Below are positions 1 through 64,000 of a stretch of 64,000 nt of DNA, in pieces. Made by a program: the position numbers and the translations under genes. Numbering within the stretch: position 1 is the stretch's first letter; each line of letters opens with the position of its first letter. The stretch lies in NCBI RefSeq assembly GCF_001659785.1, contig NZ_CP015961.1:682001-746000 (forward strand), read 5' to 3'. A model generated the notes under the pieces. That model was given only the letters and a program-made list of their open reading frames with translations. It was not told the DNA's origin and made no database searches. Origin of the DNA: Dietzia timorensis (GTDB lineage Bacteria > Actinomycetota > Actinomycetes > Mycobacteriales > Mycobacteriaceae).

Positions 1-31
1 GATGTAGACGTTCCGACGTCGCCGTCTCGGA

Positions 32-712
32 TTAGCTCTCGTCCCACACCCCGGCCGACTCGAGGTGCTCGATGAGCCGCGCGCACGCGTCGGTGAACTG
101 CGCCTCGAACGAGCGCAGCCCCTTCTCCGCGTCATTCTCGGTCGCCGCAGCGGCGAGATCCCGGTTGAGTGCCGTCTGTTCGGCGCACCATTCCGGATCT
201 GCCGCGTAGACGTGAACGGGAATGTATCGGGACACCGTGGCGAGGATCCGCACCAGCTTGTCCGAGTTGGCGGCGAGGTTGACCGTCCGGTAGATCCGAT
301 GCTGCGCCTGCACGACGGACGCGGTCGTGCCCGAAGAGGCAGCCTCAGCGAAATCTTCGACGAGCCGGTTCAGTTCCGCCCTGTCCGTGTCGTCGAAATT
401 CTCGAACGCCCGGGAGATGAGGCGCCGCGCGAGTGTCAGCTGGATCCAGAAAATGTCCTCGATGTCCTGCCTGCTCAGCGGAGACACCGAATAGCCGCGC
501 CGCGGCACGAGATCGACCAGACCCTCGCCCTTGAGGGTCAATAACGCCTCCCGCACCGGGGTCACGCTGACGCCGAGAGTGGTGGCTGTTTCGTCGAGGC
601 GGATGAAGGTGCCCGGCCGAAGGTCGCCGGCCATGATCTGGTTGCCCACGAGATCGGCGATCTCCTCGGATAGCTGCGGTCGCCGGGCCATCCGGGCCGT
701 GGTCGTTGTCAT
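32..712 (-). CDS. GntR-family (FadR/FCD subfamily) transcriptional regulator
   Basis: This is a DNA-binding repressor or activator, usually of a neighbouring catabolic gene, that responds to a small carboxylic acid. The N-terminal winged helix (about residues 15-75) carries the family pattern ending in SVTPVREAL and a GLV...RRGYSV wing; an all-helical FCD effector domain follows. The protein has 226 residues from the chosen ATG at 712, which has AAGGAG seven bases upstream; an in-frame ATG at 754 lacks a comparable site. In the FCD domain several metal-ligand histidines seem lost (LNRDL and FEAQF where H-containing motifs are usual), so the effector may bind without metal. The target is unknown: lysS is divergent and housekeeping, and other targets could lie left of the window. 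Confidence 0.85.
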   Translation of the reverse strand: MTTTTARMARRPQLSEEIADLVGNQIMAGDLRPGTFIRLDETATTLGVSVTPVREALLTLKGEGLVDLVPRRGYSVSPLSRQDIEDIFWIQLTLARRLISRAFENFDDTDRAELNRLVEDFAEAASSGTTASVVQAQHRIYRTVNLAANSDKLVRILATVSRYIPVHVYAADPEWCAEQTALNRDLAAAATENDAEKGLRSFEAQFTDACARLIEHLESAGVWDES

Positions 713-748
713 GGCTACTCCTTGGCACTGTGCACGTGACGAATAACC

Positions 749-764
749 TATCAAATATACGATA
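749..764. promoter_or_regulatory. Candidate GntR operator
   Basis: TATCAAATATACGATA is an AT-rich interrupted inverted repeat (TATC...GATA) in otherwise GC-rich DNA, 37 bp upstream of the regulator start at 712. The position suits autoregulation, but binding is inferred only. Confidence 0.35.
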
Positions 765-869
765 AATCGTCGGAAATGGACACTTGGCCATGCGTGGAGC
801 CGGCAGTTCGGCCCGCCGTCCTTCGCCGGGAATCGTGCCCGCGCGGGTTGGGCATTACCCTGGTATGTC

Positions 870-2504
<1,635 letters not shown>

Positions 2505-2507
2505 TCG

Positions 2508-3944
2508 CTAGAAGCTCGAAGATCCGCCACCACCGGAGAAGCCGCTGCTGAAGCTGGTGTTGGTGCCCGAGCTCGACGCGGACTGCGCCGCCTGCACGTC
2601 GGCGTGGTGCCAGGAACTCATGTAGACGAACGGCACCCACCCGGCGTAACCGTGGCCGACCCTGTAGTCGCGGTCGTAGATGCGCGGGGCGTGGCGGCCC
2701 TCGGCGTCCTCGTCGAGCTCCGGCATCTCGGAGTTCTTGACGAGCTCGAGAAGGTGGCCGTAGGAGCGCAGCAGGTCGGCATAGCGGTCCATGAAGTCGT
2801 CCGCCGCGAGCTCGTCGCGAAGCTCGAGCGCCTCGGATTCGAGCGCGCCGAGCCGAGCGGTGAGGTTCTCGTCCTTCGTCTCCGTCTGGGCGGAGACGAT
2901 GTCCTCGGAGAGCTGGGTGAGCTCCTCGCGGCGCGCAGCGGAGTCGCCGTGCTCCATCGAAAAGATGCGCTCGATGTTCTTCTCGGCGTTTTCGATGTGC
3001 TCCACCGATTCGGCGGCTCCTGCGAGCTCCTCGTGATGCGCGCGGAACTCGGCATCGGTCGATTTCGCGGTGAGTCCGGAATTGCCGACGACGTCCCCGA
3101 GCGCGAGGAACTCGTCGCGCACCTCCTCCCACTGCCGGCGCAGCTCCGCGTCCGCGATAGGGGAGGTGAGCGAGTTCGCGCGGATATCGATGTGGTCGAG
3201 CCGCTGGGCGACCGAGCCGAATTCGCGGGACACGTAGTCGTAGTGCTCCTTCGCCTCGGCGGTCTTCTTGCGGCGCGAGTAGACGTATGCCCAGCCGCCG
3301 CCACCGAGCACGACGGCGCCGATTCCTCCGCCGATCGCAGCAATGGTGGCACCCGAGGGGCCGTTGTCCTCGGTCACGAGGCTCGGGTCTGCGGCGGTGC
3401 GCACCGCGTCGAGGAAGGACACGGTGAAGTTCGGGGCGTCCCCGTCGGAGCCGAGCCCGGGCTTCATGTCTTCCAGAGTCCTGTCGTGATGCGGCCCCTT
3501 GAAGAGGTCGAGCGCGGCACACACGTCATCGCCGCAGTAGACGCCGTTCTCCCGCGCGCCCATGGACACCGCGACGATGAGCTGACCGTTCGCCCAGGAA
3601 TCGCCCTTGTCGGTGCCATCGGGGACGAGCTCGGGGCGATTCTCGGCGGACCAGTTCAGGAGATGGTCGTTGAGGTTGCCGTCGATATCGTCGAAGACGA
3701 TGTAGCTGACCTCGGAGACCTGCTCTGGCAGGTCGATCTTCGGTGTCTCGTCGCGCAGGGTCTGCTCTGCGCTGTCGGAGACGAGTTCGTCCGGGTCGGA
3801 GATCTCCACATTCGCGGTGGAGGTATCCGGCGCTTCTGCAGTGTCGGCAGGCGCCTGCGCCAGCGCAGGTCCTGCGGTAAGCAGCGCGAGCGCCAGGCCG
3901 GCGGCCATCGTCGATGGGGTCCTGAGAGTGGTCTGGTGAGGCAC
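2508..3944 (-). CDS. Exported TPM-like/DUF5129 membrane protein
   Basis: Predicted envelope protein of unknown function. It has a signal peptide (cleavage near ALAQA), an N-terminal extracytoplasmic domain with conserved YIVFDDIDGN, a transmembrane helix near residues 205-230 followed by RRKK, a long helical cytoplasmic region, and a Gly/Ser-rich end (SGFSGGGGSSSF) typical of the TPM/YgcG superfamily. I recall this layout as DUF5129 of corynebacteria. The start chosen is GTG at 3944, with AAGGAG at the right distance; it gives 478 residues and an immediate signal peptide. TPM proteins have been linked to photosystem repair and phosphatase activity elsewhere, but nothing here fixes a role. Confidence 0.7.
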   Translation of the reverse strand: MPHQTTLRTPSTMAAGLALALLTAGPALAQAPADTAEAPDTSTANVEISDPDELVSDSAEQTLRDETPKIDLPEQVSEVSYIVFDDIDGNLNDHLLNWSAENRPELVPDGTDKGDSWANGQLIVAVSMGARENGVYCGDDVCAALDLFKGPHHDRTLEDMKPGLGSDGDAPNFTVSFLDAVRTAADPSLVTEDNGPSGATIAAIGGGIGAVVLGGGGWAYVYSRRKKTAEAKEHYDYVSREFGSVAQRLDHIDIRANSLTSPIADAELRRQWEEVRDEFLALGDVVGNSGLTAKSTDAEFRAHHEELAGAAESVEHIENAEKNIERIFSMEHGDSAARREELTQLSEDIVSAQTETKDENLTARLGALESEALELRDELAADDFMDRYADLLRSYGHLLELVKNSEMPELDEDAEGRHAPRIYDRDYRVGHGYAGWVPFVYMSSWHHADVQAAQSASSSGTNTSFSSGFSGGGGSSSF

Positions 3945-4004
3945 GGGAGCTCCTTCGGCGCGGCGTTCCTTGCCGCCCCATGCTAACCGTGCCCGCCCCG
4001 GCAC

Positions 4005-4838
4005 CTAGACCATAGTGCCCGTACCCTCGGCCGGTGCGGGGCTGAGAAGCACCTTCGGATTCGTGCGGCAGATCGCCCCGACGATGGCCTCGGGGTCGCG
4101 GTCTCTGATGCCCGCGACGAGGGAATCTTGGGTCGCGGTGAACGAGTCGAACCACACGGCCCGGGTGATCTCGGTCGACCCGGGTTGCTGCAGCTTCGTC
4201 CGCAGGTAGGAGGTCGCCACGTCCATCGTGGACAGGTATAGCGCCTCCAGCAGCGCGTTGGTCGAAATGCCCGCGATCTTCGCATGCAGATTCCACGCGG
4301 CCCACACGTATTCGATGACATCTCCGCGCTCGTGCTCCCGGTGCAGGAGCGCGAGTTGGAGCTCCAGTTCGCGCTGGTGCGCGTCCGTGATCGACGCGAG
4401 CACCTCGGCTGCGAGGAGCGGTGCGAGAGCGCCCCGGATGGACATCGCGTTGTCCAGCGCGTCAGCGTTGCCGCTCGCCGCGCGGAACCAGGAAATCATC
4501 CGCGCCAGCGGTGGTGGCTCGAGCGCGAACAGTCCGCCGCCGGGGCCCGGACGCGAGGAGATGACGCCCCGCTCGAGTGCCAACTTGATCGCCTCGTTGA
4601 ACGTTCCCACGGACACCGCGCACGTCTCGCGCAGCGCGTCCTTCGAACCGATGCGTTCGCCCGGACGGGCCTTCGCTGCGATCGCCCCGATGAGGTCGGC
4701 GGCCTTCTCCGCGCGCGAGGCATGGTGCGCGAGGGAACCGGGCAACGGTTTGCTGCGCACCCACCCGCGCGGCATGAAGGCGGGCGACGGCAGTTCGCCA
4801 CCCCGCGGGGCCTCGGCCGCATCGACGTCGTTGATCAT
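4005..4838 (-). CDS. GntR-family (FCD) transcriptional regulator
   Basis: Predicted DNA-binding regulator of 277 residues. A 40-residue leader precedes the winged helix (about residues 45-105; GERIGSKDALRE and SVGTFNEAIKLALERGV replace the usual VSRTPVREAL), and a helical FCD-like ligand domain follows. The atypical recognition helix and partly missing FCD histidines (FTATQDSL) make it a divergent member. The ATG at 4838 has AGGA upstream. The gene stands alone between the DUF5129 gene and hrpB, both on the same strand, so it gives no clue to its regulon. Confidence 0.75.
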   Translation of the reverse strand: MINDVDAAEAPRGGELPSPAFMPRGWVRSKPLPGSLAHHASRAEKAADLIGAIAAKARPGERIGSKDALRETCAVSVGTFNEAIKLALERGVISSRPGPGGGLFALEPPPLARMISWFRAASGNADALDNAMSIRGALAPLLAAEVLASITDAHQRELELQLALLHREHERGDVIEYVWAAWNLHAKIAGISTNALLEALYLSTMDVATSYLRTKLQQPGSTEITRAVWFDSFTATQDSLVAGIRDRDPEAIVGAICRTNPKVLLSPAPAEGTGTMV

Positions 4839-4866
4839 CAGAATTCCTGACGGAGTACCGGTAACT

Positions 4867-4892
4867 TAAGCATTGTTTGAAAATGTAGCTTA
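4867..4892. promoter_or_regulatory. Candidate operator of the adjacent GntR regulator
   Basis: An AT-rich imperfect palindrome with outer arms TAAGC (4867-4871) and GCTTA (4888-4892) and inner CATT/AATG lies 29 bp upstream of the regulator start at 4838. Assignment by position only. Confidence 0.3.
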
Positions 4893-4919
4893 GTTCGCCG
4901 TCATACCTGGTGAAAAGGG

Positions 4920-7583
4920 TTAAGAGTTTTTGGCCGACCTGCGATTGGTCTGCGCGGTAGCCGTGGCCTCCCAAGGGTTTTCGGGCCACGGATGCTTCGG
5001 ATAGCGCCCGCGCATCTCCGCGTGCACCCCCGGATAGGCGTTGTCCCAGAAGAACGTCAGATCGGTGCTGACGGCGAGCGGCCGCCCCGCCGGGGACAAC
5101 AATTCCGCGGTGACCGGGATCCGGCCACCGGCGACCGTGGGCGATTCGGCAAGGCCGAAGAACTCCTGCAGCTTCGCCGAAACGGCGGGCCGCTCGTCGG
5201 AGCCGGGCTCCGGATAGCGCACGCGATGGCTGTTGCCCGAGGGGAGCGAGAGCCGCTCGGGGACGAGCTCGTCGATGCGGCCCGCCTCCGGCCACGGGAC
5301 GAGCCCGCGAAGCGCGGACGCGGCATCGATTCGCGCGGGCGCGGTACCTGCGGCGAGATCGTCGACGAATTGCGCGAGCCCCTCCTCGGCCTGCGCGGCG
5401 AGTCCGGCGGCGCTCATGTCCGGCCACGGATCGCCGAAAGCCTCCCGCGCACACGCGAGGCGCCGGCGCAGCGAGGCGGCCGAGGAGTCGCGGCCGACTA
5501 CAGTGTCGAACCAATCGATGACGCCGGAGTTCCCATCCTGCGCGCCGATCCACTCCGCAATGGCCCTACGCGCGGGGCCCGGCGTCGGCCGGGTAGGGGT
5601 CGAGGAGAGCTCGATCTCGCCGAGCCTGCGCACGAGACGGGCCTGCAGACGCTCGCCGTTGAAGATCGTGGACTCGTCCTCTCGGAGCAGCGCGTGGCCG
5701 GCGGCGAGCGCATCGGCCTCGGACAGCGGAGCGGCGAGGCGGGCGAGCACCCGTTCGCCGACGCGGCCCGCCTCGGCGACGACGATCCATTCGGAATTCT
5801 CGATCCCCGAACCCGGGGCGAGCAGGACCTGCGTGCCGGAGGCGAGCTTGAAGACCGCCGAGCGGCCGGAATCGCCCGCTGGGGAGACACGTCGCGCGAT
5901 GCGTTCGCCGAACGCGAGAGCGGTGACGAACCCCGTCAACCGCGCGTCCCCTTTCGGCGGGAGTGCGGGGACCGGGTGCGTATGGGCGCCGGCCCCGGCC
6001 GTCGCGGCCGCGTAATCTCCGGACAGTGAACGCGCCAGCTTCGCGAGCCGCTCGGCTTCGCGACGCCAGCGCTCCGCGCCCGGGTGGCGACCCGCGCGCA
6101 ACTCGTCGATCACCGCGGGGAGCGATGCGTCCTGGCGCCGTGGCGGATCGCCGAGGGCGGCGGTCACCTCGGCGGCCGTGTCTACTGCTGCCGGGGTCAA
6201 GGCCACCGCCGCGAGCAGGGCGCGGGCAATTCTCGGGTCCGCGGGGACGCGCGCGAGGAGCCGGCCGAGCGGGGTGGCACCTCCGGCGTCATCCACCGCT
6301 CCGATCGGGAACAGCGCGGATTCAGCCCGCCCGATAGCGGCGCGCGGCGGAGGGTCGAGCAGCGGCAGTCCCTCGCCGCGCGGCGTTCCCCAGCACGCGA
6401 GATCGAGCGCCGCGGGGGTGAGGTCCGCCGCGGCGATCTCCGGCGTGCGGTGGGTGCGCAACCTGCTCCAATCGGCCTCGGCGATCGCGCGGATGGCGAC
6501 TCCGTCGGCGGTGCGCGCGGCACGGCCGGCGCGCTGGATCGCCGAGTCCTGCGAACACGACACCGTCACCAGGCCCGACACGCCGCGCGCCGCGTCGAGC
6601 CGAGGCTCCCGGGACAGGCACGAATCGACGACGATCCGCACGCCCGGCACCGTGAGCGAGGACTCCGCGACCGACGACGCGACGATCGCGCGACGGCGCC
6701 CACCCGGTTCGGCAGGCCTCAGAACCCGGTCCTGCTCTCGGGCAGGCAGCGAACCGTGCAGCTGCAGCACTTCTACATCCGCGCAGCGGCTTCGAAGGAC
6801 GGCCTCGAGGTGGCCCGCGGCGCGCTCGATCTCGCGCACGCCCGGAAGGAACACCAGAGCGTCCCCGGGGTGCTCGGCGAGCGCCTCGGCGGTGGTCTGG
6901 GCGATGTGGCGGCAATAGTCGTCGGTGACCCCGCGCCCGTCCTGCCGCGGCCCCGGCGCCGGCGCGTACAGGGTGCGCAGCTCGTGCGGCGTGGCCGGCG
7001 AATTGAGCACCTGTGCGGGCGGGCCGTCGCCGCCGAGCAGCGCGGCGAACCGGGGCGCGTCGACTGTCGCACTCATCGCGACGAGCGCGAGCTCCGGTCG
7101 CAGCTCGCGGAGTTCGGCCGCCATCGCCAGCACGAGATCGGTATCGAGCGCGCGTTCGTGCACCTCATCGCATATGACGCCGGACGTCCCCTCCAGCGCC
7201 GGGTCCGCGATCAGCCTGCGCAGTAAAACCCCCGGCGTGCAGAATTCCACCACGGCGCCGGCGGACATCCGCCGCTCGCCGCGCACGGTAAACCCGGCGA
7301 GCTCGCCGACCCGAGTTCCCGTGAGCTCGGCCAGGCGATGTGCGGCGGCGCGCGCCGCGATCCGGCGGGGCTGGGTGACGACGATACGTCCGCCGTCATC
7401 GGCGAAGAGCTGTGCCATCACCGGAGGGACGAGAGTCGTCTTGCCGCTACCGGGCGGCGCGGCGACGACGGCGACCTGCTCGCGGGTGAGCGCCGTTCGA
7501 AGTGGATCGATGAGCGCCGAGGCCGGCAAACCCGCGCCGATGGCGTCGACCGCGGAGTCGTCGAAGGGGAGGGGCCGAGCCAC
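4920..7583 (-). CDS. hrpB: ATP-dependent RNA helicase HrpB
   Basis: DEAH-type superfamily 2 helicase; its cellular role in actinobacteria is undefined. Walker A GSGKTT lies at residues 45-50 and the DEVH box at 139-142, followed by a SAT motif (AMSAT) and the helicase C domain (QRAGRAAR). The HrpB-specific C-terminus ends with FFWDNAYPGVHAEMRGRYPK, a hallmark of the family. Length 887 is normal. The start is GTG at 7583, two bases after the stop of the upstream exported-protein gene, so the two are probably co-transcribed and translationally coupled. Confidence 0.95.
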   Translation of the reverse strand: MARPLPFDDSAVDAIGAGLPASALIDPLRTALTREQVAVVAAPPGSGKTTLVPPVMAQLFADDGGRIVVTQPRRIAARAAAHRLAELTGTRVGELAGFTVRGERRMSAGAVVEFCTPGVLLRRLIADPALEGTSGVICDEVHERALDTDLVLAMAAELRELRPELALVAMSATVDAPRFAALLGGDGPPAQVLNSPATPHELRTLYAPAPGPRQDGRGVTDDYCRHIAQTTAEALAEHPGDALVFLPGVREIERAAGHLEAVLRSRCADVEVLQLHGSLPAREQDRVLRPAEPGGRRRAIVASSVAESSLTVPGVRIVVDSCLSREPRLDAARGVSGLVTVSCSQDSAIQRAGRAARTADGVAIRAIAEADWSRLRTHRTPEIAAADLTPAALDLACWGTPRGEGLPLLDPPPRAAIGRAESALFPIGAVDDAGGATPLGRLLARVPADPRIARALLAAVALTPAAVDTAAEVTAALGDPPRRQDASLPAVIDELRAGRHPGAERWRREAERLAKLARSLSGDYAAATAGAGAHTHPVPALPPKGDARLTGFVTALAFGERIARRVSPAGDSGRSAVFKLASGTQVLLAPGSGIENSEWIVVAEAGRVGERVLARLAAPLSEADALAAGHALLREDESTIFNGERLQARLVRRLGEIELSSTPTRPTPGPARRAIAEWIGAQDGNSGVIDWFDTVVGRDSSAASLRRRLACAREAFGDPWPDMSAAGLAAQAEEGLAQFVDDLAAGTAPARIDAASALRGLVPWPEAGRIDELVPERLSLPSGNSHRVRYPEPGSDERPAVSAKLQEFFGLAESPTVAGGRIPVTAELLSPAGRPLAVSTDLTFFWDNAYPGVHAEMRGRYPKHPWPENPWEATATAQTNRRSAKNS

Positions 7584-7585
7584 GG

Positions 7586-8578
7586 CTATAGAAGTTTCCC
7601 CGCCGTCAACGCCTCGAGCGCGCCGTCGGCGAGGAGCCAGGTGTTGCGTACGGAAGCGTGAGCCGGTTCCGCGGTGGCGGGATCGGCAAGCGCGAGGCCG
7701 TGCGCGAAGGACACTGTCGAATAGCCTTGGTCACCCGCGCGAAGGAGGAGGCGATGGCCGTCCCCGGGGGCGATCCCGGTGCTTCCGGTGGCCTGGGCGG
7801 TGACGGCGTCCGCCGCATCGCCGAGAAAGTACAGGCGCCACAGTGGCGCGAGATCGGCGTCGAATTCCGCCTGGGTGCCAGCGACAATGGCATCGCCCTG
7901 GTCGGCAATCGCCCCGACGATCTCGAGGTACTGGCCGTATTCGGCGGGAGTCGTTCCCGAGGAGGCAACCGCGCGGGCGAGGTCGACGGTGAGGTGCGCG
8001 TTGTATCCGGCCATCGCCGCGTAACCACCGGGGACCGCGCAGTCCGAGGCGAGCTCGAAATAGTGCTGCCAGTGCTCCGGCACCGCGCCGCCGGTGACGT
8101 GCGCGTGCACGGCCGCGAGATACCCCTCGAGCAGATCGGTGCTCAGGTGGGTGGCCCACGGAAGATTACCGATAGTCCCGGAGGCGCCCGGACCGGCGGC
8201 CGAGGATGAGCGGTAGAGGGGGAGGACGGCCTGCGACTCGACGAGGTCCAGGCCGATGCCGAAGATCGCTCGCCGATCGTTTCTCGAGAGGAAGATCTCG
8301 GTGATCTCCGCAGCTGCCCGCGCGCGCTCCTCGAGGAACGGCAGTGAATATTCGTCCGGAGCGGTCGGTGCGGACAGCTCGGCTATGCGAGAGAGGTCGG
8401 CCGGAGAAAGCGCGTCCCCGCATGCGGCGGTAGGCACCGTTCCCGCCGTGATTGCGGCCGCCGGAGGCAGAACCGATTGCGCACTCGCCAGCGGAGTTCC
8501 CACTCCGCAGCACAGCACCGCCGCCGTCATCGTCGCCGAGGTGCGGAGCCGGAGCGTGCGGGTTCTGGAGGGAATCAC
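7586..8578 (-). CDS. Exported protein, DUF5995-like
   Basis: Unknown function. An N-terminal signal peptide (Arg-rich start, hydrophobic stretch, GTPLASAQS) is followed by a mostly helical domain. The segment AAMAGYNAHLTVDLARAV resembles the conserved AGMNAHI...DL motif I recall for DUF5995, but the match is partial. Two cysteines (TAACGD and SDCAVP) could form a disulphide outside the cytoplasm. The start is uncertain: GTG at 8578 gives a compact signal peptide of normal length (330 residues), whereas the frame remains open up to 8644. It lies directly upstream of hrpB on the same strand. Confidence 0.6.
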   Translation of the reverse strand: MIPSRTRTLRLRTSATMTAAVLCCGVGTPLASAQSVLPPAAAITAGTVPTAACGDALSPADLSRIAELSAPTAPDEYSLPFLEERARAAAEITEIFLSRNDRRAIFGIGLDLVESQAVLPLYRSSSAAGPGASGTIGNLPWATHLSTDLLEGYLAAVHAHVTGGAVPEHWQHYFELASDCAVPGGYAAMAGYNAHLTVDLARAVASSGTTPAEYGQYLEIVGAIADQGDAIVAGTQAEFDADLAPLWRLYFLGDAADAVTAQATGSTGIAPGDGHRLLLRAGDQGYSTVSFAHGLALADPATAEPAHASVRNTWLLADGALEALTAGKLL

Positions 8579-8834
8579 CTCTTGACTATAGGACGAAAAC
8601 CCCGGCGACAGCGGCACGCGCGCGGCACACTGGGAAACGGGCACGCGAGCTCCAGTATGCGTTACGGCAAGCCAATTTCCGGCGCTCGGCCTGCGGGTTT
8701 GGAGAGCCCGGAAATTCTTTTCGAGCGCGTGGGAACCTTTTGCCCACCCCGTGCCTCACATAACCGAGCGGCCAGGAAGTGGCCAGCACGACACAACACA
8801 ACGCGAGCAGCGCCCCACCACACAGGAGAACATC

Positions 8835-10028
8835 ATGTCCGGAACCAACGACGCCAACGCCAACGCCAACCAGAACGCAGGCGACATCAACGACCAGGTC
8901 AACACCCTTCTCGGCGAAGACAACGCGCAGGTCGTCGGTGTGGGAAGTCAGAGCGCTTCGGGTACGCCGGACACCTACGAGGTGGACCTCAACGGGGACG
9001 GGATCCCGGAGGCCACGGCCCGGGACATCGACGGCGATGGGAAGGTCGACCTCGCGGCGGTTGACACGGACGGCGACAAGATCACCAACGACTACGTGCA
9101 CGACACCAACAACGACGGTGCGGCGGACAAGGTGACCTCCGACATCAACAACGACGGTTACGCCGAGACGACGGTCACCGACAGCGACCATGACGGCAAC
9201 CCGGACAAGGTCGAGGTCGACACCGACGGCACCGGCGAAGCCGACGTCACGGCCTATGACTTCGATGGCGATGGCAAGGTCGACACGATCGCCTACGACA
9301 CCGATGGCGATGGCAGCGCCGACGTCCGCCAGTACGACTTCGACGGCGACGGCGTCGTCGACTCCGAGGACGACATGTCCAACGTCACCGACTCGCAGGC
9401 CGGCGTCGGCGATGCCCTCTTCGCCTCGGGCGACGGCTCCAGCCCGGAGGCCGGGGCCGCACCGGCACCGGAAGCCGCTCCGGCTCCCGAGGCCGCACCG
9501 GCACCGGAAGCCGCTCCGGCCCCCGAGGCGGCTCCTGCCCCGGCTCCGGCCCCTGAGCGCGATCCGGCCGAGGATGTCTCGGCTCCCGCGGGCGACGAAG
9601 CGATCACCGGTACGGGCGGCGAGGACCTCGGCGTCCTTCGCGAGACCGAGAACGGCGGCCTCGATATGAGCGGGCTCAATAATGTCGACCCGTACTCCTC
9701 CACCGAGGTCGATCTCAACGCCGACGGATACGGCGACGCCATCCTCACCGACACCGACGGAGACAGCCGGGTCGACGAGATCGAGATCGACAGCGATGGT
9801 GACGGCGTCACTGACACGATCGCGAGCGACACCAACGCCGACGGGCTCATGGATGAGCTCCAGGTCGATACCGACGGCGACGCCTTCGCAGACGTGATCC
9901 AGGTCGACACGAACTTCGACGGCGCGCCGGACGCGCAGTACGAGGACTACAACCGTGACGGCGTATTCACCGAGGACGAGGCCACGGACGTCTCCGAGAT
10001 CGGTGGCGACGACGGAATGAGTGTCTAA
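8835..10028 (+). CDS. Acidic tandem-repeat protein with 17 calcium-loop-like 13-residue repeats
   Basis: A 397-residue, very acidic protein. Residues 51-180 are ten uninterrupted 13-residue units and residues 293-383 seven more, each following D-x-[DN]-x-D-G-x-x-D, the ligand pattern of EF-hand, dockerin and thrombospondin-type calcium loops. A Pro-Ala-Glu linker (four PAPEA copies, about residues 206-235) separates the blocks. The N-terminus (MSGTNDANANANQNAGD) is polar, with no signal peptide, lipobox, transmembrane helix or LPXTG, so location is unclear. The ATG at 8835 has AGGAG eight bases upstream. The gene stands alone and ends in a strong terminator. It may belong to what is annotated as DUF6802 in related genera (recalled, not checked). 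Calcium binding is inferred. Confidence 0.85.
   Translation: MSGTNDANANANQNAGDINDQVNTLLGEDNAQVVGVGSQSASGTPDTYEVDLNGDGIPEATARDIDGDGKVDLAAVDTDGDKITNDYVHDTNNDGAADKVTSDINNDGYAETTVTDSDHDGNPDKVEVDTDGTGEADVTAYDFDGDGKVDTIAYDTDGDGSADVRQYDFDGDGVVDSEDDMSNVTDSQAGVGDALFASGDGSSPEAGAAPAPEAAPAPEAAPAPEAAPAPEAAPAPAPAPERDPAEDVSAPAGDEAITGTGGEDLGVLRETENGGLDMSGLNNVDPYSSTEVDLNADGYGDAILTDTDGDSRVDEIEIDSDGDGVTDTIASDTNADGLMDELQVDTDGDAFADVIQVDTNFDGAPDAQYEDYNRDGVFTEDEATDVSEIGGDDGMSV
8985..9374 (+). repeat. Ten tandem 39-bp coding repeats, block 1
   Basis: Ten contiguous 39-bp units each encode one 13-residue Asp-rich loop in perfect register. Units are diverged at DNA level, so the array is old and under protein-level selection rather than a recent expansion. 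Confidence 0.9.
9456..9527 (+). repeat. Two 36-bp direct repeats in the linker
   Basis: Two adjacent, nearly identical 36-bp units (starting at 9456 and 9492) encode AAPAPEAAPAPE. Unlike the flanking 39-bp units they are almost identical in DNA, so they are recent and prone to copy-number change in steps of 12 residues without shifting frame. Confidence 0.85.
9711..9983 (+). repeat. Seven tandem 39-bp coding repeats, block 2
   Basis: Seven contiguous 39-bp units encode 13-residue calcium-loop-like repeats. The last (DYNRDGVFTEDEA) most resembles a true EF-hand loop, with an acidic residue at the loop end. Confidence 0.9.
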
Positions 10029-10076
10029 CCACCACGCTTCGGCGCCCCGGTGGGGCGCGGGCGCCACTGCGCATCC

Positions 10077-10122
10077 GAACCGGGTCCGCCCACGATGTCG
10101 ACATCGTGGGCGGACCCGGTTC
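10077..10122 (+). terminator. Perfect 46-bp palindrome, likely terminator
   Basis: Two 23-base arms meeting at 10099/10100 are perfectly complementary, followed by a short T tract (TTCTTT). It lies 49 bp after the repeat-protein stop and would form an extremely stable hairpin in either direction. Confidence 0.8.
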
Positions 10123-10172
10123 TTTGCGTGGGCCTGAGAAACGGCGCGAATTCCGCCGGTTCGGGCGGCGTT

Positions 10173-10183
10173 CGCTATCGGCG
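10173..10183. promoter_or_regulatory. Candidate ClgR site for clpC
   Basis: CGCTATCGGCG reads CGCCGATAGCG on the other strand. This fits the core CGCYNANRGCG that I recall for Corynebacterium ClgR, the activator of clpC and clpP1P2, and its flank AAC also fits. It lies 260 bp upstream of clpC. Match by eye only. Confidence 0.4.
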
Positions 10184-10444
10184 TACGGCGACCGGCCGAT
10201 CTCGGCAATATTCCGCGCTACCTGTGCGTTGACTTCAATCGACGGGCCAAATGCCGCGGGCGTAGGTATCGATTGCTCCCGGCAGGTTTCCGTACTGGCG
10301 GGCTTAGATTCGCCAGGCCCATTACAGTGGCGAATGGACAGGTGGACCTGCGAACGCCGATCATCGCGATGGTCGTCCGTTGGTCCGGATTAGTTAGTTA
10401 AGCAAGGCAGCGAACAAAACCGAAAGAAACGCGAGGGAACAACG

Positions 10445-13093
10445 ATGTTCGAACGGTTCACCGACCGTGCGCGACGGGTCGTGGTGTTGGCCCAGGAGGA
10501 AGCACGCCTCCTCAAGCACAATTACATCGGCACCGAGCACATTCTGCTCGGCTTGATCCACGAGGGCGAAGGCGTCGCCGCAAAGGCGTTGGAATCGCTC
10601 GGGATCTCGCTAGAGGCGGTGCGCACCCAGGTCGAGGAGATCATCGGCCAGGGGCAGCAGTCGCCCAGCGGGCACATCCCCTTTACCCCGCGCGCCAAGA
10701 AGGTCCTCGAGCTCAGCCTCCGCGAGGCGTTGCAGCTCGGACACAATTACATCGGCACCGAGCACATACTGCTCGGTCTCATCCGCGAGGGTGAGGGCGT
10801 CGCCGCGCAGGTTCTCGTCAAGCTTGGCGCGGACCTGACCCGGGTGCGTCAGCAGGTTATCCAGCTGGTCAACGGCCACTCCGGGAAGGAGGAGGCCGCT
10901 GCGGGTGCAGCTGCAGGTCAGGGTGCCGGGCGCGATCCGGGCACCCCGTCGACCTCGACGGTCCTCGATCAGTTCGGACGTAACCTGACGCAGGCGGCGA
11001 TGGAGGGCAAGCTCGACCCGGTCGTGGGGCGCGGCAAGGAAGTCGAGCGCATCATGCAGGTGCTCAGCCGCCGCACCAAGAACAACCCGGTGCTCATCGG
11101 CGAGCCGGGCGTCGGTAAGTCGGCGGTCGTCGAGGGGCTCGCGCAGTCCATCGTCAACGGGGACGTCCCGGAGACGCTCAAGGACAAGCAGCTGTACTCG
11201 CTGGACCTCGGCTCACTGGTCGCGGGTTCGCGTTACCGCGGCGATTTCGAGGAGCGCCTGAAGAAGGTGCTCAAGGAGATCAACCAGCGCGGCGACATCA
11301 TCTTGTTCATCGACGAGATCCACACGCTGGTCGGCGCCGGCGCCGCAGAGGGCGCGATCGACGCGGCGAGCATCCTCAAGCCGAAGCTCGCCCGCGGCGA
11401 GCTGCAGACGATTGGCGCGACGACGCTCGACGAGTACCGCAAGCACATCGAGAAGGACGCCGCTCTCGAGCGCCGCTTCCAGCCGGTGCAGGTGCCCGAG
11501 CCGTCGGTCGAGCTGTCGGTGGAGATCCTCAAGGGACTTCGCGATCGCTACGAGGCGCACCACCGGGTGACGATCACCGACGGCGCGATTGCCGCGGCGG
11601 CGCAGCTCGCAGATCGCTACATCAACGATCGCTTCCTGCCGGACAAGGCGATCGACCTCATCGACGAGGCCGGTGCCCGCATGCGCATCAAGCGGATGAC
11701 GGCTCCGCCGGACCTGCGCGAGATCGACGAGAAGATCGCCGATGCGCGCCGCGAGAAGGAATCGGCGATCGACGCCCAGGACTTCGAGAAGGCCGCCGGA
11801 CTGCGAGACACCGAGCGCAAGCTCATCGCCGAGCGCGGCGACAAGGAGAAGCAGTGGCGCGCCGGCGACATGGATGTCGCCGCCGTGGTCGACGAGGAGC
11901 AGATCGCCGAGGTCCTCGGGAACTGGACCGGAATCCCCGTATTCAAGCTCACCGAGGAAGAGTCCACGCGCCTGCTGCGCATGGAGGATGAGCTGCACAA
12001 GCGGATCATCGGGCAGGACGACGCCATCAGGGCCGTGTCCCGCGCCATCCGCCGCACCCGTGCCGGCCTCAAGGACCCGAAGCGCCCCTCGGGCTCGTTC
12101 ATCTTCGCCGGTCCGTCCGGTGTCGGTAAGACCGAGTTGTCGAAGGCTCTCGCACAGTTCCTCTTCGGCGAGGACGATGCGCTGATCCAGATCGACATGG
12201 GCGAGTACCACGACCGCTTCACCGCGTCGCGGCTGTTCGGTGCCCCTCCGGGCTACGTCGGCTACGAAGAGGGCGGCCAGCTCACCGAGAAGGTGCGCCG
12301 CAAGCCGTTCTCCGTGGTCCTGTTCGACGAGATCGAGAAGGCGCACTCGGAGATCTACAACACCCTGTTGCAGGTCCTCGAGGACGGCCGACTCACCGAC
12401 GGTCAGGGGCGCCTCGTCGACTTCAAGAACACGGTGCTCATCTTCACCTCGAACCTGGGTACCGCGGACATCTCGAAGGCCGTGGGCCTCGGCTTCCAGA
12501 CGTCGAACAACAATGACGACGCCTACGAGCGGATGAAGCTCAAGGTCAACGACGAGCTGAAGAAGCACTTCCGCCCGGAGTTCCTCAACCGTATCGACGA
12601 CATCGTCGTGTTCCACCAGCTCACGCAGGACGAGATCGTTCAGATGGTCGATCTCATGGTCCAGCGCGTGCGCAAGGCACTGTTCGCCAAGGACATGGAC
12701 ATCGAGGTCTCGGACAAGGCCAAGCGTCTGCTCGCGCAGCGCGGCTTCGACCCGGTCCTCGGCGCGCGCCCGCTGCGTCGCACGATCCAGCGCGAGATCG
12801 AGGACCAACTCTCCGAGAAGCTGCTCTTCGGTGAGGTCGGCGCAGGCGAACTCGTCGAGGTCGACGTCGAGGGCTGGGACGAGGACTCCGACCCGAAGAA
12901 GACCGAGGACGCGAAGTTCACCTTCACCGGTAAGCCGCGCCCCGAGAGCTCCATCGAGGCACAGCGCAAGGACGCCGAGGACAAGACCCCCGAGGACATG
13001 AAGGTCCCCGGCCCCGGCGACTCGCGCCTGCCCGCGGCTCCCTCGGGCCCCGCGCCCGACGGCCCGAACGCCGGAGGCGCGCAGCTCGCCTAG
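10445..13093 (+). CDS. clpC: ATP-dependent Clp protease unfoldase ClpC
   Basis: Hexameric AAA+ unfoldase that feeds substrates to ClpP1P2 in the cytoplasm. Two Clp_N repeats fill about residues 1-145; the first AAA+ module has Walker A GEPGVGKS at 219-226. A UVR/middle domain ([15 protein letters not shown]) lies near 440-455, and the second AAA+ module has GPSGVGKT at about 557-564. A D2-small domain and a 65-residue Pro/Asp/Glu-rich tail complete the 882 residues, somewhat longer than M. tuberculosis ClpC1. The ATG at 10445 follows GAGGGA. It is monocistronic, with its own terminator downstream. A ClgR-like site upstream suggests stress control. Confidence 0.97.
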
Positions 13094-13106
13094 CGGCGCA
13101 CGCAAG

Positions 13107-13149
13107 GCCCGCCGTCATACGGAAAACACTTCCTATGACGGCGGGCTTT
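13107..13149 (+). terminator. Rho-independent terminator of clpC
   Basis: Arms GCCCGCCGTCATA (13107-13119) and TATGACGGCGGGC (13134-13146) are perfectly complementary, followed by TTTC, 14 bp after the clpC stop. Confidence 0.85.
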
Positions 13150-13278
13150 CGCCATTTCGGGGCGACGTAGGGCGAGGGGCCACGCAGAGTAGTGTGAAGT
13201 CGCCCGGCACATGCCCAGTGCAATCGCCATTCGCCGCCGCGCTGCATGCGCGGACAATCTCATTCCGGAAGGACCCCT

Positions 13279-14070
13279 GTGACGGATTTTGCGACGCTGC
13301 TCGGCGACAATCCCGGACTGGCGGTCGCGCTTATCGCCGCAGCAGGTTTCGCCGGATGGATCGACGCGGTTGTCGGCGGAGGCGGGCTCGTACTCATCCC
13401 GGTGCTGCTCATCGCATTCCCGAACGCCGTGCCCGCGACAGCCCTCGGCACCAACAAGGCCGTCGCCGTGTGGGGCACGCTGAGCGCGTCGATCACCTAC
13501 CTGCGCCGCACGAAGGTGCCCCTGGGTTTCCTCGCCGCAGCCGTCCCCATCGCGCTGGTGTTCTCCGGTGCCGGCGCCGCAGCAGCGGCGGCGATCTCCA
13601 CCGACTGGATGCGCCCGATGGTGCTCGTGCTGCTCCTCGCCGTCGGCCTGTGGGTCGCGCTGCGCCCCGGTTTCGGCTCCGGCGAGGCCACACCGCTACG
13701 CCGCGCCGGAGTGGCCGGCGGGCTGTGCGCGGCCGGCGTGATCTCGTTCTACGACGGCATCTTCGGGCCCGGAACCGGCACCTTTCTCATCATGGCGTTC
13801 ACGGCGCTCGTCACCGGCGACTTCCTCCGCTCCGCGGCGATGTCGAAGGTCGTCAACCTCTCCACCAACATCGGTGCGCTCATCGTGTTCGGCTTCGGCG
13901 GGCACATCGTGTGGCTGCTCGCGCTGGTGCTGGCGATCGCCAACGTCATCGGTGCTCAGGTCGGCGCCCGCATGGCCATCAACCGCGGCAGCGGATTCGT
14001 GCGGGTCGTGCTGCTCGTCGTGGTGGTGGCGATGGTCGGCAAGCTGGCATACGACATGATCGCCGGTTGA
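13279..14070 (+). CDS. TauE/SafE (TSUP) family membrane permease
   Basis: Inner-membrane protein of the 4-toluenesulfonate/sulfite exporter superfamily, which moves sulfite, sulfoacetate or similar organosulfur anions. Its 263 residues contain about eight hydrophobic helices and the duplicated family signature: GWIDAVVGGGGLVLIPVLL near the N-terminus and GVISFYDGIFGPGTGTFLI in the second half. The GTG at 13279 has GGAAGG ten bases upstream. It stands alone between the clpC terminator and the convergent permease pair, so the substrate cannot be read from context. Confidence 0.88.
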   Translation: MTDFATLLGDNPGLAVALIAAAGFAGWIDAVVGGGGLVLIPVLLIAFPNAVPATALGTNKAVAVWGTLSASITYLRRTKVPLGFLAAAVPIALVFSGAGAAAAAAISTDWMRPMVLVLLLAVGLWVALRPGFGSGEATPLRRAGVAGGLCAAGVISFYDGIFGPGTGTFLIMAFTALVTGDFLRSAAMSKVVNLSTNIGALIVFGFGGHIVWLLALVLAIANVIGAQVGARMAINRGSGFVRVVLLVVVVAMVGKLAYDMIAG

Positions 14071-14090
14071 GGATTCTCGGGAATTCTCGG

Positions 14091-14840
14091 TCAGCGCGGT
14101 GTCTCGTAGGGGCTGTCGGGCGGGTCGATCGGCAGGACGTCGCGTACCGCGACCGTCGGGGAGCCATCGGACGGATCGGCGTTGTCTCGTGGACTCTCTG
14201 ACACCACCGCCCGCACCCACTCCCCGGGGGCGATCCCGTCGAGGAGATGCGCACTCTCCGCGGATACGCCTGCCGAAATCGTCTTCGCATCCGCCGCGCA
14301 GCAGGTGATGATCACCCTGCCGATTCGCGGTCGCCCGCCGTCATCCAGCACTTGTCCCGTGAGGGTGAGCTCGCGGCCGTCGAGCGAATGGTCCTCAGGG
14401 CGTTCGGCGCGCACCCACAACTCCTGGATGGAGATCTCGGGCGCGTTGCCGGGCGGGAGCGGTCCGCTGTACATGGCTCCGCTGCGTACCGTGTACTCAT
14501 CGGACGCGTCCGCGCCGATCGGACCGGGAACGACGAAGAGCAACAGTGCGCCCGGTACGAGCAACAGCCAAGGCAGCCGCGCCGGGTCGTGAGAATGGAC
14601 GTGGCTGTGTCTGTGGCCTTCGGAGTGGGAGTTCTCGCCTCCGCCGAGTGCCGCGTCTGCGGCGGCCAGTCCCATGATCAGCAAGCCGGCGATAAGGACC
14701 GGCCAGCGCATCGACGGGGCGAGATACAGGTGCACCGTTCCATTGAGGGCGATGACGACGAGTGCAGCGCCGAGGAAGAGCAGCACGCAATCGGCCGCAC
14801 CCCGGCCGAGGCGCAGCGCCCTGCCACACGCGGCTACCAC
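14091..14840 (-). CDS. TIGR03943 family putative permease subunit (YcgQ-like)
   Basis: Partner of the adjacent UPF0718 permease, as in Bacillus ycgRQ. The 249 residues start with two transmembrane helices, a His-rich cluster (HSEGHRHSHVHSHD, about residues 70-83) and a third helix. A soluble C-terminal domain follows with a conserved pair of cysteines (RVIITCCAADA). The GTG start at 14840 lies inside the end of the permease gene (7-bp overlap), so the two are translationally coupled. The His cluster and Cys pair point to a transition metal such as zinc. Family members are often predicted to be zinc-responsive; function is inferred. Confidence 0.8.
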   Translation of the reverse strand: MVAACGRALRLGRGAADCVLLFLGAALVVIALNGTVHLYLAPSMRWPVLIAGLLIMGLAAADAALGGGENSHSEGHRHSHVHSHDPARLPWLLLVPGALLLFVVPGPIGADASDEYTVRSGAMYSGPLPPGNAPEISIQELWVRAERPEDHSLDGRELTLTGQVLDDGGRPRIGRVIITCCAADAKTISAGVSAESAHLLDGIAPGEWVRAVVSESPRDNADPSDGSPTVAVRDVLPIDPPDSPYETPR

Positions 14841-15850
14841 GGGTTCACCCCCATCGCAGCGAACACCAGAGAGCCAATGAGAAGGGCGGCGGCGACCGAG
14901 GCGGTGGCGACGAGCGGGAGGAATCGGAGCGAGAAATCCCGGCCGAACATTCCCGCGTACATGACCGCGAGTTTGAGGTCGATGACCGGGCCGACGGTGA
15001 GAAACACCAGTAGCGGCAATGGTCCCATCTCGGGCATCGCCGCCGCGACGAAGGCGTCGGCCTCGGAGCACAGCGACAGCACTACGGCGAGTGCGAACAT
15101 CACCGTGACGGCGAGCAGCGGATTGTTGGACACGTGGTGTTCCCAGCCGCCGGGGACGACTGTTCGGGCGAATGCGACGAAGCCTGCGCCGAGGACGAGG
15201 AACGATCCGGAGAGCAGGAGGTCGCCGCGGGCCACGGCGACGAATCTCGCCCACCGCGAGCCGCCGTGTTCGTGATGGGGGAGGCGAGACCGTACGAGAT
15301 CGTCCCGGCCGAACCGCAGCCAGAACAGCCCGACCCCGAGCGCGCACAATAAGCCGGCGCCGAAACGCGCGGCGACCATCTCGGGCCTGTCGGGGAACGC
15401 AACAAAAGTAGCGACGAGGACGACGGGGTTGATGGCAGGCGCCGCGAGAAGGAAGGTCAGTGCCGCGGCTTTCGGGACGCCCTGGTTCATGAGTCGGCCG
15501 GCCACGGGCACACTTCCGCATTCGCAGCCGGGGAGCGCGGCACCGCCGAGCCCTGCCGCGCACACCGCGGCAGAGGGACGATCGGGCACGAGCCTGCCGA
15601 CGCGCTCAGGTGTGACGAAGACCGCGAGCAACCCGGATACGGCGACTCCGAGAACGAGGAACGGCAGCGCCTGCGCGACGACGGCAACGAAAATCGTCAT
15701 CGCTTGCCCCCAGTCGGGGCTCGAGCGCAGTTGCGCGCCGAAAGTTCGCCCGAGCAGCGCGAAGGCGATGAGCGCAACGAGAACGGCCATGACCGAATTC
15801 GAGGCGCGTTCGCGCTGGGCTCTGCGAGGGTCGGGGGAGGAAGGATCCAT
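14834..15850 (-). CDS. UPF0718/DUF318 family permease (YcgR-like)
   Basis: Integral membrane protein of 338 residues with about eight hydrophobic helices and the family features LPGCECGSVPVAGRL (Cys-x-Cys in a membrane loop) and SEADAFVAAAMPEMG. Relatives include ArsP-type exporters and the YcgR half of a putative metal-related two-subunit permease. The ATG at 15850 is preceded by GAGGA. It is the first gene of a two-gene operon with the TIGR03943 subunit; a 19-bp palindrome lies just upstream. The transported solute is unknown. Confidence 0.85.
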   Translation of the reverse strand: MDPSSPDPRRAQRERASNSVMAVLVALIAFALLGRTFGAQLRSSPDWGQAMTIFVAVVAQALPFLVLGVAVSGLLAVFVTPERVGRLVPDRPSAAVCAAGLGGAALPGCECGSVPVAGRLMNQGVPKAAALTFLLAAPAINPVVLVATFVAFPDRPEMVAARFGAGLLCALGVGLFWLRFGRDDLVRSRLPHHEHGGSRWARFVAVARGDLLLSGSFLVLGAGFVAFARTVVPGGWEHHVSNNPLLAVTVMFALAVVLSLCSEADAFVAAAMPEMGPLPLLVFLTVGPVIDLKLAVMYAGMFGRDFSLRFLPLVATASVAAALLIGSLVFAAMGVNPW

Positions 15851-15874
15851 GGTGTCCTCAACCCTAGCGCCTAT

Positions 15875-15894
15875 TGGAAACGAATTTCGTTACC
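15875..15894. promoter_or_regulatory. Operator-like palindrome upstream of the permease pair (possible Zur box)
   Basis: GGAAACGAA (15876-15884) and TTCGTTACC (15886-15894) form a near-perfect inverted repeat around one base, 26 bp upstream of the permease start. It shares TGGAAAC with the znuA palindrome at 34171 and matches TGAAAATGATTTTCA-type Zur sites at 11 of 15 positions (my alignment). Confidence 0.45.
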
Positions 15895-15901
15895 GATTGC
15901 T

Positions 15902-16834
15902 CTAGGCGGGGAGTGAATACTCGCCGTCCGACTCGACGAGCAGGCCGTCGGCGAGAAGAGAGCGCAGCGCCCGGTCGCGTTGGACATCGTCCGGCCACAC
16001 CGCGTCGAGCCGCTCACGCGAGACCCAGAAGTGCTCGTGTTCGCCGAGGCCGGAGTCCGCATGCCCATCGCGGAGCACGTCCAGTAGCAGCCCGCGCACC
16101 TGACGGTCTGTGCCGGCGAACTTCTGTGGCGCGCGCCGCTTGCCCTCGTACGCTGGGTAGCCGGCCGCGCGCCATGCGCAGCGCTCGGCGAGCGGACACT
16201 CATCGCAGCGCGGTCCGCGCGCCGAACACACGAGCGCGCCGAGCTCCATGACCGCCGCGCAGAACCGCACGCCCCCGCGGTCCCCGGGCGGCATGAGCCG
16301 TTCCATGTCCTTCAGTTCCTTTTTCGACGGCGGAGGGGCCTGCGCCTCCCCGCGGTCCGCCCGAGCGATCACCCTGCGAATATTCGTGTCGACGACGGGT
16401 ACCGCGCGGCCGAAGGCGAACGCTACGACCGCGCGCGAGGTGTAGTCGCCCACCCCGGGAAGTGCGAGCAGTTCTTCTACATCTGCAGGGACCTCGCCGC
16501 CGTGGCGGTCGACGATCGCCTGTGCGCACTCTTTCAACCGCAGCGCGCGGCGAGGATAACCCAGCTTTCCCCATGCGCGGAGAACCTCGGCGGACGATGC
16601 CTCGGCGAGCTCGGCAGGTCCGGGCCACTTCGCGATCCAGTCGTGCCATGCAGGGACGACTCGGTCGACCGGGGTCTGTTGACTCATGACCTCGCACAAC
16701 AGGATCGACCACGGCGACGACCCCTCGGCGCGCCACGGGAGCGTGCGGCCGTGATCGTCGAACCAGGCGATGACCGCCTCGGTATCGAGCGCGGTGGTTG
16801 GGGTGCGGCTGGAAATGGATAACTCCGACGTCAT
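15902..16834 (-). CDS. mutY: A/G-specific adenine DNA glycosylase MutY
   Basis: Base-excision repair enzyme that removes adenine mispaired with 8-oxoguanine. It has the catalytic glutamate in CEVMSQQT (E48), a helix-hairpin-helix LPGVGDYTSRAV near residues 123-136, the catalytic aspartate in VVDTNIRRV, and a 4Fe-4S motif with exact C-x6-C-x2-C-x5-C spacing. The 310-residue protein has a short C-terminal region where the NUDIX-like domain is reduced. The ATG at 16834 has no clear ribosome site. In M. tuberculosis mutY (Rv3589) is also next to the carbonic anhydrase; here a DUF2252 gene intervenes. Confidence 0.95.
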   Translation of the reverse strand: MTSELSISSRTPTTALDTEAVIAWFDDHGRTLPWRAEGSSPWSILLCEVMSQQTPVDRVVPAWHDWIAKWPGPAELAEASSAEVLRAWGKLGYPRRALRLKECAQAIVDRHGGEVPADVEELLALPGVGDYTSRAVVAFAFGRAVPVVDTNIRRVIARADRGEAQAPPPSKKELKDMERLMPPGDRGGVRFCAAVMELGALVCSARGPRCDECPLAERCAWRAAGYPAYEGKRRAPQKFAGTDRQVRGLLLDVLRDGHADSGLGEHEHFWVSRERLDAVWPDDVQRDRALRSLLADGLLVESDGEYSLPA

Positions 16835-16876
16835 TGTTGGGGGTTGGTGGTCCGCGCGGGCGCGAGCCCGCGTACC

Positions 16877-16886
16877 CAAGTATCGC
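16877..16886 (-). promoter_or_regulatory. Candidate mutY -10 region
   Basis: On the minus strand this reads GCGATACTTG and contains GATACT as a -10 hexamer, placing transcription start near 16871. It is an exact inverted copy of the element at 16935-16944 facing the divergent gene. Confidence 0.4.
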
Positions 16887-16934
16887 GCGAGAGTGGAGTG
16901 GAGGCGAAAGGCGCGGGGGCGATTTGATGGTGAT

Positions 16935-16944
16935 GCGATACTTG
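16935..16944 (+). promoter_or_regulatory. Candidate leaderless promoter of the DUF2252 gene
   Basis: GCGATACTTG contains -10 GATACT (16937-16942), seven bases before the ATG at 16950, the spacing of leaderless actinobacterial transcripts. No Shine-Dalgarno sequence is present, which agrees. Confidence 0.5.
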
Positions 16945-16949
16945 TGCAC

Positions 16950-18860
16950 ATGAGCCAACCGCAGGCAACGAGCCGTACGAATGACAACACGTCAGGCAAC
17001 TCCGAGACGCCGAACTCGACAAAGTCGGCCACCGAGGGCGCGAAGAAGGCGCCGGCGAAGAAGACGAAGAAGCCGTCGCGCCGACAGAAGAGCGCCGCGG
17101 CCACGAAGCCCGCGGCGAGCGCGAAAACTACCTCGCGCACCGCGACGGCGACTCCGTCGGCGAAGAAGTCGGCAGAGAAGAAGCCGGCCGAGAAGAAGCC
17201 GGCCTCGACGAAGTCAGCCACGGCGAAGCCCGCAAAGAAGGCTGCGACCGCGAGCGCTCCCGTCGAGAAGCCGGCGAAAAAGACTGCGCAGAAGAAGGCG
17301 GAGTCGAGTAAGAAGGTCGCGTCGAAGAAGGCCGCGCCGAAAAAGAAGGCAGAGTCGACGAAGACGAAGGACGCTTCCAAGAAGTCTGCGGCGAAAGAGA
17401 AGTCGAACGGCGCGGGGAGTAAGTCCGTCGCCGAGTTACTGGAATCGGTGGCCTCTCTTGGCTTGCCGACGCCGACACCTGCCACCGTCCCCGCACACCG
17501 GCGCCGCCGGGGCGAATTCGACACTTATTCGCGCGAGGTCGCGCGCGGCGACGTCGAGGTTCCACCGGAGATGCTCACCGGCCGCCACCGCCGGTTGCAC
17601 GTGCGCGACACCGTGATCGAGGACCACCTGCTGCGCATGCAGCTCGTGCCCTCGGCGGTCAGCTCGAAGTTCGCAGACATCGCTCGCAGCCCGTTCCCGT
17701 TCTTTCGCGGCACGGCGATGCTGTACTACCGCGACCTCGCTGGCTCGGACGCCCATCTTCCGTTCGTCCCGACCGTTGGCGACGTGCACCCGGAGAACTT
17801 CGGCGTGCTGCCGGGTGCGGACGGCGAACCGCTGTTCAGCATCAACGACATGGACGAGGCGTGGATGGCGCCGTTCACGTGGGACCTCGGGCGCGGCGCC
17901 GTCGGCTTCGCGCTCGCGGCGATCGAGGGCGGCGCCTCACGCAAGAAGGCGATGAAGGTGGCGAAGCAGTTCGTCGCCGCCTACCTCGACGGCGTCGAAA
18001 AGTGCGTCGCCGATCCCGAGGAGGCGACGCGCCGCGTGTCCGGCGACGACGCGCCGAAGGTCTTCCGCCGCTACATGAAGAAGGCGGGGCGCAGCCGCGA
18101 ATCGTTCCTGCGCAAGCGCATCGACTTCGACGAGCTCAACTTTCGCGAGACGAACCGCGTGCGCCGGCGCCCGGGTCTCACCCCGCTTATCGATGACGCC
18201 GTACGCCGCTATTCCCGAAGGGTCCGGCCCTCGTCCGCGAAGGACGAGCTGCCGAAGGACTTCTTCCGCATCCACGACGTCGCGATCCGCACCGGCTCCG
18301 GAACGGCGAGCCGCGGACTGTCCCGCTTCTGGGTCCTCGTCGAGGGCTGGGGTAAATCGGCCGAGGACAAGGTGATCCTCGAGCTGAAAATGTCGCGGCA
18401 TTCCGTGCTCGACGGGCTCGCGCCGAAGCAGGGCTCGGCGAGCGCGAGCCACGACGAGTTCGACCCCGCCAAGCGCATCGCCGACGCGTTCGACGCGTTC
18501 ATCATCGACGGCGATCCGCTGTACGGCTACACCGACATCGAGGGCGTGAGCTTCCTCGTGCGCGAGCGCAGCCCGCAGAAGGTCAACGTCGACGCCGGGG
18601 ACTTCGACAGCTCCGAGCTGAAGAAGTACGCGAAGCTATGCGGGCGCATGCTCGCCCGCCAGCACGTGCGCGCGGACCGCTTCCTCAACGGAAAGAAGTC
18701 TGACGTCGCCGCCCGCATTCTCGGGGCCGGGCACACGAACATCTTCCTGTTCGACACCCTCGAGCTCGTCGCCGAGCAGGTCGACACTGTGCTCCGGGAC
18801 CACGCGATGTTCGCCGCAGACCACGCGGCGGGAGCCTTCGCCGAAATCGCCGAGGAGTAA
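16950..18860 (+). CDS. DUF2252 protein with a histone-H1-like Lys/Ala-rich N-terminal tail
   Basis: 636 residues. Residues about 30-160 are a low-complexity tail of Lys, Ala, Pro, Ser and Thr (AKKAPAKKTKK, EKKPAEKKPA, KKAAPKKKAE), like eukaryotic H1 and mycobacterial HupB/Hbs tails. The rest is a DUF2252 domain, a kinase-like fold of unknown activity, with RSPFPFFRGTAMLYY, GDVHPENFG (the position of a catalytic HxxN loop) and INDMDEAWMAPFTWDL. DUF2252 proteins are usually about 400-480 residues without such a tail. The start at 16950 follows a leaderless-type promoter; longer in-frame starts lack signals. Nucleic-acid association is inferred from the tail only. Confidence 0.85.
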   Translation: MSQPQATSRTNDNTSGNSETPNSTKSATEGAKKAPAKKTKKPSRRQKSAAATKPAASAKTTSRTATATPSAKKSAEKKPAEKKPASTKSATAKPAKKAATASAPVEKPAKKTAQKKAESSKKVASKKAAPKKKAESTKTKDASKKSAAKEKSNGAGSKSVAELLESVASLGLPTPTPATVPAHRRRRGEFDTYSREVARGDVEVPPEMLTGRHRRLHVRDTVIEDHLLRMQLVPSAVSSKFADIARSPFPFFRGTAMLYYRDLAGSDAHLPFVPTVGDVHPENFGVLPGADGEPLFSINDMDEAWMAPFTWDLGRGAVGFALAAIEGGASRKKAMKVAKQFVAAYLDGVEKCVADPEEATRRVSGDDAPKVFRRYMKKAGRSRESFLRKRIDFDELNFRETNRVRRRPGLTPLIDDAVRRYSRRVRPSSAKDELPKDFFRIHDVAIRTGSGTASRGLSRFWVLVEGWGKSAEDKVILELKMSRHSVLDGLAPKQGSASASHDEFDPAKRIADAFDAFIIDGDPLYGYTDIEGVSFLVRERSPQKVNVDAGDFDSSELKKYAKLCGRMLARQHVRADRFLNGKKSDVAARILGAGHTNIFLFDTLELVAEQVDTVLRDHAMFAADHAAGAFAEIAEE

Positions 18861-18946
18861 TGCCGGTCCGCCAATGGGTGCAGCACCTTTCGTTTAACCG
18901 GGGGTGTTGAACTTCCGGCAAGGAGCTACGGAGCATACTGGAGACC

Positions 18947-19594
18947 ATGGGAAACCAGACACCAGTGAGCGCGTGGCAATCGCTGCGCAACGGAAATCAG
19001 CGATTCGTCACTTCCGAGATGCGCAACCCGCAGCAGAACGTTGCGCGCCGTGAGGAGACCGTCTCGGGCCAGAACCCGAAGGCGGTCCTCTTCGGCTGCT
19101 CGGATTCCCGTGTGGCCGCCGAGATCATCTTCGACCAGGGGATCGGCGACCTGTTCGTCATCCGCACCGCGGGCGAGATCATCGATACGGCCGTGCTCGG
19201 CTCGATCGAATTCGCGATCACCGTCCTCAAGACGCCTTTGATCGTGATCCTCGGGCACGATTCGTGCGGCGCCGTCCGCGCTGCGCTGGATGCGCTCGAC
19301 AAGGGCGAGGTGCCGACCGGTTTCCTCCGCGACGTTGTGGAGAAGGTCGCGCCCTCGATGCTCAACGGCCGCCGGGACGGAATCACGGATCCCGATGAGC
19401 TGGGCGCCGCTCACGCCATCGAGATCGGCGAGCTGCTGCGCAATCGCAGCCGGGTCGTGCACGACGCGATCGAGGAGGGGCGGCTCGCGGTCGTCGCGGT
19501 CACATACAAGCTCAGCGACGGCAAGGCGTACCTGCGCGGCGTCTTCGGCGATGTCGAGGACACCCCGCTCCCGCCGGTGGCGGAGGCCAAGTAG
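18947..19594 (+). CDS. canB: Beta-class carbonic anhydrase
   Basis: Zinc enzyme interconverting CO2 and bicarbonate in the cytoplasm. Zinc ligands are C51 (in CSDSR, with D53 and R55), H104 and C107 (GHDSCGA). Length 215 is normal. The ATG at 18947 has GGAG five bases upstream. It is the syntenic counterpart of M. tuberculosis Rv3588c: mutY lies upstream, and downstream is the same membrane protein type as Rv3587c. Confidence 0.95.
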   Translation: MGNQTPVSAWQSLRNGNQRFVTSEMRNPQQNVARREETVSGQNPKAVLFGCSDSRVAAEIIFDQGIGDLFVIRTAGEIIDTAVLGSIEFAITVLKTPLIVILGHDSCGAVRAALDALDKGEVPTGFLRDVVEKVAPSMLNGRRDGITDPDELGAAHAIEIGELLRNRSRVVHDAIEEGRLAVVAVTYKLSDGKAYLRGVFGDVEDTPLPPVAEAK

Positions 19595-19671
19595 ACCCGA
19601 CAGGCTCGGCCGGTGAAGGAAATCCTCACCGATATCCGGTGTGGCACGGCCGAAAAGGCCGCAGGTCCGCC

Positions 19672-19677
19672 TATTCT
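19672..19677 (+). promoter_or_regulatory. Leaderless -10 element
   Basis: TATTCT ends six bases before the GTG at 19684, which has no ribosome-binding site, as expected for a leaderless transcript. Confidence 0.5.
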
Positions 19678-19683
19678 GGGGCC

Positions 19684-20337
19684 GTGTTCGAACCTCAGGG
19701 CCCGCTTCCTCGCGAAATCTATGTGCGTCGTCGACTCGCGGCGCTGATCCTCGTTGCCGTCGTGGTCGTCGCCGTTGTCGTCGCGCTGGTTCTCGTCAGC
19801 CGCGATGGTGGCGGCGGCGCGGACCCGGCCGCCGCGGCGGGCAGTGAGACCTCGGAATCCGCGAGCTCCTCGGAAACCTCCACAGAGGCGACCGACGAGG
19901 AGGACGCCGACGATCCCGCCTCGCGCGGCCGCTGCGCAGATGATGATCTCGAGGTCAGCGTGCGTCCCGCGTCGGCGAACTTCGAAGCGGGCTCCGACGC
20001 GCGGTTCTATGCGGAGATCACCAACACCTCGGACTCCACCTGCGACCGAGATCTATCCGGCGCCCCGCTCACGTTCGAGGTGTACCGACTCGACGACAAC
20101 GCCCGCGTGTGGTCGTCGACCGACTGCACCCAGTCCGATTCCGAGGACGTGGCGAACCTCAAGCCCGAGGAGCCGGTGATGCGCCAGATCGATTGGTCCG
20201 GCCGCATGTCCGAGCCGGGCGCGTGCGGACAGCGCGACCGCGCCCCCGCGGAGCCTGGTTCCTACCAGGTGTACGCGCTCGTGGGCGACGCGTTCAGTCC
20301 GGCGGCGACGTTCAACCTCACCGCTCCTGCCGAATAG
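19684..20337 (+). CDS. Membrane-anchored extracytoplasmic protein (Rv3587c-like)
   Basis: Function unknown. The 217 residues begin with a short cytoplasmic segment and RRR. A transmembrane helix follows (about residues 17-38, Val/Ala-rich), then an acidic Ser/Thr/Glu linker, then a domain with four cysteines (RGRCADD, STCDRD, TDCTQSD, GACGQRD) likely forming two disulphides outside the membrane. The domain reads like an immunoglobulin-like fold (ARFYAEITNTSDSTC; YQVYALVGDAFSPAATFNL). Start GTG at 19684 is set by the leaderless promoter. Position after canB matches Rv3587c, but disA and radA, which follow in M. tuberculosis, are absent here. Confidence 0.75.
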   Translation: MFEPQGPLPREIYVRRRLAALILVAVVVVAVVVALVLVSRDGGGGADPAAAAGSETSESASSSETSTEATDEEDADDPASRGRCADDDLEVSVRPASANFEAGSDARFYAEITNTSDSTCDRDLSGAPLTFEVYRLDDNARVWSSTDCTQSDSEDVANLKPEEPVMRQIDWSGRMSEPGACGQRDRAPAEPGSYQVYALVGDAFSPAATFNLTAPAE

Positions 20338-20393
20338 GCGTGCCCGACGTCATGCGTGAATGACGGCGGCGTTGGGCGCGAGCCCGGCCACCA

Positions 20394-20438
20394 CACAGAA
20401 AAACCCGCGACCGAGATCCGGTCGCGGGTTTTTCTGTG
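20394..20438. terminator. Bidirectional terminator
   Basis: A 20-bp perfect stem (20394-20413 with 20419-20438) and 5-base loop, with A5 at the left and T5 at the right, separates two convergent genes and can stop transcription from both sides. Confidence 0.9.
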
Positions 20439-20463
20439 CGCTTCTGTGCGAAGCGGCGAGGTT

Positions 20464-21081
20464 CTAGTGCGCGGAGCCCTCTACGGTCTCCTCCGGGCGG
20501 GTGAACTCGCCCGCGGCCTCGCGGCTGGAACCGACTGCGACGTGCGTGTCGATCGGCTCCTCACCGGAGAACTGGATGGTGCCGGGCACCGAGTTGCCGA
20601 TGTGCAGGTCGTCGGCGTCGGGCAGCGTGACGGTCGTGTACACGATGCACGGGTGGGTGCCGCCGGCCACGTCGGGACTCATGTCCTCGTAATTCTGCTC
20701 GGGGTTCGAGGCCTCGTCGGTGACGGCGACGAGCGTGCAATCGCGCGGGATGCGCGCACCCTGTTCGATCGTCGCCTCGGCGCCATCGATGGTGACCGAC
20801 TCCAGGGCGGCCCCCTCGGGGTTGCCGACGCCCGGGCCGGAGAACGACGCGGCGAAGGCGACCTGGGCCGGGCCGTCGCTTTCCTCGCCGATCTCGGGGA
20901 CGACGACGCGGAAGTCGTTGACCACGACGTTCTGCGAGGTGCCGGAGCCGCCGTCGACCGCGGCGGCCTTCTCGGCGGTCTGGGAATGCTGCCCCGCGCC
21001 ACATGCGGACAGGGCGAGCGCCGCTGCAGCCGCGGTGACGGCGATAGCGGACCGACGGAAACCAGAAGTCGGTGAGGTCAC
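20464..21081 (-). CDS. lpqE: LpqE-like lipoprotein
   Basis: Secreted lipoprotein of unknown function. A signal sequence ends in the lipobox LSAC, giving lipidation at its cysteine near residue 26. The mature domain is beta-rich, with conserved VVVNDFRVVVP near its start and TIQFSGEEP near its end, and one further cysteine pair (RDCTL, HPCIV). The GTG at 21081 with GAGGAG upstream gives 205 residues; the frame continues upstream but without signals. Position beside a divergent carD equals M. tuberculosis Rv3584/Rv3583c, which supports the name. Confidence 0.8.
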   Translation of the reverse strand: MTSPTSGFRRSAIAVTAAAAALALSACGAGQHSQTAEKAAAVDGGSGTSQNVVVNDFRVVVPEIGEESDGPAQVAFAASFSGPGVGNPEGAALESVTIDGAEATIEQGARIPRDCTLVAVTDEASNPEQNYEDMSPDVAGGTHPCIVYTTVTLPDADDLHIGNSVPGTIQFSGEEPIDTHVAVGSSREAAGEFTRPEETVEGSAH

Positions 21082-21338
21082 AGATAGCTCCTCGTGGTGC
21101 GGCGGACCGGTTCGCCCGCATCGGCAGATAAAGCGCATTAAGGCCTTTCTCATGGTAATGCACAGCGGCACCGAAGTGCTCACCTGGGGAGCCAATGGGC
21201 GCGTTCGCGCGCGGAATTACCCCCTTTGCGAGTCCTTGCCGACCGGGCCGGAGAACCTCGCCATTGCGTCAGTTCCCCGCAGGTCGGCGCCTTTGGCTTC
21301 CTGACCTGCGCAGACGCGACCGGCGTAATTGGAGGGTG

Positions 21339-21347
21339 TGCTAGGAT
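21339..21347 (+). promoter_or_regulatory. Extended -10 promoter of carD
   Basis: TGC followed by TAGGAT (21342-21347) gives an extended -10 element 26 bp before the carD start. No good -35 is seen, which is usual for extended -10 promoters. Confidence 0.5.
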
Positions 21348-21373
21348 GGCTAGGTCGAAAGGGGAAATCACCT

Positions 21374-21865
21374 ATGGAGTTCAAGGTCGGCGACACGGTT
21401 GTGTACCCGCATCACGGAGCGGCCGTGATTCAGGCGATCGAGACCCGCACCGTCAAGGGTAATCCGCGCGAGTACCTGGTGCTCAAGGTCTCGCAGGGCG
21501 ACCTCACGGTGAAGGTTCCGGCCGAGAATGCCGAGTATGTGGGCGTGCGCGACGTGGTCGATGGCGCCGGGCTCGGCAAGGTGTTCGACGTGCTTCGCGA
21601 GGAAGAGGTCGAGGAGCCCACGAACTGGTCGCGCCGCTACAAGGCGAATGGCGAGAAGCTCGCCTCGGGTGATGTCAACAAGGTCGCCGAGGTCGTCCGC
21701 GACCTGTGGCGCCGTGATCTCGACCGTGGCCTTTCCGCCGGGGAGAAGCGCATGCTCTCCAAGGCGCGCCAGGTCCTCGTCGGCGAGCTCGCGCTCGCCG
21801 AGGGTGCAGACGAGCCGCGCGCGCAGGAGCTGCTCGACGAGGTCATGGCCGCGGCCAACGCCTAG
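21374..21865 (+). CDS. carD: RNA polymerase-binding transcription factor CarD
   Basis: Essential regulator that binds the RNA polymerase beta subunit and stabilises open complexes, notably at rRNA promoters. The N-terminal Tudor-like RNAP interaction domain ([17 protein letters not shown], about residues 3-60) is followed by a helical DNA-binding domain with the conserved tryptophan in [13 protein letters not shown]. The 163 residues match the family. The ATG at 21374 is preceded by AAAGGGGA. Its stop overlaps by 4 bp the stop of the convergent methyltransferase. In M. tuberculosis carD is followed by ispD and ispF; they are not here. Confidence 0.97.
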
Positions 21866-22704
21866 ATCTCCTCGGCGAAGTCGACGACGACTTCGTACAT
21901 CCCGCGTATTCGCTGCATGAAGGCGAAGAACGCCCGTATCCCGAGAGGCAGCTTCCCACGCTGTGCCTTGGGGAGGTAGCGGGTGAAGTTGAACTCCACG
22001 CGGACGTCGCGAACTTTATCGCTCCAGCCGCGCGCGGCGAACGGGTCCGAGACCTTGAACGGCATCGGCGCCTCGGCGACCCCGCCGCGCCGAACGGACC
22101 GCTCGCTTTGCCTGATGACGAACGGGGACTCGCTGTCGTAGGCCAATCGCCCGCCCGGGAAACGCTCGGCCATCGCGGTCACCAGCGCACGCACCTCGTG
22201 CACTTCGAGGTAGTAGAAGACACCGGCGGCGATGGCGATCATCCCCCGCGAACCATCGACCTCGTCCATCCATCGGTGGTCGGTCGCCGAATACGGTAGA
22301 TCCACCTCGCCCTCTGCGGCGTCGACCCAGCGCGCACGCATCGAGAGAACCTCCGGGTAGTCGAGGTTGTAGATCGTCGAGGTGCCCGGAGTTCGCGGTT
22401 CGCCGAGCTCGCCCGCCAGGTCCGGGGCGAGCTGGTCGAGCCCGCAGCCGACGTTGACGATCGCGGCGCCGGGGTGCGAACGCAGGTAGCGCCGGATCTC
22501 CGCGAGGGTGATCGCGTGGCGAAGCCCGTACACCGCCGCCGGTCCCGTGCCCAGTGAGCGTGCCGACGTCTCTTCGGTCCTCGCGATCTCCTCGGCCCTA
22601 TCCACGGCCCACGGATCCGAGAACACCGCCGGCCACCGCCGGGAGGCCTCCGCCCGGCCGAGGAGCGGGAAGAACAGTGTGGATTGCACATCGTGGACCG
22701 TCAT
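21862..22704 (-). CDS. LCM-family class I SAM-dependent methyltransferase under an iron box
   Basis: Predicted O-methyltransferase of the leucine carboxyl methyltransferase (Ppm1-like) family, 280 residues. SAM-binding motif [13 protein letters not shown] is followed by the acidic loop [10 protein letters not shown] and [11 protein letters not shown]. Bacterial members methylate carboxylates of small molecules or polyketides; this substrate is unknown. A DtxR/IdeR-type site lies immediately before the ATG, so iron should repress it. It occupies the place of ispDF between carD and cysS and runs opposite to both, suggesting insertion into the block. No siderophore gene is adjacent. Confidence 0.85.
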
Positions 22705-22708
22705 GGAA

Positions 22709-22722
22709 TTAGGCTAACCTAA
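22709..22722 (-). promoter_or_regulatory. DtxR/IdeR iron box
   Basis: The minus strand reads TTAGGTTAGCCTAA, identical to the first 14 bases of the 19-bp DtxR/IdeR consensus as I know it (15 of 19 overall). It starts five bases upstream of the methyltransferase ATG, overlapping promoter and ribosome-binding region, ideal for iron-dependent repression. Confidence 0.75.
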
Positions 22723-22800
22723 GTAGAAGTGTGGTGCCAGGGTTTATTCTCGTGCACGAATGCGCGCGGCGCGTGGGGCAACGCGTTTGCCACCGCCCGG

Positions 22801-22806
22801 TAAACT
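22801..22806 (+). promoter_or_regulatory. Leaderless -10 element of cysS
   Basis: TAAACT ends seven bases before the GTG at 22814. No ribosome-binding site is present, so cysS is probably translated from a leaderless mRNA. Confidence 0.5.
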
Positions 22807-22813
22807 CGCCCGT

Positions 22814-24268
22814 GTGACGCTCCACCTCTACGACACCCAGTCCCGCCGACTCCGCGAATTCACGCCACTGCGTGAGGGCAAGGCCTCGGTGTATCTGTGT
22901 GGAGCAACCCCGCAGACCACGCCCCACATCGGCCACGTGCGCTCCGGCGTCGCCTTCGACATCCTGCGCCGCTGGCTGCTCGCCAAGGGGCTCGACGTCG
23001 CCTTCGTCCGCAACGTCACCGATATCGACGACAAGATCCTCGTCAAGGCCGCCGAGAACGGCCGCCCGTGGTGGGAGTGGGTGTCCACGCACGAGCGCGA
23101 GTTCGACCGCGCCTACGCCCAGCTCGGCGTGCTTCCGCCGAGCGTGGAGCCGCGCGCCACCGGCCACGTCACCCAGATGGTCGAGTACATGCAGCGCCTT
23201 ATCGACAACGGCTTCGCCTACGCCGCCGAGGGGTCGGTGTACTTCGACATGGCCGCGTGGGCGAAGGCACCGGACGGCGACTACGGCGCGATCTCCGGCA
23301 ACCGAATCGACGACCTCAAGGACGCAGAGGATCCGCAGGGGGAGGGCGCGGCGCGCGGGAAGCGCGGGCCGCAGGACTTCGCGCTGTGGAAGTCCGCCAA
23401 GCCCGGCGAGCCGAGCTGGCCGACCCCGTGGGGGCCCGGCCGCCCGGGCTGGCACCTCGAGTGCTCCGCCATGGCCACCTGGTACCTCGGCGCCGAGTTC
23501 GACATTCATGGCGGCGGCCTGGACCTGCAGTTCCCGCACCACGAGAACGAGGCCGCGCAGGCGCACGCGGCCGGCGACGGCTTCGCGCAGTACTGGCTGC
23601 ACAACGGCTGGGTCACCATGAGTGGCGAGAAAATGTCCAAATCCCTGGGCAACGTCCTCGCCGTGCCGAACATCCTTTCCGATGTCCGCCCGGTCGAGCT
23701 GCGCTACTACCTGGGCAGCGCCCACTACCGCTCGATGCTCGAATACTCGCCTGCGGCGCTGCAGGAAGCCGCGACCGCGTATCGGCGGATCGAGGCCTTC
23801 GTGCTGCGCATCCTGGACACCATGTATGACGGCGAACGCAGCGCCTTCCAGGCAGGCGAACCGACCTCGTCGTTCGTAGAGGCGCTGGACAACGACCTCG
23901 CCGTGCCGGCCGCGCTCGCGGAGATCCACAACCAGGTGCGCGCAGGCAACGCGGCGATCGCCGCGGGCGATACCGAGACCGCGAAGACCGCGGCGGGGGC
24001 AGTGCGCGCGATGGCCGGAATTCTCGGAATCGACCCGCTCGCGGATAATTGGTTCGAAGGGGCCGCGGCAGGCGGAGATCGGGCGATGGACGCGCTCGAT
24101 TTCCTCGTGCAGGCGCAGCTCGCCCGACGTCAGCAAGCGCGTAAAGACAAGGACTTCGAGACCGCGGACGCCATCCGCGACCAGCTCGCCGGAGCGGGCA
24201 TCGAGGTTGCCGATACCGCCGAGGGCCAGCGCTGGTCGCTCGCGGACCCAGCACAAAGTACCGAGTAA
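22814..24268 (+). CDS. cysS: Cysteine--tRNA ligase
   Basis: Class I synthetase charging tRNA-Cys. The HIGH motif is residues 38-41 (PHIGHV) and KMSKS is residues 273-277. Zinc ligands come from YLCG (C29), the ECSAM cysteine and the HHEN histidines. The C-terminal anticodon region ends with [21 protein letters not shown], seen in all CysRS. The GTG at 22814 gives 484 residues. rlmB follows 12 bp downstream in one operon. A pyrophosphate-using MshC paralogue is unlikely because the length and KMSKS fit CysS. Confidence 0.96.
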
Positions 24269-24280
24269 GAGGAGCACATC

Positions 24281-25252
24281 GTGGCAGGTAATTCGAGGCG
24301 CCGCGGCGCGGTCCGTAAGACGGGTACCAAGAAGGGGCAGGTCGTCGGCTCGGGCGGGCGCAGGCGGCGCGGGCTCGAGGGCCGCCGGGCGACGCCGAAG
24401 GCCACCGAGCGGGAGTACCACCCCGCGCACAAGCGGGCGAAGGCCGCCGAGCGCAAGGCGGAGGGCGCACGCCAGCGGCGCGCGCACGCGATCAAGAACG
24501 CCGATGGTCCGGAGCTCGTGCTCGGCCGCAATCCGGTCGTCGAGTGCCTACGCGCCGGTGCCCCTGCGACCGCGCTGTACGTCGCCGACGGCACCGAGAA
24601 CGACGAGCGCCTCACCGAGGCCGTGGCGATGGCAGCCGAGCGCGGTATCTCGATCCTCGAGGTGCCCCGCCCGGACCTCGACAAGATGACCTCCAACGGC
24701 ATGCACCAGGGCGTCGGCCTTCAGGTCCCGCCGTTCGACTATGCCGATCCCACCGACCTCATCGAGCGGGCGCTCGCCTCCGAGGAGCCGGCGCTCCTCG
24801 TCGCCCTCGACAACATCACCGACCCGCGCAACCTCGGTGCCGTCATTCGTTCCGTCGGCGCATTCGGCGCGCACGGCGTGCTCATCCCGGAGCGGCGCTC
24901 GGCCTCGGTGACGGCCGTTGCGTGGCGCACCTCCGCCGGAGCCGCAGCGCGCGTGCCGGTCGCGAAGGCGACGAACCTCAACCGCACGCTGCAGGACTGG
25001 GCGAAGCGCGGCGTGCAGCTCGTCGGTCTCGACGGCGACGGCGACACCTCGCTCGACGACTACGACGGCACCGGCCCGACCGTGATCGTCGTCGGTTCGG
25101 AAGGCAAGGGGCTGTCGCGCCTCGTATCCGAGTCGGTGGATACGATCCTGTCGATCCCGATCGCCCGCAAGGTCGAGAGCCTCAACGCCTCGGTCGCCGC
25201 AGGCGTCGTGCTCGCGGAGTTCGCCCGCCAGCGTCGCGTGTCCGGAAAGTAG
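24281..25252 (+). CDS. rlmB: 23S rRNA (guanosine-2'-O)-methyltransferase RlmB
   Basis: SPOUT-fold enzyme that methylates a ribose in the 23S peptidyl-transferase region using SAM. A strongly basic, probably RNA-binding N-terminal extension (about residues 1-75, rich in Arg and Lys) precedes the substrate-binding domain ([15 protein letters not shown]). The trefoil-knot motifs follow: [34 protein letters not shown] and [19 protein letters not shown]. Start is GTG at 24281 with AGAGGAG upstream. It corresponds to M. tuberculosis Rv3579c after cysS1; 323 residues. Confidence 0.93.
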
Positions 25253-25262
25253 GCCGCTCGCC

Positions 25263-25934
25263 GTGGCAGACTCAGACCCCGCCGCCGTCCGTCGCCTGCG
25301 GGATATCGCCGAGCAGCTACTGCGCTGGGGGCATGCGAATGGCGGAATGCTGAGCCCCACCTTCCTCGCGCTGCGCGATGAGCAGCCGGACGTGGCGATC
25401 GAGTTCGCCGTGCGCCCGGAGAAGTTCCCCGAGGCCACGCTGCAGGAGGTCGTGTACGGGCTCGACCCGGCCGCGGTGGCGATCGCCGTCGAGGGCACGA
25501 TCACCGCCGAATCTGAAAGGCACGAGGCGCTCGTGCTCAGCGTCCTCACCGGTGCCGGGCCATCGGACCAGGCCGAGCAGAATGTCCACGCGTGGGAGGT
25601 CACCACGTCCGCGCTCGGCGTGCCGAGCCTTGGCGCCGAGCTGCCCGTGCAGGGGCGCAGCTCGAATCTGCTGCCGCTCGCGAGCGTCCCACGCGGCGAT
25701 CTCGCCGAGGTGCGCGACCCGCAGGAACACTTCGTCCAGCCTGACGGCGACGAGCTCGGTCCCACCGAGCGCAAACGTATCTCCCTCGACGTCGGTGCGA
25801 TCAACAGGTGGGCTCAGATCCCCGAGCCGGCGCGCCGCGTCACCGTCATCGGCACGGCATTCCAGCTGGAGCTCCTCCAGCGCAACGGGCTGCTCCCGCC
25901 CACGAGCGTCATCGAGATCGCTTCCCGCGATTGA
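25263..25934 (+). CDS. Conserved hypothetical protein coupled to rlmB
   Basis: I do not recognise a family. The 223 residues are soluble and contain no membrane segment. The first 30 residues are helical (RRLRDIAEQLLRWGH), followed by alternating strands and a C-terminal VTVIGTAFQLELLQRNGLLPP. The GTG at 25263 is 10 bp after the rlmB stop, so it is probably the third gene of cysS-rlmB-orf. The AMP nucleosidase gene follows 96 bp later. There is no catalytic signature. Confidence 0.6.
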   Translation: MADSDPAAVRRLRDIAEQLLRWGHANGGMLSPTFLALRDEQPDVAIEFAVRPEKFPEATLQEVVYGLDPAAVAIAVEGTITAESERHEALVLSVLTGAGPSDQAEQNVHAWEVTTSALGVPSLGAELPVQGRSSNLLPLASVPRGDLAEVRDPQEHFVQPDGDELGPTERKRISLDVGAINRWAQIPEPARRVTVIGTAFQLELLQRNGLLPPTSVIEIASRD

Positions 25935-26030
25935 CGATTCCCGCCGCCTCGCCGGTGCCTCGGTAGGGTTCAGGGGGAAGGCCAAAGGAGTGGGCGCCGC
26001 GCGAGCCGAGAAAGCCGAGGGATGGGTTCC

Positions 26031-27545
26031 ATGAGCACAGAAGGCGGCACGAACACCGAGGGACTGAGCCCGAAGGCAGCGGTAGACGAGCTGATCGCGC
26101 TGTCGGACCAGGCGGTCATCACCTCGAAGGCGAGCATCGACGCGTTGCTCGCGGGTTCGAGCGCCGAGCCGCGCTGGGGCCGCTACCCCGAGCTCGTCGT
26201 GCACGTCGAGGGCACCCCGGAGACGTTCCCGCGCGCCAGTTATGGCGTCGTTCAGGACCCGGGCGTGTACTCGTCCGAGATCGCCCAGCCCGCGCTGTTC
26301 CGCTACTACCTCACCGAACAACTCGAGCTACTCGCGCGCCGCTACCCGGTGCACATCAGCGTCCGCGAAGGCTCCACGATCATCCCGCTGCAGTACATGT
26401 CGGTAATGGATGACGACGCGCTGCGCACTCTCCCCCCGGGAGTGGCCTCGGCGCTCGGCTCGGAGGCGCCACTGGTCGACATCCTCGCCGTCAACGACGC
26501 CATCGCCGACGGCGACCTCGACGCGCCGTTCCGCCCGGCGAACCCGTTGTTCCTGTTCAGCCCGCTGCGCACCGATCTAGCGCTGCAGCGGCTGCGGCAC
26601 TACACAGGCTCGAACCCGGCCGACTTCCAGGACTACGTGCTGTTCACGAACTATGCGCTGCACGTCGATTCGTTCATCGAATACGCACTCGAGCTCTCGC
26701 GCGCGGGCGGCGTCGACACGTCGAGCGGCGCGGCGTACACGTGGATCTCCGGCCCCGACGGGCTCGGGTTCCCGCTGGCGGAACTCAACAATGAGCGTGC
26801 GCAGCAGCTCAAATCGGCAGGCTCCGATGCGCAGATGCCCGCGTGGCACCTCTTCGCCGCCGACTCGGACACCCCCGGCGGAGCGACGATCTCCGGGCAC
26901 GGCATCTCGCTGGTCAACATCGGCGTCGGCCCGTCGAACGCGAAGACGATTACCGACTGCGTGGCCGTGTTGCGCCCGCACTGCTGGATGATGGTCGGGC
27001 ACTGCGCCGGCCTCGACGCGCGGATGAACGTCGGCGATCTCATCCTGCCGAACTCCTACCTGCGCAAGGACGGTGTGCTCGACCGATATGTCTCGCCGGA
27101 CACCCCCGTGCCCGCGCTCGCCGAGGTGCAGCAGGCACTCGAAGTCGGCATCGGCTCGTCGTATGTAGAGCTCATGGGTGTTACCCCACAGATGCGCACG
27201 GGCACGGTGATGACGACGCACGACCGCAACTGGGAATACTGGCCGGCGGACGAGATCCAGGGACTCCTCGCGCGGACCGCGGTGATGAGCGTGGAGATGG
27301 AATCGGGCACGATCGCCGCGAACGGCTACCGCTACCGCGTGCCCTACGGCGCGCTCCTCGCGGTGTCCGATAAGCCGCTTCACAACCAGCCCAAGCTGCC
27401 GACGATGGCCAGGCAGTTCTACCAGGCGTCCAAATACCACCACTTCCTCGCGGCCGTGCACGCCTGCCAGCATCTTGCCAATTCCCCGCGAGCCGCGCAC
27501 TCGCGCAAGCTCCGCCGCGTCATCGGCGAAGTGCCCTTTCGGTAG
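26031..27545 (+). CDS. amn: AMP nucleosidase
   Basis: Hydrolyses AMP to adenine and ribose 5-phosphate, adjusting the adenylate pool in the cytoplasm. An N-terminal AMN-specific domain (about residues 15-190, with RPANPLFLFSPLRTDLALQRL nearby) precedes a purine nucleoside phosphorylase-like domain. That domain contains ISLVNIGVGPSNAKTITDC, MMVGHCAGLD, and MSVEMESGTIAANG, whose glutamates contact ribose, and LLAVSDKPLH. 504 residues. The ATG at 26031 has GAGGG nine bases upstream; an ATG three codons earlier is less well placed. Confidence 0.92.
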   Translation: MSTEGGTNTEGLSPKAAVDELIALSDQAVITSKASIDALLAGSSAEPRWGRYPELVVHVEGTPETFPRASYGVVQDPGVYSSEIAQPALFRYYLTEQLELLARRYPVHISVREGSTIIPLQYMSVMDDDALRTLPPGVASALGSEAPLVDILAVNDAIADGDLDAPFRPANPLFLFSPLRTDLALQRLRHYTGSNPADFQDYVLFTNYALHVDSFIEYALELSRAGGVDTSSGAAYTWISGPDGLGFPLAELNNERAQQLKSAGSDAQMPAWHLFAADSDTPGGATISGHGISLVNIGVGPSNAKTITDCVAVLRPHCWMMVGHCAGLDARMNVGDLILPNSYLRKDGVLDRYVSPDTPVPALAEVQQALEVGIGSSYVELMGVTPQMRTGTVMTTHDRNWEYWPADEIQGLLARTAVMSVEMESGTIAANGYRYRVPYGALLAVSDKPLHNQPKLPTMARQFYQASKYHHFLAAVHACQHLANSPRAAHSRKLRRVIGEVPFR

Positions 27546-27687
27546 ACAACAGTCCAGTGATAAGTAACGATTAATTTCGCCCGTGTCGATGGCACGAGTA
27601 GGCGTCGCGCCAACCTGGGTGATGCGCGCAGCGCATTCTCCGAGGCCGACGGCCGCCTCCCGATCCATTCGAGAAAGAAGGCGCAAG

Positions 27688-28251
27688 ATGGGCAAGATCA
27701 ACCGTTCGACGACATTCGGCGCACTCACCGCCGCCTCCCTCATGGCCGCAGGCACCGTCCTCGGAGCCGGCGCCGCACAGGCCGATCCCGAGGTCACGGC
27801 GCCCGCCGATCCTGCGGTCGAGCAGTACCAGGCGCCGCGGGTGAACATCGGCGACCCGTGGGGATTCGGCGAGATCCCGCTGGTCTACGGCAACGGCGCG
27901 GTGTGCGCAGGCGGGGCAAATGGCAATGCCCCGACCGAGGAAATCCACATCACCTTCCGCGATGCGCGCCAGCAGCCCGGCATTTTTAGCCTCAACCCGG
28001 CAACCCTCCTGCCGACGAACCTGACCCTGGACGTCGAATGGCACAACCAGGACACCGGCGAATCCGGCGTCGACCATGTCGACGGCACCGTCAGCGATGC
28101 CTGGTCCCGGCTGCAGCCGGGCGTCGGCAACGTCACCGGCACGATCACCGCGACCGCATCGATCCTGCCCGGAGGCGGCTCCGTCGACGGCATCGGCAGC
28201 CACACCATCGAGATCCCCTTCGAGACGTACTCGAAGGCCTGCGAAAGCTAG
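27688..28251 (+). CDS. Small exported protein
   Basis: Unknown function. A signal peptide with cleavage after AGAAQA leaves a mature domain of about 155 residues, rich in beta structure (HITFRDARQQPGIFSL; VGNVTGTITATASILPGGG), with two cysteines (AVCAGG and KACES) likely forming one disulphide. The ATG at 27688 has AAGAAGG upstream and gives 187 residues. It stands alone upstream of a convergent zinc transporter permease. It may be envelope-associated, but nothing ties it to a process. Confidence 0.7.
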   Translation: MGKINRSTTFGALTAASLMAAGTVLGAGAAQADPEVTAPADPAVEQYQAPRVNIGDPWGFGEIPLVYGNGAVCAGGANGNAPTEEIHITFRDARQQPGIFSLNPATLLPTNLTLDVEWHNQDTGESGVDHVDGTVSDAWSRLQPGVGNVTGTITATASILPGGGSVDGIGSHTIEIPFETYSKACES

Positions 28252-28257
28252 AACAAC

Positions 28258-29112
28258 CTACCCCTTGTTCCTGACGGCGGACGCCGCTCTACATACGACG
28301 TAGATGGCAAACGAAATCGTCGTCACGAACACGGAAATGGGCACCCCCGGCGCGAGCGAGAGCAGCAGTCCGCCGACCGCGGCCACCTCGGCGAACAACA
28401 CCGACAGGGCGATCGCGGCACCGGGGGAGCGCACCACCGCAGCCGCCGCGGCGGCCGGGGTGATGAGCAGCGAGAGCACCAATAGCGCGCCGACGATCTG
28501 CACCGCCTGGGCGGCGACGAGCCCGAGGAGCACGGCGAACACGAGGTTGAGCGAACGCACGTGGATGCCGCGCGTCGCGGCGACCTCGGCGTCCGCGGAG
28601 GCGAACACGAGTGGCCGGTAGCAGAAGCCGATCACGGCGATGACGATGACCGCGACGACAGCGAGCTGCGCGATCCCTGCGCCCGAGACACCCACGATCT
28701 GACCGGTGAGCAGCGAGAAACTCGACCCCGCTCTACCGGGATAGAGGTGGATGAACAGCACGGAAAGGCCGAGGCCGAAGGCCATCACCACGCCGATCGA
28801 GGAATCCCTGTCGACCGCTCGCGTGCCGAAGAGCGCGAACAACATCGCCGCGACCACCGATCCGAGTATCGCCCCGGCGCCGACGTTGAGGCCGAATAGT
28901 AGTGCCGCGGCGGCGCCGGTGAGCGCGAGCTCTGACGTGCCGTGCACCGAGAATCCCATGTTGCGCATCACCACGAAGGGGCCGACCAGTCCCGCGACGA
29001 GCCCGAGGAGGGCCACGGCGATGAGCGCGTTCTGGACGAAGTCCAGCCCCAGCAGTTCGGACGTCGTCTCGATGTCGCTGAGGGAGGAGAAGATTTCCGT
29101 GAGGCGTTCCAT
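28258..29112 (-). CDS. znuB: Zinc/manganese ABC transporter permease (ZnuB-like)
   Basis: ABC-3 family integral membrane subunit with about eight helices in 284 residues. Family motifs include FVVMRNMGFSVHGTSELALTG near the N-terminus and GALLVLSLLITPAAAA in the second half. It starts with ATG at 29112, preceded by a strong GGAGG, three bases after the stop of the ATPase gene, so the two are coupled. The substrate is inferred as zinc from the His-rich binding lipoprotein at 33057-34088, the only such gene nearby; manganese cannot be excluded from this subunit. Confidence 0.88.
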   Translation of the reverse strand: MERLTEIFSSLSDIETTSELLGLDFVQNALIAVALLGLVAGLVGPFVVMRNMGFSVHGTSELALTGAAAALLFGLNVGAGAILGSVVAAMLFALFGTRAVDRDSSIGVVMAFGLGLSVLFIHLYPGRAGSSFSLLTGQIVGVSGAGIAQLAVVAVIVIAVIGFCYRPLVFASADAEVAATRGIHVRSLNLVFAVLLGLVAAQAVQIVGALLVLSLLITPAAAAAAVVRSPGAAIALSVLFAEVAAVGGLLLSLAPGVPISVFVTTISFAIYVVCRAASAVRNKG

Positions 29113-29115
29113 TAC

Positions 29116-30054
29116 TTAAGCACCTCCGGCGTCATGGGTGGTGGTGTCTTCGGTGGTGTCTTCGGTGTGGGCTCCCGTAATCGGGGCGGTGAGGTGGGCG
29201 GACTCGCCGACCACCACGACCTGCCCGCGCACACGCAGTACTTCGACCGGTGTGCGGAAGAGTTCCGAAAGAGTTTCGGAGGTGAAGATCTCCTCGGGCG
29301 TGCCGATTCGGTGGCGCCCGTCGACGATGAAGATGACCCGGTCGACGAGCGGGAGGACGGGGTTGATCTCGTGGGTCACGAACATCACGCCCGTGCCGTG
29401 GGCTGTGCGCATGTGCTGCAAGACGTCGGCGACCGTCCGCTGGCCGGGGAGGTCGAGGCTGAGGAGGGGCTCGTCGCACAGCAGAAGGTGCGGGTCGGTG
29501 GCGAGCGCCTGGGCGATGCGCATGCGCTGCTGCTCGCCGCCGGACATCCGCCCGATCTGCTTGTCGGCGAGATGTTCCGAGCGCATGAGTTCGATCGAAT
29601 CGGCGACGATCCTGTCGGTTGTGCGGCGGCTCTTCGCGCCCAGCCATGCGGGGAGGCCGGGGCCGAAGTGGTGGCCGTCGGCGCCGAGTCGCACGAGGTC
29701 GCGGCCACGGAGGGTGAGGCCCGGCTGGAATGATTTCTGCTGCGGCACGTAGCCGACGTGTCCACCGCGACCACCCGGGGTGGCGCCGTCGACGGTGATC
29801 GACCCGGTGTCGGGGTGCAGCTGGCCGAGCATGAGGCTGAGCAGCGTCGACTTGCCGGCGCCGTTGGGCCCGAGGATCGCGACGAATTCGCCTGGGTGCA
29901 GGTCGAAGTCGAGGTCGGAGAACAGCTGGTTCTCGCCGCGGCTGAAGCTGACGCCGCGCAGCGAGACCAGCGGGTCCGCGTGCTGGGCGCTGCTGCGGCC
30001 GAAGTGGCTGCGCTTGCCGGTGGATCGTGTGGGTTTCACTTCTTTACTGTGCAC
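29116..30054 (-). CDS. znuC: Zinc/manganese ABC transporter ATP-binding protein (ZnuC-like)
   Basis: Energises metal import. Walker A GPNGAGKST, signature MSGGEQQR and Walker B LLCDEPLLSLD are all present, and the switch histidine lies in MFVTHEINP. At 312 residues it is longer than typical ZnuC because of a polar N-terminal lead of about 25 residues and a C-terminal tail rich in His, Thr and Asp (HTEDTTEDTTTHDAGG). The start is uncertain: GTG at 30054 or GTG at 30039. The solute-binding gene lies 3 kb away instead of in this operon. Confidence 0.88.
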   Translation of the reverse strand: MHSKEVKPTRSTGKRSHFGRSSAQHADPLVSLRGVSFSRGENQLFSDLDFDLHPGEFVAILGPNGAGKSTLLSLMLGQLHPDTGSITVDGATPGGRGGHVGYVPQQKSFQPGLTLRGRDLVRLGADGHHFGPGLPAWLGAKSRRTTDRIVADSIELMRSEHLADKQIGRMSGGEQQRMRIAQALATDPHLLLCDEPLLSLDLPGQRTVADVLQHMRTAHGTGVMFVTHEINPVLPLVDRVIFIVDGRHRIGTPEEIFTSETLSELFRTPVEVLRVRGQVVVVGESAHLTAPITGAHTEDTTEDTTTHDAGGA

Positions 30055-30173
30055 AATCGTCTCTAGGTTCTCGCAAGGAAGGGCGGGCTTAGGCGCCGGG
30101 GACCTGCTCTCGGGCGGCTCTTAGACACACTAGCTATGCTGTGGGTCACACTTTCTTTCGAGGTTGGTGAGAC

Positions 30174-31799
30174 ATGACAGGCGAGCAGCTGGCAGAGGGC
30201 GACGTCGACCGGTCCTGGAAGCGTTCGGCAGCTCTCGGGTTGAGTCCGGTGACGGCCGGGCCGAATAACGCGGACACAGCCCTGTCCCGCGCGCGCCGAC
30301 TGCGCGAGGCCGCCGAGCCGGTGATGGAATCGGTGGACGACATCCTCGGCGGCACGGGCGCGACGGTCGTACTCGCCGACCAGGAAGGCCGCATCCTGCG
30401 CTCGGCGGAAGACGGGACGAGGGTGGCGCAGATGCTGCGTCGCCGTGGCATCTCCGAGGGCGCCGACCTCAGCGAGGATTCGTGCGGGAACAACGGCATC
30501 GGCACCGTGCTCGAGACGCGGGCCGGTGTGCGCATCGCCGGCGAGCAGCATTTCGCCGAGGTGTTCAAGCCGTTCTCCTGTTACGGCCATCCGATCATCA
30601 ATCCGCTCACGCGCAGGCTCGTCGGCGCGATCGATCTCACCGGTCTCACCGCCGAGGGGGATCGCTTCTTCGTGCCATTCGTCCGGCAGATCGTCGCATC
30701 CATCGAGGCGCGCTACGTCGACACCGCCCGCACCGCGGACCGCGAACTCTACAGCCGGTTCATGGACTCCAAGCGCACCTCCCGGCAGACGGTGTGCGCC
30801 TTCGGTGAGGAAGCGGTGCTCGTGTCCCGCCGCGGCCTCGATGTGCTTTCCTCGGCGGACCTGACGACTCTTCGCGAGGCCGTCGAGTCCGCCGACCGGC
30901 CCGATCGCGTCGCATTGTCCATCGGCGAGATCCCTGTCGCGGTGCAGCACGTCGGTCGCAGCGGACGCCTCGTGGAGCTCGATATCCCCTCGGCACCGCA
31001 GCCCACGCCGCGCCCCAAGCGCCGCGCCGCCACAGCGGCCGGTCCCGGCGCCCGGCGCGCATCGACGCTTCTGTCGAGCTGCGCCGTGCTCGGGCCCGCG
31101 GGGTCCGGCCGCACAACGATGGCGGTGGCCACGGCCGGCGCGGACGCCGTCCACGTCCGCCTCGCCGACGCGGACGATGCGGATGCGGCGTGGCGGGACC
31201 TCGCATTGCCGGCGCTGCGTGCGTCCGGGGAGGGCAGCGGCTCCGCCGTCATCCTCGACGATGTTGATCTGCTTTCCGATGCCGATCTGCGTAGGCTCGG
31301 CGCGCGCATGGCGAAGGCGCACGCGCCCATCGTGGTCACCTCGTATGACGTCGCACGTCCCGCCGTCATGGCGGTCGCGGAACAGTGTGACCGCACGATC
31401 CACACCTCCGGTCTGCACGAGCGCGAGGAGGAGGGGATAGAGATCGTCCGCGCGATGGTCGCGCAGATCTGCCGCCGGCGCGAGTTCCCGGTGCCCGTGA
31501 TCACCGAACAATTCGCCCGCGAGGCGTGCGCGCTCGAGCTGCCGAACAACTTGCGCTCGCTGGAGTCCATTCTCGCCGACTGCCTCCGCAAGCCCGTGCG
31601 GATCCTCGAACCGGCGCACCTGCCCGCGCACGCGCGCAGCGCCCGGATCCCGCGCCCCGGCGAGCTCGCGCGCGGCGAATACGAGGCGATCGTCAGCGCG
31701 CTCGACGAGTGCGACGGCGTGCGCAGCAGGGCGGCGAAGAGGCTTGGAATCAGCCGTACGACGCTGTACGCGCGGCTGCGCGAATTCGGCCTCGATTAA
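30174..31799 (+). CDS. GAF-domain, Fis-type transcriptional activator
   Basis: Related to the AcoR/MimR group that activates alcohol and propane oxidation genes in actinobacteria. An N-terminal helical region and GAF sensor (about residues 45-195; SEDSCGNNGIGTVLE and KPFSCYGHPIINPLT) precede a reduced ATPase-like region. That region has Walker A GPAGSGRTT near 306-314 and Walker B AVILDDVDL, but no GAFTGA loop, so contact with sigma-54 is not expected. A C-terminal Fis helix-turn-helix ends the protein (AAKRLGISRTTLYARLREF). 541 residues. It sits just upstream of, and in line with, an alcohol dehydrogenase, its likely target. A TATGCT -10 is visible at about 30134. Confidence 0.85.
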   Translation: MTGEQLAEGDVDRSWKRSAALGLSPVTAGPNNADTALSRARRLREAAEPVMESVDDILGGTGATVVLADQEGRILRSAEDGTRVAQMLRRRGISEGADLSEDSCGNNGIGTVLETRAGVRIAGEQHFAEVFKPFSCYGHPIINPLTRRLVGAIDLTGLTAEGDRFFVPFVRQIVASIEARYVDTARTADRELYSRFMDSKRTSRQTVCAFGEEAVLVSRRGLDVLSSADLTTLREAVESADRPDRVALSIGEIPVAVQHVGRSGRLVELDIPSAPQPTPRPKRRAATAAGPGARRASTLLSSCAVLGPAGSGRTTMAVATAGADAVHVRLADADDADAAWRDLALPALRASGEGSGSAVILDDVDLLSDADLRRLGARMAKAHAPIVVTSYDVARPAVMAVAEQCDRTIHTSGLHEREEEGIEIVRAMVAQICRRREFPVPVITEQFAREACALELPNNLRSLESILADCLRKPVRILEPAHLPAHARSARIPRPGELARGEYEAIVSALDECDGVRSRAAKRLGISRTTLYARLREFGLD

Positions 31800-31827
31800 C
31801 GGCCGGAAAGCGCTCGTACTGCGATTT

Positions 31828-31851
31828 TGTCCAGTGTTCAGAAATTGGACA
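31828..31851. promoter_or_regulatory. Candidate activator site upstream of the alcohol dehydrogenase
   Basis: TGTCCA (31828-31833) and TGGACA (31846-31851) form an inverted repeat with 12-bp spacing in the gap between the Fis-type activator and the dehydrogenase. Such a site suits a dimeric Fis-type regulator; assignment is by position. Confidence 0.4.
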
Positions 31852-31934
31852 GTCCATTTCCTCGGCAGCTCCATAGGCTCATATGTGATCCGACTCACAG
31901 AGAGCCGTAAAGGCTGCAAGGAAAGGACATCCCG

Positions 31935-33047
31935 ATGAAGACTAAGGCTGCAGTGCTGTTCGACAGTGGCAAGCCCTTCGAGGTTATGGAGCTCGAACTC
32001 GACGGGCCCGGCCCCGGCGAGGTGCTCATCAAGTACACCGCCGCCGGCCTGTGCCACTCGGACCTGCACCTCACCGACGGTGACTTCCAGCCGCGCTTCC
32101 CGATGGTCGGCGGCCACGAGGGCAGCGGGATCATCGAGGAGGTCGGGCCCGGCGTCACGAAGGTCAAGCCCGGCGACCACGTCGTGTGTGCCTTCATTCC
32201 GAGCTGTGGCACGTGCCGCTACTGCTCGACCGGACGCCAGAGCCTGTGCGACATGGGTGCGAACATCCTCGACGGCGCGCTTCCCGGCGGCGGCTACCGC
32301 TTCCACGGCGGCGGACAGGATTTCGGCGCCTTCTGCATGCTCGGCACCTTCTCCGAGCGCGCCACGATTTCGCAGCACTCCGTCGTCAAGGTCGACGACT
32401 GGCTTCCGCTCGACAAGGCCGTGCTCGTCGGCTGCGGCGTCCCGTCCGGTTGGGGCACCGCGACGAAGGCCGGCGATCTGCGTCCCGGCGACTCGACGAT
32501 CATCTTCGGGGTCGGCGGGCTCGGCATCAATGCCGTGCAGGGTGCGAAGGCCGCGGGCGCGCGTCACATCATCGCCGTCGACCCGGTGGAGATGAAGCGC
32601 GAGCAGGCGCTCAAATTCGGCGCCACGCACGCCTTCGCCGACGCGGCCGAGGCTCGCGCCAAGCTGGAGGAGCTCACGTGGGGTCAGATGGCCGATGCCG
32701 CGCTCATCCTCGTCGGCACGGTGGACGAGCAGGTCGTGCAGGACGCCTTCGCGTCCATTGGTAAGGGCGGCCGGGTGATCGTCACCGGTCTCGCGCACCC
32801 GGAGAAGCTCACGGTGCACGTGTCCGGCTTCGAGCTCACCCTGTTCGAGAAGACGATCAAGGGCTCGCTGTTCGGCTCGTCCAACCCGCAGTACGACATC
32901 GTCCGACTGCTGCGCATGTACAACGACGGCGACCTCAAGCTCGACGAGCTGGTGACGAACACGTACACCATCGAGACGATCAACGAGGGCTACGAGGACC
33001 TGCGTGCGGGCAAGAACATCCGCGGTGTCGTGATCCACGACCAGTAG
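31935..33047 (+). CDS. NDMA-dependent zinc alcohol dehydrogenase
   Basis: Zinc-containing medium-chain dehydrogenase with tightly bound NAD, of the nitrosodimethylaniline-dependent class found in actinobacteria that oxidise alcohols. Catalytic zinc ligands are C40 and H61 (AGLCHSDLH, GGHEGSG), with a structural zinc site in CGTCRYCSTGRQSLC. The nucleotide-binding loop is GVGGLGINAVQG. The 370 residues match the class, and GTFSERATISQHSVVK is typical of it. RBS AAGGAAAGG precedes the ATG at 31935. It is likely activated by the adjacent GAF/Fis regulator. Physiological electron acceptor is not evident. Confidence 0.9.
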   Translation: MKTKAAVLFDSGKPFEVMELELDGPGPGEVLIKYTAAGLCHSDLHLTDGDFQPRFPMVGGHEGSGIIEEVGPGVTKVKPGDHVVCAFIPSCGTCRYCSTGRQSLCDMGANILDGALPGGGYRFHGGGQDFGAFCMLGTFSERATISQHSVVKVDDWLPLDKAVLVGCGVPSGWGTATKAGDLRPGDSTIIFGVGGLGINAVQGAKAAGARHIIAVDPVEMKREQALKFGATHAFADAAEARAKLEELTWGQMADAALILVGTVDEQVVQDAFASIGKGGRVIVTGLAHPEKLTVHVSGFELTLFEKTIKGSLFGSSNPQYDIVRLLRMYNDGDLKLDELVTNTYTIETINEGYEDLRAGKNIRGVVIHDQ

Positions 33048-33056
33048 CGCCGCTCG

Positions 33057-34088
33057 CTACGCGCCGCCGAGTGCAGACTCGACGGCATCGACGTTGCTAT
33101 TCATCCACTCTTCGAATCCGACTCCGTCGGGGAGGGTTTCGGTGAACTCGACGATCGGTGTCCCGGCTGCCTCGGCGGCGTCTGCGATTTCGCCCGTGGC
33201 CGAGGTTTGCGTCTGGGGATTGACGATGAGTAGAGCGATGTCGTCGCTACCGGCGAGTTCGCGCATCTCGGCGAAGTCCGCGGCAGACGGATCCGACCCC
33301 TCCTCGATCGCCGAGGTGAAACCGGAAGGCGTCATGTCGTGGGCGTCGAAGTCGTCGAACATGTGGCCGCCGATGGGCTCGGTCTGCAGGTAGTGCACGT
33401 GCTCGGCGCCGAACGCCTGCTCGCCGCGCGTGTGCAGCTCGTCGAGCGACTCGGCGAGGCCGGCCGCGTTTTCGCGGTAATAGTCTGCGTCGGCGGGGTT
33501 GAGCGTGGCCAGCTCCTCGGCGATTTTCTCCGCGAGCGTGCTCATCGCGGGGAGCGAGTACCACACGTGCTCGTTGCTGGTGGAGCCCTCTTCTTCCTCG
33601 CCGTGCGAGTGGTCATGCCCCTCGTGGTCGTGCCCCTCTTCGTCGCCGTGTTCGTGCTCGTGCCCGTGGTCATGCCCGCCCGCGCCGTGGCTGTGCGCCT
33701 CGACTTCCGTGCCGGTGGCCTCGGTGAAGGCATCCACGCCCTGGAGGGTGGCGATGTCCGAGGCGTTTTCCAACGCCTGATCGACGAACTCGTCGTAGCC
33801 GGCGCCGTTGTACACGACGAGATCGGCCTGCGTGATCTTCGCGGCGTCGGCGGGGGAGGCCTCGAACGAGTGAGGATCGGCCGAGGGGTCGTCGATCACG
33901 GACTCGACGTTGCCGTGGTCTCCGGCGACGATCTCCGCAAGCGAGCCATAGACATTCGTAGAGGCAACGATCTCGGGCCCGGAGGTTTCGGCATCTCCGC
34001 CGTCAGAAGAACATCCCGCAAGGCCCGCCGCGGCAAGTACCGCCGCGGAAGCGAGAGCGGGGATCGACCTGGGGGATGGAGAACGCAC
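33057..34088 (-). CDS. znuA: Zinc-binding lipoprotein of an ABC importer (ZnuA/AdcA-like)
   Basis: Extracytoplasmic solute-binding lipoprotein delivering zinc to the ABC permease. A signal sequence ends with lipobox LAGC. The cluster A-I domain contains DPHSFEASPADAAKI, the first metal histidine region. A His/Asp/Glu-rich loop of about 45 residues (many HDH and HEH units, roughly residues 130-175) is diagnostic of zinc-type members, followed by NEHVWYSLPAM and EPIGGHMFDDF. The GTG at 34088, with AGAAGG eight bases upstream, gives 343 residues. The gene is 3 kb from znuBC, with a Zur-like palindrome upstream. Confidence 0.92.
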   Translation of the reverse strand: MRSPSPRSIPALASAAVLAAAGLAGCSSDGGDAETSGPEIVASTNVYGSLAEIVAGDHGNVESVIDDPSADPHSFEASPADAAKITQADLVVYNGAGYDEFVDQALENASDIATLQGVDAFTEATGTEVEAHSHGAGGHDHGHEHEHGDEEGHDHEGHDHSHGEEEEGSTSNEHVWYSLPAMSTLAEKIAEELATLNPADADYYRENAAGLAESLDELHTRGEQAFGAEHVHYLQTEPIGGHMFDDFDAHDMTPSGFTSAIEEGSDPSAADFAEMRELAGSDDIALLIVNPQTQTSATGEIADAAEAAGTPIVEFTETLPDGVGFEEWMNSNVDAVESALGGA

Positions 34089-34170
34089 GGGCACCGCCTT
34101 CTGGCGCGCGCACTTCGGCGCGCCACTGGATAGTCTTCGCAGCCGGGCACTGCACCCGACGAAGAACACT

Positions 34171-34187
34171 ATAATGGAAACCATTAT
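34171..34187. promoter_or_regulatory. Zur-like palindrome upstream of znuA
   Basis: ATAATGG-AAA-CCATTAT is a perfect 7-3-7 palindrome, AT-rich in a GC-rich genome, 83 bp upstream of znuA and within the znuA-thrC divergent gap. It resembles Zur/Fur family boxes with core AATG...CATT. Confidence 0.7.
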
Positions 34188-34278
34188 CAATAACATCTTT
34201 TGGGGGTCGACTCGTCCGCCCCCGCGATATCCCGGCCGCTGCGTGCCTGCGGCGACGTGTGCTGGCACACTTATAGGC

Positions 34279-35700
34279 ATGGAATTTGTTTCGACCCGTG
34301 GCGGCATGGAGCCGGCGAACTTCAGCGACATTCTGCTCGAGGGGCTCGCGCCCGACGGCGGGCTTGTGGTGCCGAAGGAGGTCCCGCACGTCGAGCTGAG
34401 CGAGATCGAATCCTGGCGCGGCCTGGCGTACCCGCAGCTCGCGGTGAAGGTCATCGGGAAGCTGTGGACCGACATCGATATCGCCGATCTCGAGGGGATC
34501 TGCGAGCGCGCTTACGGCGCGCAGTTCTCGAATGACATCGTTCCGCTGCGGAAGATCGACGAGCAGATCACGCTGGTGGGGCTGTCCGAGGGGCCGACGC
34601 TGGCCTTCAAGGACATGGCCATGCAGTTCCTCGGCGAGGCGATTCCGTACGTGCTCACCAAGCGCGGGCAGACGCTCAATATCCTCGGCGCCACCTCCGG
34701 CGATACGGGCTCGGCGGCGGAGTACGCGTTCCGTTCGCAGCCGAACGTCGCGGTGTTCATGCTTTCCCCGCAGGGCCGGATGAGCGAGTTCCAGCGGGCG
34801 CAGATGTATTCGCTGCCCGACGAGAACATCCACAATATTGCCGTCGAGGGCGTGTTCGACGACTGCCAGAACATGGTCAAGGAGCTGAACGGCGACCTGG
34901 AGTTCAAGGCCGCCAACACCCTCGGCACGGTAAACTCCATCAACCTCGGTCGCGTCGCCGCGCAGGTCGCGTACTACTTCTGGGCGTGGCTGCGCGCCAC
35001 CGACGCGCTCGACGAGGCCGGCCGCGCCGAGTTCGAGGCGACGTTCTCGGTGCCGTCCGGCAATTTCGGCAACATCTTCTCGGGACACCTCGCGGGGCAG
35101 ATGGGGCTGCCCGTTCGCCGGTTACTGCTCGCGACGAACGAGAACAACGTCCTCGAAGAGTTCTTCCGCACCGGCGTCTACCGGCCGCGTAACCGCGAGA
35201 ACACCCTCGCGACGTCGAGCCCGTCGATGGACATCTCCAAGGCCTCCAACCTCGAGCGCTTCGTCTACCACCTGCTCGGCAGCGACGCCCACCGCCTGCG
35301 CGAGGCGTGGGAGAAGCTCGACGCGACCGGCTCGCTCGACCTGTCCGCCGAGCTGGAGCGCTTCGCCAGCGAGTTCCGCATCGTCTCCGGAAAATCGACC
35401 CATAACGACCGCCTCGCCGCGATCACGTGGGTTCACGAGACGAGCGGCGAGATCATCGACCCGCACACCGCGGACGGCGTCACGGTGGCGCGCGAGCTCG
35501 CCGAGCCGGTCGAGAACGTGCTCGTGCTCGAAACGGCAAAGCCGCAGAAGTTCGCCGACACCGTCATCGAGGCGCTCGGCTTCGAGGCACCGGTCGGGGA
35601 GGAGCTCGCCGATCTCCTCGGCCGCCCGCAGCGCACCGTCGACATGGCCGACGACTCCCAGGTGCTCCGCGACTACATCACCGAGCACGCCGTCCGCTAG
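34279..35700 (+). CDS. thrC: Threonine synthase
   Basis: PLP enzyme converting O-phosphohomoserine to threonine and phosphate. It is the long ThrC form of about 470 residues found in corynebacteria and E. coli: YVSTRGG-like N-terminus (FVSTRGG), PLP lysine in GPTLAFKDMAMQF, phosphate-binding ATSGDTGSAA and SVPSGNFGNI. Starting at ATG 34279 the protein has 473 residues; codons further upstream run into the Zur-like site and are not conserved in type. The 3' end overlaps otsB by 4 bp, convergent. No other threonine genes are adjacent. Confidence 0.95.
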   Translation: MEFVSTRGGMEPANFSDILLEGLAPDGGLVVPKEVPHVELSEIESWRGLAYPQLAVKVIGKLWTDIDIADLEGICERAYGAQFSNDIVPLRKIDEQITLVGLSEGPTLAFKDMAMQFLGEAIPYVLTKRGQTLNILGATSGDTGSAAEYAFRSQPNVAVFMLSPQGRMSEFQRAQMYSLPDENIHNIAVEGVFDDCQNMVKELNGDLEFKAANTLGTVNSINLGRVAAQVAYYFWAWLRATDALDEAGRAEFEATFSVPSGNFGNIFSGHLAGQMGLPVRRLLLATNENNVLEEFFRTGVYRPRNRENTLATSSPSMDISKASNLERFVYHLLGSDAHRLREAWEKLDATGSLDLSAELERFASEFRIVSGKSTHNDRLAAITWVHETSGEIIDPHTADGVTVARELAEPVENVLVLETAKPQKFADTVIEALGFEAPVGEELADLLGRPQRTVDMADDSQVLRDYITEHAVR

Positions 35701-36509
35701 GCAGGCTTCGAACCTCCGCGCACCGCCGCGAGGTGGCGCAGCGAGACGACCACTTCGTCGATCGAAGCGACGCGATACCCGGCCACCGTCGGGCCGTCGC
35801 CGACCTTGATGCCGACGTCGAGTGCACTGCCATCGTGATCTGAGCCGAGCACCGCAAAACCTTTTTCGTCGGTGACGTCGTCGCCGAAGAACACGACGGA
35901 CTCGGCGCCCGTGCGCTCGCGGAACGTTTGTAGGGCCGCGCCCTTCGACGCCTCTCGCACCGCGAGCTCGAGGACGGCTTTGCCTTCGGTGGCGAAAACG
36001 CCGTCGCGCACAGCCGGGCCCTCGAGTGCGAGCGAAAGGAGGCGCTCCTGGTCCTCGGCGCGCGGCAGCGAACGCACGTGGAGAACGGCGGAGGACGGCT
36101 TGTACTCCACGAACGCGCCCTCGTGGGGGAGTGCTATCGCCTCGAGCCGCGACGTGATCTCCGTGAGCAGCGCCGCCTCTACTTCCGTAAGGGCGGCGGG
36201 CTTGCTCTCCAGCTCCGAGCCGTGTTGGCCGACGAGATGAATCCCGGTGGCCGCGGACTCGGTGGGGATCTCGGAAATGCGGGACAACGTCGTGCGGTCG
36301 CGCCCGGACACGAGTAGCACAGTGGTCGCCGGGAGCGCCGCCAGCGCGTCGAGCGCCTCGCGCGCGCCCGGCGCGAGCCGAGAGGTCTCCGGATCGGAGA
36401 CGAATGGCGAGAGCGTGCCGTCGAAATCGCAGGCGACGACCAGGTGGGCTGCCCGTGCTGCGCGGTCGAGGGCTGCGCGGGTGGTGAGAAGATCGGTCTC
36501 CGACGTCAT
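35697..36509 (-). CDS. otsB: Trehalose-6-phosphate phosphatase
   Basis: HAD-superfamily phosphatase finishing trehalose synthesis by the OtsAB route; trehalose is also the carrier for mycolic acids in this order. Motif I is DFDGTLSPF (nucleophile Asp near residue 29), motif II VSGR, and motif III/IV GDDVTDEKGF. The C2-type cap carries GQHGSELE and HEGAFVEYK. The protein has 270 residues from ATG at 36509; no OtsA-like domain is fused. otsA is not in the window. Confidence 0.93.
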   Translation of the reverse strand: MTSETDLLTTRAALDRAARAAHLVVACDFDGTLSPFVSDPETSRLAPGAREALDALAALPATTVLLVSGRDRTTLSRISEIPTESAATGIHLVGQHGSELESKPAALTEVEAALLTEITSRLEAIALPHEGAFVEYKPSSAVLHVRSLPRAEDQERLLSLALEGPAVRDGVFATEGKAVLELAVREASKGAALQTFRERTGAESVVFFGDDVTDEKGFAVLGSDHDGSALDVGIKVGDGPTVAGYRVASIDEVVVSLRHLAAVRGGSKPA

Positions 36510-36562
36510 ACGTCCCAAGCTACGGCAGCCGGCGTAGACGCGGCGTCGTCGAGGTCCCGCGG

Positions 36563-37261
36563 CTAGCCGAGAGAAGCGTGGAGCTTCGCCCGGGTCGGGT
36601 CGGCGTCCGAGCCGAGGAGCAGCTCGATGGTGAGCTGCAGCCGGTCCTGAACGTCGGCGGCGGAGGCCCGGCGGGTAAGCCACGCGACGAGATTGGACAT
36701 CCACACATCGGACACGACCCGCGCGATGGACAGCTGCACCTCGGTGGGTTCGCCGTCGGCCATCGCGCGGGCGATGATGCGGTCGATGTGTGTGCCGACG
36801 AGCTCGACCTCCGCGGCGACCGATGCATCGGCGAACATGAACGCACGCGTCATCGCCTCGGTGAGATTGGGGTCGCGCTGCATGGCCGTGGTGATCATCG
36901 AGACGACGACGATCATCCGCTCCTGCGGGGTCGACCCGGGAGGGGCGCTGCGCTCGGTGCGCTCGTCGATGCGGGCGAATTCGCGCGCGAGCGCGGAGAC
37001 GAGAAGATGGACCTTCGAGGGGAAGAAGCGATAGAGCGTCCCGACCGCGACCTCGGCTTTCTCTGCGACGGCGCGCATCTGCACGGCCTCGTATCCGCCG
37101 CGCGAGGCGAGGGCGAGTGTCGCGTCGAGGATCCGCCGGCGACGCTCGCGCTGCGAGGCCGTGGTCGGCACCTCCGGGCTCGCGGTGCGTGCCTTGGTCG
37201 TCTGGCCGCGCTTGCCGGGCGTGATGTCCGAAGGGGCTGAGGGGTCCTCGACGTAGGTCAT
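36563..37261 (-). CDS. kstR: TetR-family repressor KstR of sterol catabolism
   Basis: Repressor of the cholesterol regulon, released by 3-oxo-cholestenoyl-CoA type ligands. The helix-turn-helix is AVAEKAEVAVGTLYRFFPSKVHLL (about residues 64-87, shown in part here as VAVGTLYRFFPSK). The ligand domain contains NLTEAMTRAFMFADAS and VSDVWMSNLVAWLTRRAS, very close to M. tuberculosis KstR as I remember it. The ATG at 37261 gives 232 residues; a TTG three codons earlier is possible. It is divergent from fadE34, as in M. tuberculosis (Rv3574/Rv3573c), and two KstR boxes lie between them, implying autoregulation. Confidence 0.93.
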   Translation of the reverse strand: MTYVEDPSAPSDITPGKRGQTTKARTASPEVPTTASQRERRRRILDATLALASRGGYEAVQMRAVAEKAEVAVGTLYRFFPSKVHLLVSALAREFARIDERTERSAPPGSTPQERMIVVVSMITTAMQRDPNLTEAMTRAFMFADASVAAEVELVGTHIDRIIARAMADGEPTEVQLSIARVVSDVWMSNLVAWLTRRASAADVQDRLQLTIELLLGSDADPTRAKLHASLG

Positions 37262-37375
37262 CTGGTCCAATCTCTTCTTTTCGTGCGGCGCCTGAGGGGA
37301 CGCGCGTGTCTTCCGGCCGACGGCGTTCCGAATTTCGCCAACCGGTTACCGCCGGGGGTATCCACCATGTCATTC

Positions 37376-37389
37376 TGTAACAGGTTCTA
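37376..37389. promoter_or_regulatory. KstR box 1
   Basis: TGTAACAGGTTCTA matches TNNAACNNGTTNNA at every fixed position. It lies on the kstR side of the kstR-fadE34 gap. Confidence 0.85.
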
Positions 37390-37392
37390 GAG

Positions 37393-37406
37393 TAGAACGT
37401 GTTCTA
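37393..37406. promoter_or_regulatory. KstR box 2
   Basis: TAGAACGTGTTCTA is a perfect palindrome and perfect KstR consensus match, centred 17 bp from box 1. The two may serve the divergent promoters or bind KstR dimers side by side. Confidence 0.92.
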
Positions 37407-37544
37407 GTTCCAGGCTAGAGGTTGAGCGGGGATTCTCCGTAATCCCCGCGCACCGTGCTCGAGGCGCTTTGGCGATCCCCGTGCCACAGGAACCTTCTTA
37501 CCTGCAACGGAGCGCCACGGAATTAGTTATACGAGGAGAGCTAC

Positions 37545-39725
37545 GTGACCATCGCCACTTCGAAGGACCAGACCGATATCCAGTCCTCCATCCGCGCGTG
37601 GGCCAAATCGGCGGACCCCGTGGCTGCGACGCGCGCGCAGGAAACCGATTCGCAGGCGTGGCGGGCGCACTGGCAACAATTGGTCGATCTGGGCCTCACC
37701 TCCGTGGCGATCTCCGAAGAGCGCGGCGGAGCGGGCGCCGAGATCGTCGACCTCGCCTGCATGCTCGAGGAGACCTCGGCCGCTCTCGTCCCGGGCCCGC
37801 TGCTCTCCTCGACCCTCGCCGGCGTGCTCGTGGACCATTGCGGCGGCGCCGTCGCCGAGGCGCACGCAGAGGCGTTGGCGGAGGGTGAGCTGCAGGCGGG
37901 CGTCGTGCTCGCGATCCGCGGCGAGGTTCTCGAGGCCTCGGGAGACACGGTCTCCGGTGACGCCGGCATCGCACTCGGCGGCACCTCCGGCGGCGCCGTG
38001 CTCCTTCCGGTGCGCCGCGACGGAGAGACGGAGTGGCTGTTTCTCGCGCCCGACACCGAGGGCCTCGCCGTCGAATCCGGCACCCCGTTCGACATCTCGG
38101 CGAACTCCGCCCGCGTCCACCTCGATTCGGTGCGGATGACGCCGGAGAACACACTCACCGGCCTGCACACCGAGCTCGTCCATCATCTCGCGGTCACCCT
38201 GGCGTCCGCCGAGCTCGCCGGCATCGGCGACTACACGCTGCGCACCGCCGTCGAATACGCGAAGATCCGCGAACAGTTCGGAAAGACCATCGGCTCTTTC
38301 CAGTCCATCAAGCACCTCGCGGCGAACATGCTGTGCCGTACGGAGGAGATCCGCGCGCTGGCCTGGGACGCGGCCGTCGCTGCCGGCGAGGCCCTCCGCT
38401 CCGGGGACAGCGAACTCGACATCTCCGCCGCGACCGCCGGCGCGCTGGCATTCGATCTCGCCGTGCGCAACGCGCAGGACTGTATCCAGATCCTCGGCGG
38501 CATCGGCTACACCTTCGAGCACGAGGCCCACTTCTACCTGCGCAAGGCCGCCGGATTGCGGCAGGCGATCGGTGGCTCCTCGCACTGGCGGCGCGAACTT
38601 GCCGCCCGCACCCTCGCCGGGCGCCGCCGCCACCTCACCATCGACCTGTCCGAGATCGAGGGTATCGACGACACCCGCGCCGAGGTGCGCGCGCTCGTCG
38701 CCGATGTCGCCGCGGCTCCCGAAGGGGAAGCCCGTCGCCGTGCGCTTGCGGACAGTGGCCTGTTCATGCCGCACCTGCCCGAGCCGTATGGTCGCGGCGC
38801 TTCGGCCGCGGAGCAGCTCGTCATCGATGAGGAGCTCGGCGCAGCGCAGGTCGCGCGCCACGACATCACCATCGGAGGTTGGGCGGTGCCGACCATCTTG
38901 TCCGCCGCTCCGCAGCACGCCGATCAGTTCGTCCGCCCGACGATGTCGGGCGATCTCAAGTGGTGCCAGCTGTTCTCCGAACCGGGCGCGGGCTCGGACC
39001 TCGCCGCGCTCACCACGAAGGCCGAGAAGGTTGACGGTGGCTGGAAGATCAACGGCCAGAAGGTGTGGACCTCGCTGGCCCGCGAGGCGGACTGGGCGAT
39101 GTGCCTCGCCCGCACCGACCCAGACGCGCCGAAGCACAAGGGGATCAGTTACTTCCTCGTCGACATGAAATCCGAGGGCATCAGCACCTCTCCGTTGCGC
39201 GAGATCACCGGCGAGGCGCTGTTCAACGAGGTGTATCTCGAGGATCTCTTCGTTCCGGACGAGTACCAGATCGGCGAGGTCAATGAGGGGTGGAAGATCG
39301 CCCGCACGACCCTCGCGAACGAGCGCGTCGCGATGGGCGGTGGCTCCTCGCTCGGCGATTCCGTCGAGGAACTCCTCGGGCTCATGCGCGACGCCGGCCT
39401 CGATTCGGATCCGGTCACCCTCGACGCGCTCGGCCGCCACGTCGCGGACGCGGTCGCCGGCTCGCTTCTCGATCTGCGTACGGCGATCCGGTCGCTCGAG
39501 GGCAACGGCCCCGGCGCCGAGTCCGCGGTCCGCAAGATCGTTGGCGTCCGCCACCGCCAGGACGTCGCCGAGTTCGCCTACGAGCTCGTCGGAGAGGCCG
39601 GATTCGACTTCACCGAACAGGGCCGGAAATTCCTCATGGTGCGCTGTCTGTCCATCGCGGGCGGCACCGAACAGGTGCTGCTCAACGTCGCCGGCGAGCG
39701 CATCCTCGGCCTGCCCCGCGGATAA
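37545..39725 (+). CDS. fadE34: Two-domain acyl-CoA dehydrogenase FadE34 (ChsE3-like)
   Basis: Flavoenzyme of sterol side-chain beta-oxidation; FadE34 desaturates steroid-CoA thioesters with a C5 side chain. The 726 residues contain two acyl-CoA dehydrogenase halves. The N-half (about 1-350; YAKIREQFGKTIGSFQSIKH, IQILGGIGYTFEHE) has the flavin/adenine region, and the C-half (about 351-726; CQLFSEPGAGSDLAAL, KINGQKVWTS, SIAGGTEQVLLNVAGE) has the substrate region. This is the M. tuberculosis Rv3573c architecture, and both are divergent from kstR. Start is GTG at 37545 with GAGGAGAG upstream. First gene of a four-gene operon. Confidence 0.92.
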   Translation: MTIATSKDQTDIQSSIRAWAKSADPVAATRAQETDSQAWRAHWQQLVDLGLTSVAISEERGGAGAEIVDLACMLEETSAALVPGPLLSSTLAGVLVDHCGGAVAEAHAEALAEGELQAGVVLAIRGEVLEASGDTVSGDAGIALGGTSGGAVLLPVRRDGETEWLFLAPDTEGLAVESGTPFDISANSARVHLDSVRMTPENTLTGLHTELVHHLAVTLASAELAGIGDYTLRTAVEYAKIREQFGKTIGSFQSIKHLAANMLCRTEEIRALAWDAAVAAGEALRSGDSELDISAATAGALAFDLAVRNAQDCIQILGGIGYTFEHEAHFYLRKAAGLRQAIGGSSHWRRELAARTLAGRRRHLTIDLSEIEGIDDTRAEVRALVADVAAAPEGEARRRALADSGLFMPHLPEPYGRGASAAEQLVIDEELGAAQVARHDITIGGWAVPTILSAAPQHADQFVRPTMSGDLKWCQLFSEPGAGSDLAALTTKAEKVDGGWKINGQKVWTSLAREADWAMCLARTDPDAPKHKGISYFLVDMKSEGISTSPLREITGEALFNEVYLEDLFVPDEYQIGEVNEGWKIARTTLANERVAMGGGSSLGDSVEELLGLMRDAGLDSDPVTLDALGRHVADAVAGSLLDLRTAIRSLEGNGPGAESAVRKIVGVRHRQDVAEFAYELVGEAGFDFTEQGRKFLMVRCLSIAGGTEQVLLNVAGERILGLPRG

Positions 39726-39751
39726 CGACCACTGCCCGAAGCGGAGGACTC

Positions 39752-42058
39752 ATGGACTTTTCCCGAAACGATACTCAGGCCGCGGTCGCCGAGGCGGTGG
39801 CGGGCGCACTCAACAGCGCTGCGCCGTCCGAGGAGCTCCTCACGGCGCTCCCGAGCCGCTCGAGCGATGATGCGGGCTTCGACGAGAAGCTGTGGAGCGC
39901 CTTTGCCTCGGGCGGGTTGCTCGATCTCGCACTTCCCGAATCCCTTGGTGGCGATGAGCTCACGGTCGCGGACGTCGCCGTCGCGCTCGAGGAGGTCGGT
40001 CGCGCGGGGGCGATAATCCCCGCGACCGAAACCCTCGGTTTCGGCATCGCGCCGATCGTCGCCTTCGGCACCGCGGAGCAGCGATCCCGACTCCTCGAGG
40101 ACATGTCCTTCGGGCCCATTCTCACCGCCGCGTGCGGAGAACCGGGCGCTCCGATGACGACGGAGCCGCGAACCCGCCTCGACGCAGGCGCCCTCCACGG
40201 CGTCGTGACGGGAGTGCGCTTCGCCGCACAGGCTCGGACCATCCTCGTTCCCACCGCCGACGGAACCATCGCGGCCGTCGCGCCGGACGCCCCCGGGGTC
40301 TCGCTTACACCGACCCTCGGCAGCCTCGGCGTCCCCGAGTACGCGGTCTCGTTCGATGGGGCCGAGGTCCAAGAGATCCTCACCGGCGACGGCGACACAC
40401 TGGTTCCGCGACTGCGCGCCCTGCAGCGCGCGGCAATCCTCGCGAGTGCTGACGGCCTCGTCTCCGGGGCGCTGGCGATGACCGCCGAGTATCTCAAGGG
40501 CCGGGAGCAGTTCGGGCGCCCGCTCGGAGCGTTCCAGGCGGTTCAGCAGGAGCTCGCGGACGTTTACGTCGTCGCGCAGAACATGCACAACCTCTCCACC
40601 AGCGTGAACTGGCGTCTCGCGGCGGGTCTCGCGGGCGAGAGCGACCGATACGCTGCAGACGAGTACATCGCTGCGTGGTGGCTCGCGAGCGAGGGTCCGC
40701 GAGCGATGCAGCTGCTCCACCACCTGCACGGCGGCGTCGGTGTGGACATCACGTATCCGATGTTCCGCTACTTCTCCGGCCTCAAGGACCTCGCCCGCCT
40801 CGCCGGCGGTGCCGAACTCAACCTCGACGCGGTAGCGGCGAGCGAGGCCTCCCCGAACTCAGCCTCGCCCACCGAGGCGGGCGATGAGATGTTCATCGAC
40901 CTCACCGAACCTCAGCGTGCGCTCCAGACCGAACTGCGCGAGTACTTCGGCGGGCTCATCTCCCCCGAGGAGGCCGCCGACATGGCGACCACCCGCCACG
41001 GTGAGACCTATCGCAAGGTCATCCGCCGGATGGGGGAGGACGGCCGTCTGGGTGTCGGCTGGCCGAAGGAATTCGGCGGCAAGGGCTTCGGCCCGATCGA
41101 ACAGCAGATCTTCACCAACGAGGCGAACCGCGCGGACGTGCCGCTGCCCTCGGTCACCCTGCAGACGGTCGGACCGACTCTACAGAAGTACGGAACCGAG
41201 AAGCAGAAGGAGAAGTTCCTTCCTGGCATCCTCGCCGGCACCGTCCATTTCGCCATCGGTTACTCCGAACCCGACGCCGGAACCGATCTCGCCTCTCTGC
41301 GCACCACCGCGAAAAAGGACGAGGCCACCGGAGATTGGATCATCAACGGCCAGAAGATGTGGACCACCGGCGGACACGACGCCGACTACATCTGGCTCGC
41401 CGCCCGCACCGGCACCCCGGAGTCGCGCCACAAGGGCCTCACGATCTTCATCGTCGACACCTCCGACCCGGGCTTCTCGTTTACCCCGATCATCACCGCC
41501 GACGGTGCGCACCACGTGAACGCGACCTACTACTCGGACGTGCGGGTGCCCGCGGACATGGTCGTCGGGGAGGTCGACGGCGGCTGGAAAATGCTCACGA
41601 CCCAGCTCAATCACGAACGCGTCATGCTCGCTCCCGCCGGCCGTCTCGGTCTCTACCTGGACCGCTTGCGCCGATGGGCGGACACATCCACCCATGACGT
41701 CGGGCGCCGCGCCGAGCAGCCGGCCGTGCGCGCCGGCCTCGCCGAAATCCAGGCGCTCTACCGCATCAACGAGTTGCTCAACTGGCAGGTCGGGGCGACA
41801 GGAGACAACCCGTCGATGGGAGACTCGGCTGCCTCGAAGGTCTTCGCGACCGAGCGGATCCAGCATGTCGGCCGGCTCATCGAGGAGCTTCTCGGGCGGT
41901 ACGGCAACCCGGCCGAACCCGCCGATGCGGAGTTCGCCCGCTGGCTCGACATGATGATCAAGCGAAACGTCGTCATCACCTTCGGCGGCGGGGTCAATGA
42001 GGTCATGCGCGAGCTGGTCTGCATGGGCGGGCTCGGAATGCCGCGGACGGCCAGGTAG
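39752..42058 (+). CDS. chsE1-chsE2: Fused ChsE1-ChsE2 acyl-CoA dehydrogenase
   Basis: Desaturates the three-carbon (propionate) side chain of steroid-CoA intermediates. In M. tuberculosis this is an alpha2-beta2 complex of FadE28 (ChsE1) and FadE29 (ChsE2), encoded separately. Here residues 1-360 resemble FadE28 (MDFSRNDTQAAVAEAV; KGREQFGRPLGAFQAVQQ; HHLHGGVGVDITYPM). Residues 380-768 resemble FadE29 (MFIDLTEPQRALQTELREYF; GPIEQQIF; SEPDAGTDLASLRTT; ITFGGGVNEVMREL). A Ser/Pro/Glu-rich linker (about 361-379) joins them without a stop or frameshift. M380 (40889) is a possible internal start. RBS GGAGG precedes ATG 39752. Confidence 0.92.
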   Translation: MDFSRNDTQAAVAEAVAGALNSAAPSEELLTALPSRSSDDAGFDEKLWSAFASGGLLDLALPESLGGDELTVADVAVALEEVGRAGAIIPATETLGFGIAPIVAFGTAEQRSRLLEDMSFGPILTAACGEPGAPMTTEPRTRLDAGALHGVVTGVRFAAQARTILVPTADGTIAAVAPDAPGVSLTPTLGSLGVPEYAVSFDGAEVQEILTGDGDTLVPRLRALQRAAILASADGLVSGALAMTAEYLKGREQFGRPLGAFQAVQQELADVYVVAQNMHNLSTSVNWRLAAGLAGESDRYAADEYIAAWWLASEGPRAMQLLHHLHGGVGVDITYPMFRYFSGLKDLARLAGGAELNLDAVAASEASPNSASPTEAGDEMFIDLTEPQRALQTELREYFGGLISPEEAADMATTRHGETYRKVIRRMGEDGRLGVGWPKEFGGKGFGPIEQQIFTNEANRADVPLPSVTLQTVGPTLQKYGTEKQKEKFLPGILAGTVHFAIGYSEPDAGTDLASLRTTAKKDEATGDWIINGQKMWTTGGHDADYIWLAARTGTPESRHKGLTIFIVDTSDPGFSFTPIITADGAHHVNATYYSDVRVPADMVVGEVDGGWKMLTTQLNHERVMLAPAGRLGLYLDRLRRWADTSTHDVGRRAEQPAVRAGLAEIQALYRINELLNWQVGATGDNPSMGDSAASKVFATERIQHVGRLIEELLGRYGNPAEPADAEFARWLDMMIKRNVVITFGGGVNEVMRELVCMGGLGMPRTAR

Positions 42059-42072
42059 AGGAGAACACGACG

Positions 42073-43569
42073 ATGACTACCGACCAGCACACAGAACAAC
42101 AGAACGCGCGGATCGAAAAGTTCGCTGCCGATGTTCGGGCCGACGGACCGAGCTCGCGCCGCAGCGCGCGCGACCCGATCAACATGCCGATGATCCGCAA
42201 CTGGACCGAGGCGATCGGCGACGAGAACCCGATCTACGAGTCCACCGACGCCGCTCGCGCCGCCGGGCACGAGGGCATCGTCGCACCGCCCGCGATGGCG
42301 CAGGTGTGGACGATGCGCGGGCTCGGGCGCAGCTGGTCCGACGACGACCCCCTCGCGCGGATGACCTACTTCCTCGACGAGGAGGGCTTTACTTCCGTAG
42401 TGGCGACGAACTGCGATCAGAAGTACCACCGCTACACCAGGCCTGGCGAGGAGGTCACGGTGGATTCCGAGCTGACCGACGTCGTCGGGCCGAAGACCAC
42501 GGGCCTGGGTACCGGCTGGTTCTTCACCACCCACTCGACGTGGCGGGTCGGCGAGGAGAAGGTCGCCGAAATGGACTTCCGAATCCTCAAGTTCGCCCCG
42601 CCCGCAGCCGGAGACAAGCCGCGCGCGGGCGGCGCCGACAAGGGATCGGGACGTCCGGCGTCAGAGGCGATCGTGTCCTCTCTCGGCGCCGATACCTCGG
42701 ACCTCGTGCCGGGTAAGGTGCTTCGTCCGAGCGTTTCGCAGGACACCCGCTTCTTCTGGGACGGGGTCCGCGCGCACGAGCTACGCATACAGAAGCGCCC
42801 CGACGGTTCGCTACAGCATCCGCCTGTTCCCGCACTGTGGAAGGATAAGAGCGAGGAGACCGATTACGTCGTTTCCTCGGGGCGCGGCACGGTGTTCTCG
42901 TTCGTCGTGCACCACGCTCCGCGGGTGCCCGGTCGCACACGCTTCCCGTTCGTCATCGCGCTCATCGAACTCGACGAGGGCGTTCGCATGCTCGGCGAGC
43001 TCCGAGGTATCGACCCTGCAGATGTGGAGATCGGTCTCGAGGTCTGCGCCGAGTTTCTCGATATGCCCGGCGATGATTCGCCGGACGCGCAGCCGGGCAC
43101 GGAGCCGTGGACGCTCTACGCCTTTGCGCCCGCTACGCCTGTCGAGAAGACGGTGCCGGCGACGCCGCCGGCGGTAGCGGTGGGGCAGCGGCTGCCGGAG
43201 CTACGAATTGCCGGCACGCCGACGTTCATCGTGTCGACCGCGCTCGCCACGCGCGATTTCCAGGACGTGCACCATGACCGGGACCTCGCCCACGCAAAGG
43301 GTTCGAAGGACATCTTCGTCAACATCCTCACCGACACCGGGCTCGTCGAGCGCTATGTCACCGACTGGGCCGGCCAGCGCGCCCGCGTGCGCTCGGTAGC
43401 ACTTCGGCTCGGCGTGCCCTGGTATGCGTACGACACTCTCGCCCTGTCGGGCACGGTGGAGAGCGTCGACCCAAGTGGGCTCGTGACCTGCAAGGTGGTG
43501 GGCACCGACTCTCTCGGAGCGCACGTCACCGCGACGGTGGAACTGACGATGGACGAGGCGAAGGGTTAG
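42073..43569 (+). CDS. chsH2-chsH1: Fused ChsH2-ChsH1 steroid enoyl-CoA hydratase with DUF35 domain
   Basis: Hydrates the C17 propenoyl-CoA side chain made by ChsE1-ChsE2. In M. tuberculosis ChsH2 (MaoC-like plus DUF35) and ChsH1 (MaoC-like) are separate proteins. Here residues about 1-180 are the ChsH2 hot-dog domain, 195-355 the DUF35 domain that partners Ltp2, and 370-498 the catalytic ChsH1 hot-dog domain with hydratase motif ATRDFQDVHHDRD. A Pro/Ala/Thr linker joins the parts. The DUF35 N-terminal segment (DGSLQHPPVPALW) has no cysteines, so a zinc ribbon cannot form there. RBS GAGGAG precedes ATG 42073, 14 bp after the previous stop. Confidence 0.92.
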   Translation: MTTDQHTEQQNARIEKFAADVRADGPSSRRSARDPINMPMIRNWTEAIGDENPIYESTDAARAAGHEGIVAPPAMAQVWTMRGLGRSWSDDDPLARMTYFLDEEGFTSVVATNCDQKYHRYTRPGEEVTVDSELTDVVGPKTTGLGTGWFFTTHSTWRVGEEKVAEMDFRILKFAPPAAGDKPRAGGADKGSGRPASEAIVSSLGADTSDLVPGKVLRPSVSQDTRFFWDGVRAHELRIQKRPDGSLQHPPVPALWKDKSEETDYVVSSGRGTVFSFVVHHAPRVPGRTRFPFVIALIELDEGVRMLGELRGIDPADVEIGLEVCAEFLDMPGDDSPDAQPGTEPWTLYAFAPATPVEKTVPATPPAVAVGQRLPELRIAGTPTFIVSTALATRDFQDVHHDRDLAHAKGSKDIFVNILTDTGLVERYVTDWAGQRARVRSVALRLGVPWYAYDTLALSGTVESVDPSGLVTCKVVGTDSLGAHVTATVELTMDEAKG

Positions 43570-43572
43570 CAC

Positions 43573-44769
43573 ATGAGCGCGAACATTTCAGACCGTACGC
43601 TCGCGGGTCGAGCATCGATCGCCGGGATCGGAGCGACCGATTTCTCCAAGGATTCGGGACGCTCGGAGCTGCGCCTCGCGGCCGAGGCGGTGACCGCCGC
43701 CCTCGACGACGCGGGCCTCACCCCGGGAGATGTCGACGGTCTCGTCTCGTTCACGATGGATACGAACACCGAGATAGCAGTGGCGCGCGCTTCGGGGATC
43801 GGCGAGCTGAAGTTCTTCTCCCGCATCCACTACGGTGGCGGCGCCGCGGCGGCGACCGTGCAGCAGGCCGCCATGGCCGTCGCGACGGGCGTCGCTGAGG
43901 TCGTCGTCTGCTACCGCGCCTTCAACGAGCGGTCCGGCATGCGCTTCGGCCAGGTCAATTCCTCGCTCGTGCAGCAGGTCAATTCCTCGGGCACGGACAA
44001 CGCATTCAGCTACCCCCACGGCCTGTCGACTCCCGCCGGGTTCGTCGCCATGGTTGCGCAGCGATACATGCACGACTACGGGGCGACCAGCGAGGACTTC
44101 GGGCGCATCGCCGTTGCCGACCGTAAGCATGCCGCCAACAACCCCAATGCCTTCTTCCACGGCAAACCGATCACGCTCGCCGAGCACCAGTCCTCGCGAT
44201 TCATCGCCGAGCCACTACATCTGTTGGATTGCTGCCAGGAGTCCGACGGCGGAGTCGCGATCGTCGTCACCACCCCTGAGCGCGCCAAGGACCTGCGCCA
44301 GGCGCCCGTCACCGTCGCCGCGTCGGCCTCCGGTGCGGGACCGGACCAATACATTATGACGTCGTACTACCGACCCGAGCTGGCGTCACTGCCCGAGATG
44401 GGCCTTGTGGGGCGGCAGCTCTGGGGGCAGGCGGGATTCGGCCCCGCGGATGTCGACGCGGCGATTCTCTACGACCACTTCACCCCGTACGTGCTCATGC
44501 AGCTCGAGGAGCTCGGCTTCTGCGGGCGTGGAGAGGCGCCGGACTTCGTGCGCCAGGACGGCGTCTTCGATGTCGACGGCGCGCTCCCGCTCAACACGCA
44601 CGGCGGCCAACTCGGCGAAGCCTATATCCACGGCATGAACGGAATCGCCGAGGGCGTCCGCCAGTTACGGGGAACCTCGGTCAATCAGGTGTCCGGCGCG
44701 GAACGAGTCCTCGTCACCGCAGGCACGGGCGTGCCGACTTCGGGCCTCGTACTCACCGCTGGGGGCTAG
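43573..44769 (+). CDS. ltp2: Thiolase-like steroid retro-aldolase Ltp2
   Basis: Cleaves the hydrated side-chain CoA ester to a C17-ketosteroid and propionyl-CoA, ending side-chain removal, in complex with the ChsH2 DUF35 domain. The 398 residues have the lipid-transfer/thiolase fold: IAGIGATDFSKDSGRSELRL, YGGGAAAATVQQAAMAV (no cysteine where a thiolase nucleophile would sit), and NTHGGQLGEAYIHGMNGI near the end. The start ATG at 43573 is three bases after the chsH stop. Its stop overlaps that of the convergent CDF gene by 4 bp, so it closes the operon. Confidence 0.92.
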   Translation: MSANISDRTLAGRASIAGIGATDFSKDSGRSELRLAAEAVTAALDDAGLTPGDVDGLVSFTMDTNTEIAVARASGIGELKFFSRIHYGGGAAAATVQQAAMAVATGVAEVVVCYRAFNERSGMRFGQVNSSLVQQVNSSGTDNAFSYPHGLSTPAGFVAMVAQRYMHDYGATSEDFGRIAVADRKHAANNPNAFFHGKPITLAEHQSSRFIAEPLHLLDCCQESDGGVAIVVTTPERAKDLRQAPVTVAASASGAGPDQYIMTSYYRPELASLPEMGLVGRQLWGQAGFGPADVDAAILYDHFTPYVLMQLEELGFCGRGEAPDFVRQDGVFDVDGALPLNTHGGQLGEAYIHGMNGIAEGVRQLRGTSVNQVSGAERVLVTAGTGVPTSGLVLTAGG

Positions 44770-45686
44770 TGGACGAGCCGCTCGCGAGAGCTGTGCTCGG
44801 CGGTCTCGAGCTGGAACGTCGCGTGCCCGACGGGGATGTCGAAATGGGAGGCGACGCAGGTTTGTAGGTCCGCGAGTATTTCCATCGCGTGGCCGTCGCG
44901 CATGCACTCGTTGCGGATGACGACATGGCCGGTGATAACCGGTACGCCCGTCGCGATGAGTTCGGCGTGGAGATCGTGCACGTCCTCGACGTGGTCCATC
45001 GACAACATGTGCTCGCGAACCTCTCGCAGGTCGAGGCCCTTCGGAGTCGACGCGAGCAGGACGTGGACGGTATCTCGGAGCAGGACGATCGTGCGAGGAA
45101 CAATGAGCGCGCCGATGAATAGCGAGGCGATGGCGTCCGCCCGCGTCCACCCGGTCGTCGCGATGACGACCGCGCCGATGATGACGGCAACCGAGCCGAG
45201 CGCGTCATTGAGCACCTCGAGGAAGGCCGCCCGCAGGTTGAAGCTGTTCGATCGGCTGGAGGACAGAATCGCGAGAGCGACGATGTTGCCGGCGAGACCC
45301 GCGATGCCGAACCACAGCATCGGCCCATGCGCGACCTCGGGCGCGGAGAGTAGGCGCCGCACGGCCTCGACGAGAACGAATACGCCGATCGATAGCAGGA
45401 TGAGCGCCTGCACGGCCGCCGCGATGACTTCCGCGCGCTTGAATCCCCAGGTTCGTTTCATCGTCGGCGGGCGTAGCGCCAGCGAGGCGGCGACCAGCGC
45501 GATGACGAGCCCCATCGCGTCCGTGAGCATGTGTCCGGCATCGGCGAGTAGCGCGAGCGAGCCAGACCAGGCGGCACCGATGATGCCGACGGTCATAATG
45601 GACAACGTGACGGCTAACGCCGCCGTGAGCCTCTTGCGGTCGCTCACCCCATGGGCGTGGGAATGGCCGTGAGAATGGTCGTGCAC
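44766..45686 (-). CDS. Cation diffusion facilitator (zinc/cobalt exporter)
   Basis: Membrane antiporter expelling divalent metals. A His-rich N-terminus (HDHSHGHSHAHG) precedes six transmembrane helices. The metal site of helix 2 is intact (HMLTD), but helix 5 reads FLEVLNDALGS, with glutamate where many zinc CDFs have histidine (HVLGD), which could change metal choice. A cytoplasmic C-terminal domain follows (HVEDVHDLHAELIATG, HVVIRNEC). Start GTG at 45686 follows GGAGGGAGG. Length 306. It is unrelated to the neighbouring sterol operon. Confidence 0.9.
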   Translation of the reverse strand: MHDHSHGHSHAHGVSDRKRLTAALAVTLSIMTVGIIGAAWSGSLALLADAGHMLTDAMGLVIALVAASLALRPPTMKRTWGFKRAEVIAAAVQALILLSIGVFVLVEAVRRLLSAPEVAHGPMLWFGIAGLAGNIVALAILSSSRSNSFNLRAAFLEVLNDALGSVAVIIGAVVIATTGWTRADAIASLFIGALIVPRTIVLLRDTVHVLLASTPKGLDLREVREHMLSMDHVEDVHDLHAELIATGVPVITGHVVIRNECMRDGHAMEILADLQTCVASHFDIPVGHATFQLETAEHSSRERLVH

Positions 45687-45778
45687 GGTCCTCGCCTCCC
45701 TCCGAACTGCTCTACCGACTCCATGTTAGCCGCAGAACCGGACACGAGGAAGGGTGACCTTACCTCGTGTGGTGCGGT

Positions 45779-46855
45779 TCAGTCGGTCTTCGCACGCATG
45801 AAGGTGCCGACGTTCCGCAACGCTCCCACTGCCTCCGGGATGAGCGGGTGAAAGGCCTGGAAGACGTGGAATTGGTCCGGCCACACCTGCAGCGTCGAGT
45901 CGACTCCGGAGGCGACCAGCCGCTCGTGGAGCAGCTCGATACCGCCGGCGAAAATCTCCGCGCCACCACACTGGATGAGAAACGGCGGCCATTCGCTCGA
46001 GAAATTGAGGTTGACCGGTGAGATTCGCGGGTCGTCGGGATCGAGCCCGGGGGCATAGAGATCCCGAGACTTCTCGACCAGCCCGATCGCGAGGAACGGG
46101 TCCTTGCGTTCCATGTCCCGGCTCGTCATGTCCGCGAGATTCATGTCCACCCACGGAGAAAGCAGGACGACGCCGGCGGGCGTCGGCTCTCCGGCGTCAA
46201 CAAGATGATTGGTGAGCTGGAGTGCGAGGTTTCCACCCGCCGAGTCGCCCGCGAAGATGATGTTCTCGGGGCTGTACCCCTGGCCGAGGATCCACTCGTA
46301 ACTGGCGATGGCGTCCTCGATCGCCGCGGGGAACTGATGTTCCGGGGCGAGCCGATAGTCGGGGAGGATCGTGGGCGCGCCGAGCTCGCGGGCCAGGCGG
46401 GCAGCGAGAAACTTGTGGGACCAGGGCGAGCCGAATGTGAAGCCGCCGCCGTGGAGCATGAAGACGAGCTTGTCGGAGGTGAAGAACCGGTGACGTCCGA
46501 CCCAGAGGCCGGGCACGGGGCCGGTGTTGTCCCAATTCCCCGAGGTCTCGAGCGCGCCGGCGCGGCCTATCCCATTGGTCATCGTGCGAAGCCGGCCGAG
46601 CGCGCGTTGGTCCGGGGGCATCCGGTCGAGCGCGGGCCGCAGCACGCGGCGCATCGATACCGAGACGATTCTGGAACGCCACGTGGCATTCGGCGGATTC
46701 CGATAAGTGAGTCCGTGAGCACCGGAACGGTACTCGAAAGGGTGCTCGAGCTCGGAGCCATCCGTAGCCACGTCGCTGTCTCGGATCTCCTCGTCGAGCT
46801 CGGAGGATAGGTCGAAATCGCCCGTATCCTGCGAAGAAGCTTCGTACCCGGTCAT
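45779..46855 (-). CDS. Hormone-sensitive-lipase-family alpha/beta hydrolase
   Basis: Predicted carboxylesterase or lipase (alpha/beta hydrolase fold-3). The oxyanion motif HGGGF, nucleophile elbow GDSAGGN, acid residue region PGLDPDDPRISPVN and the catalytic histidine in DQFHVFQAF are all visible. The 358 residues include a 60-residue acidic N-terminal lead and no signal peptide, so it acts inside the cell. AAAGG lies upstream of ATG 46855. It is divergent from a FadD-type ligase with a CRP/GlxR-like box between, suggesting shared control and a role in ester breakdown, possibly of steryl or fatty esters. Confidence 0.88.
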   Translation of the reverse strand: MTGYEASSQDTGDFDLSSELDEEIRDSDVATDGSELEHPFEYRSGAHGLTYRNPPNATWRSRIVSVSMRRVLRPALDRMPPDQRALGRLRTMTNGIGRAGALETSGNWDNTGPVPGLWVGRHRFFTSDKLVFMLHGGGFTFGSPWSHKFLAARLARELGAPTILPDYRLAPEHQFPAAIEDAIASYEWILGQGYSPENIIFAGDSAGGNLALQLTNHLVDAGEPTPAGVVLLSPWVDMNLADMTSRDMERKDPFLAIGLVEKSRDLYAPGLDPDDPRISPVNLNFSSEWPPFLIQCGGAEIFAGGIELLHERLVASGVDSTLQVWPDQFHVFQAFHPLIPEAVGALRNVGTFMRAKTD

Positions 46856-46978
46856 CGAAGTGCCTTTATTGTCGTGAGGTCCTGGGAGCCGTTTCGGATA
46901 AGAGGTGTGCGCGTGGAAGTGGCGCCGATCCGAGGCGTGCAGGAATTACTAATGCTAATCCCCTCATTATGCATTTCC

Positions 46979-46994
46979 TGTGATGTGCTTCACA
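46979..46994. promoter_or_regulatory. CRP/GlxR-type cAMP receptor protein site
   Basis: TGTGATGTGCTTCACA is a perfect TGTGA-N6-TCACA site. It lies 75 bp upstream of the FadD start and 124 bp upstream of the divergent esterase start. Confidence 0.75.
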
Positions 46995-47068
46995 TACTAT
47001 CCGAAGAGGTCCAATCGTCGAAACCAAGCGACCGATTGGGAGTGTCCGGAGCTTAGGGAAGAGGGGAA

Positions 47069-48745
47069 ATGTCCGCAGAAGCCGAAGATGCAACAACGGC
47101 AACCGATGCCGACGCCAGGAAGAACAACGCCGACGTGAACGACGATATGAACGAGGCGGACGTGTTCGAATGCGTCGCCGATAAACAGCCCGACAGTCCC
47201 TGTGTCTCGTTCGACGGCGAATTATTCACCTACAGGGAGTTCGACGATTACGCGAACCGCTTCGCGCATGCCTTCCTCGAACTGGGCGTACGCCGGGACG
47301 ATCGTGTAGCGCTGGTCATGCGGAACGTGCCCGAGCACCTCGGAAGCATCGTCGGATTGATGAAGATCAGCGCCGCCGCCGTCAACACCAATTTCATGTA
47401 TGCCGCTGCGGAGATCGCAAACATCCTTGCCGACTCGAGGGCCGTGGGGGTCGTCGTCGAGTCCGAGTTCGCCGATACGCTCGCCGAAGCGATCGGTTCG
47501 GTAACGGAGCTGCGCTTCGTGGTCTCTGTGGGGGAGCCGGGCGACGCGCTGAAGGAGGCGGCAGAGCGGTCGGGCATCGCGCTGGTGGACTCCGCCGAGG
47601 CCCTCGCCGCCGCCTCGAGGCAACGCCCGGAGAACACGCGCTCCGGCGACGACAAATGGATCCTGTACACCGGCGGGACCACGGGGCATCCGAAGGGCGT
47701 CGTGTGGCGCGCCGCCGATTACTACTACGCGTGCCTATCGGGTGGAAACCCGTACGGCGAACCGCGTAACTCGCCTCAAGAGGTCGCCGACAACACCTTC
47801 GAGGGCTTCCGAGCATTCGTGGCCGCGCCACTGATGCATGGCGCGGGAATGTTCACCTTCTTCACCTTCCTCAACCTCGGCGCATACGTGGCGCTACAGC
47901 GGACGTTCGATCCGGAACGGATCCTTCGCGCCACAGCCGAGGAAAAAGCGGCCGTCCTCGTGATCGTCGGGGACGGCATGGGCGTACCCATCGCGGATGA
48001 ATTGCGAGAAATGACGGCGGCGGGCGATGCCCCGGACTTGTCCGGCTTGTTCATGATCTCCTCCGGCGGCGGCATCTGGTCGGCGGCCAACCAGACGGCA
48101 TTCTCAGAGCTCCTTCCGAACGTCGGATTCCGCGATAACGTCGGCGCGTCGGAATCGGGAAATGACGGGGAAATGAAGTTCGACGAGGCAGGGAGGCTCA
48201 AACTCGAGGCCGGCCGCGGCATCCTCGTGGTCGATCTCGACCTCGAGCGGATGGAGCCGGGGACGGGAGAGATCGGCTACATCGTGCGAACCGGGCATCT
48301 ACCGTTGGAGTACCTCGGTGACCCGGACAAGAGCGCCCAGACTTTTGTCGAGATCGGTGGCCGCCGCGCCTCTCTGCTCGGGGACATGGGGTTACTGGAG
48401 GCCGATGGATCGATCACGTTCCTCGGGCGAGGCTCTGGCTGCATCAATACCGGCGGCGAAAAGGTGTTCCCCGAGGAGGTCGAGTCGACGCTCAAGCTGC
48501 ACCCGGCCGTGTTCGACGCCCTCGTCGTCGGTGCGCCCGATCCTCGTTTCGGGGAGTCTGTCGCCGCCGTCGTCTCCGTGCGCGAGGGCTTCGAGGATCC
48601 GGGCGCCGAGGAGCTGCGCGAGCACGTGCGCGGGCACCTCGCCGGTTACAAGGCGCCACGCCAGGTGGTCGTCGTCGATCAGGTCAAACGTAGTCCCGCG
48701 GGCAAGGCAGACTACCGCTGGGCCAAATCGCAGGTCGAGGCCTAG
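47069..48745 (+). CDS. Acyl-CoA synthetase, FadD19/FadD17-like
   Basis: ATP-dependent ligase that forms acyl-CoA thioesters by an adenylate intermediate. AMP-binding motif YTGGTTGHPKGVVWR, the GASESGNDGE-type adenine region, GRGSGCINTGGEKVFPEEVE hinge and the catalytic lysine in RSPAGKADYRW are present. The 558 residues include an acidic N-terminal extension. It is closely related to the second ligase at 51599-53215 and to M. tuberculosis FadD19, which activates sterol C26 carboxylates, but no KstR box is seen; instead a CRP-like site lies upstream. Substrate could be a sterol or another branched acid. RBS AGAGGGG. Confidence 0.88.
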   Translation: MSAEAEDATTATDADARKNNADVNDDMNEADVFECVADKQPDSPCVSFDGELFTYREFDDYANRFAHAFLELGVRRDDRVALVMRNVPEHLGSIVGLMKISAAAVNTNFMYAAAEIANILADSRAVGVVVESEFADTLAEAIGSVTELRFVVSVGEPGDALKEAAERSGIALVDSAEALAAASRQRPENTRSGDDKWILYTGGTTGHPKGVVWRAADYYYACLSGGNPYGEPRNSPQEVADNTFEGFRAFVAAPLMHGAGMFTFFTFLNLGAYVALQRTFDPERILRATAEEKAAVLVIVGDGMGVPIADELREMTAAGDAPDLSGLFMISSGGGIWSAANQTAFSELLPNVGFRDNVGASESGNDGEMKFDEAGRLKLEAGRGILVVDLDLERMEPGTGEIGYIVRTGHLPLEYLGDPDKSAQTFVEIGGRRASLLGDMGLLEADGSITFLGRGSGCINTGGEKVFPEEVESTLKLHPAVFDALVVGAPDPRFGESVAAVVSVREGFEDPGAEELREHVRGHLAGYKAPRQVVVVDQVKRSPAGKADYRWAKSQVEA

Positions 48746-48816
48746 CGCGCCGTGGGTGAGGCGCGGCTCCCGCGTTCGGTAACGTCGGTGGGACCGGCGG
48801 TGCGAAAGGAGCAGCG

Positions 48817-49176
48817 ATGTGGGCACTCACCCTCGACCACGTGTGGAGCGCGTTCGGCGCCAGCCGTGCCCGCTCGATGCGGCGCCGCCTCCGCGCCGCC
48901 GACCGGCGCATAGCTTCGCTTATTGACGACGCGCGTACCACCCCCCATGGCTCCTTCGAGCTGGAGCCGTGGCGGTACCCGTTGCCGTCGACCGTGCTCG
49001 TGGAACTGGCCGCCGCACGCGGTTTCGTGCCTGAATCCTTCGGCGCCGAGTGGGAGCTGCGCGAGCGCGTCCGCTTTGTTCCAGGTGCTCTCGGAGGGGG
49101 GAGTGCGGCACACGCGGACGTGGCCGTCTCCGGGGCCGCGACGTCCGGCGTCATACCTGGGCGGGGAGAAGGCTGA
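48817..49176 (+). CDS. Small hypothetical protein
   Basis: 119 residues with strong GAAAGGAG seven bases before ATG 48817. The N-terminal half is basic and helical (ARSMRRRLRAADRRIASLIDDA); the second half contains ELEPWRYPLPSTVLVELAAARGF, which looks like a short folded core; no membrane segment is seen. The stop overlaps the start of the next gene by one base (TGATG), so the two are coupled. I do not recognise a family. Confidence 0.6.
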   Translation: MWALTLDHVWSAFGASRARSMRRRLRAADRRIASLIDDARTTPHGSFELEPWRYPLPSTVLVELAAARGFVPESFGAEWELRERVRFVPGALGGGSAAHADVAVSGAATSGVIPGRGEG

Positions 49177-49508
49177 TGCATAGCGTGCTCGTCGTGCTGT
49201 TCGTGGCGCTCGCCGTTTTCGCTGTGGGCGTCGTGGCGCTGTTCGCCGGTTCGGGGTTCGTGGCGTGGGTCGTGCGGCGCCGCCCGGAGGCGAAGAAGGC
49301 GGACGCGCTGCGGAAGAAGCTGGGGCGACGGCAGCCCTGGGTTGTGGTGCCTGCCTATGCGGTTCCGGCGGCGGGCACGGCGCGCGCGGTGGCCGCCGAG
49401 TCGAACTACCGCCTGCGGGGGATCGAAAGGTCGCGCGGGATCCGGCGCCGCCCCCTTCACGTGTTCGTGTCCGAGGATCCGAGGCTCTACGCGCCCTCGG
49501 GTTCTTGA
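49176..49508 (+). CDS. Small single-pass membrane protein
   Basis: 110 residues. One N-terminal transmembrane helix (about residues 4-30) is followed by a strongly basic cytoplasmic region (RRRPEAKKADALRKKLGRRQPW) and a C-terminal RGIRRRPLHVFVSEDPRLY. It is translationally coupled to the preceding hypothetical, and GGGGAGAAGG precedes its ATG. The two may form a small membrane-linked pair. No family is recognised. Confidence 0.6.
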   Translation: MHSVLVVLFVALAVFAVGVVALFAGSGFVAWVVRRRPEAKKADALRKKLGRRQPWVVVPAYAVPAAGTARAVAAESNYRLRGIERSRGIRRRPLHVFVSEDPRLYAPSGS

Positions 49509-49711
49509 GCGCATCTCCTTGATGGCCCTTCTCGCCTGACGGCAGCCGCTATTTCTGTGGCCCTGGCGGCCGGTTTCTGTGTCATATGCGACCCCTGAGA
49601 CGCCTGGTATCGTTACCGAAATTTGCCTCGAAAATACCTAGCAAATATAGAACAGGTGGACTATAGTAGATATCGGTAACAGCGTTACGGCACGGTGGGC
49701 GGGCACCTCAG
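49509..49711. other. Intergenic region with an AT-rich patch
   Basis: No gene is seen. Positions about 49620-49675 are unusually AT-rich (for example CTAGCAAATATAGAACAGG and CTATAGTAGATATCGG) and probably hold the promoter of the HNH gene. The composition differs from the surrounding genome. Confidence 0.5.
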
Positions 49712-51580
49712 ATGTTGGATGAAGAGAAGGTTCGATACGCTCCTCTCGAGTGTGAGAGGCAGTTCAAGCGACCAATTGCCGAGAAGGCGACGTGCCTGCG
49801 CGATGGCGCCTCCGGGATTGTTGAGGCAATAGAACACTTGAGTGCTACTGTTGCCAATATTCAGGATGAGTTCGAAGAGAGCGGGGCGAACTCGTCCCTC
49901 ATTGCTACGATGCTGCAGTTCGCCGGCCGGGACCTCCTCGCTCTTGCTGCCCACCTTCCTTCCAGCGAAGATCGGGCGAAAGTGTGCACCGTGCTGGGCA
50001 GCTGCGCCGAGGGGGCAGGGATGCAGCATGCACTGGACACCCTTGAGACGGTTCGAGCGGAGCAATCGGATCCCGCGGCGGCGGAAGATCCGGACTACAA
50101 GGCTTTCGACCCCGAATCGCTGGCTGCCGATCGCATTGCCGTCGAACACAACCTCACCACCAGCCGGGCGGGAAATCTGCTGGGCAAATCGATGTCTGTG
50201 CAACGCTGCACACGCGTGTGGAATGTCCTTATGTACGGCGGGATGAGTGCAGCCGTCGCGCTTCGGATCGCGGATGAGCTCGAGCATGTCGTCGACGAGG
50301 ACAAGCTGCTGGAGATCCAGGACCAGATCCTCGCCCTGTGTCTCAAGGACGGCAAGTGCGTTCGATGGTCGTCGGGGATGACCCGTAAGCTCCACCGGAT
50401 TATCAGCAAGGTCGATAGGGTTGCGCTCAAGCGGGACGACGAGGACAGCAAGAACAAGCGCAATGTGAGCATGTGGTCCTCGACGCCGGCGAGGTCGAAC
50501 ATCATGGCGACGCTGCCCGCGTTGGACGCCGAAGCTGTGTGGAGCAGCGTCGACGCTCTCGCATCGTCGTGGGCCAAGATGGAGAGTGAAACGCGCACAG
50601 CCGCCGAGCGGCGCGCGGATGCGCTCGTCCAGATGGTCACGGGCATCGACAAGCGACCGGAGGGGGACTGCACTCCGATCGGCAACCAGGTCTGCTCCCC
50701 GAGCATCACTCTTGTTGCCGATATGGAGTCGAGCGGCGCAAGGCAGCGTGCGTACACGGCGAAGGGGGCGTCTACGCGCGAGCGGCTCGATGAACTTCTC
50801 GCCTCGGTGCGCAGCGCCCGTCTGTCGAAGCTGCCGCTGCGCGCGGACGAGCTCGGTACGAACCTCGAGGACGCGATTGCCCTGCTAGGCGAGCTGCTCG
50901 GCCGGCTGCGCGAAGAAACCACCTACAAGCCGTCGGCTGCGCTGCGCAGGCTGGTCGTCGCGCGAGACGGAACCTGCAGGTTCCCCGGCTGCCAGGTGTC
51001 CGCAAGGCGCTGCGACCTGGACCATGTCAAACCCTTCGACCACAACGATCCGCTCCGGGGTGGGCTTACTCGTGAGGACAACCTCATCGCGCTTTGTCGA
51101 CACCACCACCGGGACAAAACGCATAACGACACGAACTACAGGCTTATGCCCGACGGAAATACGGAAATCGTCTTCGCCAACGGCACCCGTGGCACCAGTG
51201 TGCCCGACGGACATCGCGGACAGGGGAGGGCGGAGCTCGGGCTGTCCTACGAGCCGCTGCCCGATAACTACCGGGAACAGGTGGAAGCGCTGGCCGGCAT
51301 CGCGAAGGAGCTGGCAACGGTTTGCTCGTCGATGGCGGCGGAACGCGGACCGGGATTCGTCTCCGACATCGGCGAGACGCTGGGCGCCGACAAGCGTCCA
51401 CCCGGGCCGACAAGGCAGGAGCGCCGAGAGTCGGCTACAGCAGAATTCCGCCGACGCCCGCGGGCGCGCAGGCAACGAAAGAAGAGGGAACCCGATCCCG
51501 GGATCATCAACCCGTACTGGGTGCCCGCCCCGAGCTCCGTGGCGGCGAAGGTCGTCGACCCGGAGAGCCCTCCCTACTAG
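49712..51580 (+). CDS. HNH endonuclease with DUF222 domain (REP13E12 type)
   Basis: A 622-residue member of the DUF222-HNH family that is present in many copies in actinobacteria (13E12 repeat proteins of mycobacteria). DUF222 spans about residues 25-390. The HNH nuclease domain (about 410-480) has RLVVARDGTCRFPGCQ, DLDHVKPFDH and NLIALCRHHHRDKTH with paired zinc-type cysteines. The C-terminus is basic. The first 500 bp are lower in GC than neighbouring genes, as in transferred elements. The family is thought to act in selfish mobility or DNA exchange, but that is unproven. ATG at 49712 lacks a clear ribosome site. Confidence 0.9.
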   Translation: MLDEEKVRYAPLECERQFKRPIAEKATCLRDGASGIVEAIEHLSATVANIQDEFEESGANSSLIATMLQFAGRDLLALAAHLPSSEDRAKVCTVLGSCAEGAGMQHALDTLETVRAEQSDPAAAEDPDYKAFDPESLAADRIAVEHNLTTSRAGNLLGKSMSVQRCTRVWNVLMYGGMSAAVALRIADELEHVVDEDKLLEIQDQILALCLKDGKCVRWSSGMTRKLHRIISKVDRVALKRDDEDSKNKRNVSMWSSTPARSNIMATLPALDAEAVWSSVDALASSWAKMESETRTAAERRADALVQMVTGIDKRPEGDCTPIGNQVCSPSITLVADMESSGARQRAYTAKGASTRERLDELLASVRSARLSKLPLRADELGTNLEDAIALLGELLGRLREETTYKPSAALRRLVVARDGTCRFPGCQVSARRCDLDHVKPFDHNDPLRGGLTREDNLIALCRHHHRDKTHNDTNYRLMPDGNTEIVFANGTRGTSVPDGHRGQGRAELGLSYEPLPDNYREQVEALAGIAKELATVCSSMAAERGPGFVSDIGETLGADKRPPGPTRQERRESATAEFRRRPRARRQRKKREPDPGIINPYWVPAPSSVAAKVVDPESPPY

Positions 51581-51598
51581 TTGTTACGCAAGCAGCCG

Positions 51599-53215
51599 CT
51601 ACACGGTGGCTTCGTCGGCCACCGTCCGTTTTGCCCACCGGTAATCCGCCTTGCCCGAAGGCGAACGAAGAACCTCGGGCACCACGACGACCGAACGCGG
51701 AACCTTGTAGCCCGCGAGGCTCTTACGGCAGTGCGCGGCGAGCTCCTCCGCGGAAGGCTCCTCGAAGCCGTCGCGAATCGAGACGACCGCGGAAACCCGC
51801 TCGCCGTACTTCGGGTCCTTCGCGCCGGCGACGAGGGCGTCGAAGATAGCCGGATGCCCCTTGAGTGCCTGTTCGACCTCCTCGGGGAACACCTTCTCGC
51901 CGCCCGTATTGATGCAACCAGAGCCCCGTCCGAGCAGAACGATCGAACCGTCGGCCTCGACCCTGGCCATGTCCCCGAGGACCGACATTCGCCGCCCGTC
52001 CGACAGCGTCTTGAAGACGTTCGCCGACTTCTCGGGGTCCTTATAGTATTCGAGCGGCACATGCCCGACACGTGCCATGTAACCGATGGTGTCGCTGCCG
52101 GGCTCGACGGGATCGAGCAGCTCGTCGATGACGATCGAGCGCGGGCTCGGCGGCAAGCGCAGTTCGCCGGCGTCGTTCATGCTCAGCTGCCCGTCGGTGC
52201 CCGACTCCGAAGCGCCGAAATTGTCGCGGATGAAGATATCGGGCAGCACGGTCTTGAGCTTGTCTCGGGATGCCTGCGACCAGATCGCCCCGCCCGAGTT
52301 CACGGCGAACAGCGAGGACACATCGTAGGCATCGAAATTATCGACGAGCTCATCGACGAACGGCACCCCCATCGCGTCGCCGACGATCATGATGATCTGC
52401 GCCTTCTCCTCGCCGATGAGTCTCAGCGCCTCAACCGGATCCCAATTGCGCATGAGTACCTGTTTCGCGCCCATGAAGAACATCGAGAACATCGCGTAAA
52501 CGGCGGCACCGTGAATGAGCGGCGCCGTGACCAGTAGCGACATTGCCGGCGTTTCCTTTGCGGCGTTGCACAACTCCTCGACCGTGTCGTGGGGGTCGCC
52601 GTACTGATTGCCGCCCGCCAGCGCCGCGTAATAGAAATCGGTGTGCGTCCACACGACGCCCTTCGGATGTCCCGTCGTCCCGCCGGTGTACACCATGTAG
52701 TGGTCGCGGCCCGAACGCTCCGGGAATTCCCTGTCCGGGGACTGGTCGGGTATGACGTCGGACCACGCGGATAACCCGACTCCGGCGTCAGAACACTGCT
52801 GTGTAAATGCGTCGGAAACCTCGCCCACCACCAGGACATGCTGCAACTCGCCGAGGCCTCCGAGGATCTCGCCGGCGACGCCGGTGAATTCGGAGTCGAT
52901 GATGATGAGTTTCGAGTCCGAGTTCGAATACAGGTATTCGAGTTCGGACGAGGTATAGCGAAAATTGATGTTGACCGGGACCGCGCGGACCTTGAGGGTG
53001 CCGATGAGGCCCTCGACGAACTCGAGGCTGTTGCGCATGTGCATCGCGACGTGGTCGTTCGCCCCGATCCCGATGGATTCGAGGAAGTGGCCGACCTTGT
53101 TGGCGCGTTCGTCGAGTTCGGCGTAACTCAGCCGGGCGCCCTCGAAGTACAGGGCCTCGCGGTCCGCGAGCGAATCGGACAGGGCTTCGAAAGCATCGGC
53201 AAGGTTCATCGACAT
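51599..53215 (-). CDS. fadD19: Steroid-CoA ligase, FadD19-like
   Basis: Likely activates the sterol side-chain acid (3-oxo-cholestenoate type) with CoA and ATP to start beta-oxidation. Contains YTGGTTGHPKGVVWTHTDFYY, the FGASESGTDGQ adenine motif, GRGSGCINTGGEKVFPEEVEQ and the catalytic lysine in RSPSGKADYRWAKR, whose wording is nearly that of M. tuberculosis FadD19. 538 residues from ATG 53215 with GGAG upstream. A perfect KstR box lies 50 bp upstream, placing it in the sterol regulon, unlike the related ligase at 47069. The exact side-chain length preferred cannot be told. Confidence 0.88.
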   Translation of the reverse strand: MSMNLADAFEALSDSLADREALYFEGARLSYAELDERANKVGHFLESIGIGANDHVAMHMRNSLEFVEGLIGTLKVRAVPVNINFRYTSSELEYLYSNSDSKLIIIDSEFTGVAGEILGGLGELQHVLVVGEVSDAFTQQCSDAGVGLSAWSDVIPDQSPDREFPERSGRDHYMVYTGGTTGHPKGVVWTHTDFYYAALAGGNQYGDPHDTVEELCNAAKETPAMSLLVTAPLIHGAAVYAMFSMFFMGAKQVLMRNWDPVEALRLIGEEKAQIIMIVGDAMGVPFVDELVDNFDAYDVSSLFAVNSGGAIWSQASRDKLKTVLPDIFIRDNFGASESGTDGQLSMNDAGELRLPPSPRSIVIDELLDPVEPGSDTIGYMARVGHVPLEYYKDPEKSANVFKTLSDGRRMSVLGDMARVEADGSIVLLGRGSGCINTGGEKVFPEEVEQALKGHPAIFDALVAGAKDPKYGERVSAVVSIRDGFEEPSAEELAAHCRKSLAGYKVPRSVVVVPEVLRSPSGKADYRWAKRTVADEATV

Positions 53216-53264
53216 GCGGTTACTCCGTCTCTTGCGCCCACCGCCCCGGCGGAGGACCGAAAAC

Positions 53265-53278
53265 TAGAACGTGTTCCA
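53265..53278. promoter_or_regulatory. KstR box upstream of fadD19
   Basis: TAGAACGTGTTCCA fits TNNAACNNGTTNNA at all fixed positions, 50 bp upstream of the ligase start. Confidence 0.88.
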
Positions 53279-53347
53279 AAATGGATCCGGAAACGAGTAT
53301 GCCGCACGTCACAAGACGGTGCATCAGAATGTTCCAGTTTTGTGCCT

Positions 53348-54010
53348 TCAGGGCATTTTGTAGCCGGCGCCGCGCACGGTGACGAGCCTGTCCGCGCCGA
53401 TTTTCTTGCGCAACGTGCGCACGTATACGTCGACGACGTTTGACGCGGGGTCGAAATCGTAGCCCCACACGTGGTCGAGAATCTGCTCGCGCGAGAGCAC
53501 CTGCCCGCGGTGGGTGAGGAACACCTTGAGCAGCGAGAACTCCCGCGATGTCAGGTTCGTCGGTTCGCCGTCGACCTCGGCGGTGTGCGCGAGGAGGTCG
53601 AGACGCAGGCCGCCGTGCTCGAGTGCGCGTGCTTCGTCGTGGGTGGAGGACCCGTCGTGCAGACGCAGCTGCACACGCGCGAGGAGCTCGGCGAAGTGGA
53701 ACGGCTTGGCGAGGTAGTCGTTCGCGCCGGAGGTGAGTCCGGTGACGGTGTCGCGGACCGAGTCTCGCGCGGTGAGGACCACGACGGGTGTCGAGATTCC
53801 TTGGCCGCGAGCTCGCGAGAGCACCTCGAACCCGTCGAGAAGGGGCAGCCCGATGTCGAGGATGACGAGGTCGAACTGCTCCGAGCGAAGCCCCTCGAGC
53901 GCGCTGCGGCCATCGCCGACGTGGGTCGTGGAGAACCCGGCGCTGCGCAGCCCCTTCTCGAGAAACGACACGATCCGAAGGTCGTCTTCGGCGATGAGGA
54001 TCCGGTTCAT
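53348..54010 (-). CDS. OmpR-family response regulator
   Basis: Two-component DNA-binding regulator, 220 residues. The receiver domain has the acidic pocket (AEDD), phosphoacceptor D52 (LDIGLPLLDG) and K102 (AKPF). The winged helix has LTSREFSLLKVFLTHRGQVLSR and ends VVDVYVRTLRKKIG...TVRGAGYKM. Its ATG overlaps the kinase stop by 4 bp (ATGA), so kinase is translated first. It is last in a three-gene operon with the kinase and an acidic exported protein. Closest remembered relatives are TcrX/CutR-type regulators. Confidence 0.93.
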   Translation of the reverse strand: MNRILIAEDDLRIVSFLEKGLRSAGFSTTHVGDGRSALEGLRSEQFDLVILDIGLPLLDGFEVLSRARGQGISTPVVVLTARDSVRDTVTGLTSGANDYLAKPFHFAELLARVQLRLHDGSSTHDEARALEHGGLRLDLLAHTAEVDGEPTNLTSREFSLLKVFLTHRGQVLSREQILDHVWGYDFDPASNVVDVYVRTLRKKIGADRLVTVRGAGYKMP

Positions 54011-55461
54011 TGCTCGTGTGGTCCTTCCGGGGTGGGAATGACGATATAGAAGGTCGCGCCCTGGCCGAGCGCCGACTCGGCGTGTGCGGAACCGTGGTGC
54101 CCGCGGGCGATGGCCGAGACGATGGACAGTCCGAGGCCCGCGCCGGTCGTGGTGTGGGAGGGGCCGCCTCCGCGGTCGAAACGGGCGAAGATCCGCTCGA
54201 TATCGTCGGGCTCGATACCGGGGCCGTCGTCGCCCACCCAGAACGTGAGAGTCTTGTCCGGACCGGTGCCGGCGAAACGCGAACCGAGGCGGATGCGGCT
54301 GCCGACGCTGGTGTGCTGGACGGCGTTCGTGGTGAGCTGCAGCATTGCCTGGGTGATGCGTTGGGCATCTAGCAGGACCGTGCGCTCGGCGATCTCCACG
54401 AGCTGCCACTGCCGATCGCCGAGCTGCGACGCCTGTGCCTCGACATCGATCATGAGCTCGGCGAGGTCGGCCTCGGCCGGCCGGACGAAGTCGGGGCGCT
54501 CGGATTTCGCGAGGGTGAGCAGGTCGGAGACGATCCGGCTCATGCGGTCGAGTTCGGAATCGACCAGGCGCATGGTCTTCGCGCGCGAGGACGGGTCGTC
54601 GTCGGCGGTCTCGAGGTGGCCGCGGATCACGGTGATCGGGGTGCGCAGCTCGTGGCCGGCGTCGTCGACGAACCGGCGCTGGGTCTCGTGCGCCTGCGCG
54701 AGGCGGTCGAGCATCGAGTTGAAGGTGATCGCGAGCTGGGAGATGTCATCGCGCCCCTCGACCGGCACACGGCGAAGCAGATCGGTCTCCTGAATCGAAT
54801 CGGCGACCTCGCGCACCTGTCTGATGGGCATGAGAATCTGCGCGGCCACGAACCAGCCGAACAGCGCCGTCAGCAAGAGCCCGCCAAGGGCGACGGCAGC
54901 GAGGACCCTGATGGTGTGGTCGGCCTCGGCGAGCGCGTCTTCGGTGAACACCGCGACCAACAGAAATGCGTCGCCGTCGTCGGGGGCGCCGACGGGCACA
55001 CGCGCCCACCGCATCTCGCCCGCTTCCGTAGGTGTGACGCCGGAGTTCGCGGTCCCGGTGCGAAGCTCGGCGAGCAGTGCGGTGTCCGCGATGAGGTCGT
55101 ACGGGCCATTATCGCCGCCGCTGCGGTCGACGGCGATGACCTGGGTATCGACCAGCCCGAGCAGCACCTCGTCGGAGGCAGGGATCTGCCGGCTCAGGTA
55201 AACGGCGAGGAGCCGCTCGGCGGAGGTGAAGGGCCGCGCGCTCGTCGGGTCGACCCCCTGCGCGGCGAAGGCCTCGAACTCGCTGATCTCCTGGTCGATC
55301 GCGGTGTTCGCGTCGCGCGCGACGTCGGCGATGAGCAGCGAGCGCACCGTGAACCCTACGGCGACGAGCGTGATCGCGGTGGTGAGGAGGATCCAGCCGA
55401 CGATGCGCCAGCGCGCGGGGACAGGGCGGGTGGCGCCGCCCCGGCGTAGCCTAGGCGGCAC
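54007..55461 (-). CDS. Sensor histidine kinase
   Basis: Membrane sensor of 484 residues. Transmembrane helices lie near residues 18-40 and 184-207, enclosing an extracytoplasmic sensor domain of about 140 residues; a HAMP linker follows. The HisKA domain has H270 (DAGHELRTPI), and the HATPase has NAVQHTS (an N-box variant), VGDDGPGIEPDDIERIF and TGAGLGLSIV. The start is GTG at 55461, overlapping the stop of the acidic protein gene by one base (TAGTG). Overall layout is that of TcrY/CutS kinases. The signal is unknown; the coupled acidic protein is a candidate accessory. Confidence 0.92.
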   Translation of the reverse strand: MPPRLRRGGATRPVPARWRIVGWILLTTAITLVAVGFTVRSLLIADVARDANTAIDQEISEFEAFAAQGVDPTSARPFTSAERLLAVYLSRQIPASDEVLLGLVDTQVIAVDRSGGDNGPYDLIADTALLAELRTGTANSGVTPTEAGEMRWARVPVGAPDDGDAFLLVAVFTEDALAEADHTIRVLAAVALGGLLLTALFGWFVAAQILMPIRQVREVADSIQETDLLRRVPVEGRDDISQLAITFNSMLDRLAQAHETQRRFVDDAGHELRTPITVIRGHLETADDDPSSRAKTMRLVDSELDRMSRIVSDLLTLAKSERPDFVRPAEADLAELMIDVEAQASQLGDRQWQLVEIAERTVLLDAQRITQAMLQLTTNAVQHTSVGSRIRLGSRFAGTGPDKTLTFWVGDDGPGIEPDDIERIFARFDRGGGPSHTTTGAGLGLSIVSAIARGHHGSAHAESALGQGATFYIVIPTPEGPHEQ

Positions 55462-55802
55462 TAGTCGTCCCAGTCGTCGTCGTAGTCGTCGTCATCCCAA
55501 TCGTCGGCATCGTCGTCCCAGTCGTCGTCGAACTGGGCTTGGGGGACCTGGGGCTGGACGCGCTGGACGTCGTCGTCATCGTGGGGCACGTCGTCTGCAT
55601 CGTCGTCGCCACGTTCGTCATCGTCGTCGGACGGGGAGGCGGCGTGGGGATCTGCCGGGGCGTCGTAGCGGGGGAGGTCCTGGGAGACGCGCTCTATGGC
55701 GACGTCGGGCTCGCCGGGGTCGTTGCTCACCGCGAACGCCGCAGCGGCGGCACCGAGGGGAAGGATGAGGAAGGCGGCGACGGCGCCGAGCTTCTTGTTC
55801 AT
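55461..55802 (-). CDS. Tiny Asp/Trp-rich exported protein coupled to a two-component system
   Basis: 113 residues. A signal peptide or anchor (about residues 4-24, possible cleavage at AAFA) precedes an extremely acidic region. Asp runs (SPSDDDDERGDDDADD and PHDDDD) and a C-terminal series of DDDWDD, DDWDDDDY and DDDWDD units put Trp or Tyr at regular spacing. It should bind cations outside the membrane. The start ATG has AAGGAG upstream; the stop codon overlaps the kinase start. Accessory sensing, for example of calcium or other metals, or of polycations, is inferred from this coupling. Not a recognised family. Confidence 0.75.
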   Translation of the reverse strand: MNKKLGAVAAFLILPLGAAAAAFAVSNDPGEPDVAIERVSQDLPRYDAPADPHAASPSDDDDERGDDDADDVPHDDDDVQRVQPQVPQAQFDDDWDDDADDWDDDDYDDDWDD

Positions 55803-55892
55803 CGCGGGCTCCTTGAAGGTTGCAGGTACATCGACGTCATCTGTCGACTACAACGATCATGTCGAGCGGGGATGATTCGAATGTGAAACCTT

Positions 55893-55910
55893 GATGAAGG
55901 AGCCTTCATC
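55893..55910. promoter_or_regulatory. Inverted repeat upstream of the two-component operon
   Basis: GATGAAGG and CCTTCATC form a perfect 8-bp inverted repeat with a 2-bp centre, 91 bp upstream of the acidic-protein start. It may be the response regulator's own operator, or a short hairpin. Confidence 0.4.
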
Positions 55911-55934
55911 TTACGGTCGCTGCCGCGCGCGCGG

Positions 55935-56798
55935 TTACTTTTCCTGTGCGAGAACGATGTTGCCGAGCACGGGGGCGTTGTCGCGCTCTACGGAATCTGC
56001 GGTGGCGACGAAGCCGTTCTCGGTCCGCCACGCGCGCACCCGCAGCGTCTCGCCGGGGAAGAGGATGCCGGCGAAGCTCACGCCGTACTGGGAGATCCCG
56101 GCTACGTCGCCGTCATACAGTGAGTCCACCAACGCGCGAAGGACCAGCCCGTATGAACCCAGACCGTGCATGATCGGGCGATCGAAACCAGCCCTTCGGG
56201 CGAACTCCGGATCCGAGTGCAGTGGGTTGCGGTCGCCACAGAGACGGTAGAGAAGTGCCTGGTTGGGTGCGGTCGGCACCTCGATCTCGTGGTCGGGCGC
56301 GCGATCGGGGTAGGCGACCTTCTCCGAGGTGCCGCGTTCGCCGCCGAAGCCGCCCTCGTCGCGGGCGAAGATCGACGAGCGGGCGCGCCACAGCTCGGTG
56401 CCGTCCTCGGCCGTCGTCGTCGATTCCTGGACGATGACGGCGGCCTTCCCCTTGTCCTGGAGGTCCGCGATCTTCGTGCGGGTCGTTGCGGTGCCGGATG
56501 CGGGGATCGGTCCGAGGGGGAACACGTGCTGAGCGCCGTGCACCACCTTCGCAAGGTCGATCTCGACCCCGGGGAACGAGACCTTCGGCGCCTCCGTGAC
56601 GTGCATCGTCGCGGCGACCGTCGCGAACGACGGCAGCACCAGCGGCGAGCGGTCGTCGATGTAGCGCAGACCCGTTGTGTCGAGCGGATCACGCGCGGCG
56701 CCGACCGCGAGATTGTAGAGCGCCACGTCGGAGGCATCCCACGAGAATGTCTGCGCGGGGAGCTCGGCGCCGAGAGCGATTTCCGGATCGATGGGCAT
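55935..56798 (-). CDS. chsH3: Steroid enoyl-CoA hydratase, MaoC family (ChsH3-like)
   Basis: R-specific type hydratase acting on an early side-chain enoyl-CoA in sterol degradation. Double hot-dog fold of 287 residues: N-terminal half with DVALYNLAVGAA, C-terminal half with hydratase-2 motif LYRLCGDRNPLHSDP (Asp-x4-His) and GFDRPIMHGLGSYG. It corresponds to M. tuberculosis Rv3538 by length and by its place next to kstD on the same strand. AAAGAGG precedes ATG 56798. It is co-transcribed with kstD (45-bp gap). Confidence 0.87.
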   Translation of the reverse strand: MPIDPEIALGAELPAQTFSWDASDVALYNLAVGAARDPLDTTGLRYIDDRSPLVLPSFATVAATMHVTEAPKVSFPGVEIDLAKVVHGAQHVFPLGPIPASGTATTRTKIADLQDKGKAAVIVQESTTTAEDGTELWRARSSIFARDEGGFGGERGTSEKVAYPDRAPDHEIEVPTAPNQALLYRLCGDRNPLHSDPEFARRAGFDRPIMHGLGSYGLVLRALVDSLYDGDVAGISQYGVSFAGILFPGETLRVRAWRTENGFVATADSVERDNAPVLGNIVLAQEK

Positions 56799-56843
56799 GG
56801 GGCCTCTTTCGCTGTGTCGTAAAAGCGGAGTCTGCTGTGGTAT

Positions 56844-58526
56844 CTACTGCGCGACGCGGGCTGCGATGTGCTCGGCGGCGAGCGCGCCGAACACGACCGA
56901 TGGGCCGATCGTCGCGCCGGGGCCGGCATAGGTGTGTCCCATGACCGGGGACGAACAGTTGCCCGCAGCGTAGAGACCCTCGATCGCTGAGCCGTCCTCG
57001 CGGAGCGCCTGCGCGTCCGCGTTGGTCGTGATGCCGCCCTTGGTGCCGAGGTCGCCCGGAACCATCTTGACGGCGTAGAACGGCGCCTTGCCGAGTTCCC
57101 CGAGCGCGGGGTTGGGCTTGTTCGAGACATCGCCGTAATAGTGGTCGTAACCGGACTTGCCGCGGCCGAAGTCCTCGTCGACGCCGGCGCGGGCGAAGCC
57201 ATTGAAGCGTTCGATGGTAGCGGTCAGCTGCTCGGCGGGGACCTCCATTTTCTCGGCGAGGCCTTCGATCGTGTCGGCGGAGACGATGATCCCGTTCTTG
57301 AACCAGCGCCCCGGAAGCGGCTGGCGCGGGGCGTTGCCGGCGAACATGTAGCGGTCGCGGACGCGCTGGTCGAGGACGAGCCACGCGGGTACGTTCTCGC
57401 CCGGACCGGAGCCTTGCCCGAATTCGCCTCCGTACATGTGGTGCACGGCTTCCACGTAGGGGAGAGATTCATTCATGAACCGCTCGCCGCGGGTGTTGAC
57501 CATGATCGTGCCGGGCAGCGAACGTTCCGATAGCGCGAACCAGGGGGTTCCCTTGAGCGGGATCGTCGGGCCCCACCACGCGTCCTCCATGAAATCGACT
57601 CCCGCGCCGATCCGCTGTGCCGCCTCGATAGCGTCGCCAGTGTTCGCGGCCGCGCCGACCGTCCACTTGGTGGTGATCGGTTCGCGCTGGTACTTCTTGC
57701 GCATCTCCTCGTTGTGCTCGAAACCGCCTGCGGTGAGAATGACCCCGTGACGGGCGCGAATCGTCTCCCGCTCGCCCGAGCGCTCGACGACGACACCGGT
57801 GACGCGCGTGTCGGAGCCCTCGCCCTCGGTGGCGAGATCGACGAGCGGGGTCTCGAGCCACAACGGGATCTTGTGGTCGAACAGTCCCTGTCCGAGTGCC
57901 GCCATGAGCGCCTGCCCGCGCACGACCATCCGCTTGCGCGCGACCTGGTAGGCGAGATAGCGGGTGCCCACCTTGACTGCGCGCAGCGGTCCTTCGGCGG
58001 AGCGCAAGAGCATGTTGAGCCGTTTGTAGTCGGCCTGAGTGAGAACGAAGTTGCGCGGCGTCTTGGTGTAGTCGGGCTCGAGAAGCTTGCGATTATCGCC
58101 CATCGAGTTGAGGTCGAAGGGCTTCGGCTCCACCGAGCGCCCACTGAGCCGCCCGCCCGGCGCCTCGGGGTAGTAGTCCGAGTAGTTCTTCACCCATTCC
58201 ATCCGCAGAGGCGTGCGCTCGAGTAGGAAATCCAGAATGCGCGGTCCGTGGTCGAGATAGGCGTCGATCCGGTCGAGTGACACGCCGGAGATGATCGACG
58301 TGAGGTACTGGCGCGCCGCGGTCGGATTGTCGCGCACGCCGTCGCGCACTAGCACCGAGTTATTCGGAATCCACACGCCGCCGCCTGACCGTGCGGTGGA
58401 ACCGCCGAAGTGCGGCGCCTTTTCTATGAGAACCACGGACAGTCCCTTGGCCTGCGCCGCGAGGGCGGCGGCCACGCCGCCCGCGCCGCTGCCCACCACG
58501 ACCACATCGAATTCGCTCTGCGTCAT
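56844..58526 (-). CDS. kstD: 3-ketosteroid-delta1-dehydrogenase
   Basis: FAD enzyme introducing the C1-C2 double bond in ring A, which leads to ring opening. FAD-binding VVVGSGAGGVAAALAA at the N-terminus and GPGATIGPSVVFGALAAEHI at the C-terminus are diagnostic. The substrate region includes GGVWIPNNSVLVRDG and YAGPGATIGP. The protein has 560 residues from ATG 58526. A KstR box lies two bases upstream of the start, so repression is direct. With chsH3 it mirrors M. tuberculosis Rv3537-Rv3538. Confidence 0.95.
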   Translation of the reverse strand: MTQSEFDVVVVGSGAGGVAAALAAQAKGLSVVLIEKAPHFGGSTARSGGGVWIPNNSVLVRDGVRDNPTAARQYLTSIISGVSLDRIDAYLDHGPRILDFLLERTPLRMEWVKNYSDYYPEAPGGRLSGRSVEPKPFDLNSMGDNRKLLEPDYTKTPRNFVLTQADYKRLNMLLRSAEGPLRAVKVGTRYLAYQVARKRMVVRGQALMAALGQGLFDHKIPLWLETPLVDLATEGEGSDTRVTGVVVERSGERETIRARHGVILTAGGFEHNEEMRKKYQREPITTKWTVGAAANTGDAIEAAQRIGAGVDFMEDAWWGPTIPLKGTPWFALSERSLPGTIMVNTRGERFMNESLPYVEAVHHMYGGEFGQGSGPGENVPAWLVLDQRVRDRYMFAGNAPRQPLPGRWFKNGIIVSADTIEGLAEKMEVPAEQLTATIERFNGFARAGVDEDFGRGKSGYDHYYGDVSNKPNPALGELGKAPFYAVKMVPGDLGTKGGITTNADAQALREDGSAIEGLYAAGNCSSPVMGHTYAGPGATIGPSVVFGALAAEHIAARVAQ

Positions 58527-58527
58527 G

Positions 58528-58541
58528 TAGAACACGTTATA
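58528..58541. promoter_or_regulatory. KstR box at the kstD start
   Basis: TAGAACACGTTATA fits TNNAACNNGTTNNA, immediately next to the kstD ATG, where it would overlap the transcription start. Confidence 0.85.
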
Positions 58542-58617
58542 GAAATGGGCGAACAACCGCTAGCGATTTCGGCGGTATTCCCTGCGCTCCCTTGCTTGGA
58601 GTGCGAAAGCCGCTATT

Positions 58618-58631
58618 TAGAACGTGTTTCA
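58618..58631. promoter_or_regulatory. Second KstR box between kstD and the IclR gene
   Basis: TAGAACGTGTTTCA fits the KstR consensus, 92 bp upstream of kstD and 113 bp upstream of the IclR regulator, so it may serve either direction. Confidence 0.82.
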
Positions 58632-58743
58632 GAAATGTTAACTACCTCCGTCTGTGGGGGCGACGGCACCCAATTCGTGCATTAGGGGCGTTAAAAGGGG
58701 AAGAGCCCACTTATTTCGATGACGTAGGTGGCACTATATTCAC

Positions 58744-59526
58744 ATGACCGAAGCGGCAGACGGCGAAACCGAACGCGCGAGCGCCATCGACAAGGCGTTC
58801 CGGCTAATACGCGCATTCGATCGAGACGACACGCAGGGAATGGGGGTCAGCGAGCTCGCGCGGCGCGCCCGCCTGCCGAAGTCGACCTCGCATCGGGTGC
58901 TCAGCAGCCTCATTGAGAACGGGGCCGTCCAGCGGGTCGGCGATCGCTACCGCCTCGGACCGCTGTTCTTCGATCGGGGTCCGACGTCATTGAGTACGAC
59001 CCATGAGCTGGTGGCCGAGACTCTCACGCCATTTCTGGCGGCGCTGTTCGAGCGGACACGCTGCACTGTGCACCTGGCGTACCTCGACGGCGCCGATGCC
59101 GTCTACGCGAATAAGTTGTTCTCGGTGACGGGCGTGGCCGCGCCCTCGCGCATCGGCGGGCGCGTGCCCGGGCACTGTACGGGCGTCGGCAAGGCGATGA
59201 TGGCCTACGACGAGAGCGCGATCGACCTCGCCATAAGTAGAGGCCTAGTTCCGTGGTCGGAATTCTCCGTCACCGACCCCGCCGCCCTGCGCGCCGAGCT
59301 CGCCGTCGTGCGGCAGACCGGGCTCGCCTACGACGTAGAGGAGGCCACCCTCGGGCTCAGCTGTGTCGCCGCGCCCGTGTGGGGCAAGGGGGCGGTGCCC
59401 GGCGCCGCGATGTCTGTGTCCGGTCCCGTCGATTCGTTCCGCCCGCAAGATCACGTGGCGAGCCTGAAGAAAATCTGCGAGAGCGCCACCCGCGCGTTCC
59501 GAAAAGCCCAGCGTACGGAGGAATAG
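58744..59526 (+). CDS. IclR-family transcriptional regulator
   Basis: 260-residue regulator with an N-terminal winged helix (AIDKAFRLIRAF, SELARRARLPKSTSHRVLSSLIENG, about residues 15-75) and an effector domain. The latter has PGHCTGVGKAMMA and GLSCVAAPVWGKGAVPGAAMSVSGP, the conserved IclR ligand pocket. No ribosome-binding site is seen; CACTAT six bases before the ATG could be a leaderless -10. It sits between kstD and hsaEGF, where M. tuberculosis has no regulator. It may control hsaEGF, 107 bp downstream. Confidence 0.9.
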   Translation: MTEAADGETERASAIDKAFRLIRAFDRDDTQGMGVSELARRARLPKSTSHRVLSSLIENGAVQRVGDRYRLGPLFFDRGPTSLSTTHELVAETLTPFLAALFERTRCTVHLAYLDGADAVYANKLFSVTGVAAPSRIGGRVPGHCTGVGKAMMAYDESAIDLAISRGLVPWSEFSVTDPAALRAELAVVRQTGLAYDVEEATLGLSCVAAPVWGKGAVPGAAMSVSGPVDSFRPQDHVASLKKICESATRAFRKAQRTEE

Positions 59527-59632
59527 CGGCCTGCCCGCGCCGCCTCCCGTTCCACTGGATGGATCGCCGGGCGTAGGTTGGCGTCCCGCGCGCAGACAAT
59601 TGGGGTCCGAACAGCGAGCGAAAGGCACCCCG

Positions 59633-60436
59633 ATGAGCGAGCAGAACCTCACCCTCGACGAGGCGCAGATCACCGATCTCGCGCAGTCGTTGTGGGACGC
59701 CGAGACCCGGGCCGAGCCCATCGCGCCGCTCACCGACACACACCCGGGTATGACGCCGGACGATGCGTTCGCCGTGGCGTTGGTGAACATCCGGCGCCGT
59801 ATCGACGCGGGCGCCAAGGTCACCGGACACAAGGTCGGCCTCGCCTCGGAGGCGATGCAGAAAATGATGGGCGTCGGCGAACCCGACTACGGCCACCTTC
59901 TCGACGTCATGGAGTATTCGGAGTCGGTGCCGGTGGACACCTCGAAGCTGTGCCGTCCTCGCGTGGAGCTCGAGGTCGCGTTCATCCTCGGTAAGGACAT
60001 TCCGGCCGAGGGGGTGTCCGACGAGGAGCTGCCCGAGTACATCGAATGGGTTGTGCCCTCGATCGAGCTGATCGACTCGCGGATCGCGGACTGGAAGATC
60101 ACGCTCGCCGACACGATCGCGGACAACGCCTCCTCCTGCGGCTACATCGTCGGGGAGCAGCGGGTGTCGATGTCCGACATCGACGTCGCCTCCATCCGTG
60201 TCGACATGCACAAGAATTCCGAGCACGTCGCGACGGGCAGCTCCGACGCAGTACTCGGCAATCCCCTCAATGCGGTCTCGTGGCTGGCGCGGAAGGTCTC
60301 GAGCTTCGGCGTGCGGCTGCGCGCCGGAGACGTGTTGCTGCCGGGCACGGCGATCCGCGCCGAAGACGTCGCGCCGGGTGACCACGTCCGCGCCGAGTTC
60401 GAAGGGCTCGGCAGCGTCACCCTCGACTTCGTCTAG
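59633..60436 (+). CDS. hsaE: 2-hydroxyhexa-2,4-dienoate hydratase
   Basis: Adds water to 2-hydroxyhexa-2,4-dienoate, the product of HsaD on the cleaved A/B-ring fragment, giving 4-hydroxy-2-oxohexanoate. It has the fumarylacetoacetase/MhpD fold: GHKVGLASEAMQKMMGV, PRVELEVAFILG (metal-binding glutamates), PSIELIDSRIADWK and LGNPLNAVSWLA. The ATG at 59633 with GAAAGG upstream gives 267 residues. First of hsaE-hsaG-hsaF, in the same order as the catechol meta-cleavage set. Confidence 0.92.
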   Translation: MSEQNLTLDEAQITDLAQSLWDAETRAEPIAPLTDTHPGMTPDDAFAVALVNIRRRIDAGAKVTGHKVGLASEAMQKMMGVGEPDYGHLLDVMEYSESVPVDTSKLCRPRVELEVAFILGKDIPAEGVSDEELPEYIEWVVPSIELIDSRIADWKITLADTIADNASSCGYIVGEQRVSMSDIDVASIRVDMHKNSEHVATGSSDAVLGNPLNAVSWLARKVSSFGVRLRAGDVLLPGTAIRAEDVAPGDHVRAEFEGLGSVTLDFV

Positions 60437-60494
60437 TCGGGACCGTCCTTCCCCTCAACATCAATAGATTCTTCCCCGCTAGGAGAAAAGACAT

Positions 60495-61412
60495 ATGAGC
60501 GACTCGCGCATTCTCACCGCCGCGATCGTCGGCTCGGGCAACATCGGTACCGATCTGATGTACAAGCTCGAGCGCAGCGACTACATCGAGCCGAAGTGGA
60601 TGATCGGCATCGACGCCGGATCCGAGGGCATGAAGCGCGCCCGAGACCACGGGCTGACCTGCATGTCGGGAGGCGCGCAGGAGCTTCTCGACTCGATCGC
60701 CGCCGGAGGCGAGGTGCCGGACCTTCTTTTCGAGGCGACGAGCGCCTACGTGCACAAGGAGTTCGCCCCGAAGTACGAGGAGGCCGGCATCATTGCGATC
60801 GACCTCACCCCGGCCGCAGTCGGCCCCGCGGTGATCCCGCCGGCAAACCTCACCGCGCACGTTGATGCCAAGAACACGAACATGGTCACCTGCGGTGGGC
60901 AAGCGACGATCCCGATGGTCCACGCGGTGAGCTCGGTCGTGCCGGTCGAGTACGCCGAGATCGTCGCGTCGGTGTCGTCCGAGTCCGCAGGGCCCGGTAC
61001 GCGCGCGAACATCGACGAGTTCACCCAGACCACGAAGAACGCGATCGAGTCCATCGGCGGGGCACGCAAGGGCAAGGCAATCATCATCCTCAACCCCGCC
61101 GACCCGCCCGTGATCATGCGCGACACGATCTTCTGCTCGATCCCCGAAGACGCCGACCACGACCTGATCTCCACGTCCATTCGCAAGCGGGAGAAGGAGA
61201 TCCAGGAATACGTGCCCGGCTACCGGCTACTGCAGGAACCACAGTTCGATCCGCCTTCGGAGACCTCCGGCGGGATGGCGCGTGTCGCGATCTTCGTCGA
61301 GGTCGAAGGCGCCGGGGACTTCCTGCCCGAATACGCAGGAAACCTGGACATCATGACCGCCGCCGCGACGAAAGTCGGCGAAGAGGTCGCCAAGTCGAAG
61401 CTCGGGGTCTAG
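60495..61412 (+). CDS. hsaG: Acylating acetaldehyde/propanal dehydrogenase
   Basis: Oxidises the aldehyde released by HsaF to acyl-CoA (propionyl-CoA in sterol catabolism) with NAD and CoA. Rossmann motif [14 protein letters not shown] at the N-terminus, catalytic C133 ([11 protein letters not shown]), and [14 protein letters not shown] in the dimer region. 305 residues. AGGAG precedes ATG 60495. It channels the aldehyde by forming a complex with HsaF, whose gene starts 9 bp later. Confidence 0.95.
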
Positions 61413-61421
61413 GAGGACGCC

Positions 61422-62492
61422 ATGGACACCACAAATCCCATCAACGCCAACGCCCGCGCCTTCTCAGCGGACCTCGACATCCGGATCACCGACTCCTCGC
61501 TGCGCGACGGCTCACATCACAAGCGCCACCAGTTCACCCGCGAGGACATCGTGTCCGTGGTCGGCGCGCTCGATGGCGCCGGCGTGCCGGTCATCGAGGT
61601 GACCCACGGCGACGGACTCGGCGGCGGCTCGTTCAACTACGGCTTCGGCCGGACGAACGAGCAGGAACTCATCAAGGCGGCGGCAGAGACCGCGAAGAAC
61701 GCGAAGATCGCGTTCCTCTCGCTCCCCGGTGTCGGCATCAAGGACGACATACTCGCCGCGCGCGACAACGGTGGCCAGATCTGTCGCATCGCCACGCACT
61801 GCACCGAGGCGGACGTGTCGATCCAGCACTTCGGCTACGCACGCGAGATCGGCCTGGAGACCGTCGGCTTCCTCATGATGAGCCACACCCAGCCGCCCGA
61901 GGTACTCGCGAAGCAGGCCAGGATCATGGCCGACGCCGGCTGCCAGTGTGTGTACATCGTCGACTCGGCCGGTGCGCTCGTCATGGAGCAGGTCTCCGAC
62001 CGTGTGTCCGCGCTGGTCGCCGAGCTCTCCGGCGACGCCCAGGTCGGGTTCCATGGCCATGAGAATCTTGACGTCGGGGTCGGGAATTCCATCATGGCGA
62101 TCCGGGCCGGCGCGCAGCAGATCGACGGCTCGACCCGCCGCTTCGGCGCGGGCGCCGGCAATACGCCCGTAGAGGCGCTCGTCGGCGTGTGCGACAAGCT
62201 CGGGATCACCACCGGGGTCGACTTCTTCAAGATGGCTGACGCCGCCGAAGACGTGGTCGCGCCGATGATGCCGAGCGAGTGCCTCGTCAACCGCGATGCG
62301 ATGATGCTCGGATACGCGGGCTGCTACTCCTCGTTCCTCAAGCATGCACAGCAGCATGCGCGCCGGTACGAGGTTAAGACGGCCGATATCCTGCTGCGCG
62401 CCGGCGAGCGTGGCCTCATCGGCGGGCAGGAGGATCAGCTCATCGACATCGCCCTCGAGCTGCAACGTGAGGGGCGACTGGAAAGCGCGTAA
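61422..62492 (+). CDS. hsaF: 4-hydroxy-2-oxoacid aldolase
   Basis: Class II aldolase splitting 4-hydroxy-2-oxohexanoate to pyruvate and propanal. TIM-barrel HMGL-like domain with metal and substrate residues in [29 protein letters not shown] and the metal-binding [12 protein letters not shown]. The C-terminal DmpG communication domain contacts HsaG ([17 protein letters not shown]). 356 residues, longer than average by about 15 owing to its N-terminus. Coupled to hsaG. Confidence 0.95.
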
Positions 62493-62504
62493 GCCCCGGG
62501 GAGC

Positions 62505-63413
62505 CTAGGCGTCGGGGTTCGGGCCGGCCTTCGTCCCCGATTCGTCGTAGACGTACCAGCCCCTGCCGGTTTTACGGCCCAGGTCGCCGCGCTCCACGAG
62601 CGCGGCGACGCTGCGTGCAGGCGCATCGGCGGGGTCGCCGCTGTCAGCGAAGCGCTGCGAGCGGGAATAGTAGCCGATGTCGATCCCGGTGAGATCCATG
62701 AGTTCGAACGGCCCCATCGGATAGCCGAGCGCGGTACGGCAAGCGAGGTCGATGTCTTCGAACGATGCGTACCCGCCCTCGTACAGTGCCACCGCTTCGG
62801 TGCGGACCGCATCGAGTATGCGGTTGGCGACGAAGCCCGTGATCTCCTTGTCGAGCTGCACCGGCTCCTTGCCTATTCTGCGCACGAAATCGATGGCCGC
62901 CGCCATCGTGTCGTCGGAGGTTTCCGGCCCTCGGATCACCTCGACGCAGCGCATGACAAGCGCCGGGTTGAAGAAGTGGATATTGCAGAAGCGGTCCCGT
63001 GCGTCGAGCCGGGCGGCGATTGCAGAGGGGACGAAGCTCGAAGAATTCGAGGCGAGGATCGCGTCGGCGGGGGCCAGGCGCTCAAGGGTGGCGAACAACT
63101 CGCGCTTGACGTCGAGTTTCTCGATCGCCGCCTCGATGACGAGGTCGACCTCGCACGATTCCTCCTCCAGAACATCGGTGGTACGGAGGCGCGCGAATGC
63201 GGAATCGATCTCGGCGGGCGAGGCCGTGCCCTTGTCGATCTTGCGCTGCATGCGGCTGCGCAGCGACGCCACCGCGCGGTCCAGGGCCTCACCGGAAATA
63301 TCATTGAGTACGACGTCATATCCGGAAAGCGCGCAGACCATGGCGATCTGGGACCCCATGGCGCCCGCGCCGACGACGAGAACCGAGTCGATGCTGCGTT
63401 GGTCGGACATCAT
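62505..63413 (-). CDS. 3-hydroxyacyl-CoA dehydrogenase
   Basis: NAD-dependent beta-oxidation enzyme of the 3-hydroxybutyryl-CoA dehydrogenase type (302 residues). Rossmann motif VVGAGAMGSQIAMVCA, catalytic histidine in NIHFFNPALVM with glutamate in CVEVIRGPETS, and a helical C-terminal domain (GYPMGPFELMDLTGID). Its ATG overlaps the stop of the upstream enoyl-CoA hydratase by 4 bp. The pair could serve fatty, aromatic or sterol-derived acids; the window does not show the rest of the operon. Confidence 0.92.
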   Translation of the reverse strand: MMSDQRSIDSVLVVGAGAMGSQIAMVCALSGYDVVLNDISGEALDRAVASLRSRMQRKIDKGTASPAEIDSAFARLRTTDVLEEESCEVDLVIEAAIEKLDVKRELFATLERLAPADAILASNSSSFVPSAIAARLDARDRFCNIHFFNPALVMRCVEVIRGPETSDDTMAAAIDFVRRIGKEPVQLDKEITGFVANRILDAVRTEAVALYEGGYASFEDIDLACRTALGYPMGPFELMDLTGIDIGYYSRSQRFADSGDPADAPARSVAALVERGDLGRKTGRGWYVYDESGTKAGPNPDA

Positions 63414-64000
63414 TCCCCCTTGAATTCCGGCGTGCGCTTGTCGAGGAAGGCCTCGGTGCCCTCGGCCTTGTCGCTACTTCCGTAGAGGAGTGCTTGGGCG
63501 AGACGCTCGACAACCAGGCCGGTGCCCTGATCGGCGTCGAGGCCGGTGCGCACGACGAGCTTGGCGAGGCGCACGGCGAGTGGCCCCTTGGACAAGATCG
63601 TGCTCGCGGTGGAGCGTGCCGCGGCGAGGAGCTCTTCCGGTTCGACGACCGAGGTGACGAGACCGATGCGCAGAGCCTCGTCGGCGTCCGCGAAACGGCC
63701 GGTGAGGATCATCTCGATGGCGCGCCCGACGCCCACGAGACGGCCGAGGCGCTGGGTGCCGCCGGCTCCGGGCAGCACTCCGAGGGTCGGTTCGGGCAGG
63801 CCGAACTTCGCGCGAGTGGAGGCGATGCGGATATCGCAGGACATGGCGAGCTCGCAGCCGCCGCCGAGGGCGTAACCGTTGACGGCGGCGATAGTGGGCT
63901 TGCCGAACCGTTCGATCGCGTCGTACGTGCGCTGCATGTACGACTCGAGGGCGGAGGCCGGGGTGTAGTTCTGCAGTTGCGTGATGTCGGCGCCGGCCGC
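63410..64000 (-). CDS. Enoyl-CoA hydratase (partial, cut by window edge)
   Basis: The C-terminal 196 residues of a crotonase-fold hydratase; the N-terminus lies beyond 64000. The visible part starts near the conserved AGADITQL and includes the oxyanion/active-site segments GYALGGGCELAMSCDIRIAS and PEPTLGVLPGAGGTQRL, with the catalytic glutamate regions intact. It ends with AFLDKRTPEFKGE. It is upstream of, and coupled to, the 3-hydroxyacyl-CoA dehydrogenase. Confidence 0.92.
   Translation of the reverse strand, partial: AAGADITQLQNYTPASALESYMQRTYDAIERFGKPTIAAVNGYALGGGCELAMSCDIRIASTRAKFGLPEPTLGVLPGAGGTQRLGRLVGVGRAIEMILTGRFADADEALRIGLVTSVVEPEELLAAARSTASTILSKGPLAVRLAKLVVRTGLDADQGTGLVVERLAQALLYGSSDKAEGTEAFLDKRTPEFKGE

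Follow-up and report, generated by a model that had tools for sequence, protein, structure and literature searches.

Single-chain ChsE1::ChsE2 and ChsH2::ChsH1 in a probable KstR-controlled sterol side-chain operon of Dietzia timorensis

Steroid acyl-CoA dehydrogenases (ACADs) and MaoC hydratases are odd in that one half is catalytically dead yet kept. In M. tuberculosis, fadE34 lies beside kstR and the igr operon is distant, its genes chsE1, chsE2, chsH2, chsH1 and ltp2 following one another in that order. The two-subunit ChsE1-ChsE2 dehydrogenase is an alpha2beta2 heterotetramer with two FAD. The literature describes the ChsE and ChsH enzymes, when unfused, as heteromers (PMC8399759, PMC11321319), with an Asp/His dyad in ChsH1 and a Tyr for the His in ChsH2 (PMC11321319). 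ChsH1-ChsH2-Ltp2 is a known complex (PMC12329534, PMC6678751); DUF35 is the Ltp2-binding domain in the structure 6ok1, and whether the complex channels its intermediate is named an open question in PMC12329534. One review (PMC6678751) also assigns ChsH1-ChsH2 a first-cycle step and places FadE34 in the second side-chain cycle, which precedes the last one. Neither a ChsE1::ChsE2 nor a ChsH2::ChsH1 fusion was found described among the titles and abstract openings listed by searches of open-access literature.

In Dietzia timorensis, fadE34, chsE1::chsE2 (768 aa), chsH2::chsH1 (498 aa) and ltp2 form a four-gene cluster within the window, the whole 64-kb stretch of DNA that was analysed. The locus is very probably a KstR-controlled sterol side-chain operon in which single-chain ChsE1::ChsE2 and ChsH2::ChsH1 carry out known chemistry. 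The gene identities proposed by the first-pass annotation held up against solved steroid enzymes and the ORFs listed below, as did its claim of gaps of 3-26 bp, which measure 26 bp (39726-39751), 14 bp (42059-42072) and 3 bp (43570-43572). The ChsE1, ChsE2, ChsH2, ChsH1 and Ltp2 domains of the igr-type enzymes are all present in the same order, but because of the two fusions this is not an igr operon in the strict sense of five separate genes. We file the locus as a fused variant that would work like the igr operon, not as a plain member.

36563..37270, minus strand: kstR, encoding a TetR-type cholesterol-catabolism repressor and divergent from fadE34 (NCBIfam NF033703, 322.5 bits, cut-off 280)
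37376..37389, no strand: KstR-type box TGTAACAGGTTCTA, match to the pattern TNNAACNNGTTNNA
37393..37406, no strand: KstR-type box TAGAACGTGTTCTA, match to the same pattern
37545..39725, plus strand: fadE34 (ChsE3-type), two fused ACAD domains (ORF, domain comparison)
39752..42058, plus strand: chsE1::chsE2, single gene, 768 aa (ORF, structure-sequence matches, relatives' frames)
39752..40810, plus strand: ChsE1 half, predicted inert, residues 1-353 (6wy8_A match over residues 38-360; base Glu absent)
40811..40891, plus strand: ChsE1-ChsE2 linker, residues 354-380 (linker comparison across fused loci)
40889..40891, plus strand: in-frame ATG (M380) at the ChsE2-half boundary, possible internal start (upstream duplex -7.6 kcal/mol)
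40892..42055, plus strand: ChsE2 half, predicted catalytic, residues 381-768 (6wy8_B match, E 4.5e-100)
41615..41617, plus strand: Glu622 codon, aligned with ChsE4 residue 247 (Glu in 31/31 fused proteins)
42073..43569, plus strand: chsH2::chsH1, single gene, 498 aa (ORF, domain matches, junction comparison)
42112..42609, plus strand: ChsH2 MaoC domain, predicted inert, Tyr55 replacing the catalytic His (domain match; PMC11321319)
42721..43065, plus strand: ChsH2 DUF35/OB domain (6ok1_B, 3.8e-17; PF01796)
43066..43176, plus strand: DUF35-to-ChsH1 junction, relatives' stop and start gone (junction comparison with relatives)
43177..43557, plus strand: ChsH1 MaoC domain, predicted catalytic, Asp395 and His400 (domain match)
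43573..44769, plus strand: ltp2, retro-aldolase (6ok1_A, 1.3e-171; NF005892, 691.3 bits, cut-off 469)
55935..56798, minus strand: single-chain hydratase, presumably ChsH3-type, MFE-2 hydratase N domain then MaoC (PF22622 + PF01575)
56844..58556, minus strand: kstD, 3-oxosteroid 1-dehydrogenase (NF005882, 903.5 bits, cut-off 788)
60495..62492, plus strand: acetaldehyde dehydrogenase and 4-hydroxy-2-oxovalerate aldolase genes, hsaG/hsaF-type by their setting (above NCBIfam cut-offs of models that are not steroid-specific)

A KstR orthologue is encoded beside the operon, which has upstream boxes matching TNNAACNNGTTNNA, the KstR box consensus; five such boxes occur in the window against 0.17 expected. 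Within 37270-44900, no sigma-70-like promoter was found and terminator-like hits were no more numerous than chance. The genes kstD, hsaAB, fadA5 and cyp125 were found near the operon. The first-pass annotation had called cyp125 missing, which is true of the operon and not of the genome: the gene is present at 791847-793109 of the contig, 65 kb away and behind KstR boxes, and its loss was rejected. Among the 136 related loci compared below, cyp125 falls within the fetched stretch in 10, all in the Mycobacterium clade.

The 768-aa protein matches the solved Tcur3483 over residues 382-768 (E 4.5e-100) and Tcur3481 over residues 38-360 (1.3e-37), with ChsE4 and ChsE5 (4x28) a close second (2.9e-96 and 4e-34). 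Identity as ChsE4/ChsE5 (FadE26-FadE27) was rejected, as the protein prefers 6wy8, if narrowly, and a ChsE4-type gene lies elsewhere in the genome at 3.32 Mb (4x28_A match 1e-157); because the preference is narrow, the C3-side-chain role rests on synteny together with that separate gene. The glutamate equivalent to Glu622, which we take to be the catalytic base, is present in the E2 half of all 31 fused proteins compared, and no E1 half among the 31 has a Glu at that position or within 3 columns of it, which confines it to the E2-type half as in ChsE1-ChsE2 dehydrogenases. It is extremely improbable that these domains instead belong to acyl-CoA dehydrogenases and hydratases outside steroid metabolism: other ACAD models in NCBIfam do match, but all far below their cut-offs, whereas the ChsE2 half matches steroid chains at 1e-96 to 1e-100 and its next-best match at 3e-34, ChsH and Ltp2 behave likewise, and both the KstR control and the neighbouring steroid genes favour the steroid assignment made at first pass over general fatty-acid enzymes. 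The fused gene is one uninterrupted frame in 20 of the 23 Dietzia genomes, and the other three are not assessable (G001 and G008 each have just a fragment of it on a single contig, and in G013 only a paralogue was matched). On these counts sequencing error was rejected for ChsE1::ChsE2, which is a Dietzia-wide fusion.

The 498-aa protein matches the MaoC (residues 14-179) and DUF35 (217-331) domains of ChsH2 and then ChsH1 (369-495), with Asp395/His400 as in ChsH1 and Tyr55 as in ChsH2; beside this DUF35-bearing ChsH2 stands an Ltp2 close to TcLtp2. ChsH2::ChsH1 is the later fusion, in D. timorensis: ChsH2 and ChsH1 are two genes in 22/22 other Dietzia. That it occurs in only 1 of 23 Dietzia genomes, and is known from one assembly of the species, would suit a sequencing or assembly error, which we nonetheless consider highly unlikely. 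Between the same anchors, the joint in 19/19 other Dietzia loci is out of frame by 2 and 23-86 nt longer, a net difference that with the restored frame argues against a one-base error; the merge is in frame with recognisable ends of both genes, codon-position GC is normal across the whole chsH2::chsH1 ORF, and seven other loci of the 136 are likewise ChsH-fused. Both in-frame fusions claimed at first pass were thus confirmed by open ORFs and by frames compared across Dietzia, and both look real. The chsH2/chsH1 junction is a 4-nt GTGA/ATGA overlap in 19/19 unfused Dietzia tested, and the GTG start of ChsH1 is lost at the fused joint; the single chain arose by a net deletion that removed the stop/start overlap and restored the frame. 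ChsE1/ChsE2 junctions are left out of this overlap count, since the anchor used for them begins after the start codon. Split ChsH relatives in Dietzia are mostly >70% identical to the fused protein.

Two further readings of the first-pass annotation did not survive. It had seen in the gene order the joining of two distant loci; fadE34 is directly upstream of chsE1 at 103 of the 130 loci that could be assessed, kstR being divergent at 102 of these, and an unusual order was rejected in favour of this being the usual state. Other genera show the same order with unfused genes. It had also counted the last cycle as four polypeptides, and the number becomes three because FadE34 acts in the second cycle (PMC6678751). 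FadE34 here is a two-domain ACAD adjoining kstR, with a ChsE1 match in its N half (3e-7) and a ChsE2 match in its C half (1.9e-36); the order of the fused ChsE thus repeats that of FadE34.

Mapped across 136 loci, both fusions recur in several related actinobacteria and are a recurrent variant of known enzymes, with no new pathway. The set was obtained from 153 loci that passed the filter by dropping 17 near-identical ones; 80 were the best kept of 582 candidates and the others were picked partly for looking fused. ChsE is fused in 32/135 and ChsH in 8/136 of the sampled loci, which are not frequencies since the choice was non-random. A quick LG+G4 tree requires at least 6-7 changes of fusion state for ChsE and 4 for ChsH, counts that do not separate gain from loss. 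A single origin was rejected for each fusion by tree tests on clades chosen after the tree was seen. A joint grouping of G. araii with G. asplenii was not rejected (p 0.58), hence the count of 6-7; adding the G. malaquae group to it was rejected (p 0.00025), and grouping Dietzia with genus g21 was rejected only at p 0.019. Genus g24 is Gordonia, as its genomes G273 and G387 coincide with G. araii and G. asplenii loci. In genus g46, 16/16 ChsH-matching genomes among the matches listed carry the ChsE fusion; no frequency is drawn from the family searches, which overlook fusions returned as split matches (G273, G315) and one of which used a strict E-value. The linkers vary between clades in length and sequence (the lengths for loci L078 and L173 rest on a misplaced anchor). 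Some Gordonia linkers hold REP-like palindromes, including ChsH linkers with REP copies in two Gordonia. In the fusions, as in FadE34, the inert half precedes the catalytic one.

We give an even chance to neutral fusion, in which small indels where co-expressed genes overlap have joined obligate partners without benefit or harm. Short indels would suffice at the 4-nt overlap of the unfused Dietzia junctions, the ChsE state changes repeatedly on the tree, REP copies sit within two Gordonia linkers, the enzymes are described as heteromers already (PMC8399759, PMC11321319), and a Comamonas mutant with separate MaoC and DUF35 retained both activities, which argues against a need for tethering (PMC12502768). 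Against neutrality, the ChsE fusion occurs in every one of the 20 assessable Dietzia genomes and in all 16 listed g46 genomes with a ChsH match. The inert-then-catalytic arrangement is also the gene order and does not discriminate between neutral and selected fusion. We propose, tentatively, that two-subunit steroid enzymes have been made single-chain repeatedly and convergently across Actinobacteria, inert half first and in some Gordonia via in-frame REP palindromes, driven by the avoidance of orphan or mispaired subunits and by keeping hydratase and aldolase tethered. Of the forms compared, this Dietzia and the G. araii group would then be the furthest consolidated.

Two other readings concern what the operon makes. 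The fused chsE gene might still give two products, with initiation at M380 yielding free ChsE2: the ATG lies at the ChsE2 boundary with a fair ribosome site from which some free ChsE2 could arise. Its duplex is fourth among 47 internal in-frame ATGs, 4% of all in-frame positions score as well, and 6/22 other fused loci retain an ATG there. This reading seems unlikely, as three internal ATGs outscore it, the position is not ATG in 16/22 other fused loci, including all nine Dietzia, and ChsH1 has lost its GTG start. The first-pass suggestion of a single degradation complex of fixed stoichiometry, made up of all four proteins, has a slim chance of being right; the genes are tightly packed and a ChsH1-ChsH2-Ltp2 complex is known (PMC12329534, PMC6678751), but no link was found between that complex and the dehydrogenases, FadE34 serves another cycle, and other genera keep the order with unfused genes. 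The unfused enzymes are themselves already described as heteromers (PMC8399759, PMC11321319).

For the operon of single-chain enzymes, we observed genes, frames, homology, residues, regulatory motifs and distribution, from which we infer activity, assembly, substrate and FAD sharing. FadE34 would dehydrogenate the C5 side chain in the second cycle, and single-chain ChsE1::ChsE2 would act on 3-oxo-pregnene-20-carboxyl-CoA, its inert ChsE1 half helping to bind FAD and its ChsE2 half supplying the glutamate base. ChsH2::ChsH1 would then hydrate the product, the inert MaoC half holding the rings and the C-terminal MaoC half carrying the Asp/His, with DUF35 docking the protein on Ltp2, which would cleave off propionyl-CoA. 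The chemistry is predicted to be that of the known two-subunit enzymes, but each heterodimer is covalent and would assemble as a pseudo-homodimer like FadE34/CasC.

With natural single chains one could test directly why the dead half persists and whether linkage affects assembly, stability or transfer to the aldolase, and the split ChsH relatives in the same genus, given their identity, permit a close comparison. Recombinant use in steroid biotechnology may also become easier with single-chain forms, and in the REP-bearing Gordonia linkers one can trace how a repeat has given rise to protein sequence.

Compared with the M. tuberculosis igr enzymes (ChsE1-ChsE2, ChsH1-ChsH2, Ltp2), the locus has the domains of the same five proteins in the same order, with KstR control and catalytic residues kept; it differs in that two pairs are each one polypeptide, fadE34 precedes them and cyp125 is not adjacent. 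Among solved structures, those nearest to the ChsE halves and Ltp2 are Thermomonospora curvata Tcur3481-Tcur3483 and TcLtp2-ChsH2(DUF35) (6wy8, 6ok1), but those enzymes are separate chains and the T. curvata DUF35 has zinc cysteines that the DUF35 of the window does not. FadE34/CasC, single-chain two-domain steroid ACADs, share the plan of an inert N half and a catalytic C half, and FadE34 is encoded next door; they nevertheless represent a separate fusion, with 28% identity in the C half (FadE34) and longer side chains as substrates. Finally, double hot-dog hydratases of the ChsH3/MFE-2 type also carry two MaoC-type domains in one chain but, unlike ChsH2::ChsH1, have no DUF35 between the halves.

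From sequence comparison, the operon very probably encodes single-chain versions of known steroid side-chain enzymes. Its source is a 3.6-Mb genome in one contig, of which the window covers G000:C1:682001-746000, and the genes are arranged as follows:

36563-37270, minus strand: kstR, gene for the repressor of cholesterol catabolism, divergent to the four plus-strand genes; it passed the NCBIfam model
37545-39725, plus strand: fadE34, first gene of the operon
39752-42058, plus strand: chsE1::chsE2, second gene
42073-43569, plus strand: chsH2::chsH1, third gene
43573-44769, plus strand: ltp2, matching Thermomonospora curvata Ltp2 (TcLtp2) at 1.3e-171

A cation-efflux gene converges on ltp2, and its end shares 4 bases with the ltp2 stop. 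A pattern search indicated two KstR-type boxes between kstR and fadE34 and five in the window versus 0.17 expected; genome-wide there were 30 versus 9 for the reversed pattern, with 11 of the 30 within 719-804 kb. A scan of 37270-44900 gave no sigma-70-like promoter, and terminator-like hits were no more frequent than expected by chance. A box at 53265-53278 lies about 50 bp 5' of an acyl-CoA synthetase gene (51599-53215, minus strand), which is probably a further member of the KstR regulon.

Residues 38-360 of the 768-aa ChsE1::ChsE2 protein aligned with the Tcur3481 chain (1.3e-37) and residues 382-768 with the Tcur3483 chain (4.5e-100) of structure 6wy8; the ChsE4/ChsE5 chains of 4x28 were nearly equal (4e-34 and 2.9e-96), and this narrow margin slightly lowers our confidence in the best explanation. 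The ChsE4-type gene of this genome sits elsewhere, at 3.32 Mb (1e-157 to 4x28_A). By position counted in the alignment, Glu622 corresponds to ChsE4 residue 247, which we take to be the catalytic base. All 31 fused proteins aligned had glutamate in this column of the catalytic half, and none had it at the base position of the inert half or within three columns. The 498-aa protein aligned in order with the MaoC and DUF35 domains of ChsH2 and with ChsH1. Tyr55 stands in for the catalytic histidine as in ChsH2, and the ChsH1 half carries Asp395/His400, features of the two subunits described in excerpts of PMC11321319. The DUF35 domain (42721-43065) has no zinc cysteines; they are missing in most rows of alignment A2, Mycobacterium among them, and present in the Catelliglobosispora, Rhizocola, Streptosporangiales and Saccharopolyspora rows.

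The first-pass annotation had claimed that both subunit pairs are fused in frame, and this was borne out. ChsE1::ChsE2 was one unbroken whole-protein match in 20 of 23 Dietzia genomes (in one from residue 7); the other three were left unjudged, since no single contig of G001 or G008 carries more than a part of the match and G013 gave only a paralogue. At the ChsE2 boundary, the window's gene retains an ATG preceded by a reasonable ribosome site. ChsH2::ChsH1 is very unlikely to be an assembly fault. In all 22 other Dietzia the halves gave separate matches and frames. A single-base error is ruled out by frame and net length: measured from identical anchors, the joint in the 19 other Dietzia loci examined in detail is longer by 23-86 nt and shifted by 2 relative to an open frame. 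In each of these 19, the chsH2 stop and the chsH1 start overlap by 4 nt, and the window fusion still reads EPWTLYA from the end of ChsH2 and PPAVAVG from the beginning of ChsH1 in one frame, a comparison that points to origin by small net deletion.

Mapping of the fusion lineages, which had been suggested as a check, used 136 non-redundant loci (from 153, near-identical ones removed). This set is biased towards fusions, such that the counts of 32 of 135 assessable loci for ChsE1::ChsE2 and 8 of 136 for ChsH2::ChsH1 are not frequencies. Outside Dietzia, the former was fused in 22 of 125 loci, found in genus g46 (9/9 fetched loci; 16/16 genomes with a ChsH match), genus g21 (5/6) and eight Gordonia loci. 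The latter was found in G. araii, Gordonia UBA7599, G315, Nocardia stercoris, Catelliglobosispora, Rhizocola and a Streptosporangiales MAG. The two fusions occurred together only in the window and three G. araii-group loci of this set. On a ChsE2+Ltp2 tree, the window operon was sister to 10 rows (eight named Dietzia, two of the same genus), a position from which we assign it to Dietzia, and the minimum number of state changes was 7 for ChsE1::ChsE2 and 4 for ChsH2::ChsH1. A single clade of all fused rows was rejected (p 5e-11 and 3e-22, respectively), as was one uniting Dietzia with fused Gordonia (p 2.5e-37). Since a joint clade of the G. araii and G. asplenii groups was not rejected (p 0.58), the ChsE1::ChsE2 count is at least 6.

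In three genomes of genus g25 (loci L174, L176, L177), a fused ChsE1::ChsE2-like gene (768-795 aa) adjoins an unfused ACAD pair in a different cluster, perhaps for bile acids; no Ltp2 or ChsH match fell within the fetched stretches. The operon of L098, on a contig filed as Kitasatospora arboriphila, nests in Williamsia beside W. muralis in the tree; the record is possibly mislabelled or contaminated.

The ChsH2-ChsH1 linker of G. araii contains two copies of the palindrome pattern TCTCGATACG-N-CTCGACC, which occurs 70 times in that genome (reversed control, 0). Four of eight genomes searched had it (70, 70, 14 and 3 copies; 70 each in G273, whose locus coincides with G. araii, and G315), and the other four, both Dietzia included, had none. 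The G315 linker carries one copy on the opposite strand, the Gordonia UBA7599 linker none, and the ChsE1-ChsE2 linker of G261, by eye, another inverted pair distinct from the palindrome. In some Gordonia fused steroid enzymes, a repeat appears to have supplied the protein linker. The linker sites with REP-like palindromes or with the inverted pair of G261 are:

L069:8960-9060 (G273:C17:95524-95624): REP-like linker site
L183, around 9180-9222: linker site with a palindrome or inverted pair
L212, linker: linker site with a palindrome or inverted pair

The gene order had been read as a joining of two distant loci, a view that did not survive comparison: fadE34 lies immediately 5' of chsE1 in 103 of 130 assessable loci (six of the 136 were left out, the fetched stretch being too short), 102 with divergent kstR. 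Of the 136 loci, 10 had cyp125 within the sequence fetched, in every case next to chsE1 and in the Mycobacterium clade. The window layout is therefore the common one, and that of Mycobacterium looks derived. As first annotated, cyp125 is absent from the operon, but the genome does have a CYP125 gene (791847-793109; 5e-152 to solved CYP125) about 65 kb after ltp2, preceded by KstR-type boxes at 791665 and 791689. The window also holds kstD, acetaldehyde dehydrogenase and hydroxy-oxovalerate aldolase genes, with hsaA, hsaB, fadA5 and a kshA-type gene no more than 46 kb past its end. Two acyl-CoA dehydrogenase genes on the same contig (G000:C1:342893-343339 and 404571-405017), about 62 kb apart, have the same score (144.4 bits, 454-aa frame), which suggests recent duplication.

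All four polypeptides had been assigned to the last side-chain cycle; according to excerpts of PMC6678751, FadE34 instead opens the second. FadE34 would start that cycle, and ChsE1::ChsE2, ChsH2::ChsH1 and Ltp2 would carry out the last. We lean slightly towards neutral rather than selected fusions, in part because Comamonas MaoC and DUF35 domains made separately were still functional (PMC12502768). Searches of open-access papers turned up no title or abstract opening that described either fusion, and on that basis we file the chains as an apparently undescribed form of known enzymes. The N half of FadE34 matches ChsE1 and its C half ChsE2, the same inert-then-catalytic order as in the fused ChsE1::ChsE2 and, from excerpts of PMC8399759, in CasC; the window also encodes a single-chain hydratase of the MFE-2 type, built from two MaoC-type domains. 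The single chain is thus an established design that has been reached again here.
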